Positions 1 through 64,000 of a stretch of 64,000 nt of DNA are shown here, one piece after another. The notes beneath the pieces are model-generated. The model saw nothing but the letters and a program-made list of their open reading frames with translations, was not told the DNA's origin and did no database searches. Location: assembly GCA_964036295.1 (NCBI GenBank), contig OZ038465.1, positions 23,470,870 through 23,534,869 of the forward strand, in the 5' to 3' direction. A program made the position numbers and the translations under genes. The stretch's first letter is position 1, and each line of letters opens with the position of its first letter. Source of the DNA: Plumapathes pennacea. Lineage: Eukaryota; Cnidaria; Anthozoa; Antipatharia; Myriopathidae.

Positions 1-658
1 TTCACAGTGTGTTCAGTCCATTTGTGACTGCAAACTCAATCCTCAGAATTATTTCAGTGTATTTTTCATTTCTGGTATTCAATGACCATTGCAAAACAAA
101 GGCTACATGATCGAATGAAAGAAACACTTCAACTGGCAATGTACGATACGCAGAAGAATTTTATGAGGCAACAGATGTCATGTACAGAGTAAAGCATAAA
201 GCGTCATTGTTTTACGGCTAAAGCTCACCGTAGCTTTGGTTTCTGCTTTGGCCCTGTTATCTTCCCAAAAGTATTTCGTGTTGCCACAGAAAGTTTCATC
301 GGGACTAAATATTTATCGGCGACAGCGGTACCATCAAATATTTGTTTACGGCTATTCTCAAAGCTTCCGCGGTGAATGCGAGCCAAAATCGTTCCCACTT
401 TATCCGTGCATATTCCACAGAGCCAAATGGTGTTGAGTTTGGATGGGATGCAGTTAAATTTTACACACAAGTAACAAGCAATTCACTGGCCACATCTCGA
501 ATTGTTTAGCGAAGTCAATTACGTCATCGCCCAGCACGTGATAATGTGAACCAATCACCGTGTGCTGATTCTGGACCCACAAAAAGGAAAACAAAAAAAA
601 TAAAAAAAATGCCCATTTTTAAGCTCACTTGGGTCCCAGGCCCCCGCGAGCAATTAAC
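1..658 (+). repeat. 635-bp family repeat, partial copy at window edge
   Basis: This stretch matches the unit repeated at 4.2-6.2 kb and 56.6-57.9 kb. It begins with TTCACAGTGTGTTCAGTCC, as the other units do, and ends in the same GC-rich tail around 610-655 (a CCCCCGCGAGCAATTAA type motif). The forward strand has short open stretches in all copies, including a conserved peptide around NGVEFGWDAV, but stop codons interrupt any long frame. I do not recognise the family. It probably extends leftward beyond the window. Confidence 0.7.
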
Positions 659-865
659 TCTTTTACTCCCAAATGGGATCAACTTCAATTTTCTTCTGCA
701 ATTTCTCACCAGAATATATCACACAGTAAAGAGAACTTGGACTTTGATACCTTCCTCACATGAAAGTTGATTAAACTATCAATTCTCACTACATCACTCA
801 TACAATGTGTTCTTGAAAAGTTGGGAGAATCTGTGAGTTGAACTTGGGAGTGAAAGGGTAAATAT
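640..865. repeat. MITE-like repeat, 'CTTTTACTCCCAA' family, copy 1
   Basis: The ends are inverted: one side reads ACTCTTTTACTCCCAAATG and the other CTTGGGAGTGAAAGGGTAA. The interior (ATATATCACACAGTAAAGAGAACTTGG type) recurs at 14.83-15.02 kb and in part at 3.87-3.99 and 56.22-56.34 kb. It has no coding capacity and looks like a short non-autonomous DNA element about 220 bp long. Confidence 0.6.
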
Positions 866-960
866 TGATTGGTTACCAGGTTCAAAAAAAGCACCAGGAT
901 GATGCACAAATTGAGTTTATTGGTGTTGATAAGGTAAGTGAAATTGGCATGTTTACTCAC

Positions 961-3448
961 CAATTGGTAAAGATGACTTGAGCCAGTCATATTCCTTCAC
1001 TCTGACCACTGACTCACCTTAAATAGATACAAGAGAGAGGGGAAGCAGAGAGCACAAGTCAAATTAGTGTTCGCATCTGTAATACAATCTGTTCTTTACT
1101 GCCATTAAAACTACAGTTAGTGAAGTTGACCGGCAAAGCAGACTAACAATAGTATAATGGCAATAGTTTTATTTAGCACCATATTAGGCTTTGTTGCATT
1201 AATGTAAAAGTAATTACAACATATTAATTGGTGCAAGCCAACTGTAATAACCATAAGGCTAGACTAGACAGTTAGCTTACTAAATAAGTTTATACACATG
1301 AATGAGGTCAAAAGATAAGCAAGTAGAGTCAAGTCAAGTGAGAAAAAAACAAGTAATAACAACAATAGAAGCTTTATCAGCATGTCCTACACAAGGTATT
1401 GCTAAAGCAATCTGTAACAGTAACAAATTCTAAATACATAATTTATGTACATGTATGATGTGGGATACAGTATATCAATAATTTCTTGTTAATACAGAAT
1501 ACAAATAATAATAATTGAAAACCAAATTATACTGTGATCTACTTTCTGACTTATGCATCCAATTTAAGATTTCTTTGGTAGAAGCATTTGTAATGAAATT
1601 GCAAAATAATTGAATCACTAATGGCCTTTTGATTGCAATACTGTATCTGATTTAAATATGCTTCTTTTTGTGTTTGTATGCTTCTTTTTTGTTATTTTTA
1701 TAAAACCTTCAATCATGTTTTCATGAAGTTTATTATAACAGTTGCATGAAAGCTGAGAATTATACAAGAAATGGATGGAAGAACTGACAAGCAATGCATG
1801 CTAATGTATGCATGGAGCAGTCAAATTACCATAATTGTAGAGATGTGAGTTGATTTGTATGTTTTGCAAGCAGTTTTGTAGGACACCCTCACCAATGTCT
1901 GCAAAAATTAAAATATGTGCATATTCACAATCATATCCTCTGCTGCAAATTACTGTGGCATACTATAAGTATAAACTAAGATCCTTAGTGGTCAGTCAAT
2001 ACATCACTTCAATCTAACATTGATGGACATTATTTTGATCGCCTATTGCACTAAAGTCAGCCAACTGGGTTGACTGTATCAAATGTCAACTGGCCTTCAG
2101 TGAATCGTTGATATAATATCAATATTGATATTTCACTGATGGTCAGTTGTTTATCACTGACAATAATTGTCAACAATATATTGTTATGGTAATATTGTTA
2201 ATAATGGTCAAGAGTTGGTGAAATGAGCAACAGGAAAGCCCACATACTGTCAAATGTAAATTCCCCCATCTGGGTGCATATTGCAGGTTAAAAGCATGTT
2301 GTAGTTTACCTGTGCACAGCACATGTTGTGCAACTCGTCCCAGGACAATACTGCACAGACCAATACCTGCTCCAAGTTCCAGGGCACAACAGCCATCAAA
2401 CCTGACAAACATTGGAACAGAGGTCAATTTTACTTCTATTTGATAATGATTAAAAGGAGTGATGTTCAAATTCACTTGAACATTGTTACACTCTAGTACA
2501 TATATATACATGCAGGGCCAGCACACAGACAGACAGACAGTAAAGAAATTCCACCTTAATCACACAAAACATAATGCTAAATACCTTTCTACATTGTGTA
2601 CTAAGAAGTCACAGAGAAGAAGAGCACCCCTCCACACCTAAAGAGGGTTTTAAAAATTATGTTTTAAACACTAGACAGTTCAAATAACAGGGTCATCTTT
2701 TATTTGTGATGTTGTTCCCAGTACCATTCCTTCTGCAGTTAGAAAATAACTTCAACGCTCTTTAAGATGAACAGCGTTCTGCGCTGCCACAAAGTTTACA
2801 TTCTGTCCACACCGACATGTCCTTCATAAACTGAAACGTTTGGGGTCCAGTCGTTTTCACAAATTTAAGAGCTTTGTGTCTTAAACTGGGACAGGATTTC
2901 ATACCATCAGTCGAGTCCACACTCCAAGTACCCTACCCCACCCCCCTCCCCCTTGCGTTCAGTAATTTGAAAATCCCATAAATGAATCTTCACCAATCAC
3001 TATACCTGGAGGCCCACATCTTTCAGGCATGTAGCCACAAGGTGTTCTGCAGAAGAAAACAAAGCCATCAGTATTCACACAAGGTCAAATATTTTACACA
3101 ATTTGATAGATTTTCGAAGATATAAGCTTGTCAAAGTTGCTCTTAAATTCGAGATGAAATAAAGTTTATGTACTGTATGCTGTATGTACAGAACGTATGA
3201 AGATTCTAACCCACGGCAATGAAGTCATCAGCCTCATCAGCTTCAGACGGTCGTCTGCGCGTCACAATTATATCGCCATCTTCGTCAGTTCCAGATGAAC
3301 AATCCTCTAACAACAAGTCAGTCTCTCCATCATCCCTTGTGCAATTTCCAAACTTCCTCTTGATCTTAAATCTGGACAATGCTGTTAAGATCAATGATGC
3401 AGCGTCTTTACAGCAGCATGCAAGACGAACAGTTTGGGAAAGACCCAT
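961..3448 (-). CDS. METTL22: METTL22-like protein-lysine methyltransferase, 5' part
   Basis: Six exons on the minus strand join in frame: 3448-3211 (ATG), 3046-3006, 2637-2585, 2401-2310, 1898-1830 and 1017-961. All have AG acceptors and GT donors. The spliced product starts MGLSQTVRLA. It has an acidic stretch and DGDIIVTRRRP, then EHLVATCLKDVGLQ joined to VWRGALLLCDFL. The Rossmann motif I of a class I SAM-dependent methyltransferase follows (ALELGAGIGL, then VLCTD across the intron), then NIQINSHL and VVRVKEYDWLKSSLP. This order matches METTL22, which methylates lysine on KIN17 and related proteins. The catalytic half after DWLK, with its AADVVYDDD-type motif, is not visible; it lies left of the window or is lost. 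The 635-bp repeat occupies 1-658, where the next exons would be expected. Confidence 0.85.
1030..1820. other. METTL22-like intron, non-coding
   Basis: This AT-rich intron lies between the exon ending at 1830 and the exon starting at 1017 (minus-strand order). I see no exon, RNA gene or clear mobile element in it. The part next to 1017, up to about 1150, is homologous to 47.87-48.0 kb. Confidence 0.5.
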
Positions 3449-3752
3449 TGCAAAGCAGCAAGATTATCCTTTACTTTAGAACATGAAGCCAACTGACAGA
3501 CCCATCCATTTCCGGTGTTTCGCCTCAAATGTGCTGCAAACATGAACATCGGAAAAAACAAATTCTCCTGGGGCCGCCATCTTTGTTTGACAACGCTAAA
3601 CCTGCGCCCGCAGTCAGAAGGGACAGCGAACCAACAAGACAGCGGTCAGCGGACAGAGCTGACAAACGGATTGCGTTGGTGACGTCATCAGTTCGTACGC
3701 TTTGTTTATCTTGTTCAGAATCCGATCACTGAGGTCAATATATTAACTTAAA
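3449..3752. promoter_or_regulatory. Probable METTL22-like promoter and 5' region
   Basis: This is the gap between the METTL22-like ATG (3448, minus strand) and the repeat that starts near 3754. It is richer in GC and CpG than the neighbouring introns (for example CTGCGCCCGCAG near 3603) and has ATTTCCGG near 3509. The promoter role is inferred from position; no TATA box is evident. Confidence 0.35.
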
Positions 3753-3753
3753 C

Positions 3754-6212
3754 TAGACTGGCCTTGCCAGTGAGCTCGCGGCGTGAGTTGGGTCGAGACC
3801 AGAATATAAAATGGAAAGTAGGGGACAAGAGCGGAACTCCCAAGAGAGACTTTCTCACCATAAAAATATCACACAGTATAGAGAACTTGGTTTTTGACAC
3901 CTTGCTCTTTTGACACCTTGATTAAACTAAAAATTATTATTACAACACTCATACACTTGCTTCTTAAAGGTTGAGCGACCCTGCATCTTGAGAATGCGTG
4001 ACATATCTTTTTATGCACAATCGATTATGACAGTTTGACCTTGACTCATATTTCTAATCAGAGGCCACGATTAATCCAGCCTTCGCTTCACTACTTATGT
4101 GTTTTCTTTTATTAACTCAATACGTTTCTTCTATCAGGCTTTCGAGTATTCGTGTTCTGTAACAAATATAAAATTGAAAGCGAGGAATGTCACACGAGAG
4201 GTGTTTACAATATTATTGCGCTTTTGTTCACAGTGTGTTCAGTCCATTTGTGACTGCAAACTCAATCCTCAGAATTATTTCGGTGTATTTTTCATTTCTG
4301 GTATATAATGAACATTGCGAAACAAAAGCTACATGATCGAATGAAAGAAACACTTCAACAGGCAATGTACGATACGCAGAAGAATTTTATGAGGCAACAG
4401 ATGTCATGTACAGAGTAAAGCATAAAGCGTCATTGTTTTACGGCTAAAGCTCACCGTAGCTTTGGTTTCTGTTTTCGCCCTGTTATCTTCCCAAAAGTAT
4501 TTCGTGTCGCCACAGAAAGTTTCGTCGGGACTAAATACTTATCGGCGACAGAGATATCTGCAATACCCCAGAAGTACCATCAAACATTTGTTTACGGCTA
4601 TTCTCAAAGCTTGTGCGGTGAACGCGAGCCAAAATCTTTTCCTAAAATCCAGTTTATCCGTGCATATTCCACAGAGTCAAATGGGGTTGAGTTTGAATGG
4701 GATGCAGTTTACTTTTTCGCTTCACTACTTATGTGTTTTCTTTTATTAACTCAATACGTTTTTTTATATCAGGCTTTCGAATATTCGTGCTCTGTAACAA
4801 ATATAAAATTGAAAGCGAGGAATGTCACACGAGAGATGTTTACAATATTATTGCGCTTTTGTTCACAGTGTGTTCAGTCCATTTGTGACTGCAAACTCAA
4901 TCCTCAGAATTATTTCGGTGTATTTTTCATTTCTGGTATATAATGAACATTGCGAAACAAAAGCTACATGATCGAATGAAAGAAACACTTCAACAGGCAA
5001 TGTACGATACGCAGAAGAATTTTATGAGGCAACAGATGTCATGTACAGAGTAAAGCATAAAGCGTCATTGTTTTACGGCTAAAGCTCACCGTAGCTTTGG
5101 TTTCTTTTTTCGCCCTGTTATCTTCCCAAAAGCATTTCGTGTCGCCACAGAAAGTTTCGTCGGGACTAAATACTTATCGGCGACAGAGATATCTGCAATA
5201 CCCCAGAAGTACCATCAAACATTTGTTTACGGCTATTCTCAAAGCTTGTGCGGTGAACGCGAGCCAAAATCTTTTCCTAAAATCCAGTTTATCCGTGCAT
5301 ATTCCACAGAGTCAAATGGGGTTGAGTTTGAATGGGATGCAGTTTACTTTTTCGCTTCACTACTTATGTGTTTTCTTTTATTAACTCAATACGTTTTTTT
5401 ATATCAGGCTTTCGAATATTCGTGCTCTGTAACAAATATAAAATTGAAAGCGAGGAATGTCACACGAGAGATGTTTACAATATTATTGCGCTTTTGTTCA
5501 CAGTGTGTTCAGTCCATTTGTGACTGCAAACTCAATCCTCAGAATTATTTCGGTGTATTTTTCATTTCTGGTATTCAATGACCATTGCGAAACAAAGGCT
5601 ACATGATCGAATGAAAGAAACACTTCAACAGGCAATGTACGATACGCAGAAGAATTTTATGAGGCAACAGATGTCATGTACAGAGTAAAGCATAAAGCGT
5701 CATTGTTTTACGGCTAAAGCTCACCGTAGCTTTGGTTTCTTTTTTCGCCCTGTTATCTTCCCAAAAGTATTTCGTGTCGCCACAGAAAGTTTCGTCGGGA
5801 CTAAATATTTATCGGCGACAGCGGTACCATCAAATATTTATTTACAGCTATTCTCAAAGCTTCCTCGGTGAACGCGAGCCAAAATCGTTCCCGAAAATCC
5901 AGTTTATCCGTGCATATTCCACAGAGCCAAATGGTGTTGAGTTTGGATGGGATGCAGTTAACTTTTACACACAAGTAACGAGCAATTCACTGGCCACATC
6001 TCGAGTTGTTTAGCGAAGTCAATTACGTCATCGCCCAGCACGTGATAAGATGAACCAATCACCGTGTGCTGATTCTCGACCCACAAAAAGGAAAAAAATT
6101 AAAATGCCCATTTTGAAGCTCGCTTGGGCCCCAGGCCCCCGCGAGCAATAAAAATTTGCGTTTTTAAGCTCGCTTGGGCCCCAGGCCCTCGCGAGCAATT
6201 AACCTTAGAGCT
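3754..6212 (+). repeat. Composite repeat with tandem 635-bp units
   Basis: A 5' leader (3754-4230, TAGACTGGCCTTGCCAGTG...) is followed by near-identical units. The same point in successive units falls at 4462, 5097 and 5732, an exact period of 635 bp. The last unit differs internally and ends with a tail containing two copies of GCTCGCTTGGGCCCCAGGCC (about 6117-6200). The whole block, with fewer units, recurs at 56.1-57.88 kb. Each unit has forward-strand open stretches of 95-111 codons around EREPKSFPKIQFIRAYST. They are conserved between units but have no family I can name. It may be a satellite-like expansion inside a transposable element. Confidence 0.8.
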
Positions 6213-6890
6213 TTCCTTTTCGTTGCAATGCTTGACCGGTCCTTTCACTTTAAGTATATTGTCCTTTTATACTATCTACGACTTTCACGGAATGCAGCTG
6301 GCCCAGTACTAAACGGCCGCTATGGCGATGAAATCACTCCGACAAGGACGAATTTGTTTTGCAATTTTCACCACGGGTGCAAGGAGGAAAGTGGTAGGTG
6401 CAAACGCTCAGGAAGAGAAAAACTATTGAACTGCAAACTCTAAAAATTTGTAGCTTAACCTTTGCTTCTGCGTCTTAACTTTTTAAAAAAACTCCGCCGG
6501 AAGCTGTGTTTCGCCACACAATTAAAAAATACAAAGGGATTCATTGGAGCGTACACCCGCGCCAGTTTCCACGGGAAAAAGCTTGCCTGCGCGGCCGCGC
6601 ATGCACAGTGCGTTTGTCAGCTCTGTCCGGTCAGCGTAAAACCCAGACTTGCAGAACATGATAGCCCAGTTACGGAGCCGATAAATATGTACGACTAAAA
6701 GCGCAAAAATGCATTGCAATTGTTGCTGTTACCATCGCATGAAGCATTCAGTGCGCACGCGCTCCACGCGCGGCTTGTGCAAAACGTGGAAACGAACCCA
6801 AAGTTAGCAATGCTGGGCAAAAAAATTGACTGGTTTCAAACTTCACGCAACTTGTGCCAACATCATGTACGGGGGAAAGGGGAGGGAGGG
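6213..6890. other. Unassigned spacer
   Basis: I see no convincing gene here. Short overlapping open frames exist on both strands, but none shows splice-supported continuity or a known domain. Around 6560-6790 it becomes CpG-rich (GCGCGGCCGCGCATGC), which could mark a mobile-element promoter. Confidence 0.3.
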
Positions 6891-6904
6891 GAGGATTGGG
6901 TACT

Positions 6905-7110
6905 CCCATATGAGCCATATAGGTATGTGCCGCCCAAAAGGGTATCATTTTTAGCATTTTAGTCTGAAATAGGGTATCGATTTTATCCTTTAGTCTGAAA
7001 TAGGGTCGAAAATTGCAAATTTTGGTCTTCAATAGGGTCAAAAATTGCAAATTTGGGTCTTCAATAGGGTAAGGGTTTTTAGTCCAGGCGGCACACTCTC
7101 ACTCAAAATT
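6905..7110. repeat. Short repeats bounded by GTGCCGCC / GGCGGCAC
   Basis: Repeats of AAATAGGGT and TTCAATAGGGTCAAAAATTG lie between inverted ends GTGCCGCCC (near 6926) and GGCGGCAC (near 7086). This suggests a small inverted-repeat element with an internal tandem array. It has no coding capacity. Confidence 0.5.
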
Positions 7111-7415
7111 TTGACCAGTCGAGTCCACACTCCAAGTACCCTCTTCCCCCCCTCCCGGGATCATGCAACATTGCCCAACATGGTGTACAAACAAACGCAA
7201 TGTTGCATTCGTTTTGCGTTTTTGAGACTTTTCGTATTTTTCTTTAGCCGTTGACGATATACAATAGAAAAACTACGCATAGTTTGAGGTTGTCGGGCAA
7301 CCAAAAATGAACAGTTTCAATCATCTTCCTTGAAACAAGAATTTCTTTGCAAATATTCATCATTTTGATTCGAAAATCACTGTGTTGACATACATAGCCC
7401 TGTGCAAGGAATTGT

Positions 7416-7612
7416 GGGATTTTTCATTATATTGTCAAGGGACAATTCGGAACAATTTGAATTATGGATTTTTCATTATATTGTCAAGGGACAATTCGGA
7501 ACAATTTGAATTATGGATTTTTCATTATATTGTCAAGGGACAATTCGGAACAATTTGGATTATGGATTTTTCATTATATTGTCAAGGGACAATTAGGAAC
7601 AATTTGGAAGTT
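7416..7612 (+). repeat. 49-bp tandem repeat, four copies
   Basis: The motif GGATTTTTCATTATATTGTC starts at 7417, 7466, 7515 and 7564, an exact 49-bp period with very few differences between copies. Because 49 is not a multiple of three, the same motif is read in all frames, which creates spurious open frames here. It is a minisatellite. Confidence 0.9.
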
Positions 7613-7699
7613 TATTATAAAGAATACTATTTCGGCTATCCTGGAGCGAACTTGTATTTGCAAACGGAAGAGCTCAAATTTGACCTTCGGACTTAGGAT

Positions 7700-10420
7700 T
7701 ACAGTAGCCCTTTAGGAGCATAGTTCATAAATGAGGTCAGCGAAGCATTTGCGTGTGCAGCACAAGCCACAGGAAAGGCATAGCACCAGGTTCGCTACGA
7801 ACGTGCCTGTCGGTAAGCTTTACCTGCACGTTTTGAGCAAGCTGCCAAGTGTTTGCACGGCATCATGATGCACAGACACCTTCGGAGTCTTTCTAGTCAC
7901 CCATGCCGCGGAAGTTCTTTCCACCCTTTTCCGTTCTGACCTCATCGTGGCTTTTCTATCTAATTTAGTTGTTTATCCAAAAGGAAGTTTGTAACCGCTG
8001 TACGTGTTCCCTGAGCAAACTTAACCGCTACTTTGTAGTGTAGAATTCAGTTAGAGTTGGAGCTCGAGCTCTCCGTTAGTCTCGAAGCCCAAGAGCTCAG
8101 CCGTGATTCACGAATAAAGAAGTCAACAAGTCCAGAAGCGAGTCCCCATAAAATCTGCTCCGTAACAATATGAGCGTTTTTTTCGGAACCAGAAGTGTCC
8201 GGTGAGTCCCAAAGTAGACGTTCCACTGTATTCACGCAAGACGAACAGCTGCGTATGAAAGAGATCGACGTTTCTGTACAAATAATCGGGAGAGTCGCGC
8301 ACCAGTTGGTAAGTCTGACCTACAGGGAAGTGTCCCTCCCAATCATGTTAATCTGTGCTTTGCTCCTTGAAAACTCTTTGAAACGACGAGTAAAAATATA
8401 CAGCCGTACTATACGCCCAAGTGTCTAATATGTTGTTTATTATATAACTCCCTTAGTAAAGGATGTAAGTTATTTTTAATTCGCAATACGTTGTGAAAGT
8501 GACATGTTTTCCGCACGCGCAGAAAAACTCCAGAACATGGCCAGAAATAGCGGACATTCTGAGCCTGCAACATTGTCAGCGGGCCGGGTATTTCCCGCCA
8601 CAATGTGCGTCCGCGGAAGCTTTTCCCGCCCAAAATGGCGGGCAGCAGTTTGTTTACCAAACGTACAATTACCTGAAGTATGCCGGATTGCGATCAATCA
8701 CTGCGATCGCTCAGAAAAGTGTTCAGAGACCGCTGGATTGCTACGATCACTGCGATTGCTGAGAAACTGTTCCGAGATCGTAGTGATTATTGGAAACAGC
8801 ATGCCGCGAATGGAAAAGCTGAAATGTTTCAAAGCGACTGGTGACACGCACGGTCAGTTTTGTAAAACTTGGTCCTGTAGTTTAATTGCAAATTCTATGC
8901 TGAAGTTAGAAGAAAGGATGAACAAGTCTTACAATTTAGCGGTATTAAAACAGTTCCTGCTTTGCTGGACAGAGTTTCCTTGTCCGTTCTTGAACAACCG
9001 TATTTATGCGCCACGATTCGCGACGTCTCTTTCAAAGCTCTACTAAATCCCCCCAAAAAATCCTGAACTCACTTTGCAGGATGGTTTACTCACAAGGCTA
9101 CACAGTTTGTTTTGAACAACTTGGTCGGTCGCCGGAGCCGATTGGAGGGAGCTAGAACCGATCGCGAGTAGCATTGAACCTTGCTTCACTAAGCGTGCGT
9201 ATCGAGTGATTGTGCGGCTAAATTCAACAAAACACATCTTTATAATCCAAAAACGCAAGAGATACAAAGTGTCGAGGGTTACCAATAAGTTTGCTCAGAA
9301 GAATGACCTTTCTCGAAGTAAGAACCGATTGAACAGCTTCGATATTTCAACAACTTCGAGGCAAAACGGTCAGCTACTCTCATCCAGTATGCCGTTTTCA
9401 GCTTGTCTGCCATACTGTTGTCTCTTAGACGTGTCTTGCATCCTTACATTGGAAAAACGCAAGAAGTACATATGGACAGCTACTGATTTTGTGTTAATAT
9501 TTTCGGTATCCTTGTATTATAAGAGAATTCGGTTGAACAGCTTGCTATTTAGTCTCTAGTTCAAAGGTACGATGATTTTTGTGTCCATAAAAATTCATAG
9601 TAAAGTCTCTTGTTTAGTTTACACTGAAAGCCAAAAAAATTGCAGCCCCTAATGCGCATGCGTGTCCGCTATTTCTGGCTGTGAAACCGCACCGAGAAGG
9701 CCGATGACAACTGAGTCCCTCGTTATGGCATTTTCTACGAAGCAATTGTGAGATATGGGGACAATCCCGTTAAAAATGTGCAGCTTGAACATTGGTCAAA
9801 CAATTTTTGTTGCAGGAAGTCAGCCGCAGACCAGAAAAAGACGAAAACACATACACACAGTACAGGGAGCAGCAGAGAGTGATGTAAAGCAGGTGAAACA
9901 GAGATTTTTCCAGTTGTTACCGCTCACGTCAATCTCCTAATATATCATGGTGCAATTTTAGACGCGCTGAATTCTTCCAGGTAACGAAGTAGTCACGTGT
10001 ACTAAACTATAACACATAATTGCTACATGAGAATACGTGAGAGCAACTTCTTTTTGCCTTGGTTGCACGCTCAACTTGAATAAAGAAGAGACTGAAGGTG
10101 TTTTCTTCATTCGCAGTGAAACAGGTCATGTTTGCAATCAATCTATCGACAAATTGGACGAGCGACTTGCCAAAAGAATGCTTGAAATACAGTGAAAGTA
10201 AACCTTGTTCGGATCTATTTCCAATGACGTTGTCTCGGACATCCGCGTCCTCTCACAACAGTCAATCTGTGTGGGTGTCACTTGTTAATACTTTCTCCCA
10301 GCCTCTGGACAATGAACTGTGATAGGCGTTAACCTACAACGGAGAAACAGTAAGTCACATATACAATATTTTTCGAAATACCCCCTAAAAGACACATTCA
10401 TACAAACCAAGAATACAAAA
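7700..10420. other. Long stretch without a recognised gene
   Basis: The longest open frame (8504-9046, forward, 180 codons) has no recognisable domain and overlaps short repeats of GATCACTGCGAT type near 8690-8760. Sequence at 8515-8560 and its approximate inverse at 9655-9685 (TGTCCGCTATTTCTGGC) hint at an inverted-repeat element about 1.15 kb long. I cannot support any gene. Confidence 0.35.
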
Positions 10421-10439
10421 TCTGGGGACGGATTGGCTA

Positions 10440-10625
10440 TGTTTAAAACCAGGAAACGGGAACCCGGGAATCGGGAACCTGGAACCGGGAATCTATAAAC
10501 CGGGAAATGGGAATCTGTGAACCGGGAATCGGGAAGGGGTAACCGGGAACGTGGAAACGGGAATCGGGCATCTGGGAAAGGGAAACTGGGAACCAGGTGG
10601 GAAAAAGGAACTTGGATAGGGAAAC
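10440..10625. repeat. GGGAAC-type short repeats, left member of an inverted pair
   Basis: This is a purine-rich degenerate array of units such as CCGGGAATCGGGAAC. The opposite-strand version (GGTTCCCGGTTCC) lies at 14565-14672. Each array has a related border on its outer side (GGGGACGGATTGGC near 10422, GCCGGACGGATTTTGG near 14680). Together they flank the Penelope-like relic and the Crypton. The protein-like frame read from it is low-complexity. Confidence 0.75.
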
Positions 10626-10728
10626 GCAGAAATTGGAAACAAAACAAATTCATTGAACGGAAAGGGGAGTTGACAGGCCTACACGACTCCAAACATGATT
10701 AATTTGTGTAAATTAGTTTTTCGAGCCT

Positions 10729-11110
10729 TTATAGATTTGCTCTCACGAGCATGTCCTTTAGAGATATTCCTCTCTTTAAGGATATAATCGGAGGTTCTGT
10801 AAATATCTTGTTCAGCAAGGGTTGGTTTTGTGTCAAATGCCAGTGCTTCAGTAGAATTTCTTTGAGGTTGTGCACTAACGGTTTGTCTTGCATAACGAAC
10901 GGCAATACTTTTTTTTTCGTTCTAAATTTAGGTTTAAGGACCGACTGCCTTTTCTCAAACTTTACAGCCGAGATAATTTTCTCGATTAGATGTTTAGGAT
11001 AACCTCTTGATTTTAGGCGTGATTTCAAGTTTGTGACATTTCCTTCAAATGTTGATTTCGAAGAATTTGTCCGTAGAAGTCGAAAGGTTTACCTTTTGTA
11101 ACGCCTGGTG
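10729..11110 (-). pseudogene. Penelope-like element relic, C-terminal RT/thumb region
   Basis: On the minus strand, LRTNSSKSTFEGNVTNLKSR leads into LKSRGYPKHLIEKIISAVKF, then LPFVMQDKPLVHNLKEILL and NQPLLNKIFTEPPIISLKRG, ending SLKDMLVRANL. This order is the conserved region after the reverse transcriptase core of Penelope-like retroelements, upstream of the GIY-YIG endonuclease. A stop lies near the start of the preserved part, just upstream of LRTNSS. The endonuclease domain is absent, since the GGGAAC array begins at 10625. The matching upstream part of the element is at 14230-14558, so the element was split by insertion. Confidence 0.7.
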
Positions 11111-11169
11111 AGTGGCAAGAGTATGAGTATAAGTTTATTGAAATGTTTCATTTAGTTGATTGCGAACAT

Positions 11170-11304
11170 CAATAGAGTTATGGATGCACGCGGGAAGTTG
11201 AGAGAGCACGAGAGAAGCGTAAGAGTTGCTCGAAGCGTAGACGAGAGCAACTCTAGCTTCACGAGTGCTCTCCTAACTTCCCAAGTGAATCCATAACTCG
11301 ATAG
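11170..11304. repeat. Hairpin (long palindrome)
   Basis: The left arm (GAGTTATGGATGCACGCGGG, then AAGTTGAGAGAGCAC) is repeated in inverse on the right (GTGCTCTCCTAACTTCCC, then GAATCCATAACTC). The centre near GAAGCGTAGAC is also self-complementary in part. It is a foldback or MITE-like element about 135 bp long with no coding capacity. Confidence 0.75.
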
Positions 11305-11319
11305 ACGCACAGCTAAAAG

Positions 11320-12250
11320 CATGAACCAATTCTTTTATAACATAGGCACATGAGCGAAAAACAAATTTTCATTTCTGATTGAATGCAAAGTTCTCTTTCG
11401 ACGCGCAAAAGGAAAAGCAAACTCTCTCATCGGCTGATTGAAAACACGCCACAGCTTACTAACATTTCTGTCATCTAGAAGTTGATGAGAGTCGATGAAA
11501 AAGATGTCGTTTAATCGACGAAAACACTGAAATTACTGTTAACCTGGCGTGGTGAAAGCCAGCAGCCTGCGGTGACTTTAGAATTTGTGACGATGTAATT
11601 GTTTTGAACGGTACAATTGAAGATGAACCCAGGAAATTCAAGTCGCCGCTTCAAAACAACGTGAGATTCACCTTGAACTATGGCAGACAATGCGGGTCTG
11701 GAAAAGCAAAGAGATCCGTCAAAGATGTAAATAATCACCATGAACGGAAGAGATAGAAATGTTTGCCGAGCGGACTTGTTTGTTTTTCGAGCAGCCAGCA
11801 AACTGTACTGTAAACACTGCAAGTATGGCGGCTTTCAGAACGAATGAAACTCGTTTCATTTCAAAAACATTGAAGGCTTGAGAGATATTTATCTTTGCTG
11901 TGATGGATTTCATTGTCCATGAGAATTAAGCCGTCGAGAAATAAGTGAGTTTTGATTCATACAATTTTCTGTGCCGACCGTCGAAATCCAAAATATTTCA
12001 GACTTGAATACTGCTTTTCTTTGGGTGCGGTTGTGACTCCATGCAGTACAAAATTCTTCAGAAAAGTAAAGCTATTTTCTTCTGAGTTGTAAAGCGTCTG
12101 TTAATTTTTAAACGAGGAAAGCTAGAAAAAGTCGAAAGAAAACGACATTTGCTCACGTCATATTATTGAGCACGGGCGTGCACGATAAAGTTATGGAGCA
12201 CGCTCTTCGAAAATCAAAACGTGGCTTATATCGTGACTATGTTATAATTA
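11320..12250. other. Non-coding flank, repeat-like
   Basis: This lies inside the interrupted Penelope-like relic. Parts of it (around 11730-11930) resemble 39.75-39.95 kb and 32.08-32.17 kb, for example a shared AATCACCGTGAACGG / AATCACCATGAACGG type block, which suggests a dispersed family. No gene is supported. Confidence 0.35.
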
Positions 12251-12252
12251 AT

Positions 12253-12432
12253 AAATTTCCACTGGTTTGCCGTGGTGTGGACTCTTATTTACCACGATTT
12301 ACGTCATCACATGGTCAAAATGTTGTGGACTCACGAGGCGCTTCGCCGAGTGAGTCCGCAACTATTTTTGACCATGTGATGACGTAAATCGTGGTAATAA
12401 GAGTCCACACCACGGCAAACCAGTGGAAATTT
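12253..12432. repeat. 180-bp palindrome next to the Crypton gene
   Basis: The two halves are nearly perfect inverse complements: TTTGCCGTGGTGTGGACTC on the left and GAGTCCACACCACGGCAAA on the right. The loop region is CGAGGCGCTTCGCCGAG, itself a hairpin. The same loop occurs in the palindrome at 16.55-16.73 kb. It ends three bases before an inverted-repeat terminus at 12436. The arm motif GGACTCTTATTTACCACG recurs as GGACTCTCATTTACCACG at 14214-14231, at the other end of the Crypton unit. Confidence 0.9.
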
Positions 12433-12435
12433 GTT

Positions 12436-14276
12436 TTCTACCACAATAATTAGAAATATACAACAAAGTTTCGTTGTATTTCGTCGCAAAACGTGACAGA
12501 TAAAAAGAGCAAGCATTGTCTATAACTTTCTCGCAATCTGATTGGTTTATTTTTTGAAGTGCCTGAAATAGGCGTTTCTGATTGGTCATTACAACAATAG
12601 CTTGAAAACTAACTTGGCGAGTTCAAAAGTTCTCGAAACGTGCACAAATGTTCAAACAACATTGCCGTTATTTGGGGGCAGAATATACACATTAGCATTT
12701 GCAATAGTGCAGTCACGGAATAATCCACTCGGGAAGGACATAGCGCTGGTGTTTGAAGCACAAAGATGAACTGTGTTAGTTGAAGACGAACCCGAAGATG
12801 TCGCTGGAACAACTGCAGTTGAAGTCGGTGCTCGGCCAACTAGTGCATCGGAGAGGATGTTTGAGCAGTTCTTCAGTTGTTGAGCCGATGGTCTTGAGTT
12901 ATAGCTTGCAATACTCTGTTCGTTGGCGTGACCAGAGATCGACATTATGTGGCGAGAAGGCACTTCGGCGTTGGACCAAACTGTGATGGCCGTCGCTCTA
13001 ACACAGTGATTTGTGTAGATTTGTGAAAGGCCAGCGCCGAGCGAGATTTCTTTCATCATTTTCGACAGCGTGTTGACTCCCAGAGGGCTGTTGTCGTACC
13101 ACACTGGATCTGATTCATTGGCTTTTGGCTTGGGTCGCTGGAAAAAGGCTGGCTGGTTTGGGTTCAGCTTTTGCACATACTTCTGAAGACACCTGTAGGA
13201 GTCATCAATCTGACCCGTCGAGTAGAGCCGGGTCTGCTTTTCGTGGCTCGTTTTCTCAGATATTCCTCCCTGGTGGTTCTTGGTCTGGACATTGTGGGTC
13301 ATTTCGGCGTAATTCTGGCCGTCTGCGTCGGTTAGAAACCTGAAACTATCCCGGCGAAGTTGCCTTTGACCTTCACAGCCGCGCCGGCACCAGAACAGTG
13401 TAACGATAAACCACACACGACGAAGGAGACCCGCGGTATCACTGCAGCTTAAGAATGGGCTGTTTTTCAGCTTCTCGATATCCTCTGGTTGGATGACTGC
13501 CTTGTGTTGCACGTTTTCTTTACCTTGCCTGCGGTTGAGCTTGAGTTTGCACCCAAGCATTTTGTTGGACCGGGCGAACAAGGGATTCTTGGTGATTTTC
13601 ACCTCCCGGTTGTTGGCGGCGAGATATCTCTCAACTGCATTTCTGAAACCAAGCAGCGACGACCTGCCGTATTCTTCACCCTTCTTGGTCCTAGCCTCGG
13701 CGTAAAATCTCCGAAGAACATTGTCCATGTCTTCGTACCTCAATGTCAATAAGTTGCTGGGTAGCTCGCGGTCACGGCACCATTCTGCAATGTAAAAAAC
13801 AGCAGAACTTTGTAAGTACAGCTTTAAAAATATATTAACCACGACATATTTAATAAATATGTTTACCTTCGATTGTGTTGACTATCCACTTTGTATTCTT
13901 CTTTGTTCCCTTTGCCTCAGCGCTGCTAATTATCGCCGTCAGGTCCTCATCGGTTAACAATGCAAAGCGAGTGTTTTCCGACACTAATTTGTTAGTCTCG
14001 ACCAGGCTTTCGGTTTGGGTTTTCTCTGCCATCTCAGCGTGTTCAATTAATTCGTCATCCGTTGTGTCAAAGCTGTCGAAATCTGCTAAGACGTTTATAC
14101 CGAGTTCAAAAGTCGGGAAGCACTCAAAATTATCCACGTTAAAATTATTAAAAGGAAGCCTCTGAAACATGAATGCTGGCGACACGAATGTTGGCGTCAG
14201 CATCGTTGTCTGGACTCTCATTTACCACGGTAAATCGACCAATCAGAGAGCGAGAAACTAGTGTGTTGTGGTAGAA
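12436..14276 (-). mobile_element. Crypton-like element with inverted-repeat termini
   Basis: TTCTACCACAA at 12436-12446 is matched by its inverse TTGTGGTAGAA at 14266-14276. An inner pair also matches: TTTCTCGCAATCTGATTGGT near 12527 against the inverse of ACCAATCAGAGAGCGAGAAA near 14238. The element encloses the tyrosine recombinase gene. It sits inside a Penelope-like relic, which gives two independent edges close to these limits. Classical Cryptons are described as lacking terminal inverted repeats, so the boundaries are an inference. Confidence 0.55.
12652..14221 (-). CDS. Crypton-type tyrosine recombinase (DUF3504-like)
   Basis: Two exons, 14221-13867 and 13784-12652, join across an 82-base GT-AG intron. 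They total 1488 bases, giving 495 residues plus stop with no frame break. The N-terminal part has the LTDEDLTAIISSAEAKGTKK and WIVNTIE motifs typical of the Crypton/KCTD/ZMYM-type DNA-binding segment, followed by a core-binding helix region (SSLLGFRNAVERYL). The catalytic domain shows the tyrosine recombinase set: arginine in FWCRRGCEGQRQL (about residue 252), H-x-x-R in TNHCVRATA (about 378-381), H in SISGHANEQS (about 404) and the nucleophilic Y in IASYNSRP (about 413). The tail is Ser/Thr-rich. It would cut and rejoin DNA in the nucleus. The intact frame and full catalytic set suggest recent activity. The start is taken as the first in-frame ATG; a later Met (MFQRLPF) is possible. Confidence 0.85.
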
Positions 14277-14558
14277 TGATTGATCGATGAAACGTTCGCC
14301 TTTGTAAATGATTGTGTCCAGAAATGTTGAATTTTTTTCTGAGATTTCAGCCGAAAATTGTTTTTCTATGGACGCCATGTAAATGTTGACTAATGCAACT
14401 GTTATTTTTGTGTCTATAGCGGTTCTGTGAGTCTGTAGGTAAGTCTTCCCAATAAACTGAAATAAATTTTCCATTAAGACTAGTCTAAGCATCTCTCTGA
14501 GAAAATGGGACGGGATGGGAGGGTTGTTTTTGTAAAATTTCTCGTATGCATAACACAC
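14230..14558 (-). pseudogene. Penelope-like element relic, RT core fragment
   Basis: On the minus strand, AYEKFYKNNPPIPSHFLREM is followed by ENLFQFIGKTYLQTHRTAID and ALVNIYMASIEKQ, then FSAEISEKNSTFLDTIIYKG. This is the Penelope-like reverse transcriptase core. The piece that normally lies between the IEKQ and FSAEIS segments, including the catalytic FIDD-type motif, is missing, so the relic could not reverse transcribe. It stops being recognisable near 14280, where the Crypton-like element begins, and resumes at about 11110. Confidence 0.7.
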
Positions 14559-14564
14559 TGTAAC

Positions 14565-14672
14565 GGTAACGGTTCTCAGGTTCCCGGTTCCCCGTTCCCG
14601 GTTTCCAGGTTCCAGGTTCCCGTTCCCAATCCCCAGGTTTCCAGGTTCACAGCTTCCCGGTTCCAGGTCTTA
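14565..14672. repeat. GGTTCCCGG-type repeats, right member of inverted pair
   Basis: This pyrimidine-rich degenerate array (GGTTCCCGGTTCCCCGTTCC) is the inverse complement of the array at 10440-10625. The pair brackets the interrupted Penelope-like element. Such arrays may be part of the original element's ends. Confidence 0.75.
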
Positions 14673-14824
14673 AAAATAGCCGGACGGATTTTGGTGTGTA
14701 ACAGTTTTAAAGCAGCATATGTATGCCAAGGCTTTCAGGGTGAGTACAGTTTTTGACTGCGTCGGTGTGGTGAAACACGTCTGACAAATCGACCAAAGGC
14801 CGATGAGTAAAAACTGAACGCCGT

Positions 14825-15022
14825 TAACCCTTTCACTCCCAAGAATGATCAACTTTGTTTTTCTCATTCAGTTTCTCACCAGAAATATATCATATAGTAA
14901 GGAGAACTTGGCTTTTGATACCTTGCTCAGATGATAGCTGATTAAACTATCAATTATCACTACATCTCTCATACATTCTCCTCTTGAGAATCTGCATTTT
15001 AAACTTGGGAGTGAAAAGGTTA
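14825..15022. mobile_element. MITE, 'AACCCTTTCACTCCCAA' family, full copy
   Basis: It begins TTAACCCTTTCACTCCCAAG and ends CTTGGGAGTGAAAAGGTTAA, an inverted pair of about 20 bp with TTAA-like edges. The interior matches 640-865. The element is about 200 bp long and non-coding. Confidence 0.75.
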
Positions 15023-15029
15023 AGGCCCG

Positions 15030-16130
15030 TTTACATAGGCGAGTTTTTTCAAACCGCATGAGCAAACTACCTGCGCCAAGAAATTGCCGCGGTTTCGAAC
15101 CAGCTCGAATTTAGCGTACCCCCATATTAGCCTTCCACCCCCACCCCCACGGTTGGTTTGTTGCGAAAAACACGGCGGATGAACAGGCAAAATCAAAGAA
15201 AACCTTTCACTGCAAGCTGAACTGCTCACACAGAGTAATGAAACTAAAGTGAACACTGAAAACGAGGAATTTCTCATACGCCACTGCAAAGAGAAAGAAT
15301 CCACGGATTAATCCATTTCTCTCCATTAATCCATTTCTGTCTCCGGTTTTTGATATTTTGTTTGGTTCGGAAAATATTTAAAGTCAAAGTCGGGCGACGT
15401 GTTTGACGGGGAACTTTTTTACGGCAAGTGAAATAACTCGGGTTCTAAAGCGAAAACAAAAAATCGGAGACATGCTTTGTATGTTAACATATCGGTCTAT
15501 ACTTGTACAAAATTTCAACCCAATCAGTTAAAACCCGCTTGCACTGGAACTTCATGAGAAACCTACAGATGCAGAGAAAATCGCAAATGAAGATTTCCCG
15601 GCGCCCCGACGGTGTTTGTTGACATAAGCAGCTAATCTGTCAGCCAGATGTCACTTTGATTCGCTTTGATGTAAAGCAGCGTCGTGTAATCTAGCCCAAG
15701 ACGTCTTGTTTCGGCGTTTTTTTCGCTCAACAAACAGTGATTTTCTTCGTGGTTTCGCTATGCGGAGTCACACACACAGTACTTGTGTTTTGCCAGATTT
15801 CACGTGATATGTAGGTGTTGCATGAGACGCATGAGTTGACGAGTGATGACAGGTCGCGACGGGCTTTTTTGATCGAAATTTTCGTTAGAACCAATTTCTT
15901 GCAGAATAAAACAGAAAATCGAAAAAGGACAACGAATTCGGGCAGATCACAGACAGATCACAATAAAGAACAAAAAATTTTGGAAAAAATTTCACCGGAG
16001 CGTCTCCTGATACCTTAAATAAAAGGGTACCCCCCACGGGGATTATTTTTGATATTAAATACAAAATGGTGGAATGAAGAAAGCATGAAGAAGTTTCTCG
16101 CTTTTCTCAGCACAAACAAAACTGTAAGCT
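15030..16130. other. Stretch without a recognised gene
   Basis: The start (AAGGCCCGTTTACATAGGCG) resembles the ends of other 'GTTTACAT' elements in the window, so a hAT-like MITE fragment is possible. After that I see no gene, array or RNA. Confidence 0.3.
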
Positions 16131-16157
16131 ATATAAACGGTGTTACACAGCAATTTA

Positions 16158-16545
16158 TATATATATATATATATTTTTTTTTTATTATATAGACACGAGT
16201 GTTTTACTGGAAAATATACCGTGCGTAAAATCCATACGAAACTACATCCGGGACCCGAGTGGCGTATTTTCCATATCCTCACTAGTGAGGATATCGTTGG
16301 CATCATTTCCCGCTTTTGCACGGTTGTTTGTGCAATTTCTCGTAAAACACTCGTGTCTAATATAATAAAAAGAAAATTACACGGCAGCTTGAAGATATGG
16401 ATTTTATCTTCTCGTGGTAAAAACAAAATTTTACTCACTCGCGAAGCGCTCGTTCGTAAAATATTGTTTTTACCACTCGAAAATAAATTTCATATCTTCG
16501 CGCCGCCGTGTAATATCCTATATATATATATATATATATATATTT
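16158..16545. repeat. Dispersed inverted-repeat element, copy 1 (with TA runs)
   Basis: This block contains the hairpin CCTCACTAGTGAGG, the inverse pair GAGTGTTTTACTGG / CGTAAAACACTCGTG, and AAATATTGTTTTTACCACTC near its right end. It is flanked by TA microsatellites on both sides (16158-16172 and 16522-16541). A second copy lies at 18425-18790. It is non-coding and MITE-like. Confidence 0.75.
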
Positions 16546-16732
16546 AACAAATTGACGTCAGTTTTTTATGTGTCTGTCCTCTTATTGATCATGAAACGCG
16601 TCATAGCATTGTCAAAAAGTTGTGGATCCACGAGGCGCTTCGCCGAGTGGATCCGCAACTTTTTGACAATGTTATGACGCGTTTCATGATCAATAAGAGG
16701 ACAGACACATAAAAAACTGACGTCAATTTGTT
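16546..16732. repeat. 187-bp palindrome, same loop as 12.25-kb palindrome
   Basis: The left arm ATGTGTCTGTCCTCTTATTG and right arm CAATAAGAGGACAGACACAT are exact inverses, with a long matching stem either side. The loop CGAGGCGCTTCGCCGAG is identical to the one at 12.34 kb. A half copy (right arm only) is at 39280-39377. Confidence 0.9.
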
Positions 16733-17204
16733 TTTTACAATAACAAAACTCAAGCGACGACGCGGGGAAAACACGCAAGAAAACTGGATTTTGTTCGATT
16801 TGACCGAAATGTTGTCAACAACTTTTCCCGCTTTCTAATTGGTCGAGGTCGAAATTCAAGACATTTCATTGGCCAAAAAGTGACAGCTTGACGTGAGCAT
16901 TTCGCGTGTGCAAAATAAAATTTTGTCAAAGAAGTTGGAAAGAAATGAAACTAAACGCTTTTCTGCTGCGGTTTTCTCGACAATTTCAAGACAAAGCTCA
17001 AGGAAATTCGCCTCTGAACACTTCTGGTCCTCTACTTCAAATGCCAAATGTCGCTTTTGCAAGAACTGAGGTAAATTTGAAACTGAATTCACCTTCTTCG
17101 TCCAAATCACTGTCGTCAGCACTCGATTTTATGTGTCTGTCCTCTTATTGATAATGAAAATTAGCCAATCACAAAGCGAGAAACTGACGTGTTATTGTAA
17201 AAAA
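16731..17204. mobile_element. Non-autonomous relative of the Crypton-like element
   Basis: TTTTTTACAATAAC at 16731 is matched by the inverse GTTATTGTAAAAAA at 17191-17204. The right end (CCAATCACAAAGCGAGAAAC) parallels the Crypton element's right end (CCAATCAGAGAGCGAGAAAC). As in that element, a long palindrome abuts the left end, and its arm sequence (GTGTCTGTCCTCTTATTGAT) reappears just inside the right end at about 17134. It is only 474 bp long, with no recombinase gene. Confidence 0.5.
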
Positions 17205-17216
17205 ATATATATATAT

Positions 17217-17484
17217 ACAGTCAATACCGAAAAGGTTGTCCAGTCTAAATATACAAATATGCAAATATATCTGTCACGTGACCACCTAAAACTATCGAGT
17301 TTTTAACTGGACATGCTCCAAATGCTATTGGTTTTTTCATTCGGATGACTAGCAACCATAAAATTATATAAACATGCTGACTTAATTTATTTCTTTGTAC
17401 TTATACGGTGTTTCTCAGTGGTCACGTGATAGATATAATTGCCTAAATATATATTTCAACTGGACAATCTTTTCGGGATTGACT
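17217..17484. mobile_element. MITE, mariner-like ends, 268 bp
   Basis: The left end ACAGTCAATACCGAAAAGG and the right end CTTTTCGGGATTGACT are inverted, and both ends sit in TA repeats, consistent with TA target duplication. GTCACGTGACCAC and GGTCACGTGAT inside are further inverse partners. It is non-coding. Confidence 0.7.
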
Positions 17485-17500
17485 ATATATATATATATAT

Positions 17501-18425
17501 ATGACCCATCAAATATTTCCCCCCGCGCGTGATTGGTAGAATCGTGACACGTGATCGAATAACGTCCACTCGTGAGCGGACGTTATCAGCGAATAACCCC
17601 CGTCTGGCAAACTAACGCTGTTTATTGACAATATCCGAACACAGTTCTATTTATTTAGTCACAAAATCATTACAAGACGACTACTGAGGAGGAAATCAAT
17701 TTATTGGTCGAAAATGCAGTTCCAGAAAGCACTAAAAAGCTTCACAGTTTCCGCGCCGTTATTTGCACTGCGAGAAGAAATATTTGAAGGATAATAGAGA
17801 CAATAAACTACTTTTGGCTTCGGAAATATGCACAGATAATTGTCCTTGGGCATTATCTGTTCCTCCAACTGTTTGCTTCTCGGAACAGATAATATCCTCG
17901 GACAATTATCCGTGCATATTTCCTCGCCAAAAGTAGTTTATTGTTTATTTATGACCCATCAAATATTTTTCCCCGCGTGTGATTGGTAGAATCGTGACAC
18001 GTGACCGAATAACGTCCGCTCGTGAGCGGACGTTATCAGCGAATAACCCCCGCCTGGCGAACTAACGCTGTTTATAGACAATATCCGAACACTGTTCTAT
18101 TTATTTAGTCACAAAAATCATTACAAGACGACTACTGAGGAGGACATTAATTTATTGGTCGAAAATGCAGTTCCAGAAAGCACTAAAAAGCTTCACAGTT
18201 TCCGCGCCGTTATTTGCGCTGCGAGAGGAAATATTTGAAGGATAATAAAGACAATAAACTACTTTTGGCTTCGAAAATATGCACGGATAATTGTCCTTGG
18301 ACATTATCTGTTCCGAGAAGCTCACAGTTGCCCTCGAGCTTCGCTCTCGGGCAACTGTTCGCTTCTCGGAACAGATAATATCCTCGGACAATTATCCGTG
18401 CATATTTCCTCGCCAAAAGTAGTTT
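17501..18425. repeat. Two tandem copies of a 450-bp inverted-repeat element
   Basis: ATGACCCATCAAATATTT begins units at 17501 and 17950. Each unit carries the CGCTCGTGAGCG palindrome around 17560-17585 and 18015-18035. Each ends in a hairpin of AAACTACTTTTGGC and CAAAAGTAGTTTA with AATTATCCGTGCATATTTCC inside. The hairpin tip differs: the second copy has an added GCCCTCGAGCTTCGCTCTCGGGC stem. A third copy in inverse orientation is at 21984-22453. It is non-coding. Confidence 0.85.
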
Positions 18426-18785
18426 ATTGTTTATATATTTATTATATAGAAACGAGTGTTTTTCTGGAAAATATACCGTGCGTAAAATCCATACGAAACT
18501 ACATCCGGGACCCGAGTGGCGTAATTTCCATATCCTCACTAGTGAGGATATCGTTGGCATCATTTCTCGCTTTTGCACGGTTGTTTGTGCAATTTCTCGT
18601 AAAACACTCGTGTCTAATATAATAAAAAGAAAATTACACGGCGGTTTTAAGATATGGATTTTATTTTCTCTTGGTAAAAACAATATTTTACTCGCGAAGC
18701 GCTCGTTCGTAAAATATTGTTTTTACCACTCAAAAATAAAATTCATATCTTCGCGCCGTCGTGTATCCTATATACATATATATAT
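18425..18785. repeat. Dispersed inverted-repeat element, copy 2
   Basis: This is a close copy of 16158-16545 with the same internal hairpins (CCTCACTAGTGAGG) and the same TA-rich end. It joins directly to the 450-bp element on its left. Confidence 0.75.
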
Positions 18786-18788
18786 ATA

Positions 18789-19295
18789 TAAGGGAAAAAA
18801 CCAAAGAGACCACGCTTTCATCCCTACAAGCCTGTTTCGTGATGAAATGAACTCACTCTTCAGGGGATTTAATAGAAAGAATGCTCTCTACCATCACATT
18901 TATACTATAAATTTACATATTTGGCGGCGGTAAATTTGATTGTATTGTTCAGGTGTTACGTAGTAATGGCGTATTCTTTCATCTAGCTCGCCTTATAACA
19001 GCTCAAGTAAAAGATGTAACCTCTGCCTGAAAGAAAAATTTCTAATAATCTGCCGACCTGAATTATCATCGCTTAACAAACGTAATGAACTTGTATCTTC
19101 ATGCCGCCATAGAAACAAAGCATTACTACGTAACACCTGAACAATACATTCAAATTTACCGCGCCAAATATGTAAATCTATAGTATAAATGTGATGGTCG
19201 AGAGCATTCTTTCTATTAAATCCCCTGAAGAGTGAGTTCATCACGAAACAGGCTTGTAGGGATGAAAGCGTAGTCTCTTTGGTTTTTTCCCTTAT
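18789..19295. mobile_element. Long-TIR MITE, about 180-bp inverted arms
   Basis: The arms 18789-18969 and 19118-19295 are inverse copies with few differences (outer end AAGGGAAAAAACCAAAGAG; inner end near the inverse pair CGTAGTAATG / CATTACTACG). The element is about 507 bp and flanked by TA runs. The internal 150 bp has no gene. Open frames in the arms are mirror images and not real genes. Confidence 0.85.
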
Positions 19296-19299
19296 ATAC

Positions 19300-19355
19300 A
19301 AAGCTCTACTTTTATGTATCGAGCACTATAATACCACGGGAAAATCGGAACACAG

Positions 19356-19392
<37 letters not shown>

Positions 19393-21560
19393 GAAACTCA
19401 CTCTTAACAAAAGGTCTTATGACGTATCTACTGCCACGCCCATAACAATGGCTCACTCAGAATCATCGCGTTTTTCGCACTTTTTCTTCTCGCGCTCGTT
19501 TCTCGTTTAAAAATCCATCGATGCACCTCCGGATTTGAAAAATGTAATCTTCATGCTTTCCAAGTATATATTTTTTGGCCCTTATAACAACATTTTAGCT
19601 GCGGGTTTTTTAGGTTGTTTTCGATCAGTTGGACGAAATTAACAAGGCATTTTGGCGTTTTGAGACGACTGGCCGCAAACATTGGGTTCTAGTTCTTCTG
19701 CGCAAGCGTGTATCTCAGATGCACCAACGGATTGCGAAAGACGGTTAAATTCCCCGCATTTTGGTATATAAAACTTGCACATTCGGTAAAATTTAGGTGC
19801 GGGAAAACGACATTCAAATCTCCAGATGTGCTCGATGTTGAGATAGCGGCCAGCGTCGTGTACGGTGCAGCTGAAGAGGATTTATCAAGGTTCGGAAGGC
19901 CCCTTTGGAGCACAACTTTGGTCACTTGGCTACAAAATAAGCAAGTAAATGAATTTCGTATTCCTGTTTTGTGATTCGGAGGGTCTCGAACGATAACAGT
20001 AACTTTCTAATACGGTATTTATACGCCGAAAATGCTCTCGCCGGCATATTTCGCGGGGAACCATTATAGCTTTGATTTCTCAGATGTATAGTTTTGTAAA
20101 GCACATGAAATATGAAAATGGCTGGTTCATTAAAAAAATAGAAAACTCGTTCCTCTTTGTATTTTGTGTGAAAAGGGCTCTAAATAAACACATATAAAGC
20201 TGTCTCGATGGGAATATTTTTAGAATGAGGCATATATCACAAATCAGAAGATTGAGTGTATTTGCATGGTTTGAACCAGAGTTTGAACAGCATGTAGATT
20301 GTGGTTGTCTGGGTAAGAGTAGTCTTCAGGAAAATTGTCACTCGGACAATCACAACCCACATTTTAGTGTATTTCTTGTCATATATTCCAGTCAAAAATT
20401 GATATAGCTCTGTATATCAACAACTGTGTACACTTTGAACTTAAGCTTAGAATGTACATATACTTCCAACTAGTGAATACACTAATACTAAAAGATTGAA
20501 GTGCAGGTGCAGTGCTATACTAATAAATTGTACATACTAAAAAAATTATATCTTAGTTAATATAGTATTAATTATGGTGCAGGTGATATTAAAAAACTTA
20601 AAGTTAAAATACTGATGTTTTAGCCAACAGTTAAAATCTCAGAGTGCATATTTCAGTGCAGATTTCAGGTAGTAGTTAAAATGGAATGACTTTGTGCATA
20701 TCAATTTATCCTCAAAATACCGTTGGCTGAGATAAATAGTTTAGAAGCACACTTTAGACCTATAAATTATAATGAAGTTAATTGTCTTCTAACAGGTTTT
20801 TGTAAACAGGAAATTTAGTTTCTTGAAGCAGCAGCTGACAAATGGGTAAACTGTATATCTGTCAATAGTTTCCACTTTTTTATGTGCAAAGCATTTAATC
20901 TCTGGCCACATTATAGAATAGGATGGCACATGGAAGCCATGTGCAATGTGAAACATTGGAGGATGTGCTACATTTCTGTTTTCAAACAGCTTGCACTGAT
21001 TTATTGTTATTCAAGTTAAAACATTGGAAGGAGGGGAAAATAGGTAGAATAAATCAGGTGTCTTACATTTGTGTGGACAGTTTGCGAGCCAGCGTGAAAA
21101 GCATTCTTAAAATATAAACTCCTTGTAAAATTCAGAGAGGAAACATGATCAGTATAAATGCAGATAACAGCCATGCATGTCATGTTTGAATCTACATGGC
21201 GTCGTAGGCCACAGCTTTATTTTAGTTTCACGGGAAGTCTGACCAAAGAATCATATTGCTTGATCATTAAACGGCCCCCTGCTCAGGACAAACATTTTTG
21301 CACGCGCTGGAACGGGAAACACTGAAGAGCCTCCACATCGAACCGCCACCAATCATCGAATTTCGAAGTTCAGTCTTTATAGTGGAACTCCAACTGCTGG
21401 CGAAGCTTGTCGACATAAATTACTTCAATCTCACAAGGTTTTCTGATATTTTTATCCGATTTTGTCTTCTGAACAAACCAATTCGGTTATTCAGTCCTCT
21501 TGAATCTATCCGCCATTTTGAAATCTATCGTAGCCGCTTTCGGCCGCGTGAGATTGGGAC
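19300..21560. other. Stretch without a recognised gene; possible 3' NUF2-like region
   Basis: A TA microsatellite lies at 19360-19386. The remainder is AT-rich with short open frames only. The missing C-terminal exons of the NUF2-like gene (minus strand) might lie here or further left, but I could not identify them. The forward frame 21298-21570 (90 codons) has no known domain. Confidence 0.3.
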
Positions 21561-21604
21561 TAGAAAATAACAAATGTTCCCATTTGTATGGGAAGAGTTT
21601 GATA

Positions 21605-21970
<366 letters not shown>

Positions 21971-21983
21971 ATATATAAACATT

Positions 21984-22453
21984 AAACTACTTTTGGCGAG
22001 GAAATATGCACGGATAATTGTCCGAGGATATTATCTGTTCCGAGAAGCGAACAGTTGCCCGAGAGCGAAGCTCGAGGGCAACTGGAGGAACAGATAATGC
22101 CCAAGGACAATTATCTGTGCATATTTCCGAAGCCAAGAGTAGTTTATTGTCTTTATTATCCTTCAAATATTTCCTCTCGCAACACAAGTAATGGCGCGGG
22201 GACTGTGAAGCTTTTTGGTGCTTTCTGGAACTGCTTTTTCGACCAATAAATTGATATCCTCCTCGGTAGTCCATCTCGTAATGGGTTTTTGTGATTGATA
22301 TATAAAACTGTGTTCGGATATTGTCTATAAACAGCGTTTGTTCGCCAGGCGGGGGTTATTCGCTGATAACGTCCGCTCGTGAGCGGACGTTATTCGGTCA
22401 TGTGTCACGATTCCACCAATCACGCGCAGGGGGAAATATTTGATGGGTCATAA
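21984..22453. repeat. 450-bp inverted-repeat element, inverse copy
   Basis: This is the same element as the tandem pair at 17.5-18.43 kb, in the opposite orientation: it starts with the CAAAAGTAGTTTA-type hairpin side and ends AAATATTTGATGGGTCAT. It retains the CGCTCGTGAGCG palindrome. Confidence 0.85.
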
Positions 22454-22469
22454 ATTTATATAACAGATA

Positions 22470-22930
22470 ATAAGCAAGTACATAAATATAAGATAAACAT
22501 ATTTAAGTCGCACTCCTATATACACAGATAATAACAAAAGAAAAGGTTCTAGATCTAAAAGCCAAAAATAACATGTTATAGAGAAAACCATTGTTATAAA
22601 TAGTCCAATAGGGCGCGTTTAAAAGAAGCCAAACTTGCTACAGACATACTAAATTTGGAAGTGAGTTCCAGTCCGCAATTTGACGGTTGATAAAGAAAAT
22701 TTTAAAATAGTTGGTACGAAAGGCCTTAGGTCGGATTCTGTATTTCTGATTGCCACGTATACGTGAAGAACCTATCAGATCAAAACACTTGTCTGGGTTA
22801 ATATGTCACAGTATCCGAAAATTATTTTATACATTTCAATTAGGCAGAGGCATTTGCGCCTCAGTTCGAGAAAGATCCATTTGGTCTCATTCAGTCTCTC
22901 CTCGTGTTCGGGGATGTTGTGCCAACTGGT
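22470..22930 (-). pseudogene. LINE (non-LTR retrotransposon) ORF2 3' end, decayed
   Basis: On the minus strand, ERLNETKWIFLELRRKCLCL is followed by IEMYKIIFGYCDIL. After a frame change comes IRGNQKYRIRPKAFRTNYFK, then FINRQIADWNSLPN. This is the usual C-terminal tail of CR1/L2/RTE-like reverse transcriptase proteins (RRR.LCL.E.YKI.FG ... NxLP). Stops and at least one frameshift are present. It lies within the NUF2-like transcription unit, on the same strand. Confidence 0.6.
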
Positions 22931-23000
22931 TGCGTTCGTTTGTACAGGCCTTAAAGCTTCTTACTGTACCCAGTGTTGTCTACTTGTGACTGGTTCTTAC

Positions 23001-23069
23001 CTTTTGCATGATACTCTGTCTTTGCTCTTCAATCTGATGGATAAGTTCGTGAGTTTCCTGCATTTTCTT
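23001..23069 (-). CDS. NUF2: NUF2-like exon, distal coiled coil
   Basis: A 69-base, phase 0-0 exon preceded by GGTTCAG and followed by GTAAGA. It encodes 23 residues beginning KKMQETHELIHQIEEQ and ending SIMQK, a hydrophobic heptad pattern. No further downstream exon was found to the left, so the stop codon is unknown. Confidence 0.65.
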
Positions 23070-26000
23070 CTGAACCAGTAAATGATCTCTGTACACAAAT
23101 ATATCTGGTTACTTTATTTACTTAAAGTGTTTGTTAAAAAACGTTTGTGTACGGGATGTCGTAATGGAGATCACTGGTGTGATCTCACCAGTGCTCCCAC
23201 AACAATGTGACGATTTTGGATGGGGACATCCACTGAAATATGCCAACAGACGTTGGCCACTTTTTTTCCCTTCCTTTTCTTTTTTGTTTTTGATTTTGAT
23301 TTTGTTTTGTTTTGTTTTGCTTTTGCTTTTTGTTTGTAGGTGGAGCATAACGTTTTGCAAGGCAGAAGGAATGCCTGATCAATTTCGTATTTCCCATTGG
23401 GAACTATCAAATAAACATGGACAAGAATAAATAAAAAAGAGCACTATTGATTTACAAGTCAACACACCTTACCGAATGTTCCACCTCGTCATTGGTGGTG
23501 GTGATTTTCTTGTCGTGCTGTCTGGCAATACGAGAAAGCTTGTCTTTTTTAGACGCTACTTGCCCCCGTAATTGCTGTGATCGAAAAAAAAAAAAAAAAA
23601 GAAGCGTTCGCATCAGATTGTGTCCATTAATCAGGGCTAATTCAGCGAAGTATTTACAAGGTATTTTTACAAGTAGCCGACCAATTCCCCTTCAACTTAA
23701 GATCCAGATACTAAGCAACTTTGGTTATTTATAGAGCCGGCATTCTTGTCACAACAGCGTTCCCATTAGGCGTTGGGTTGTAGCCTCCAAAGTGTTAATT
23801 AGATTGCACCCAATAGTAATGAGTTTTTGGTCCTACGAAATGTTTGTCAACAGCATTATTGTTTTGACGTCTTAGAAGCCAAATTGAGAAAAGCAAGTAC
23901 AGTGACGGTAGAATCAAATTCCAAATCATTGTGAGTTCATTCGGCGGGCGCGCGTTATTTTACGACATGGCTGCTTGCTTTTCAAGGTGGAATTGGCTCA
24001 AAATAATCATTGGTGCGCGCTGAATGTAGTTCTTTTGTCGCGAGATCTGTGCCCAAATGATGGAAGAAAGGTTTGGTTTCGAGAGCTGGCAATGGATTTT
24101 TTCTTCGCCATATTTTATGTCTAAAGAGAGTGGTCGACAGGTAGCAACTTCGTAAAAATCGACGATCAGCCTCACCAATCGGCGAATTGTTGATACACTG
24201 GTAGACGAAAAGGGGCTCAAAGCGAAGGTAATACAAACTAATGTGCCACTTTAGAAACACGAGTGATCACGTCAGCGAGTCGACACACAACAAGTATAAA
24301 CGCAGGTAACGACCCTAATAGACGGCCGAATTGTAGGTTAGAAATGAAGATGAAAGAATTCTGAACATGTTATTCAATGTTCATGACTGAACTGGCTCGC
24401 CAAAAACCAAAAACCCGTCAAAAGTTGAATAACTCGCCAAAACCGGGCCGGAAGCCCGCCATTTTGCCGTCATAGGGCCGCACCCCTGCAGCAGAAAATT
24501 GTGCGCCTATAAGGCTACGTTTACACTATACCGGATAGCTTTCCGTAGCGTTGCAAAACAGTACCGGATAGGCCTTCCATTTACATTGGATACGCTGTTT
24601 TCGGAGCGAGTTTTGAAACGGAGCGCTGTTGCTCCACGGACCCGTATCGGATAGGAAAAAGCTCCGATTTGCATTGATTGATTGTGACAAAGCTGTTCCG
24701 GACAAGCCTTGTGTTTACACTGTACCGAACAGGTTTTTCGGCAAAAGTCGCTCCGGACCGATCTTTTCGTGTTTACATTGTACCGGATAGGTTTTCGCAA
24801 CGGCTCAGAATCCTATCCGGTATAGTGTAAACGTAGCCTAAGTTTTCAATTCTAACAGCAAAATTAAGATTAAGTAGGTATGGTTTCCCTCCTGTTTTGG
24901 GCGGCACGCCTGAAACAGAAAATAATTATTGGGTGTCACGCCTGGGATTCTGTGGCTAAAAGCATACTCTGCGCCTATAATTTCTAAATTCCAACAGCAA
25001 ACCTAAGTTTTGGTTTTCCCCCTGTTCTGGGCGGCACGTCTGGAGCAAGAAACGAATTATTGGGTGACACGCCTGAGATTCTATGGCTAAAAGCATACTC
25101 TGCGCTTATACTTTCTCAATTGTAACAGCAAACCTAAGGTATGGACTTCCCTCCTATTTTGGGCGGCACGCCTGAAGCAGAAACGAATTATTGGGTGACA
25201 CGCCTGAGATTCTGTGGCTAAAAACTTTATATTCTGCGCTTATAATTTCTCAATTCTAACAGCAAACCTAAGGTATGGTTTTCCCTCTTATTTTGGGCGG
25301 CACGCCTGGAGCAGAAACGAATTATTGGGTGACACGCCTGAGATTCTGTGGGTAAAAACTTTTTACTCTGCGCCTAAATCTCTAAATTCTAACAGAAAAA
25401 CTAAGTTATGTTTTGCCCTCCTGTTTTGGGCGGCACGCCTGAGATTCCGTGGGCAAAATATACTATACATCAATAATTTTGCATTGCTAATAGCAAAATA
25501 GTTTTCCTTTGGGTGACATATATGATGCAGAAAATAATATTATTGGGTGTTACCTGTCTTAAAAACAAAACTAACTGTGACACAGCGACAAGCGAGTTTG
25601 GGAAAACAACCGGAAAAAGGAGTGGGTCATGTATTTACTGAACGTGATATCCTAGTATGGATATAAACACCCAGGCGCGTCACATCTACTGTCTTAAACA
25701 TGCAAATGCCAGGCCGGAAGAAAGAAAACAAAAATAGTGAACAGGAAAACGGCACGGTTATAAGAACAAAATACCAGTTTTCTAAACTGGTGCGGCACGT
25801 TTGCAATCAGAACCGGATGACTACTTGGTGCTCCTGCGCTTGTTTACCACAGGAAACCAGTTCTCCAGAACTCTTCAAACAAAACTTATCAGCAATCATT
25901 TTCGTGCTTCGGTGCAAGTGTAGAATTGTGAACTGCGAGAGTAATTTTTTGTGAGGTTTAAAACATGAAACTAGTTTCTGAGCTTGTAAATAGAAGGCTG

Positions 26001-29000
26001 CCTCTTTGCTACGTCAAGGAGTTTAATAGTAAAATGAGCGGACGTGGACCAGGAACTTCAAACACCAAACAGCTTGTATTCGTACGAAACAATTTCATTC
26101 ACGTGACATTGTATTTTTTGAGTGAACACTTTATTACTACAGTGCAACACTTTCACGTACCCTCTCCTTTTTCCTTAATCAGAAGTGTGGCTCGAATCAC
26201 TTTTCGTTTTTGCTTCCAAGCTGAAATTTCCCATTTTAGTCTGCCGATCGCCAGCGGGTATTGGAACTGTCCTGGTGCTCACCCACTGTGAGAATTTTGC
26301 ATACCTTGAATATTTCATCACACTTTTTGGCCAAAATTACGTATCCTGCGGCGGCTGGGGCTCGTCATGTAAAGCCTGGTCCTCACTAGCGCATATAAGC
26401 ATAAGCACAAGTATAAGAATAAAAAAGCGACAGTGGCGACATAAGCATAAGCATAAGGAACGGACATGTTTGATCCTTATGCTTATGTCGCCACTGTCGC
26501 TTAAGGAATATTAAATGACCACATTTATAACGGAAACGGAAATGAAATTCGAAGAAAACCATACAAGTGCGGCTGTCAAATTTGATGAGAATTTGACGTT
26601 TGCAGCCAAGGTGAATCGTCGAGTCTGCAGCTAAAAAGTTTTTGTAGTTTAAATTCTTATTGATTTGTGAATGGTGAAGAGGATAACTGGTTGAGTTCTG
26701 CGGAAAGTAACATGGGGAAGTTAATGCAGAAAGTTTCTCGTAACTTGCTGCAACGGATGGCAACGAACAGAGTCGCTTGCAAAACTCGACATTGTCTTCT
26801 TCAAAGAAAGATAAATTCTCTTCGGAGCCAGAAATAATCTTTATGTAAGTCAGTAGTCTTTCAGGCCTGAATTCTCTAATTTCTCGTCTCCAAAGATGTA
26901 AATTTTAATTGCTTGTCGTTCTAGCAAAGCTTCCTGGGACTCTTAAGCCCTGGCCAAACGAGGTGCAAGTCAACACAAGTTCAAATTTTAATGCAAGTCG
27001 ACGCACGTTTTTCACCTAAAACAGCGAAGAGCGCGTTAGCAAAGGCAATTTTAAATAAAAAAATCAAAAGTAAAAGCCTCCTCATTAAGTTTCAGCTCAA
27101 GAGAGACTTTTTACTCGGTTTCTGACTCAAAACCGTCTATAAAAGAAAAAGTTTTTACAAAACTTGCATGAGCTTGCATCGACTTGCGTCTCGTTTGGTC
27201 ACCTTTTGCAAGTCGATGCAAATTTTTTTGCCATGTCGAACTTGCATCGACTTGCATCTCGTTTGGCCAGGGCTTTACATGACTACTTTCAAAATGGTGG
27301 CGGCGGTTACCGCCATTTTGTCTTGAATTCATGAATTCGCCGAGATGCGTATTGAGCTGAGTAGCAGGTAAGGCTTGCCGTTTAATTGATTGTTTTCTTC
27401 GACAGTACATAGTAAGACTGGTCAATTTTCGTAGACTTATGATGCATCCTCAAATAATTATAGTTTTGTCTTTCATCCCACTCGTTTTACTTGTTTCCTT
27501 TGGCTCCGCTGAAGTTGGTGGTTTCTTTTGTACTTTTCTATGACATTTGTTCACATAAATAAAAGAAAAGTGTAGATGGGGTCTGTATGCCCTAAGCTTG
27601 CAAGATTTATACTTTCAAATTTCTTGTTTACGATTTACGCACGGCATAAAATTTTGCCGATCGGTGCAGGTTTCAATGATCACAAAGTCCTGTAATAAAT
27701 GTCTTATTCACCGAGTTTGCTCGGGACCGTACTGGGAGAATATCGGCCCTCGGTCTTTATTGTAAGGACCTTGCTGCGCTCGGTCCGTACTGTCAAGACC
27801 TCGGGCCGATACTCCCCCACTACGGCCCTCGCACTCGGTCAATAAGATATATTTATTATATGACTGTGACGTGGTATTACCATATAAGCTCGCAACAAAG
27901 TGCCGGTACGGGAGCGTATTACACACTTTGGATCCGTATTAAACTGTAGAAAACCAGTTTGACTTTTTAGATGCTTGTCACGTAAAGCCAAAATGGCCGA
28001 TGAGAATAACGAGAACTGCTTTCCACTTCTTGACGACGACGACGACGACGACGAGCTAGGATTTGACGAACTTTTCGGTGGTAATAGTTTTGACGAATTA
28101 CTTACAGACGCTGCAGACTCGATGTGCGAAACTAACCTGAAAACTATGACAACAGAAACCAACCAGAACACCAATTTAACGCTACTCTTGACGACCGAGA
28201 CATTTCGACATTTATACAAGAGAACAAAAACAAAAACGCTGTAAAAAAAACGTGAACGTTCGTAAATAAAACGTAAACAATTTTTAGAAATGGGCTAAAA
28301 CAGTGAACGAGAGAAGACCTACTGACAAAATACCACCGAATGAACTGAGCAATCACTCGCGCATTTTGTTGGTAAAATTTGTAAACAAAGCGGCGAAGAA
28401 TTTGAACACAATACACTTACCTCATTTTTTCGGAGTTTTGATTGCTTTCTACGGGAACAGGGGAAACAGAACAAAACTGGCTGAACGAAATACAGTTCTC
28501 GAAGGCCAGTGAGGCCTTGGCAAGTAAACGAAAACAACTTCGCCGATCTGGTAAAGACCAAAGACGAAACATTCAAAGCAACAGCGGATGTTGATGTCCT
28601 TGACATTGAGCAAGCACGTGACGGGAGAACAAGCTCCTGCCGACAGAAAAGTTCTATAACCCTTGCCAACTGTCTCTAGCCACAACAAAGCAGCAAGCTT
28701 TCGGGAGCAACGCTCAGCAACAGGTTCTTTCACTTTTGGCAGTGAAAGGAAACTTGAAGAGAATCTGAAGAAACGGTTCAGACGAGTTCTCTCTTTTGAT
28801 AACAGTGACGAAGAACATTAGACAATACCGTTTGGTGGCGATCGGACTATGCAGAACACTTTTAGACACTGTCAGTACAAATTTCGTGCACCCTTTCTGC
28901 TTTTCAAGTTCGCTCTCGGATGTCAAACTTTGTCGATTTTGTCCAATCAGATTAAAGGCAGTAAATTGGCTTCCTCGTGAATCGTCATCACTGACTGGCT

Positions 29001-32000
29001 TTCGAATGTTCATCAGGGCAAATGAACGCAAAAATATCACAAGAAGAATGGAAAACAGGGTAAAAAGACAGTCATATAATAAATCCCTCATTCGATGGTT
29101 TAGCGCGTCAAACGGGCCGGCATTTTAAGCCCTGTTTACATGGAGGGAGGGTAACCCTCCAAGGAGGGACACCCTCCAAGAAGGGTCAGAAGATAGCCCC
29201 TCTTTACATGCCAAGCGTTATCCCTAGGGTTATCTTGCCAAGAGTCTAAAAGGAATCGCGCGGTCGCAAAATTTGAGATAGTAACCTGGCACCGCTAAAA
29301 TTAGCCCCCCTGGGAGGGAAACCCTAGCAAGAAGATAAGGTAACCCTCCTCCTAGGGTGACCCTACCGATCATGTAAACGGAACAAGGAATTTCAATGGA
29401 GAAGAGTGACCCTTCTAGGAGGGTGTCCCTCCTCGGAGGGTTACCCTCCTTCCATGTAAACAGGGCCTTACTCGTTACTCGCATTTTTCCTCGCCCCGTG
29501 GCAACTCGTTAAATACCGGCCCGTATCACGCGCTAAACCATTTAATAAAATGTATTTATTACACGACTTCACATTTTCGAGTGGAAATACAGGCCAAAAC
29601 GAATGCAAAGATGGGAGCGTATTGCAATCGTCAGGAACCAGATCAACTAGTTTATTAGCTTACGTGATCAATTTTCGCAAGCAAAGTTTACGAACGCGTC
29701 ATTTTTTTGTTCCATTTTGCTCGCGGCGAGAATATTTGCCCTGCTTCGTTTGTCGTATAATAAACAGTTTATTACACGAAAAGTCGTGCAATACGGCTGT
29801 ATTTTTACTCGTCAGTTTCATTTTTTCTCGCCTGAAACAGGCTCGAAAAAATAAAACCGACTTGCAAAAGTACTCCGGCGTATTGCACACCTCTCCGTGT
29901 AATAACCTCTTTAAAATACATGCGTGTAAATGGTTATTGAATTGAGTGTTTCTGTCAGTACATTTGCAGTGTGATTTACCTCAACTTTGGCGGTCAGATC
30001 ACGCAGCAGTTCTTTCTGAGCCATGTTGCGATCTTGGAGCTCTTCCTGCTTTGTGTTCGCCTCGCTAAAAAGAAAACAAAATAAAAACAATGTGCAGATG
30101 ATTCAGTTCAGGTGCCTGAACATTACTTCATTTCAGGCTCTTAGTTTTCCCAGTTTATTTGACTTCTCCGCTATACTCCGCGAATTTCTTACAAACAGCG
30201 ACACCTTCGTCAGGTTTGAGTCGATTTCCTACGCTTGAATTCCTGAGTTTATACGGTTGCTTTGGGAATCTCCTACACTTTACTACCATTTTCTGGATGC
30301 AAAATAGTGCTCGTGACATCCTTGCGTTGTTGTGACGGATACCAAAATGTGCGTAAATATCAGACAAATAACTGCTTGCGACTATAAACCTGCGTGCAAA
30401 CTAACTGTAGCTGTGTAAAGTGATAAACAAAAATATATATTGCGTTGAAGTTCGACAGTAATCTAAGTGATCCCAGCTAAAATCTCCTCGCCAGTGGCAT
30501 GCCTTTGTATTGGAGTTTGCTATCCACTGCCTTCACTTTACTAAAGATGACTACAGGCGGCCGAAACGTCAGTCACCAACAACAGTATATCTTGAGATCA
30601 CTATCACCCACTCAGACGATCACACTAGGTGAACAACTAATACTCCTGGGACTGTTGGATACCACGAAATACACTCGTGACGTCACGTACTTTAGTCAAC
30701 GTTCGTCGGCATAACTGTGTAACTCGTCCAGCACGAGGGAAAATTTCACCTCGTGTGCAAGCCTCGTTTTTCTTGTGCACACTTATGTTATAGGAAACGT
30801 ATTGAACTAACTTGTAGTCGAGTATTAAGTCCTGGTTTACTTTTTCTTGGCTAAGTCTTGAGGTTTGACGAACGTTACACTGAACAACAAAATCTGCACA
30901 TCATATACAGTTTTGTGAAATAACCGCTGACTTAAAAAAGGTCACCGCACGACCAAAAAGCGTATATCGGTGTGCCATTGCTGTGTTACTTACCTCCGTG
31001 TACTGGAGCCTGCTATCCTGCTGATCACATAACTCTAGCAGCCGTTTAGTTCTCTCCTCTTTAGCGGTTTTGAGGGACTGGACGGCACTGTTGAGTCGGG
31101 TGACTTCTCCCTTGAATCGTTCTGGAGATTGGACAATCTTGGATTTTAGATTCTCGTTGTCTGCTTTCAATGTCGCCAGGTTCACTTTCATCTGAGCCTG
31201 ATCAATGGCAGAAGTCAGTCAGTCACAAGACAAATTCTCACACACAAGTATAGAGTACAAACTTATTTTGATATATTTATAATAAAGCACTTTGGCCCGA
31301 GTCAGTGAAAGTTGCATCTACGAAATCCTGGTCCTCTTAATGAAATACATTGCTTTTTTACAAATAGAACATACCGTTTTCGAGTTCAACTCCGCGTTAG
31401 TAGTCTTAATTTGTTGGAGACGTCTCATTTCGGCTGCCTGGAAAGAAAAACCAAAATATCTTAACAAGCATGTGGTTGTTGGAATGAAATCAGCAGGTCT
31501 AATTTAATTGGTATTTGCACATCAAGCTCTAGTATTTTCTTCCATATTATTCATATTACCAGATGGCTGGAGCTACTTCCGGTGAAATCGCGCGCTCTGA
31601 TTGGTGTATTTGCCGGTCATTATTTTCTTGTAACGCCCGTATTCTCGATTACGGACCGGCAGATTGAACACATGAATCACGAGGTCGTGCAGTTCTTTGC
31701 TTTCAGTGAATATGTCGGCTACGTTTGGCTGAAGGCAAAGTTGTAGAACAAGAATATGTAAGAAAAAAATACCACCGCGGAAACTACTTTGCAAGCCGAG
31801 AAAACGGTTGGAGATGGAGATTTGCTGACTTGGTTTGTGGCATCACGAACGGCGACTCGAGCACCGTATTCTGAGAATTGGTTCACAGCTTGCACTACGT
31901 GCTAAACACTTAGAGCAACGTAGAAGGCACAGAAAACTTTAGTCAAAGAGTGACGTGAACAATCTTAATGAGTTCACCGTTTGCGGAGCTACGAGCAGAC

Positions 32001-35000
32001 TGATTATTTGTTGTCACGGTGCCGCAAGCGGAGTTCATACAAGCTTACTGAAACTGTACGTATGGCATTTTAAGAGTGTGAACGCCATTTCATTTCAACA
32101 TCTTTGAAGACTTGAGTGAAGGAACTTATCTTTCTGTTGAGAAAATGATAAACTTTTGATTCAAACTATTTTCTTTGCCGACGGTTGAGATACGAAATAT
32201 TCTAGTTTCTTCAGTATTTCCTTTGTCTGAATCCCGGTGTCACAGCGGATTTTATCCCCCCGCGAATTTTATCCCCCGTGGCCGACCAACCACGACCACG
32301 ACCGACCGTTAACGCTTCGCTGTCGAGTATATTGAATCCGCTAGCGAGACAATGTGACAAACATAAAGAGAACTATGTTTGCAAGTGTCAAGTGAAAAGG
32401 TTCAAACCTGTGAGAGCTTTCGAAATCGATGTGTGTGGCCGACCGTGGCCGTCCAGCCACGACCCCGACCGACCGTTAAAGGGAATGGCGTACGGCTATG
32501 CCTATTGTTAAAAAACAATCTTTGTTTCAAGTCTCTAATGTGCTTTGCATCCAAATACATGATAAATTTCAAGACACGGCTTCTAAGACCTTTGAACGCT
32601 TCGCTGTTGAGTATGAGTTAGGGGATAAAGTCCGCGAGAGGGGGATAGAATCCGCTAGCGGATATTATCCGGGAGGGACTAAATCCGCTAGCGGATTCTA
32701 TCCGGGGGGATAAAATCTGCTAGGACACCTGAGCTTGAATGTTGTGATCGCATGTTATATACTAGAAATACGATAATCGCAGATATCCCCTCGCTCTGTA
32801 GTGGGTTTCTGAAAAGCAGGGTTCTTGTTATTTTCCGCTTGGAGATTAAGCCTGGTCCTCACTAGCGCATAACAATAAGCATAAGCATAAGCACAAGCAT
32901 AAACATAAGAATAAGAGAGCGACAGTGGCGACATAAGCATAAGCATAAGGAACGGACATGTTTGATCCTTATGCTTATGTCGCCACTGTCGCTTAAGGAA
33001 TATTAAATGACCACATTTATAACGGAAACGGAAATGAAATTCGAAGAAAACCATACAAGTGTGGCTGTCAAATTTGATGAGCATTTGACCTTTGCAGCCA
33101 AGGTGGATCGTCAAGTCTGCAGTTAAAAAGTTTTGTAGTTCAAATTCTTCTTATTGACTTGTGAATGGTGAAGAGGATAACTGGTTGAGTTCTGCGGAAA
33201 GTAACATGGGGAAGTTAATGCAGAAAGTTTCTCGTAACTTGCTGAAACGGATGGCAACGAACAGAGTCGCTCGCAAAACTCGACATTGTCTTCTTCAAAG
33301 TTAAGCGAAAGATAAGTTCTCTTCGGAGCCAGAAATAATCTTCATGTAGGTCAGTAGTCTTTCAGGCCTGAATTCTCTAATTTCTCGTCTCCAAAGATGT
33401 AAATTTTAATTGCTTGTCGTTCCAGCAAAGCTTCAGGGGACTCTTAAGCCCTGGCCAAACGAGGTGCAAGTCAACGCAAGTCGATGCAAGTTTTCAAACT
33501 TGCGCGGACTTGCGTTTCGTTTGGCCACCAACTTGCACGGACTTGCATCGACTTGCATGGAATTTGAACATCTTCAAATTTTCATGCAAGTCGACGCACG
33601 TTTTTCACCTAAAACAGCGAAGAGCGCGTTAGCAAAGGCAAGTCTAAATCAAAAAAATCAAAAGTAAAAGCCTCCTCATTAAGTTTCAGCTGAAGAGAGA
33701 CTTTTTACTCGGTTTCTGACTCAAAACCGTCTAAAAAAGAAAAAGTTTTTACAAAACTTGCATGAGCTTGCATCGACTTGCGTCTCGTTTGGCCACCTTT
33801 TGCAAGTCGATGTAAATTTTTTTGTCATGTCGAACTTGCATCGACTTGCATCTCGTTTGGCCAGGGCTTTACATGAATACTTTCAAAATGGTGGCGGCGG
33901 TTACCGCCATTTTGTCTTGAATTCATGAATTCGCCGAGATGCGTATAGAGCTGAGTAGCAGGTAAGGATTGCCGTTTCATTGTTTGTTTTCTTCGACAGT
34001 ACATAGTAAGACTGGTCAATTTTCGTAGACTTATGATGCACCCGCAAATAATTGTAGTTTTTGTCTTTCATCCCACTCGTTTTACTTCTTTCCTTTGGCT
34101 CCGCTGAAGTTGGTGGTTTCTTTTTTACTTTTCTATTACATTTTGTTTACATAAATAAAAGAAAAGTGTAGAACGGATCGGTATGCCCTAAGCTTGCAAT
34201 ATTTATACTCTGAAATTTCTTGTTTACAATTTACGCACGGCATAAAATTTTGCCGATCGGTGCGGGTTTCAATGATCACAAAGTCCTGTAATAAATGTCT
34301 TATTCACCGAGTTTGCCCGGGACCGTACTGGGAGAATATCGGCCCTCGGTCTTTATTGTAGGGACCTTGCTGCGCTCGTACTGTCAAGACCTCGGGCCGA
34401 TATTCTCCCAGTACGGCCCTCGCACTCGGTCAATAAGATATATTTATTATATGACTGTGACGTGGTATTACCATATAAGCTCGCAACAGAGTGCCGGTAC
34501 GGGAGCGTATTACACACTTTAGATCCGTATTAAACTGTAGAAAACCAGTTTGACTTTTTAGATGCTTGTCACGCAAAGCCAAAATGGCCGATGAGAATAA
34601 CGAGAACTGCTTTCCACTTCCTGACGACGACAACGAGTGACGAACTTTTCGGTGGTAATAGTTTTGACGAATTACTTACAGACGCTGCAGACTCGATGCG
34701 CGAAACTAACCTGAAAACTATGACAACAGAAACCAACCAGAAAACCAATTTAACGCTACTCGTGACGACCGAGACATTTCGACATTTATACAAGAGAACA
34801 AAAACAAAACACTGTAAAAAAACGTGAACGTTCGTAAATAAAACGTAAATAATTTTTAGAAATGGGCTAAAACAGTGAACGAGAGAAGACCTACTGACAA
34901 AATACCACCGAAAGAACTGAGCAATCACTCGCGCATTTTGTTGGTAAAATTTGTAAACAAAGCGGCGAAGAATTTGAACCCGATACACTTACCTCATTTT

Positions 35001-38000
35001 TTCGGAGTTTTGATTGCTTTCTACGGGCACAGGGGAAACAGAACAAAACTGGCTGAACGACATACAGTTCTCGAAGGCCAGTGAGGCCTTGGCAAGTAAA
35101 CGAAAACAACTTCGCCGATATGGTAAAGGCCAAAGACGAAACATTCAAAGCAACAGCAGATGTTGATGTCCTTGACATTGAGCAAGCACGTGACGGGAGA
35201 ACAAGCTCCTGCCGACAGAAAAGTTCTATAACCCTTGCCAACTGTCTATAGCCACAACAAAGCAGCAACCTTTCGGGAGCAACGCTCAGTAACAGGTTCT
35301 TTCACTTTTGGCAGTGAAAGGAAACTTGAAGAGAACCTGAAGAAACGGTTCAGACGAGTTCTCTCTTTTGATAACAGTGACGAAGAACTTTAGACAATAC
35401 CGTTTGGTGGCAATCGGACTATGCGGAACACTTTTAGACACTGTCAGTACAAATTTCGTGCACCCTTTCTGCTTTTCAAGTTCGCTCTCGGATGTCAAAC
35501 TTTGTCGATTTTGTCCAATCACATTAAAGCTTCCGCGTGAATCGTCATGGCTTTCGAATGTTCATCAGGGCAAATGAATGCAAAAAATATCACAAGAAGA
35601 ATGGAAAACAGGCTAAAAAAACCAGTCATATAATAAATCCCTCAGTCGATGGTTTAGCGCGTAATACGGGCCGGCATTTTAGGCCCTGCTTACATGGAGG
35701 GAGGGTAACCCTCCAAGGAGGGACACCCTCCAAGAAGGGTCAGAAGATAGCCCCCCTTTACATGCCAAGCGTTATCCCTAGGGTTATCTCGCCAAGAGTC
35801 TGAAAGGAATCGCGCGGTCGCAAAAATTGAGATAGCATCCTGGCACCACTAAACTTAGCCCCCCTGGGAGGGTAACCCTCCCTCGAGTGTTTACATGGCC
35901 AAAAGCTGTCCCTACTGGGAGGGAAACCCTAGCAAGAAGATAGGGTAACCCTCCTCCTAGGGTGACCCTACCGATCATGTAAACGGAACAAGGAATTTCA
36001 ATAGAGAAGAGTGACCCTTCTAGGAGGGTGTCCCTCCTGGGAGGGTTACCCTCCTTCCATGTAAACAGGGCCTTACTCGTTACTCGCATTTTTCCTCGCC
36101 CCTTGGCAACTCGTTAAATACCGGCCCGTATCACGCGCTAAACCATTTAATAAGATGTATTTATTACACGACTTCACATTTTCGAGTGGAAATACAGGCC
36201 AAAACGAATGCAAAGATGGGAGCGTATTGCAATCGTCAGGAACCAGATCAACTAGTTTATTAGCTTACGTGATCAATTTTCGCAAGCAAAGTTTACGAAC
36301 GCGTCATTTTTTTGTTCCATTTTGCGCGCGGCGAGAATATTTGCCCTGCTTCGTTTGTCGTATAATAAACAATTTATTACACGAAAAGTCGTGCAATACG
36401 GCTGTATTTTTACTCGTCAGTTTCATTTTTTCTCGCCTGAAACAGGCTCGAAAAAATAAAACCGACTCGCAAAAATACTCCGCCGTATTGCACATCTCTC
36501 CGTGTAATAACCTCTTTAAAATACATCCGTGTAAATGGTTATTGAATTGAGTGTTTCTGTCAGCACATTTGCAGTGTGGTTTACCTCAACTTTGGCGGTC
36601 AGATCACGCAGCAGTTCTTTCTGAGCCATGTTGCGATCTTGGAGCTCTTCCTGCTTTGTGGTCGCCTCGCTAAAAAGAAAGCAAAATAAAAACAATGAGC
36701 AGATGATTCCGTTCAGGTGCCTGAACATTACTTCATTTCAGGCTCTTAGTTTTTACAGTTCATTTGACTTCTCCGCTACAGTTTACACTTTACTACTGAA
36801 TACGAAATTTCGTTCCAAGCGATCTGGCAGTGTTCATACTTGCTCTTTTCCTTCCCCTTCCTTTCCATCATGCTTCATGCCATTCTTGGTGACTAAGTAG
36901 CTCTTGCGGTTCAACGAGTCCAAAAGCAGGGGAAAGCAGACAGAAAAACTCGGACAAACCTCAGATATAGAAGCTATGAAGCGGTGCCGAGCCGAAACGC
37001 GCAACTCCTCTAAAGTCACAGGTCCCAGTCTCCCATTTTGCACGGCCGGGATTTTATATTTCCGATTTCAACCGCGTGAAAAAAGTATAGGAACGCTTTG
37101 GAACATTCTTTTGGGCATAAATTGCTCAGATCACTTCCTAATTTCGTATAAAAATGTAAAACCTGACGGCTTATGCGCACTTTAACGTTTTGGCACACTA
37201 AGTCAAAATATAGAAGTATTGTGCTCAGCCAATCATAATTGAGCATTTTTGCACCTCTATTAGAAATGATCGACGAATAAAAATGTAATCGAATGTAAAA
37301 TTCGTTTATTCGTGGCTTCTAAAATAACCAGAAAACTACCGTATTTTCAGCTGCCTGGAATGAGCTGGGATACTAAATAAATAAATAAAATATGCTGACA
37401 AGTAAGACATGTATGATGACCTTCAAACACGCAGTTACCGCTGCTTTTCGATGCCATCACCAATTGCACAAATCATCTTCAAGCGTTCTGTACATACTGT
37501 GAATTGAAAAAACATCAGGTTACGACACAATCAAAGTGAACTTTCTATCAGTAAATATCAGACAAAAGAACTGCTTGCGACTATAAACCCTCGTGCAAAC
37601 TAATTGTAGCTGTGTAAAACGGTAAACAAAAAGATATATTGCGTTGAAGTTCGGCAGTAATCTAAATGATCCTAGCTAAAATCTCATCGCCAGAGGCATG
37701 TTTTTGTATTGGAGTTTGCTATCCACTGCCTTCACTTTACTAAAGATGACTACAGGCGGCCAAAACGTCAGTCACCAACAACAGTATATCTTGAGATCAC
37801 TATCACCCACTCAGACGATCACACTAGGTGAACAACTAATACTCCTGGGACTCTTGGATACCACGAAAATACACTCGTCACGTCACGTACTTTGGTCAAC
37901 GTTCGTCGGCATAACTGTGTAACTCGTCCAGCACGAGGGAAAATTTCACCTCGTGTGCAAGCCTCGTTTTTCTTGTACACACTTATGTTATAGGAAACGT

Positions 38001-41000
38001 ATTGAACTAACTTGTAGTCGAGTATTAAGTCCTGGTTTACTTTTTCTTGGCTAAGTCTTGAGGTTTTACGAACGTTACACTGAACAACAAAATTTGTACA
38101 TGCATATACAGTTTTGTGACATGACCGCTGACTTAAAAAAGGTCACCACACGACCAAAAAGCGTATATCGGTGTGCCATTGCTGTGTTACTTACCTCCGT
38201 GTACTGGAGCCTGCTATCCTGCTGATCACATAACTCTAGCAGCCGTTCAGTTCTCTCCTCTTTAGCGGTTTTGAGGGACTGGACGGCACTGTTGAGTCGG
38301 GTGACTTCTCCCTTGAATCGTTCTGGAAATTGGACAATCTTGGATTTTAGATTCTCGTTGCCTGCTTTCAGTGTCGCCAAGTTGACTTTCATCTGAGCCT
38401 GATCAATGGCAGAAGTCAGTCAGTCACAAGATAAATTCTCACACACAATTATAGAGTACAGACTTATTATGATATATTTATAATAAAACACTTTGGCCCG
38501 AGTTACTGAAAGCTGCATCTTCGAAATCCTGGTCCTCTTAATGGAGTACATTGCTTATCTACAAATAGGACATACCTTTTTCGAGTTCAACTCCGCGTTA
38601 GTAGTCTTAATTTGCTGGAGACGTCTCATTTCGGCTGCCTGTAAAGAAAACCCAAATATCTTAAGAAACATGTGGTTGTTGGAATGAAGTCAGCAGGTAT
38701 AATTTAATTTGTATTTGTACATCAAGCTCTAGTGTTTCCTTCCATGATTCATATTATTATATGGCTGGTCGGAGCTACTTCCGGTGAAATCGCGCGCTCT
38801 GACTGGTGTATTTGCCGGTCATTATTTTCCTGTAACGCCCGTGTGCTCGATTACGGACCGGCAGATTGAACACATAAATAGGTATTTTTCAGAATTGCGG
38901 GGGCGGGGGAGGGGGATTGGTACGAGCGCCTGAAAGACGCGAGGGAAAAATTTTGAAATCTAGTTTCCCTGAAATGGCATTTCCTTCATTTTCGTGGTAG
39001 TTTTTAGCCAAATTTAAGCAGTTTAAATCGGTCTTTTGTAATAGCCAGGCAGCCGTGAGAAATTGGTCCGTAGGCGAGAGTTGGCGTGAGATCGAAGTTT
39101 TCGACTCGCAGGCGTGGGAATTGGCATGTATATGTGTGTGTGGCCGACCGTGGCCGACCAGCCACGACCCCGACCGACCGTTAAAGGGAATGGCGTACGG
39201 CTATGCCTATTGTTAAAAAAACAATCTTTGTTTCAAGTCTCTAATGTGCTTTGCATCCAACTACATGATAAATTTCAAGCGAAGCGCCTCGTGGATCCAC
39301 AACTTTTTGACAATGTTATGACGCGTTTCATGATCAATAAGAGGACAGACACATAAAAAACTGACGTCAATTTGTTAAATGGCTGAGTTTCTGAGCGGGC
39401 CATACGCGCGAAATGGCGCGTTCTGATTGGTTGTCTGAGCGGCAACATTTTCCTGTACGGCCCGCTCAGATTCAGTTTGCACATGTGGTTCGCAAATGAT
39501 TACTCGAATAGTTGCTAAACGTTTGCCATAGAAGGCCCAGAAGTTCAATGGGAGGTTTGAACGTTCCGGATACTCACTGTTAAGTTGTGATGCCCGGGAA
39601 AAGCTTACAATCTGGAAAAATTTACAGTTACGAAGAAGGAAAACATCCGACGAAAAATTTGCTTGCATCCTCAGCCGTCATTGACAACAAGTGCTGCAGA
39701 TCTATGGAGGGTTGCTTTACCTCTGTGCTGAAATTCGCACACTTGCCAGGAAGAAAGTGGAAGGCGAACAATCACCGTGAACAGTTATGACTAAAACCGT
39801 GCAGAAATCAAGTTTTGCAGACATGTTTGCTCGTCTGGCGCACTGTGAAGACTGTAAATATATTTTTCACAAAGCACCAGAACTCTCTATATTTCGAAAT
39901 CACTGACTGGGACAAAGACACCGTGGTGATCTAAGGATGTTTAGTTTGCTGGAAAAAACCTAAACGCTCCACGAGGAGGCAGGAAAATTAATCGGTGAGT
40001 TTTGAATAATATAACTTTCAACATGTATCGGTCGCGGTGTGTGATGAAATGATTTTCCTTTAGTGTCATTTTGCCTTCTACATTATTGTGTGTGTAAGAA
40101 ACTTAATATTCAAAAGAATAAAATATACTCTGAGTTCTAAAGCAGTTTCTTCTGTAGAAAGATAAGACTGCAGATTTTTTAAAGCTTTAGTGAACGAGCA
40201 ACTGCTCGAGGGCGAGTTCGTTTCAAGTGTTGTTGTTTGACACACGCTGTCGGCCATTTTATTCAGCTCAGAACAATTGGGATTTATTTAGGCGGTTGGT
40301 TCGGCAGATGCTTTTTTTCTTTGAAGATTTTCAAATCGGTGGAATTGTAAGCTGTTAACTGAAATTTTTTGTGAAAACAAACGTGCGTAATTCATGCCTG
40401 ATCGTGATTGATGTTGTTAACTGAACGAGACGAGTACTCCTCGGGAACGTGTTTTATGTTTGCCGAAAGATTTATATAATAAATATCTTATTAACCTCGT
40501 TTGCTTGGTCCGTACCGTAAGTTATGGATCCTCGTTTTTTTTTTAACTTACTGTACGGACCGCGCGCTCGGTTAATAAGATCTATATATTTACTAGAAAA
40601 AGGAACAATATAGTTTACAGTATCTTACTTAGTTACATATGTATTATATTAGAGAGTTTAAGAAACCTAGGACGGTGACGGCAACGCGAGGAACAAAAAA
40701 AGTGTCTGTTTTTCCTATTGCTTATTCTTAGGTTGCTTAATTTGTTGCGTTTTTGCCGAGGTTCTATTGACTTCATCGTTTCCTACTAAGAAGAACGGCT
40801 ACCGTTATTTAATCGAACTGTCGTCCGTCCTGAAAACGACGTAAAAAAAAAACAAGCATTTGAAGTCGCACGCGAGAGCACAGCGACCCCGAGAACATGT
40901 CAATTTCAGATATTCACGTCTTCTTTTGTCTTCTGTTATTATGGGTTTTATTGTTTCACCGATATTGCCGTCGTCCTCTCGCATCCTGTATCTTAAAGTC

Positions 41001-44000
41001 CCTAACATGTCATAAGTTGCCTGTTGTTTGTTTAGTTCATTCACACTGGACTGCAACTCCTCCACTTCTGAGGCAAACTGTCAACATCAAAACATAAAAG
41101 TCCAACTCAAGGTTTCAAATTCCTATCAGTGGGCATTGGGAAGGCACTATTTAACACCCACCAAAACCATGTGAGCCGAAATTAAATAATTTACTGTCAG
41201 CGGTCATGACGTCAAGTCTAAGCAACATGGCGGCAGAGGCGAGCAATGTCACGAACTTGCTTGCAGCGCTTTGCAGTGAATGATACTCTTGTAGTGCAAG
41301 TAAATAAAGTGAGTCTTAAGACAATTTTCATTACATAGAGTATATTTTTATCGGGTTGTTCTCCGTTCCTGCACAACCATGAACATGGTTCTGAAGGTCG
41401 TTATCTATTTACGTAACTACAGTAAAAAGTAAATAACATGCGCCAAAACCATGTAAGCTGAAAATTTAAAAAAAATGGCCTTCTGTAAATTCATGGAGCA
41501 CAAATTGGATTTTGCCGTTTCACCTTTTGACTGGGAAATGACTTTACAGCCCTAAAATGAATGGATTTCGTTTAACGATCTCTGCTACTTCACCAGAAAA
41601 TAGGAGACATATCCAACTGAGAACTGCGAATTAAAAATAACAGACCTAAATAGGATGCAGATTAAAGTAAATAAGAGAAAGGAAATCTTGTTCTGTCAAA
41701 ATCGATTGTCGAATTGCCGTACATCTGTATGTAATTTGAACTGCTTACTTTCCCGGGTCTTCAAGCTATTGCGCGTGCTTCTTTAAAAGAATAAGTATAG
41801 CGAACGCTTTGGAAGACTGTGCTACTATTCCGGAGCTGTGGGTAGAAAAATTCGATGTATCCTTCGATCCTTTCAATGGTTTATACACTTCAACGCTCGA
41901 GAAAGCACTGGAACTCATTAGAGTGTATGAGATAGCGACTACTTCTCGTTATGCTGCAAGCAAAGACTTCGGAATGTCTGGTAAGTGGCCTGAACATATA
42001 AAAGCTCAATCTAGAAATAAATGGGAAACATGCATGTACAGTAAGTGTAAGTATAAATACAAGATGACCAGAGATGTGCTAAAATAAACACCTAATCTCT
42101 GTTTGGCTTTATCTAACAAGAATTTGTTTATATTGACATTTTAAAATGGCCAGCTCAAAGGTTTCTTTGTCACATAGGTAAGGCCGGGGGAATAGTTTAT
42201 TATATACATTGCAAAGGACCATTCCTTATTTATGAAATAGGCCGGGTGTGGAAAAATTAACAAAGGACAAAATTCACAAAGTCCCCCCTTCCTCTCAAAG
42301 TCCATATTAAAAAGCAATGACCCCCCCCCACACAAACACACACACACACACACACTTTGTTTATTAATTTTCAATAACAGTTGCACTCTGTGTAATTTAA
42401 CAATAACTAACTACTCAGCATAATATTGACGAAAAATATGCACATGACCAACCCCTACCCCCCCCCCCCCCCCCCAGTCGGTACAGATGTACAGATGGTC
42501 TTGGTATAGAGTTTGATGGGATTCCATTCATGATCATTGGGAAGAAAGTTCTGGAGTGCCACCATGGTCCAAATAGGAACAATATCTCAAAAGCAAAGCT
42601 GGCAAAAGAGAGAAGTAAATTGTTGCAGAAAATAAAATCATATATGATTTTATACTAGACAATCTTTTTAAAGCAACATCACTTATCTTTCATACCATCA
42701 GTGTTTATTCCTTACAAAGTATCAAAAAAAAAAATTAATACAGTATTCTAAACAGAGTGAAAAGTAGTCAAAATCATAAAGCAAAATGCCTTATGTCTAC
42801 ACAACTGCATAGCACATATTGTCTAGAACTGCTGAAGTCTGGTATCTTCTTATTTAGAAATAACTATAACTGGTATTGAGATGTGTAACATTAAAGTTTT
42901 GTCTAACAGGTAAATGAACAAAGTGACCATGCCTTCTTCAGGTGCAAGACACCAAGAAGTATGATTGCCCAGCAAAGATATACATAAAAACCTAACATAA
43001 CCCCAACCACCTAGTAGAGAGAAGAATCTCTGATGTGGCTTTTACAGAAAGGCAGTCTGCACTTCAACTTAAGTCAAGAGCGACCAACAGGATCTTGCTG
43101 TTTGTAACACAATACCAGCCGTCAGTGTACAACTAAGAAATTTTAATGAAACACTGGCATCTAATACAAAACCAACCTTTATTGAAAACGATATTCATGG
43201 AACCCCCTATAATATCTTTTAAGAGAGGCAAATCCCTTAAAGACATGCTCGTCAGAGCAAAAATATGAAGGCACCAAAAATACATTCACAACTGGAGTTG
43301 TGTAGGTCTGTCAGCCCCCCCTCTCTATTCAGCATTGGAACCTGCATGACAGCCCAATCCACTGAGCAAACATCATCATGGAACTCGTCAGTGAGGGGAA
43401 GGCAAGAGGGGATCAAACATGCATTCATGTGTGAGCAGAGCACACACATTAACATTTCTGTTTAGAATAGTTAACTTAGTCAGAACTATATTGATTTCTT
43501 ATCTGATTGAGACAGAATTGGAACTGGGAATTATATAATTCATATAGAAGGTTTTGTCATGATGTAGTACATGGCCATCAAAATCTGTGATATTAATGTT
43601 CTCAATGCCATTTATAAAATCTGTTCTTTTTGCTTCAAATAGGTGGTCAAGATGTGTATTTTTGTCAGTCAATGGCAGTGACAGAAAGTGCAAAGTGACT
43701 TTAAGTTTAAAATTTTGCAGCAACAATGATGAAGTTTGATGGGCAGTTGCTAAAACACCCCATATGTATTACTATTTACTGCCAGTTTACATGGACCAGT
43801 AATCGGCATTATGATTACAACAACTTATTTTTAGCGCACGCTAAATGGTTTTGGCGGATGTTATTTACACCATTCACCAGGGTAAAGAGTAAATAACATC
43901 AACCGAAACCACGTACAGTAGCTTACGCTGGAAATAAACTAGTTGTAGTCATGATGCCAATTTCCAGCCAAAAGGTGAATCGGTAAAATTCAGTTTGTGC

Positions 44001-47000
44001 TTCCATAGATTAACAGAAGGCCATCTTGTTTTTTTTAATTTTTAGCTCACATGGTTTTGGCGGATGTTATTTACTTTTTACTGTAGTTACGTAGATAGAT
44101 AACGACCTTCAGAACCATGTTCATGGTTGTGCAGGAATGGAGAACAATCCGATAAAAATATACTCTAAGTAATGACAACAGCGTGAAAAGTGTCTTAAGA
44201 TTGACTTTACTCACGTTAACACTATAAGAGTATCATTCACCACAAAGTACCGCAGATCGTGACAAGCTCGCCTCAGCCGCCATGTTGGTTAGACTTGACG
44301 TCATGACCGCTGACAGCAAATTTTCAATTTCGGCTCACATGGTTTTGGTGGGTGTTAAATAGTGCCTTCCTGGGCATTGTTGGTGCCTCCATAAATAGAA
44401 TTCTCAGAGCTGGGTCTAAGATTGCAATTTATAATTACTGGTTCTCTATGGCACATGAATACCATTCCAATGAAGGCTGTCAGAGACGACTAATGTCAAA
44501 TATGTTAGTACTGCAGGTCTCAATAAAGATAATTCGTGAATCCCTCTCAAGGCAGTGTAGGGTTATGACTGTGTATGTACACCTGCACCTTTTAAAGTAC
44601 ATACATGAAAGTCCGAAAAGTGAATTAAAACAAGGAAAAGTAAAAAAAAACTCGTTGTCTACACCTCACGAAAACTTCAGCGATATTGACCAATCTCTCA
44701 AACATTTTAGCTCCTGAAAAACCTAATTTTTCGCCAAAATCAAGCCCGATAAAATTTTTTTTCGTCTTACAGAATGTGGGGCCCAACACAATTACATGCT
44801 AAAACGTCCCCGTTACCGGTCCGAATAAAAGTGTGCATTACAATCGAATTTAGAAATATGTGGAAATGGATTTAACAAATGGGCCATACTAACACTTGTA
44901 ACTAATCAGAAATCAATGTAGTTTTCGTTCGTGTTAAGGCCGTCTTCTGATTGATTTCGTTTTGCGTTTGCTACTCTCTCCGATTGGTAGAAACAGGTTT
45001 AAGAACATTCTTGGCCAATCAAGATTAAAAACAAAACCTGGTTCCGATATTGTCCCGCAAGAAATCAAGTGGCGATGGCATGTTCTCTCACTGCTTATTG
45101 GTTAGTAGTACTCTTTTAGGATGACTGTCAAAAACCAAAACCAAAGCAATCGCAGAGCCAAGCAACAACAATGAAACATCAGTTTTCTTTAGAACTGAAA
45201 TAGTTGTATTGTACTTCACAGAGAGTTACCAACCTGTCTAGCTATGTACTAGTCTTCTGCTCTTTTGTCCCTAAAAAATAAAAGCACTTCTTAATGAACT
45301 GACCATGAAATAATTAGATGAATAAGTGATAGATAAAATATAAGCGACCAATCTTCATAAGCATTTACAATGGCAAGTCGCTTGTGAAATGAAAGAGTGA
45401 CTGGAATGTAAATCATTGTTCTGTACAGATCTTTATGAAAAATTATGCATGCTAATCAGCACGGCAACAAATCTTTATCAAAAGTTGATATACTGATTAA
45501 TAGTTCATCCGATAAAAAATTGGCAAGAAATACAACCCAACACTTTTTGCACATATGCACTGGTAAACCCATTTGTAGTTTCACTTGCAAAAAGAGAGAG
45601 GTTTCAACTGGAAGTGATGTACAGTGTATGCAACTATTGTTAGAATGTCAACAATAAACTTTTTATCATTTTTTATAAGCCATTTTCCCCCTCGCTCTAT
45701 ACTTTCTGCTGGTTAATTAATATTGGTGTTTGGTGCAGTTGCGAGGTCACCAGTCGGTCACTAAAACAAATCACAAAGAAAAATACAAGTGATAGATAAA
45801 AAAATACAAGTAAAAAATAGAGGAACGACAAAGAATGACTGTGGGGAGGCTACACAGTGTATGTATTATTCATATTGTTGTGGAATATAGTAACATCTTT
45901 TAAGGGACCGCTACTTTGGTTGGGGGGGGGGATGGTTCCTTTCGGGGTAGGAGGGTGTTACTTTGGAATTCTACAGCATGTACAGTGAACAGAAATATAT
46001 AATCCATCTATGATCAGATTTACCACACAGTACATTGCAAAAATAAAATATGTACATAAAGTCAAACAGTAAGTGAAAGTTGACTACACTGTAACTGAGA
46101 AATATAGTGTACATGATCTGAGTTTGTAAAACTAATTTGTGTGAAATTCAGTTTGAGTAGGTAGAAATTAAGGAGTTCCAACATACCACTTCTGCCACTG
46201 CATTGTCAAAAAGGAAAGCACAGGATTCCTTAGACATGACAAAATTCCAGGATAGCACTGCAAAAGTTTAGCAAATAAATCTTTAGAGGAGAGAAAAACC
46301 ATAGATACTGTACTGTACAAATAATAAAGAATTGCAATTCCCCTTACCTTACACACACAAGAGTATGCTTTGGTTCTGTTAGGAAATAAAGAATATGCTG
46401 CTAGTACCACTGAGATTAACACAAAAAAAGTAATCATCAACAATACTATCACCTTAACCTGCAGATATACACCTGTTCCCATCGTGGTGCTTCCTAGAAG
46501 TGTTCGGATGGGGAACGGCTGTATCCACAGGCTACTAAAATCTACAGTTGAAGCTCTTGTAGGCCACCCCCTTGGGGGCTAGAAAAAAATGGTGGTAACT
46601 AGAACTGGTTGATTACAAGAGTGGTCACTAGCAAGGAGAGCTTTGACTTTATAATCTACAATGAATGCAGCTTACTTGGAGCAAGAATATCCATGATGGT
46701 GAATTTTGCAACATTCAAACATGAACCTCTTTCTGTATGGAAGATACAGTATATAATTATATTATGTTAGACATTCAAAACAAAAAGAAATTGTGAATCC
46801 AGCATAGAATCAGATAACTTTTCACTTACATCTTGTAAAAAACAAAAATAGCAAATTCTCTGAGTCTTCTATGCAACGATCACTTATCTTGTGGTAGTCT
46901 TCCACAGTTAAAACTCACAGAAAATTGTGACATAGTGGGCATAGCTATAATGAATGTCTATACATGAAAAAGGTAGAATTTTATTACTGTCACATTTGAA

Positions 47001-48894
47001 TTTTGAGCTGTGGCATACTGAATGACTCTAAATGTCTTCTCCGCAACATACGAAATGTTGTAATATGACGCACATTGAAACCATGTACTATATTGTTACA
47101 ACATATTTCAGAGACCATTTGCAGTCTCCTCACATACATGATACTGCAAATAATAATTTACAATATACTGTAGACCTACAGTGTACTTACAAAGCCAAGG
47201 TTAGTGTCATCAGGTTAGCACTGTCCACATGGAGATCCGGATGCTCAAAGGCAGAAATGTGGCTAAACTGAGGCTGTTGTGGGAAAAATAATCACATGAT
47301 AAGATTTACTTTACTGACAGAGAGGTGTGCAGTCTGATTTTCCAAACCATCTACAAATTTAAATATGATTACCATAAAGACCAGTTTATCTGCACCCTGA
47401 GTTTGGGAGTTTAAAATTGGATAAAAATTAATAAATAAAAGAGAAAAAATGGTCTGAGGAGGAAGTATCAATATGTTTAAGTCACAGAATGTCAGGGATA
47501 CAGCAAACAGCTTTGCAGAGGAATATACAGTAAAGTTACCAATCAGTGGCTTGAAAAAAATCTTCAAGAATATCTCTGAGAATTGCAGATGGACACAAAC
47601 AGCTCTTTCAGGATCCAGCACACTTCCAAAAAAAATGGCCAGTTAAAATTTCATTCAGGTTTTGTTCTACCATTGCTCAAATAGAACTTATTAGACATTA
47701 GATAAGCTGCACCTGAGCTTTCTTAAAATTGGTTCAACAAAAAGCACTAGGATGATACACAAGTTGAGTTTATTGGTGTTGATAAGGTAAGTGAAATTGG
47801 CATGTTTACTCACCAGTTGGTAAAGATGACTTAAGCCAGTCATATTCCTTCACTCTGACCACTGACTCACCTTCAATAGATGCAAGAGAGAGGGGAAGCA
47901 GAGAACACAAGTCGAATTAGTGTTTGTTTCTGTAAATACAATCTGTTTTTTACTGTCGTTAAAACTTGTTAGTGAAGTTGATTGGCAAAGCAGTCAATAG
48001 GAACAGTAATAGCAATAGAAAACTCACAACACATAACTGAGTTTCAGCAGTTTCATTATGGGTCAATTTGAACACTAAAAATGCATTTCTCCATTATGAC
48101 TGAGTTATTTCAAGTAGGTTTAACAACAAACCTGTGTAAACTGTTCTTGAAGTACACCAATAAGTTCTGTTAGTACCATGGTGTAAAACCTCCTCATCTG
48201 CTGGTACTGTGAAGCAAAAGTATTATCAGAGACAATCTCTCTGTCGTGAAGAATAGATTGATTGTCATGTTGGTTTCGTCATGTGTATATACAGAAAGCA
48301 CTGTTTTTCATATTTTGGTCTGATACGTTGCAATATAGTGTCTTGTGAAAAATTCAGAAGAATTTACAAGAAATACTCTCAGATAGACTAATCAGACACA
48401 AACTGTGGGTCAAACGGTCTCCATATTTTTGTATGAACCCATACAATTTGCCACATACAGTACATGTATCAGAGTTGTGATGTACAGGAATATATGACTC
48501 CACAGGGACAGGTGAAGTTATATTTCGCAACGCCAATCTCGTCGTGAAACGTTAAACCTAGTGTGAGTTACAAGAAATAGCCACCGGAGTACAACACAGT
48601 TCACTGTACCAAACATTCGCGACTGGGACGCGATCGTGACAAGAAATCGAAGGATGTAAAGAGTTTACCGCCGAAACTTACTTCAAGTCGTTTCAGATCT
48701 TCCTCTGTGAAAGTCATGTTTGGGAAAAGTTCCCGGCAACTTGCAACAGCTTTCTCGCAGGTAAGAGCTAGGAAACGAATTTCGCACTCGTCTGAGACAT
48801 TATAAGTCGTGTGAGGACAAACATTGGCAAACATTGAAATGATTCTGTAATGGCGGACTTTGTGTTCAAATTCTTCGCCTTGTAGAGGTATCAT
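23001..48894 (-). CDS. NUF2: NUF2-like kinetochore (NDC80 complex) protein, multi-exon
   Basis: Minus-strand exons, by splice sites and phase: 48894-48682, 48206-48132, 47273-47191, possibly 46913-46830, 41077-41021, 38638-38576, 38398-38195, 36665-36585, 31437-31375, 31197-30994, 30060-29980, 23574-23473 and 23069-23001. The diagnostic part is ENLKSKIVQSPERFKGEVTR in a heptad-rich coiled coil, the conserved segment of NUF2. Downstream pieces (SKKDKLSRIARQHDKKI, MQETHELIHQIEEQRQSI) fit the NUF2 coil order. N-terminal exons (FTEEDLKRLE then QMRRFYTMVLTELIGVLQ, FEHPDLHVDS) fit its calponin-homology head loosely. NUF2 pairs with NDC80 to bind spindle microtubules. The exons for the KRT..LSxIINFxxFR part and the C-terminus were not found. 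Introns are huge and filled with mobile DNA. The three exons at 36.6-38.6 kb are duplicated at 30.0-31.4 kb. Confidence 0.75.
23473..23574 (-). CDS. NUF2: NUF2-like exon, coiled coil
   Basis: A 102-base exon, phase 0-0, with an upstream polypyrimidine run, a CACAG acceptor and a GTAAGG donor. It encodes QLRGQVASKKDKLSRIARQH plus 14 more residues ending EVEHS. It corresponds to the KKEKLATAQ.KI.KK segment of NUF2. Confidence 0.7.
24512..24840. mobile_element. MITE with 27-bp inverted ends, hAT-like
   Basis: It starts AGGCTACGTTTACACTATAC and ends with its exact inverse (GTATAGTGTAAACGTAGCCT). Internal blocks (CTGTACCGAACAGG, GTACCGGATAGG) are repeated variants. It is about 329 bp long and non-coding. 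The end style resembles hAT-type miniature elements. Confidence 0.8.
24870..25560 (+). repeat. 131-bp tandem repeat, about five copies
   Basis: GGGCGGCACG recurs near 24898, 25029, 25161, 25295 and 25426. Each copy is followed by a block such as CAGAAACGAATTATTGGGTGACACG and GCCTGAGATTCTGTGG. Copies differ by many substitutions, so the array is old. It lies in an intron of the NUF2-like gene. Confidence 0.85.
25570..26370. other. Intron stretch without a recognised feature
   Basis: No repeat copy elsewhere in the window, exon or RNA was recognised. Short open frames on the forward strand (25700-25954, 25965-26291) have no domain. Confidence 0.3.
26372..26516. repeat. CATAAG-rich inverted-repeat fragment, copy A
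   Basis: An array of GCATAAGCATAAG is followed by its inverse (CTTATGCTTATGTCGCCACT), with GCGACAGTGGCGACATAAGC forming the other arm. It is a short foldback element at the very start of the duplicated block. The copy B equivalent is at 32848-32996. Confidence 0.75.
26944..27276. mobile_element. MITE, AAGCCCTGGCCAAACGAG ends, copy A
   Basis: AAGCCCTGGCCAAACGAG at the left is the inverse of CTCGTTTGGCCAGGGCTT at the right. Inner blocks of GACTTGCATCGACTTGCAT are repeated. It is non-coding. The copy B equivalent is 33444-33871. Confidence 0.85.
27700..27862. repeat. Hairpin with TCTTATT/AATAAGA ends, copy A
   Basis: TCTTATTCACCGAG at the left pairs with CTCGGTCAATAAGA at the right. GACCGTACTGGGAGAATATCGG has an inverse partner inside. 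A copy is in block B (34300-34440), and a related, shorter hairpin is at 40470-40600. Confidence 0.75.
27992..28800 (+). pseudogene. Crypton/KCTD-type N-terminal domain relic, copy A
   Basis: From the ATG at 27992 the forward strand reads MADENNENCFPLLDDDD, then FDELFGGNSFDELLTDAADS. After frame changes it continues: DRDISTFIQENKN-type in another frame, DKIPPNELSN, then in a third frame LAHFVGKICKQSGEEFE and TLTSFFRSFDCFLREQGKQN, then ASEALASKRKQLRR. This order is the DUF3504-associated N-terminal segment seen in Crypton-derived and KCTD1/ZMYM-like proteins. At least two frameshifts and stops break it, and the catalytic part is missing. It lies antisense in an intron of the NUF2-like gene. 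Confidence 0.55.
29093..29560. mobile_element. Nested inverted-repeat elements, copy A
   Basis: The inner MITE spans 29127-29470, with AAGCCCTGTTTACATGGAGG against the inverse CCTTCCATGTAAACAGGGCC, and many GGAGGGTAACCCTCC hairpins inside. It sits between an outer inverse pair, GGTTTAGCGCGT (about 29098) and ACGCGCTAAACC (about 29528). This reads as one MITE inserted in another. The copy B equivalent is 35650-36150. Confidence 0.8.
29980..30060 (-). CDS. NUF2: NUF2-like duplicated exon 3, copy A
   Basis: An 81-base exon encoding NTKQEELQDRNMAQKELLRD and flanks, ending AKVE. To stay in phase 0 it uses the acceptor ending GCGAG rather than the TAG four bases upstream. The donor is GTAAAT. Coiled-coil heptads continue from the previous exon. 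Confidence 0.6.
30994..31197 (-). CDS. NUF2: NUF2-like duplicated exon 2, copy A
   Basis: A 204-base exon, phase 0-0, with a GATCAG acceptor and GTAAGT donor. It encodes 68 residues, including the NUF2 hallmark LKSKIVQSPERFKGEVTRLN. It differs from copy B at several residues (for example SPERF here, FPERF there). Confidence 0.75.
31375..31437 (-). CDS. NUF2: NUF2-like duplicated exon 1, copy A
   Basis: A 63-base exon, phase 0-0, with a CCAG acceptor and GTATGT donor. It encodes AAEMRRLQQIKTTNAELNSK plus one residue (T; K in copy B). Confidence 0.7.
32228..32735. mobile_element. Inverted-repeat element with GGATTTTATCCCCC ends
   Basis: GTGTCACAGCGGATTTTATC at the left pairs with the inverse of GATAAAATCTGCTAGGACAC at the right. 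ATCCGCTAGCGGAT palindromes lie inside. It also holds a CACGACCACGACCGACCG stretch. The segment 32440-32575 recurs at 39141-39277. Confidence 0.65.
33444..33871. mobile_element. MITE, AAGCCCTGGCCAAACGAG ends, copy B
   Basis: It has the same inverted ends as 26944-27276 but retains about 90 bp more internal GACTTGCAT-type repeats (33480-33570). Confidence 0.85.
34584..35400 (+). pseudogene. Crypton/KCTD-type N-terminal domain relic, copy B
   Basis: This is a copy of the relic at 27992-28800, with the same broken frames. Here the acidic run after the start is shortened and frameshifted (near 34622). Both copies share the older frame breaks, so the relic was already dead when the block duplicated. 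Confidence 0.55.
35650..36150. mobile_element. Nested inverted-repeat elements, copy B
   Basis: The inner MITE lies at 35682-36075 between outer GGTTTAGCGCGT / ACGCGCTAAACC arms. It has about 50 bp more than copy A around 35880-35920, including a further CTGGGAGGGTAACCCTCC hairpin. Confidence 0.8.
36585..36665 (-). CDS. NUF2: NUF2-like duplicated exon 3, copy B
   Basis: An 81-base exon encoding ATTKQEELQDRNMAQKELLR and on to AKVE. It has the same GCGAG acceptor choice as copy A and a GTAAAC donor. Confidence 0.6.
36780..37555. other. Insertion specific to duplication copy B
   Basis: About 780 bp here replaces about 190 bp in copy A (30.17-30.36 kb). No gene or clear terminal repeats were seen, though the flanking GACTTCTCCGCTA and AATATCAGACAAA edges are shared with A. 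It marks a difference that arose after duplication, or a deletion in A. Confidence 0.5.
38195..38398 (-). CDS. NUF2: NUF2-like duplicated exon 2, copy B
   Basis: A 204-base exon, phase 0-0, encoding AQMKVNLATLKAGNENLKSK and on through IVQFPERFKGEVTR to RLQYTE. It has a GATCAG acceptor and GTAAGT donor. The hallmark serine of SPERF is phenylalanine here. Confidence 0.75.
38576..38638 (-). CDS. NUF2: NUF2-like duplicated exon 1, copy B
   Basis: A 63-base exon, phase 0-0, encoding AAEMRRLQQIKTTNAELNSK plus K. It follows the 41021-41077 exon in frame, continuing one coiled coil. Confidence 0.7.
39280..39377. repeat. Half copy of the 16.55-kb palindrome
   Basis: From the loop (AGCGAAGCGCCTCGTGGATC) through CAATAAGAGGACAGACACAT to ACGTCAATTTGTT, it matches the right arm at 16.63-16.73 kb. 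The left arm is missing, so the foldback was cut at its centre. Confidence 0.85.
39480..40460. other. Intron stretch, weakly repeat-like
   Basis: Parts resemble 11.6-11.95 kb (see there). No gene was recognised. Confidence 0.3.
40470..40600. repeat. Hairpin with TCTTATTAAC/GTTAATAAGA ends
   Basis: AATATCTTATTAACCTCGTT at the left pairs with GCTCGGTTAATAAGATCTAT at the right. GGTCCGTAC and GTACGGACC are the inner stem. It is related to the hairpins at 27.7 and 34.3 kb. Confidence 0.75.
41021..41077 (-). CDS. NUF2: NUF2-like exon with probable GC donor
   Basis: A 57-base exon encoding FASEVEELQSSVNELNKQQ. The acceptor is TTGACAG. In-phase joining to the next exon requires the donor CAG|GCAACT, a GC-AG intron; the nearest GT (AT|GTTAGG, 14 bases further) would break the frame. 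The spliced coil NELNKQQ-AAEMRRLQQIK is continuous. Confidence 0.6.
41801..42658 (+). CDS. CaRF (ALS2CR8)-like gene fragment inside the element
   Basis: Exon 41801-41980 follows an AAGTATAG acceptor. It encodes LEDCATIPELWVEKFDVSFD, then GLYTSTLEKALELIRVYEIA and YAASKDFGMSG, ending at a GTAAGT donor in phase 1. Exon 42495-42658 has a poly-C/CAG acceptor, joins in phase, and encodes DGLGIEFDGIPFMIIGKKVL, then ECHHGPNRNNISKAKLAKER, to a TAG stop. The FDGIPFxIIGKKVLECHHG pattern resembles the calcium-responsive transcription factor (ALS2CR8) DNA-binding domain. The upstream start was not found. It may be a captured host fragment or a remnant of the element's own gene. Confidence 0.45.
42300..42356. 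repeat. CA microsatellite with poly-C
   Basis: A C-run followed by a CA dinucleotide repeat, inside the Mutator-like element. A second C-run of about 16 lies at 42460-42475. Confidence 0.85.
43050..43470 (+). pseudogene. Penelope-like element relic nested in Mutator-like element
   Basis: The forward strand reads RILLFVTQYQPSVYN, then MKHWHLIQNQPLLKTIFMEP and PPIISFKRGKSLKDMLVRAK, followed by a stop. This parallels the minus-strand relic at 10.73-11.03 kb. Decayed sequence where the GIY-YIG domain would follow extends to about 43470. Stops interrupt it. Confidence 0.6.
44380..46150. other. NUF2-like intron, no recognised feature
   Basis: I see AT-rich intronic sequence with a G-run at 45921-45930. 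Candidate exons were sought for the NUF2 head domain (an LSxIINF-type motif) without success. Confidence 0.3.
46830..46913 (-). CDS. NUF2: Possible NUF2-like exon
   Basis: An 84-base candidate between a GTGAG acceptor and a strong GTAAGT donor. It is open in the phase left by exon 47191-47273 and encodes LTVEDYHKISDRCIEDSENL and on to LFLFFTR. Its match to the NUF2 head domain is weak. Confidence 0.3.
47191..47273 (-). CDS. NUF2: NUF2-like exon, head domain
   Basis: An 83-base exon with an ACAACAG acceptor and GTAAGT donor, encoding PQFSHISAFEHPDLHVDSAN and LMTLTLA. The EHP.LH..S..L pattern is comparable to the YPHLMEG.LPF region of the NUF2 calponin-homology domain. Confidence 0.55.
47735..48000 (-). 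pseudogene. Duplicated METTL22-like exon in NUF2-like intron
   Basis: About 265 bp here matches 882-1150. It includes the METTL22-like exon, here at 47870-47814, with both splice sites intact and coding ESVVRVKEYDWLKSSLPT (one residue different). No other METTL22 exon lies nearby, so it is a partial DNA-level copy including intron flanks, not a processed copy. Confidence 0.75.
48132..48206 (-). CDS. NUF2: NUF2-like exon 2
   Basis: A 75-base exon, phase 0-0, with a TTCACAG acceptor and a GTTTGT donor. It encodes QQMRRFYTMVLTELIGVLQE and ends FTQ. It corresponds to the YMRALQIVYGIRLEHF part of the NUF2 head. Confidence 0.6.
48682..48894 (-). CDS. NUF2: NUF2-like exon 1 (start)
   Basis: It encodes 71 residues from MIPLQGEEFEHKVRHYRIIS to NMTFTEEDLKRLE, followed by the donor GTAAGT. 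The internal start MFANVCPHTTYNVSDE would be closer to the usual NUF2 beginning. The FTEEDL motif fits the LTKNDL position of NUF2. Confidence 0.55.
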
Positions 48895-48968
48895 GTGGTG
48901 TGAAAAGTGAAGCTTATCCAACTTTGAAAACCAAGGCCTGGTTACATAGGATTGAAGACAAATCCAAT
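48895..48968. promoter_or_regulatory. Bidirectional promoter, NUF2-like and OTU-PHD gene
   Basis: Only 74 bp separate the minus-strand ATG (48894) and the plus-strand ATG (48969). Both genes start with strong splice-supported first exons, so they must share a promoter or have start sites within each other's leader. No TATA box was seen. Confidence 0.6.
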
Positions 48969-51900
48969 ATGGCGGACGAGGTAAGCCCGTCTTCACTTTT
49001 CTGGATGTACCCCACAGTCTTTCAGAATGATAGACTTATTTATATTTTTCTGACATGCAATTTACATGTTCCGTTTGTTTTTTCGATTTGAAGGCTATGG
49101 AAGAGATTCTCGTAGAGGAGCTACTGGAATCTACAGACGTGAGCGATCAAGAAAATGAAAATGTTGCTGACGAAGAGGCATGCCATTCTGCGAGTCAGGC
49201 TTGGTTTTTTTGAACAGCTGTGGCACTTTGTTCTCTACGTATGACCTTGTGATGTGTTATTTTCTTGAAGGTTGCATTTATAAATGACCCCAAATTAAGG
49301 CAGCAGTATGATCGTAGGAGTCTAGCCAGCATGCATAAAAAGGTAACTTGCAGATACAGGAGAAGGTTCAAGCTTTTCAAGCAACGTAGACTAGTGCGTT
49401 TCCCTGTATGATAGTGGCAATCTCATACTCGTCGAAGCACGGTACTTAGACGGATACTCAATGGGTTCAGCAGTTTACCAAGAGGGCATTTCCGTAGATC
49501 TTTGTTTGAAAGTTAACGGAAAACGTTTTCCTGTTTGATTTTGCGGAAATTTTCAGGATAAACGGATCGTCTGAAAAGTTATAGTCACCATTTTCCAAGA
49601 GACAAACCTAAATTTTCTGTCCAGTTTACAAAACCCATTGATGGCTTCACGCCACATTTTACTCTCCATAATTCAAGCACTTTTTATTTCTATCAGTAGG
49701 CGGTACACTCTTTCATCCATTATTCAGTTCACTGATCCACTTGTTTCGTGTCGTGTCGGGGTTTTTTTTTTGCAATATTTTAAGGCGTTGGTTTGTTAAT
49801 GATGTAATTTGGCAGATGTGACATTGAGTTGAAATGTAGGTGTTTTGTGGGAAGTATCACTCAATCGCTGAACTGCGATTTTGATAGAATAATAAAGCTT
49901 ATGGCACTGACCTTGTTTATGTGTGTTTTTTCTGATCCATTTGGCATCATTTTGGCACTAGAGCGAATTCCGTCACTATTCGCTGGTGAGGATCCATCAC
50001 CTCCTTAATCCACCCCCCACCCCCACATCCTCCCCATCCTTTCCTCAATCAGCAAACATGCAGCTAAATGAAGTTCATGTCACATGTCTTCCATTTCACT
50101 GCAGCTGGACAAGTGGTATGCCAAAACTAGGTGCCCCGTTTTTTTTCTGGGATATTCAAATGGCAAAATTTGTTACTCAGGTATGACAGAGGATCAGTTT
50201 GCTACTATGTCTTTTATATAAAATTAAATTTTAAACTGTAGATATAGCTTAACCAGTTAACTTTTCATGAGCTACAGTGATTCTGTATATTGCACATGAA
50301 CATCAGGATAGCTGATTAGTTGATCCTAATTTTTTATAATAATTTCAGGCCCTCCACACATGAAAGCTCTGGCAGAAGATGAGGAGTTTATGAAAAAGTT
50401 TTATGCCTGTGCAACACAGCCTATCCCACCTGCAAGGTCTACTGCAAGTGGGTACTTCTGTATACAGTACCATAAAATGCTGTTATTATTATTAATACTT
50501 TCCCCCATGCATCCCCACCCCCATTGGAGAGGATTGAAGCCTTATTAGAGGGGGGAGTCCTATTTTCAAAATATAGCATGAGAAGATATTCTTGGCCAAC
50601 ACAACTGATGTGATGTAACATCAGAGCCACGCATAATGACAGCAGACTGATTTGGATTGATTGTGGTGTGACTCAGTGTTCCACCATTTGAGACTTTTCA
50701 GGGGGCATTAGCTTACTTCAGTCAGGTTGAAAATCTTCCCATTTATATTTAAGTTCAGCAGGTTACTTGTATATTGTGTCAAAATATGAAGAGTTGATTG
50801 GGTTATATTGGGTTATTCATAATAATTGCAGAGACATGTGTTTTTTCTTTTGCCATAGAAGATGTGAATGAAAATTGCCTGCCATTAGATCCAGATTGGG
50901 GCTCTTTGATCATTTATGGGAAAAGGCAGTTGCTAACTGCTCTTGTGACCCAAAATGGTAAAATACAACTTTATCTTTCCCATATCATTATTATCCTAAT
51001 TCCATGTACTTGCAATGTCCATGAACTCAGCAATCTCTCAAATATATATTAGATATGTTAAGCATATTGGAAGTTTGCTGAACAATGTTTTATTGATCTG
51101 TATTAAGAAAGGGGAATGTTTAATTTAAAGAGATGTATTGCATGATGAGATCATTTTCTTTTTGAAATTTATCCATTTCTGTTTCAGCTCTGTGTCATAA
51201 AATAATCATTTAAATATATCATTTCTGAATGCACGACCTGCTTATATAGACTGCAACAGTGAAACAAATTAATGTGGAACATAATGATTTACTTAACTTA
51301 TAGGAGCAAAGCGTGCCAGGTGGAATGATGTGGATGCAATGCCTCATTGGTGGCCAAAGAACATCCGATTTCGTGACCCCAATAATGGGAAACCCAAAAT
51401 GAAGTTATGGGAGTTCAACCTCATTATCAAAGCCTACCAGGAAAAACTTCCCATGGGAGGTTTGTGTGTCCCTGAAAAATGGGGTTCTGAGGCGGGTTCC
51501 TTTGTATTACTGATGTATATATGTGTGTGTATATGTACATCACAGAGTGAATGAGAAAAATACAATGTTGTATTCATTTGCATTTTCCTTTCTTTATCTG
51601 CATGACACTCATAAACACGAACTTAATTTTGCTGCATGCACATCATCACAATGGCTATAATTCAACACACCATTTTTCTTTCTTTTTCGCAATATCTAGA
51701 TGATGATCTGCAGTCCACACTCTCATCATCACTACAAACCCAAACATCACCTCTGCCAGCATGTGCACCACCAACAGCACCAACACCAACACCACCAGCA
51801 CCAGCACCAACGCCAACACCATCATCACCACCACAATCCTCACCATCACCAGAACCGTCATCACCACTACCCCCATCATCACCACCTCCACCTAGTACAT

Positions 51901-54900
51901 CACCACATGAACAATCATTCTCATCAAGACCAACGATTGAAGCATTGTGGAACCGTGTGCATCAGGTAAATTATTCATGTGTAATTTTAATTTGTACTTT
52001 GGCATACTCAGTGTCATCCACATTCTGCAGGTTATTTTTTCATCTAGCATTGGAAATGTGACTAAACCTACCTTTTTTATTGCAGGCATGTTGGGATGAT
52101 GATGATGCCAGTTCCATATTGCTTCTTCTGAGAGATATATCAGACTGGGAATCCCTTGTAGAATGCTGCCATTTACTGCACAGTGTCATGCCATCACCTG
52201 ACCACAGGGACACACAACTCACATGTATATCAAGCAGTAAAGTCGAGATGAGGTTTCTATTAGTTTTGATGCACTCACATTTCAAACGCAATGCAAATTA
52301 GGGTCTTTTTTATGTTTTTATTCGAAGGATGGTGTACTGACACAATATGCCACTGCTCAAGATGGTTGCTTCGACAGCTCAACTATTGATGTTTGCATAC
52401 TTCATTTCGCTCAGCCCACCTTTTTTCTTTGTAGAGATATGTTTAATTCTTTCAGTCTAGTCCTTAGTAACTATACTCTTTTTTATGTCACGCAAGGGTT
52501 CGTCATTGTTTGCCAGAAGAATATCTCCGGGACGGTTTGGAGCCGGCAGTTGTGAGGGCAGATGGGAATTGTTTATTCAATTCCATCTCATTGGCCCTCT
52601 ACAAGGATGAATATGAGTCGAATATGCTCAAGCTTGGGGCTGTTGTGCAGGGATGCATTCACGAGCAGGTCTACATTAATAAGGTATAATATTTTTTATG
52701 AGGGAGCTTTTACTCTTCTTAGATTTTGTAACAAACAGTCGTTTCAGAGTACTTTTTCGTCTTTCGAGTTTTACTGCCAGTTAGTGTTTATAAGACAGGA
52801 TAATATTATGATCTTTTAGATTATGACAACCTATCCTCCGGAGGCATTCATTCAAACTGTTACAACGGATGCCATTCTTGCGTCCATCAACCACATCAAG
52901 AAAGCCTCTGAGAGGATGCGGGCCATTTATCGAAAGGAGGTCATGGCCACACTTACAGATGGACGCTACTCGGGTTTGTTCCAATCATACTTTGAGCAAT
53001 AAATAATCAATTGTTGTTATCTCCAGAGTTCATGTACACCTATGCTACTCTATATGTGCAAGTTGAAAATACATGTGCGTTCATACATGTGCATGATAAT
53101 TTCATTATCTTGTGTTTTGCCCGCAATATCCTTGATAAGAGTTGAAGTCGTGTATTTTTGTGTATCAAACCTCGGGCGATGTGTTGATTTTTAACAGGTT
53201 TACTGCAGGTCCATCTAGTTGCGGGATATATTGAGATGCGCGTGCATTCGATATGCTCAGAGCCTGGCTATGACCTCTACAATACAGAGGTTCTCCCCCT
53301 ATTTCGAGCCAGCAGAAAAGGCCCGAGTTTGAAGTTGCTCTGGTGCCGTCTGCACCAGGATGCAGTCGTGGCAAACCACATTGCACCAGTACTCCCATGT
53401 ACTGACAGTCTAACTGGTAGGATGGTCGCTCACATTAGGATTAGGCTTCGCACTGGAATATTTAAAGACGACTTAGATAATAAGAAAACTTAGGCTAGAT
53501 AATTACTTAAGGTCGACTTAGAGGAAGGTCCAAACCATACTTACAAGACAACTTAGCACCTGATTATTCCTTGGTTGTTTCCTTGGTGACAAAGCAAAAG
53601 GTTGTGAAAGGTTTCCGTTCAGGCAAAATATAGAAAACATTGCTTTTTGCCATTATAATAATGTGTTTGAAAGTATTGTTCTATGAATCAAAGCTAATTG
53701 CTCCTTGAATAAATGCGAATCTTTGGACATGAAGCTGAAAATTTAATCTTTGCATGTGATGTTTTTCTACGGAGCGACTCAATATTATAAAAGCCCGAAA
53801 AAGCTGGCAAAGTCATAACAACATACTGTCTGGTACGACTGACATTGAGGTATTGTTTTCACTTTGTTCCCATTAGAGTTCAACACCTTTGCTGAGAATG
53901 TCACTGGCAAATGCAGTTCTTCCTGCCAAATCAAGGAATGTGCCACTGCAAGTCGATTAGTACAGTGTGAACATTGCCTGATTTGGTTTCACTGTAAGTG
54001 CATTGGATTCCTTCCTGGACAACAAAGCCAACTACCACAGCACTGGTTCTGTGGCTGTGCCCTAAGTGACGAGTATGGTTGGTAAGTTTTCATAGAGAAG
54101 CAGAGATAATGATTTTGAACTTTGCCTTCTCTACTGCTGTGCCACCTTTTGCGTAGAGTGCAATGCTGTTACACGAATGGAAGCGGTACAAAGTTTCTAA
54201 ACAAGCCGTGATAAAGCCGGTTTTATCTTACTCAAGGGTTTGTTCACTAGATAGCACGGATGGGACCCCCGATCGAGTACTTAGCCCTTAGTACTTACTT
54301 CTTTCTATAGGTTGACAGAATTCCAGGACAAACTGTCATTACGACGGCTTCTTTGCAGTAAGGAGTTATCTGTAAGTAATGTATTAACTTTTGCTCGCTC
54401 ACCGCCGTCTTTTTTTGATAACGTAGGACGTTCGCATAGGTAAATGTCTCCGGTGAGATTTGCACATCGTAGAGTTATATCGAAACTGCATTAATGTTGA
54501 CATCAATAATTTAATCTTATCTAATCTAACCTAACAGTCCAATAGAGGGCAGAGGCTTTAAAGATGTGGAAAGAGCTATTGCCAATTTTTTTTTTGTAAT
54601 ACTAATTTCCTTGCCTTCCATGCATCGAAACCCCATAAAATGGTGTTTCCAAAATGGTATACTCTATTAAGCATGTTGTTTTCATGTTTTACTTTTGGTG
54701 CCAATCATTTTTATAGGAGTACTTGCAACGCATAGCTGATGGGTCGATAGCCTCTCTGAGGAGGGACCTCTTTGTCCGCAGCGTGAACAACGTTGCCACC
54801 GCGAAGAAGCTACGATCCCTCGCAGGCTTTGGTCCAAACCATGAAGTACTGTATTTGACATAATTAGTCCTTTGTATCGTACTGTTCTCCTACAGATCCG

Positions 54901-55515
54901 CTGTACTTTGACCTAAAATGTCATTCTCTCCTGCGTCGATCAATTGTAATATTGACTGATACAATAATATTTATTTGTAACTGAGAGCTAATGGTTAATG
55001 TTGCTTTTGTTATTGTTGTTGTTTTGTTTTTTTCTCCTTAATACAGGATACATACCTTGAAGACGTGGTGCTAGCGCTTGTAAAAGCAAGGTCGGATTTG
55101 TATTTTCCGCCAGGTGTTCCGCTGGACGAGTACACTCTTCTTCATTACTGTCTACAAGTGGCGATTACGGAGGTAGTTATTTTCGCACCATCTTGAGATG
55201 CAACAATATACCAATCATTTTTAAAGATAGTTTTCTCCGGAATTTGTATATTTCATAATTTTACTTGCAAATTATCTATAAGCCTGTTATACAATCGCTT
55301 GATCTTTTAAAAAATCGGAGGAGCCATAATTTATGCGTGTTGAAAAGTATTAAATCTGAGAGTCCCCTCCATGGTCGTATTTCTTTAAGATAATGAACAC
55401 GGAATACTGATTATTCTTTTTCAATTCCCAGGTTGTCATATGGATCATTGCCAGAATGACTAAAGTTAGCCGCGTAATGGCAGAAAAGATGTTCTCTAAG
55501 CATCACGATATATAA
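48969..55515 (+). CDS. Vertnin/OTU-like protein with PHD-like finger, 17 exons
   Basis: Exons: 48969-48980, 49094-49138 (or to 49198), 49271-49342, 50105-50180, 50349-50447, 50859-50957, 51304-51459, 51700-51965, 52086-52252, 52497-52683, 52820-52973, 53198-53416, 53877-54081, 54311-54371, 54717-54845, 55047-55172 and 55432-55515 (TAA). The total is 2157 bases, 718 residues, with all phases consistent. Parts in order: acidic N-terminus (MADE-AMEEILVEELLESTD); W-rich segment (HWWPKNIRFRDPNNG, about 150-170); Pro/Ser/Thr linker (about 197-255); OTU/vertnin-like domain (about 331-515) with ADGNCLFNSIS (D353, C356) and ANHIAPVL (H505); PHD-like Cys/His finger (about 525-583: VQCEHCLIWFHCKCIGF, HWFCGC); helical tail. 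The domain order and the LLQVHLVAGYI and LPLFRASRKG blocks resemble vertnin. A role as nuclear deubiquitinase or chromatin reader is inference. No frame damage is seen. Confidence 0.8.
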
Positions 55516-55920
55516 CTTGTAAATTTTAGTCCAAATTTTAGTTACAACGTATATAAATGGCGATATTGTATACGTTCCATTTTAATTACATCTTAGGGCA
55601 TATGTTCTCCAAAAGGAGTGGGTTGTTCGTTCAAGCCAAGCGGTTTCAGACTAAAAATTGAACATTACGCTCCTTTCTTGAGTACAGCCCAGTTTCCTGG
55701 TAGGCCTCGACACAGATTATCAAGTTGCTCGATGGTATATACTGTATGTCATAAAAATCCTAACTTGCCATGCAGATTCGATGTTTTTCCTTCCAACGCT
55801 CATCTTGAATAGCGAGGGATATCCTTACCCGAAATTATGATATTTAGCGTCAACAAATTTCAAGATTGTCACATTTTTATGCTGCGTTCAGGAATACTAT
55901 CGCTACGATACAGTTTGTAC
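55516..55920. other. 3' flank of OTU-PHD gene
   Basis: This is AT-rich sequence after the stop codon. No clear AATAAA signal was seen within 100 bases. The satellite family begins near 55930. Confidence 0.35.
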
Positions 55921-55929
55921 GAGCTTTGA

Positions 55930-56099
55930 TATTTGACTTAAAATTTTGAAGCCCAATATCCAAAGTGATGGATGTCACATTTCGAGGCTTGAATCAAGAA
56001 TTACAGCCGTCAGAAGATACTTTTACTGGCCTTGGATATTGGGCTTCACTTTTTGATGTCAAATATCCACGGTCGTGGGTGGCATACATTTTAAGGCTA
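55930..56099. repeat. Palindromic satellite, left remnant
   Basis: It contains GCCTTGGATATTGGGCTTCA and TGATGTCAAATATCC, the satellite monomer seen in bulk at 57.9-61.0 kb. It is cut off from the main array by the 635-bp family copy that follows. Confidence 0.8.
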
Positions 56100-57878
56100 C
56101 AACTAGACTGGCTTTGCCAGTGAGCTCGCGGCGTGAGTTGGGTCGAGACCAGAATATAAAATGGAAAGTAGGGGACAAGAGCGGAACTCCCAAGAGAGAC
56201 TTCCAATTTCTCACCATAAAAATATCACACAGTATAGAGAACTTGGCTTTTGACACCTTGCTCTTTTGACACCTTGATTAAACTAAAAATTATTATTACA
56301 ACACTCATACACTTGCTTCTTAAAGGTTGAGCGACCCTGCATCTTGAGAATGCGTGACATATCTTTTTATGCACAATCGATTTTGACAGTTTGACCTTGA
56401 CTCATATTTCTAATCAGAGGCCACGATTAATCCAGCCTTCGCTTCACTACTTATGTGTTTTCTTTTCTTAACTCAATACGTTTCTTCTATCAGGCTTTCG
56501 AGTATTCGTGCTCTGTAACAAATATAAAATTGAAAGCGAGGAATGTCACACGAGAGATGTTTACAATATTATTGCGCTTTTGTTCAGTGTGTTCAGTCCA
56601 TTTGTGACTGCAAACTCAATCCTCAGAATTATTTCGGTGTATTTTTCATTTCTGGTATTTAATGAACATTGCGAAACAAAGACTACATGATCGAATGAAA
56701 GAAACACTTCAACAGGCAATGTACGATACGCAGAAGAATTTTATGAGGCAACAGATGTCATGTAAAGAGTAAGGCATAAAGCGTCATTGTTTTACGGCTA
56801 AAGCTCACCGTAGCTTTGGTTTCTGTTTTCGCCCTGTTATCTTCCCAAAAGTATTTCGTGTCGCCACAGAAAGTTTCGTCGGGACTAAATACTTATCGGC
56901 GACAGAGATATTTGCAATACCCCAGAAGTACCATCAAACATTTGTTTACGGCTATTCTCAAAGCTTGTGCGGTGAACGCGAGCCAAAATCTTTTCCTAAA
57001 ATCCAGTTTATCCATGCCTATTCCACAGAGCCAAATGGCGTTGAATTTGAATGGGATGCAGTTTACTTTTTCGCTTCACTACTTATATGTTTTCTTTTAT
57101 TAACTCAATACGTTTCTTTCTATCAGGTATTCGAGTATTCGTGCTCTGTAAGAAATATAAAATTGACAGCGAGGAATGTCACACGAGAGATGTTTACAAT
57201 ATTATTGCGCTTTTGTTCACAGTGTGTTCAGTCCATTTGTGACTGCAAACTCAATCCTCAGAATTATTTCAGTGTATTTTTCATTTCTGGTATTCACTGA
57301 CCATTGCGAAACAAAGGCTACATGATCGAATGAAAGAAACACTTCAACAGGCAATGTACGATACGCAGAAGAATTTTATGAGGCAACAGATGTCATGTAC
57401 AGAGTAAAGCATAAAGCGTCATTGTTTTACGGCTAAAGCTCACCGTAGCTTTGGTTTCTGCTTTCGCCCTGTTATCTTCCCAAAAGTATTTCGTGTAACC
57501 ACAGAAAGTTTCGTCGGGACTAAATATTTATCGGCGACACCGGTACCATCAAATATTTGTTTACGGCTATTCTCAAAGCTTCCGCGGTGAACGCGAGCCA
57601 AAATCGTTCCCGAAAATCCAGTTTATCCGTGCCTATTCCACGGAGCCAAATGGTGTTGAGTTTGGATGGGATGCAGTTAACTTTTACACACAAGTAACGA
57701 GCAATTCACTGGCCACATCTCGAGTTGTTTAGCGAAGTCAATTACGTCATCGCCCAGCACGTGATAATATGAACCAATCACCGTGTGCTGATCCTCGACC
57801 CACAAAAAGGAAAAAAAAAAAAATTAAAATCTCCATTTTTAAGCTCTCGTGGGCCCCAGGCCCCCGCGAGCAATAAGT
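56100..57878 (+). repeat. 635-bp family composite repeat, second locus
   Basis: It matches 3754-6212 from the leader (CTGGCTTTGCCAGTGAGCTC) to the tail (GGGCCCCAGGCCCCCGCGAG) but has fewer internal units. Satellite sequence lies on both sides, so this copy is inserted into the satellite array. The two loci therefore define the element's ends at about CTAGACTGGC (left) and CCCGCGAGCAATAA (right). Confidence 0.85.
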
Positions 57879-57879
57879 A

Positions 57880-58355
57880 ATTATATCGTTAATATATGGT
57901 TTGACGGAGCTTGGATATTGGGCATCAAAAATTGAAGCTAAATATCCAAGGTGATGGATGGCACATTTTAAGCCTGGAATAAGTAATTATATCGCTAATA
58001 TATGGTTTGACGGAGCTTGGATATTTGATATCAAAAATTGAAGCCCAATATCCAAGGTCGTGGATGGCACATTTTGAGGCTGCATTCAACAATTAAATAT
58101 ATCGCTAGAATACAGTTTGACGGGGCTTGGATATTTGATATCAAAAAGTGAAGCCCAATATCCAAGGTCGTGGATGTCCCATTTTAAAGCTGGAAAAAGT
58201 AATTATATCTTTAATATATGGTTTGACGGGGCTTGGATATTTGATATCAAAAATTGAAGCCCAATATCCAAGGTCGTGGATGTCCCATTTCGAGGCTGGA
58301 ATAAGTAATTATATCGCTAATATATGGTTTGACGGAGCTTGGATACAACAGAATC
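57880..58355 (+). repeat. Palindromic satellite, forward-oriented block
   Basis: About four monomers of 110-120 bp. Each contains GGTTTGACGGAGCTTGGATA, then TTTGATATCAAAAATTGAAG and CCCAATATCCAAGGTCGTGG. The arms CTTGGATATT and AATATCCAAG pair within each monomer. Open frames over it are a by-product of the repeat. Confidence 0.9.
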
Positions 58356-58690
58356 TCAATCTCTCGTTCAAGTGAGAAAACGACATTAACTTGACGTGTT
58401 CAAAAATAATATTCCAACTGCTTCTATAGAAATAAAAAATACTTCTTGAGGGCATTGTAGTCTGATATTTTAGTGAGCGGCTGCATTTTAAACATCGTTA
58501 ATAACACGTCCGTTGCTACAAAAGCCAAGCGCAATCTTCTCAATAAAACGCAGGAAAAAAGATCTTTAAGTTCTGGTTTTCGTTCTGCGAGGACATTTAG
58601 CGGATTGTCAATCTTCACCTTAGGGACTCGCATCTCGGAACATGCTGCCAAATCCTTGTTTTCAAAACGAAACTACCTTCTCGGGATATA
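58356..58690. other. Unique stretch between opposed satellite blocks
   Basis: No repeat monomer is visible. Minus-strand frame 58424-58651 and forward frame 58473-58823 are open, but no domain was recognised (VATKAKRNLLNKTQEKRSLS on the forward strand). It lies at the point where satellite orientation flips. Confidence 0.35.
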
Positions 58691-59004
58691 TTTATTGATC
58701 CAAAACTCAAAATGCGACACCCAAGACCTTGGCTATGGGATTTCACTTTTTGCTGTTAGATATCGAAGTTTCGTCAAACTATCCTCTAGCGACAATACTA
58801 TTGATCCAAGTCTGAAGATGTGACAACCACGATCTTGGATATTTAGCTTCATTTTTTGATGCCCAATATCCAAGACCAGTCAAAGTATCTTCTGACGGCT
58901 GTAATTCTCGATTCCAGCCTCGACATGGGACATCCACGACCTTGGATATTGGGCTTCACTTTTTGATGTCAAATATCCAAGCCCCGTCAAACCATATATT
59001 AAAG

Positions 59005-59005
59005 G

Positions 59006-59071
<66 letters not shown>

Positions 59072-59093
59072 ATGGGCTATTGACTCATGGCCC

Positions 59094-59128
<35 letters not shown>

Positions 59129-59318
59129 AAACTAGTAGGGCAAAAACCACTTCTCAAAAACTCAAAAACTCATCTCAGACTTCCGCAAAACGCGATTCAG
59201 CCGTCGCCATTTTGTTGTTTACTCGTACTCGTAGGCTATCACTAATAGCCTACTAGTAGCTCAGCCAATCAGAATGCACCATTGGTGATAGCCCACTAGT
59301 TTGATTTTACTAAAATTA
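59005..59318. mobile_element. Foldback element inserted in the satellite
   Basis: It breaks a monomer between CCATATATTA and ATTACTTATTCCAGC. It contains the hairpin GAATGGGCTATGAGTCAATA with inverse TATTGACTCATGGCCCAT (59034-59097), and the inverse pair TAGTAAAATCAAACTAGTAGG / CCCACTAGTTTGATTTTACTA (about 59118 and 59289). It is non-coding. Confidence 0.8.
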
Positions 59319-59810
59319 CTTATTCCAGCTTTAAAATGGGACATAGACGTCCTTGGATATTGGGCTTCACATTTTGATGTCAAATATCCAAGCGCCGTCA
59401 AACTGTAGTCTAACGATATAATTGTTGAATGCAGCCTTAAAATGTGCCATCCACGACCTTGGATATTGGGCTTCACTTTTTGTATGTCAAATATCCAAGC
59501 CCCGTCAAACCATATATTAGCGATATAATTACTTATTCCAGCCTTAAAATGTGCCATCCACAACCTTGGATATTGGGCTTCAATTTTTGATATCAAATAT
59601 CCAAGCTCGGTCAAACCATATATTAGAGATATAATATTACTTACTCCAGCCTCGAAATGGGACATCCACGACCTTGGATATTTAGCTTCAATTTTTGATG
59701 CCCAATATCCAAGGCCAGTAAAAGTATTTTTTGACGGCTGCAATTCTTGATTCCAGTCCCGAAATGTGACATACATCACCATGGATATTGGGCTTCATTA
59801 TTTAATTCGA

Positions 59811-60850
59811 ATATCAAAGCTCCTTCAAACTGTATTCTAGCGATATTATTCTTGAACGCAGCCTCAAAATGTGACATCCACGACCTTGGATATTTTGCTT
59901 CATTTTTTGATGCCCAATATCCAAGGCTAGTCAAACCATCTTCTTACGGCTATAATTATTGATCCCAGCCTCAAAATGGGACATCCACGACCTTGGATAT
60001 TGGGCTTCACATTTTGATGTCAAATATCCAAGCTCCGTCAAACTGTATTCTAACGTCTATAATTGTTGAATGCAGCCTCAAAATGTGACATCCATCACCT
60101 TGGATATTAGGCTTCAATTTTTGATGTCAAACACCCAAGCTCCGTCAAAGCATATATTAACGATATAATTACTTATTCCAGCCTTAAAATGTATGCCATC
60201 CACGACGTGGATATTTGACATCAAAAAGTGAAGCCCAATATCCAAGGCCAGTAAAAGTATCTTCTGACGGCTGTAATTCTTGATTCCAGCCTCGAAATGT
60301 TGGATATTGGGCGTCATTATTTAAAGTCAGATATCAAAGCTACTTCAAACTGAATTCTAGCGATATTATTGTTGAACGCAGCCTCAAAATGTGACATTCA
60401 CGACCTTGGATATTTTGCTTCATTTTTTGATGCCCAATATCCAAGGCTAGTCAAACCATCTTCTTACGGCTATAATTATTGATCCCAGCCTCAAAATGGG
60501 ACATCCACGACCTTGGATATTGGGCTTCACATTTTGATGTCAAATATCCAAGCTCCGTCAAACTGTATTCTAACGTCTATAATTGTTGAATGCAGCCTCA
60601 AAATGTGACATCCATCACCTTGGATATTAGGCTTCAATTTTTGATGTCAAACACCCAAGCTCCGTCAAAGCATATATTAACGATATAATTACTTATTCCA
60701 GCCTTAAAATGTATGCCATCCACGACGTGGATATTTGACATCAAAAAGTGAAGCCCAATATCCAAGGCCAGTAAAAGTATCTTCTGACGGCTGTAATTCT
60801 TGATTCCAGCCTCGAAATGTTGGATATTGGGCGTCATTATTTAAAGTCAG
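59811..60850. repeat. 520-bp tandem duplication within the satellite
   Basis: The two 520-bp halves (59811-60330, 60331-60850) are identical over most of their length by eye, whereas neighbouring monomers differ at many positions. This is a recent duplication, or an assembly artefact. Confidence 0.85.
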
Positions 60851-61136
60851 ATATCAAAGCTACTTCAAACTGTATTCTAGCTGTACTCTATTCTATATTA
60901 TTGTTGAACGCAGCCTCAAAATGTGACATTCACGACCTTGGATATTGGGCTTCACTTTATGATGTCAAATATCCAAGCCCCGTCAACTATCTTCTTAGCG
61001 ATGTAATTCTTAATCCCAGCCTCGAAATGTGAAACACACGACCTCCGACATATATTGGGTTTGAATTCAGTGCACTGGTACGGAGACACATGTAGGATGT
61101 CACTGCTGCAATTGTTACAGTCGCCGGGTTCTGGGT

Positions 61137-63330
61137 TCAGTTCTCATTCAACTGGAGAGATGCCTTCCTATTGAGATCCCAAAGGAAGAATTTGACGTGA
61201 TTCATGAAGTTTTCCGCATTCATGTAGGAAAGCGAGGACTTCAGCTTTTTAAGGGCAGAGTTCCTTTGTTCGTTTATCTGACTATTCAAAGAGTCAAAGC
61301 AACGATATGAGGCCAGACGATATCCAACAGAGCATCCTATAAAAATAATAATAAGAAGAAAAGAATAGGGATCGAACAAATCATAAATATCCGATCTTCG
61401 GAGCATTGAAAAAAAGGTATGTTCAAAAAATGTATGTACGCTATGTTCAGGGGACAAATTTCTGGAAAGGTGAATTACATCTGGTTATGGAATGGTTCTG
61501 CAATCTACCAAAAAAAAAAACGTTAAGCAGTCATTGGTACAGGTGAACGCTGAGTGCTGATTGCCACCCCGTTGCCAAATGGTACCATACATACCCTAGG
61601 TACATCAACGGGAAATTCGCTTTCGGTTTTTATTTACCAGCAGAGGCTCTCTAGTCTACTCTCTAGTCTCTAGTCTGGTACTTTTGTTGGAGCTTAGCGA
61701 ACCTCGCGTAACGATATTTCTTCTGGATCAGTACACGAGAAAATTTGGCCTGAAATATTTATCAGAGTCATCAGAAAGAAGGACGCAGAGACAGAAAAAG
61801 AAACACGTTTAATACCTGTGTGATTTTTCCAGTGTAACCTGTCAACCGTAAACCACGTCCTTTCAAAGAATACGGGGTCACGGTTTAGGACATACTTGTG
61901 AAGATTGCAGGCGTTGTCGTAAACAAGTACCGCGGGAGCTTCAAAAAATGAATGTAGCAACCGTTAATGCTACCAGGCCTGAAGAAAAATTCTTATTTTG
62001 AAACATGAAACATTCGTCGTTGTTGGGTATCATGATGGCTTCACGGACAGTAGTACTAGCAAATCAAATCAGAAGAATACAAACCTCTCTCAAAGCGAGT
62101 CCACATGATAGTGAACGGCACATTTGGTGATTCATGGCACTCCATAACTTCAAATCCATAGCAAATGCCTAAAAGCGCAAAAGTTAGAAAAAGAAACAAC
62201 AGAAAATGTGCAGTCTTAAGTTCCATTGACACCATTGCCATTTTCGGCGCGATAGGACAGAACAAAAGGATTATAGTTGTTATCAAAATAATGCTCTTAT
62301 CCAGTAGTTTCGGCTTTGACAACTCGCGACTTTTATTCAACTCGATCAGCGAAATAATCTGTCGACTAACATATATCAGTCATGCAGGCACTTTTACAAG
62401 AATCGCGACTTTTGAAAGCGGAAAGACAGATCAAACGCCAACTTTAATTACAAATAGAAAGTTTAACGCGCATAAGCGTTGGCATGGTGTGTTAACGGAA
62501 TCCATAAGTCCGTGAATGTTGCACATGTACGACGCGTTCATGTACATTACCATGAAAGACCTACCGTGTGGACAGAACATTGTGAATATACCAGGCAACA
62601 AGCTTGGATGACCACGGGAGTGCTTGGTACAGTTAATTTCTTTTGTCCTTATGTTATCTGCTGCAAACACTGCTCTTTTACGACGTAGTGGGAGGCTGGG
62701 GAAGTATGACAGTTCATCAACTTCGCCACCACTGTCGCATGGACGAAATGGTACAGGGGCGGTGGTGAACGGCGCACAGGCCTTGGTGACCATGTCGCGC
62801 AACAATCGTTTCCATGGGTCAGGAAGTTGTGAAGTCTCGTGCAGCGTCGACATAGCACCAAACAATACCGGGCACTTGGTCTGAAGGATAAATGCCTTGT
62901 TTGGACTGCTCATAGTACCTGCCAATGTTTCCATCAAATCGTCAATTACACCCAGTAACTCAGGCTCTGGATGCAAAATTGCACATACCGGCGAGTTGCA
63001 GCTCAGCGATGCTAAAAGTGCGAGTATGCCAGAGTGAATTTCTGCTGCTTCCACATTATCCAACCAGTTAATGATGCCAAGCATTGACTTACAATGTAAA
63101 TCAAGTAAGTAATGCAGTCTAAGTTTCATCACATCTGAAAAAGTAATTCTGTCGGCATACTTTCGAAGTAGATCTCTTGCTTCTTTGTTTGCAATCATCA
63201 CTCGATCCTTGTGACTGGTAAAGATTTCACAATTCAGCATGAGGTTAGTTTTCGGAATATAGCTGAATGTCATTATGAACATAATAATGCTTGGTAATAC
63301 TGAGTGAAATTGATGTAAGTAGAATTCAGG
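61137..63330 (-). CDS. KDZ-family transposase, 3' part, four exons
   Basis: Minus-strand exons: about 63330-62567 (5' limit uncertain), 62168-62085, 61938-61816 and 61337-61137 (TGA), joined by GT-AG introns in consistent phase. The product carries the C-terminal core of Kyakuja-Dileera-Zisupton transposases: PGIFTMFCPHGICYGFEVME, ESPNVPFTIMWTRF, then VLVYDNACNLHKYVLNRDP (catalytic Asp), FTVDRLHWKNHTGCSVGYRL, and EQRNSALKKLKSSLSYMNAE. The Cys-rich CxC2-like N-terminal region expected upstream is not visible in the 640 bp left in the window, so the gene is truncated or begins beyond the edge. The core frames are intact. Confidence 0.8.
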
Positions 63331-63533
63331 GCCGGATTCGGCCCGAAAATTGGAGCTAGAAGGCACAAGTACGACACGACTGTCGACAACTCGATTCGTG
63401 CGAAATCGAGCTGGAAACAGCAGTGTTTCTGCTTCGTAGCATTTTGTTTTGCGTGGATGGGCAAGCAGCAGGTAGAAGAGCTCCGGCGGCGAAAGAAAAC
63501 TATTTCAAGATTCGAAATGGTTTCGTGGAAAGC

Positions 63534-63557
63534 CCTCCCCCCCCCCCCCCCCCCCCC
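63534..63557. repeat. Poly-C tract
   Basis: About 24 C residues, just upstream of the KDZ gene on its coding strand. Such a run is prone to sequencing error and could hide a frame change. Confidence 0.9.
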
Positions 63558-63763
63558 CTAAAAAAAATGGAATTTCAATCTCAGTCGCCGTGTAATGATG
63601 ACGCAAAACTCATGCAAGCACATTGGAGCGCGCGCCAAGAAACTGTTTCGAGCCACCTTAAAGTTGAAAGATGGAATTTGCGCGTGCGGTTGTGGAAGTG
63701 AAATTGCCGTTAAACTTTTATTGCACTTGGAGGCTCCTAAAGGAGCCGTTGTTTTCAAGGCGC

Positions 63764-64000
63764 CTCTCACTCAAAGAAGCTATTCTCGAAGGAAAAGGGC
63801 AGGAGTCTTCCGTTGACTCGCAGGATCGCCATTTCTCCGCGAAGACGCCCAAGTTTCTGCCTGGAAGCTCTCTCGATGGCTTTCACCGACGCGTCTCTGC
63901 CAACCTCCCGCAGCGTGACGTTGGATAACTCTTGGTCAACGATCTTCAGTTCCGCGATCCCCACAAGTCTCGCACGGTGCTTCTTGGGTGACCGGGCAAC
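63764..64000 (-). CDS. Open frame running off the window edge, unknown
   Basis: The minus strand is open from the window edge (ARSPKKHRARLVGIAELKIV) through NVTLREVGRDASVKAIERAS to a stop at about 63767 (LLPFSFENSFFE). It is GC-richer than its surroundings and reads like the last exon of a gene that lies to the right. I recognise no family. Confidence 0.35.

Follow-up and report, generated by a model that had tools for sequence, protein, structure and literature searches.

The window, by which is meant the whole analysed stretch of 64,000 nucleotides, very probably contains a decayed segmental copy of NUF2 that belongs to an amplified array, and not a NUF2 gene with a lengthened coil. NUF2 would have been amplified locally by repeated segmental duplication (C4:21.6-25.9 Mb), the unit in the window (U5, on the minus strand from about 48.8 down to 30.0 kb) would be one decayed copy, and its doubled coil set may be a by-product of exchange between repeats, presumably unequal exchange, in a copy unable to make NUF2. 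U5 presumably yields no product. If the doubled set lies in a non-functional copy, neither a loop nor a matching change in the partner NDC80 would be needed.

BLAST of the window against itself aligned 26372-26980 with 32848-33481 (92.6% identity), 26980-30173 with 33573-36778 (93.9%) and 30353-31677 with 37551-38879 (94.2%), all in direct orientation and far above chance level; the two blocks diverge by about 6-7%, indels included. The blocks and their coil exons are as follows.

26372..31677, no strand assigned: repeat block, copy 1 (window self-alignment)
32848..38879, no strand assigned: repeat block, copy 2 (window self-alignment)
38576..38638, minus strand: coil exon e1 (63 nt), second (upstream) set
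38195..38398, minus strand: coil exon e2 (204 nt), second set, FPERF type
36585..36665, minus strand: coil exon e3 (81 nt), second set, in-frame acceptor GAG with TAG ahead
31375..31437, minus strand: coil exon e1 (63 nt), first (downstream) set
30994..31197, minus strand: coil exon e2 (204 nt), first set, SPERF type
29980..30060, minus strand: coil exon e3 (81 nt), first set, in-frame acceptor GAG with TAG ahead

Self-alignment and exon reading bear out the sequence-only reading in its description of two direct block copies, each with exons of 63, 204 and 81 nt, in the coding difference between them (SPERF in one, FPERF in the other) and in its view that the two exon sets are not assembler copies of one another. 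It had also taken the exons to be in phase 0-0 and open, with all splice sites intact. Phase and openness stand for all six, and when these are joined in order the frame runs through both sets; with the upstream exon e0 added, the seven coil exons of the window (e0-e1-e2-e3-e1-e2-e3) form one open frame of 251 codons. The intactness of the splice sites does not stand for the 81-nt exon, the acceptor of which is doubtful: its in-frame site GAG sits 4 nt behind a TAG, and splicing at the TAG leads to a stop. The arrangement is common to all 32 copies of e3; the first AG is part of a TAG in 29 of them and of a CAG in three. A match of the window at 26737-26874 to the consensus (E 0.011) was taken as chance, Pfam having given nothing there.

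By similarity the window exons are NUF2 coil exons. Exons e1-e3 match human Nuf2 (9n9g_F) at E 8.8e-5 in phmmer, the joined exons of U1, a unit at the edge of the array, match it at E 1.1e-5 with the coil aligned at 167-279, and the KIVxSPE-type stretch that follows the CH domain is present in the coil (phmmer to human Nuf2). The N-terminal CH (Nuf2) domain is present in U1, and the window unit keeps exons N1-N3 of it with N4 frame-broken; neither the end of the domain (profile 108-141) nor the C-terminus, the part of NUF2 that binds Spc24/Spc25, was found. A genome search with PF03800 gave no match at E 0.001, likely owing to the division of the CH domain among short exons, and at E 10 it returned one CH exon at 11 places of the array. 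Human NUF2, searched against the genome at E 10, gave 40 matches, 30 of them array copies of e2 (best E 0.009); the 10 outside the array (14-16% identity, E 0.075 or weaker) were taken as chance coiled-coil matches. PF18595 had no match in the array and 14 weak matches elsewhere in the genome, and NDC80 was matched at one genome place only.

The window unit has a head of its own: its CH-domain exons lie at 46.7-48.8 kb, and one coil exon is found at 41.0 kb. These upstream exons had not been noticed in the sequence-only reading.

48682..48800, minus strand: NUF2 exon N1 (first coding exon), lacks 1 nt relative to edge unit U1
48132..48206, minus strand: NUF2 exon N2 (75 nt), open, AG/GT
47191..47273, minus strand: NUF2 exon N3 (83 nt), open, AG/GT
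46676..46732, minus strand: NUF2 exon N4, last recovered piece of the CH domain, frame broken by a 5-nt deletion
41021..41077, minus strand: NUF2 coil exon e0 (57 nt), open, with GC in place of GT as donor

With the start codon of U1, N1 of the window is open for 10 codons and then meets a stop; a start at an ATG farther upstream, in the shifted frame, recovers the N1 frame. No single open frame leads from the CH domain to the coil, given the 5-nt deletion in N4, the GC donor of e0 and exon em1 (the 69-nt coil exon preceding e0), which was looked for within the window and not found. The proposal that both sets are spliced to give a longer coil in a working NUF2 is unsupported in view of these lesions and that in N1. 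A Pfam search of 38.4-48.0 kb (stops as X, E 10) gave no match, a false negative, as this interval contains e0, N4 and N3.

There are many more than two copies of the exon block. Leaving aside two 32-base fragments, e2 occurs 36 times in the 290-Mb genome, always in the same orientation and on a single contig, where the copies lie no more than 4.3 Mb apart (C4:21.6-25.9 Mb, single strand). A search of one strand yielded 37 copies of e1 and 32 of e3, matches on the other strand being skipped in that collection, and the orientation of the array accordingly rests on the e2 searches. The array holds 14 NUF2 first exons, of which seven have an open frame from the start Met. All of the 51 CH-part matches fall inside the array. 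The array comprises about 14 units in one orientation, in many of which the coil block has been copied again. Introns and flanks were copied along with the exons, as is seen in a 15,150-base alignment at 98.3% that includes introns and intergenic DNA. Exon e2 is broken in 21 of its 36 copies: stops account for 10 of these and frame-shifting indels for another 10, and one copy is truncated. Exons were assigned to units by position, an inferred grouping under which every multi-set unit other than that of the window has at least one broken e2. The heads of U1, U3, U4, U5 and U6 were read directly, the remaining units being known from search rows, and U3-U6 carry frame-breaking damage in the head or in e2. 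U7 (C4:24.19-24.21 Mb) has matches to N1, N2, N3 and N4, an e0, and one open coil set behind a set that bears a stop. A fifth CH exon, sought by eye in U3, was not recognised.

The probable parent of the array, as judged from its exons, is U1 (C4:21.635-21.657 Mb, low edge of the array), and it is presumably an expressed gene. It has a single coil set, and its nine readable exons are all open (em1, e0, e1, e2 and e3 among them) in a reading that leaves out 21648900-21654599 and positions below 21635360 (last CH part, C-terminal exons). When joined, its N1-N4 match PF03800 at E 5.3e-19 and 69.3 bits (cut-off 25) over profile positions 2-107 of 141. Its e3 carries the same doubtful acceptor as the other copies. 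The idea that U1 is the sole unit with an intact first exon was rejected on the count of open N1 copies, and a unit at 21.755 Mb was dropped as a possible parent, most of e1 being lost there.

The junction between the two blocks of the window lies in a longer repeated segment.

21684..36778, no strand assigned: 15-kb segment including the junction of the two blocks, repeated elsewhere on C4

This segment is found again at C4:22759729-22774857 (98.3%) and, from 24881 onward, at C4:22821303-22833231 (97.6%). The sequence-only reading had kept open the alternative of two alleles placed in tandem by the assembler. For this junction such an error is unlikely, since two further sites of the assembly show the same junction (96.7%). 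An assembly artefact, in which two alleles or a repeat were placed in tandem, would suit a highly repetitive region of similar tandem copies, where two stretches 3 Mb apart are 99.4-99.6% alike. It is nonetheless highly improbable: the window blocks show about 6-7% divergence, indels among it, they sit in different tree clades, each of them supported, and the junction is not confined to the window, although the two other places that have it are themselves 99% alike.

Coding constraint in the array appears to be relaxed rather than absent. Across e1 and e2 of 35 copies there are 31 amino-acid, 19 silent and 4 stop changes, where a random draw would give about 70, 25 and 5%; this count omits the truncated copy at 25078500 (tail non-homologous) and e1 of 21755249 and 24965928, and an earlier count of 36 copies that included 25078500 gave 38, 23 and 5. 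The pN/pS ratio of e1 and e2 is 0.44 over all 35 copies, 0.53 in the 22 that are not fully open, and 0.29 in the 13 open ones, a value biased downward by their selection for openness. The head exons of four copies show 16 amino-acid and 7 silent changes, and the branch from U1 to these four heads has 2 silent changes and 1 amino-acid change, numbers too small to be of use. The broken e2 copies and the 16:7 ratio in the heads favour loss of constraint, whereas the 31:19 ratio and the pN/pS values of 0.44 over all copies and 0.53 in those not fully open favour some constraint, past or present. Some observations run against the decay reading: the window has two open coil sets, constraint in e1 and e2 is not lacking altogether, and half of the N1 copies are open, so further units may work.

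Expression of the window unit, giving a NUF2-like product with two coil sets (116 extra residues) at full length or as coil only from a downstream start, would fit the 251-codon open frame, the upstream ATG of N1 and the low pN/pS of the open copies, though these were chosen as open. Such expression is very unlikely when the N4 deletion puts the coil out of frame with the CH domain, em1 was not found, the e0 donor is GC, the e3 acceptor is weak, and all other multi-set units, as grouped by position, have at least one broken e2. An array that acts as a multi-copy NUF2 locus, in which several units besides U1 work and a choice of coils arises by in-phase skipping of extra sets, is unlikely, with damage in the head or e2 of U3-U6 and in 21 of 36 copies of e2; the phase 0-0 of the coil exons would permit this, U7 has N1-N4 matches, e0 and an open coil set, N1 is open from Met in 7 of 14 copies, and pN/pS is below 1. 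A decayed copy within the array is the reading adopted here.

As a subunit of the Ndc80 complex (PF03800), NUF2 is recognisable in the 69.3 bits of U1 N1-N4 and in the match of the joined coil to human Nuf2; the window copy differs from it in its broken CH exon and doubled coil block. Unprocessed pseudogenes in clusters of segmental duplication are a known kind, and the array resembles them in its intron-bearing copies, copied flanks, single orientation and many frame-breaking lesions. It differs in being a large case, about 14 units and 36 coil blocks of a kinetochore gene in 4.3 Mb, and in that its constraint is relaxed with absence not established. In Caenorhabditis, duplicates of centromeric and kinetochore genes are reported to be kept briefly and then to degenerate or be lost (PMC9577544); the array copies degenerate as well, but the duplications described there are independent across species, unlike the one local array with many damaged copies seen here.

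A frame-preserving exon repeat in a damaged copy can mimic a new protein design, and the two can be told apart only by reading beyond the repeat, in the remainder of the gene and of the genome. The array is a large amplification of a kinetochore gene in one orientation, beside its probable parent, with NDC80 at one place only. An array of segregation genes is a candidate for drive; in maize abnormal chromosome 10, amplified kinesin genes bias their own transmission. By analogy, some units might remain able to produce NUF2 variants that differ in their number of extra in-phase coil blocks (none, one or more). Ndc80 complexes of unequal length or dominant-negative coil fragments would result, by which the locus could bias its own transmission, a scenario of very low probability. 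In expression studies, reads of the parent gene and of the copies would get mixed up.

Aligned against itself, the window holds two direct blocks, 26372-31677 and 32848-38879, which are 92.6-94.2% alike when aligned as three pieces and carry on the minus strand of each NUF2 coil exons of 63, 204 and 81 nucleotides (e1, e2 and e3), in phase 0-0 with GT donors; joined, these match human Nuf2 in the PDB (9n9g_F) with an E value of 8.8e-5. The self-alignment agrees with the sequence-only reading in finding two blocks with in-phase exons, but the intact splice sites credited to them are doubtful in the case of the e3 acceptor: to stay in frame, splicing would need a GAG located four nucleotides behind a TAG, and the use of that TAG leads to a stop. 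This layout is common to all 32 copies of e3 (the first AG belongs to TAG in 29 and to CAG in three).

The genome searched comprises 290 Mb in 24 contigs; the window occupies 23470870-23534869 of contig C4, so that adding 23470869 to a window position gives the genome position. Because the search scores only the best candidates, all counts of matches are lower bounds. A 301-base e2 query against the whole genome gave 38 matches, namely at least 36 copies and two 32-base fragments adjoining two of them; the matches listed all fall on one strand of the window's contig, C4, at 21.6-25.9 Mb (the array), as do all of the matches, at least 105, to a protein query. Coil exons gathered on the array strand only number at least 37 (e1), 36 (e2) and 32 (e3). 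At C4:22.75-25.93 Mb the e2 copies cluster near 22.8, 23.5, 24.25, 25.06 and 25.8 Mb, a spacing of about 0.7 Mb that may reflect a larger repeat unit. Ten matches of human NUF2 outside the array (14-16% identity, E 0.075 or weaker) were taken as chance. For NDC80 (PF03801), the matches listed are confined to two neighbouring exon-sized stretches at 20.563-20.565 Mb of another contig, C1.

Further NUF2 exons lie upstream. A 57-nucleotide coil exon (e0), which reads LASEVEELQSSVNELNKQQ in U1, the unit at the low edge of the array, precedes e1 at 21.638 Mb; its surroundings have at least 13 full-length and four partial matches, all in the array, and one of the partial matches covers window 41021-41077. 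A 69-nucleotide exon preceding e0 (em1, its donor being our own reading) is present in U1 and U3, and was looked for and not found in each of U4, U5 (the window unit) and U6. With an approximate consensus of the NUF2 head as query, four exons of the CH domain (N1-N4, N1 being the first coding exon) were detected in several units. A query with N1 gave at least 20 matches, 14 of them covering the exon, and a protein of N1-N4 at least 51, all inside the array; PF03800 at E 10 indicates a CH exon at no fewer than 11 places, every one in the array. When joined, N1-N4 of U1 match PF03800 with an E value of 5.3e-19 (69.3 bits against a cut-off of 25; profile positions 2-107 of 141), which, together with the coil exons, indicates that the array is made of multi-exon, intron-bearing copies of NUF2.

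Exons of the window unit U5 are as follows.

48682-48800, minus strand, N1
48132-48206, minus strand, N2
47191-47273, minus strand, N3
46676-46732, minus strand, N4
41021-41077, minus strand, e0
38638-36585, minus strand, second coil set
31437-29980, minus strand, first coil set

Splicing the seven coil exons of U5 would still give a single open frame of 251 codons, the open double set being what the sequence-only reading saw. The unit is damaged. N4 lacks five nucleotides, which shifts the frame, em1 was not found in the 134 kb starting with the window, and the donor of e0 is GC. N1 lacks one nucleotide relative to U1, a loss that need not be fatal on its own because an upstream ATG exists in the shifted frame; read from that ATG, a NUF2-like frame continues through N3 and is lost within N4.

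Damage is also found in other units, exons having been assigned to units by position. U3 (22.79 Mb) has a one-nucleotide deletion in N1 and a four-nucleotide insertion at N3, either of which might be bypassed, but neither of its two e2 copies is intact. In U4 (22.87 Mb) the start is missing, and there are a four-nucleotide insertion in N1 and a four-nucleotide deletion at N4; U6 (23.58 Mb) has two one-nucleotide deletions in N1. Among 36 copies of e2, 15 are open at 204 nucleotides and 21 are broken (ten by stops, ten by frame-shifting indels and one by truncation), and in 13 of 36 copies both e1 and e2 are open with AG and GT. In U1 (21.635-21.657 Mb; read from 21635360 up and outside 21648900-21654599), N1-N4, em1, e0, e1, e2 and e3 are all open, the e3 acceptor being as doubtful as in other copies; it has one coil set, the nearest further e2 being 118 kb off. 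N1 is open from Met in seven of 14 copies, U1 included, and U1 is therefore not claimed as the only working unit.

Distinct changes in e1 and e2 of 35 copies (the truncated copy excluded) comprise 31 amino-acid, 19 silent and four stop changes, where random draw with transitions weighted twofold would give 70, 25 and 5%. Across the 35 copies, the pN/pS ratio is 0.44; the 22 that fall short of being fully open give 0.53, and the 13 open copies, which were chosen for their openness, give 0.29. Introns diverge by 7.2% among all copies and 6.1% among open ones. In the head exons of four copies, there are 16 amino-acid versus seven silent changes. These counts point to coding constraint that is relaxed, not demonstrably absent, and either past constraint on shared ancestors or a small number of working copies would fit them.

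The array shows repeated segmental copying, with unequal exchange between repeats as the proposed mechanism. Window 21684-36778 aligns with 22759729-22774857 over 15,150 bases at 98.3%. Two further occurrences of the block junction, 22769548-22771070 and 22827920-22829442, each match it at 96.7% and lie within segments that are 99% alike to each other. An assembly error setting two alleles in tandem at the junction is judged unlikely, since it would have to recur at these two further places. Two stretches of 3.3-3.6 kb separated by 3 Mb show 99.4-99.6% identity. Two sets of three coil copies, one at C4:25.885-25.907 Mb and the other 3 Mb away at C4:22.826-22.849 Mb, have spacings equal within eight bases and 99.4-99.6% identity where compared, suggesting that the copying was very recent or that the assembly is at fault.

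Duplication followed by decay has precedents among centromeric and kinetochore genes, Caenorhabditis being one example (PMC9577544). This kind of case is not new; its size is notable. In the parts consulted of the literature searched on NUF2, Ndc80 or kinetochore gene duplication, paralogs, pseudogenes, segmental duplication and coral genomes, there is no report of such an array.

The window has other repeats and open frames. A unit of about 635 bases is in tandem at 1-6151 and 56101-57876 and occurs at several neighbouring sites in both orientations; 57872-61044 is taken up by arrays in which about 107 bases are repeated in tandem (70-86% matches), partly inverted with respect to each other; and a 131-base tandem array of 4.3 copies (24876-25442) lies within the 15-kb segment (21684-36778) common to other units. 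An open frame of 357 codons (62431-63504, minus strand) has no Pfam match at E 0.01. Another of 409 codons (12652-13881, minus strand) matches DUF3504 (45.3 bits, cut-off 29.7) and Phage_integrase (31.2 bits, cut-off 27.1), and looks like the tyrosine-recombinase gene of a mobile element.
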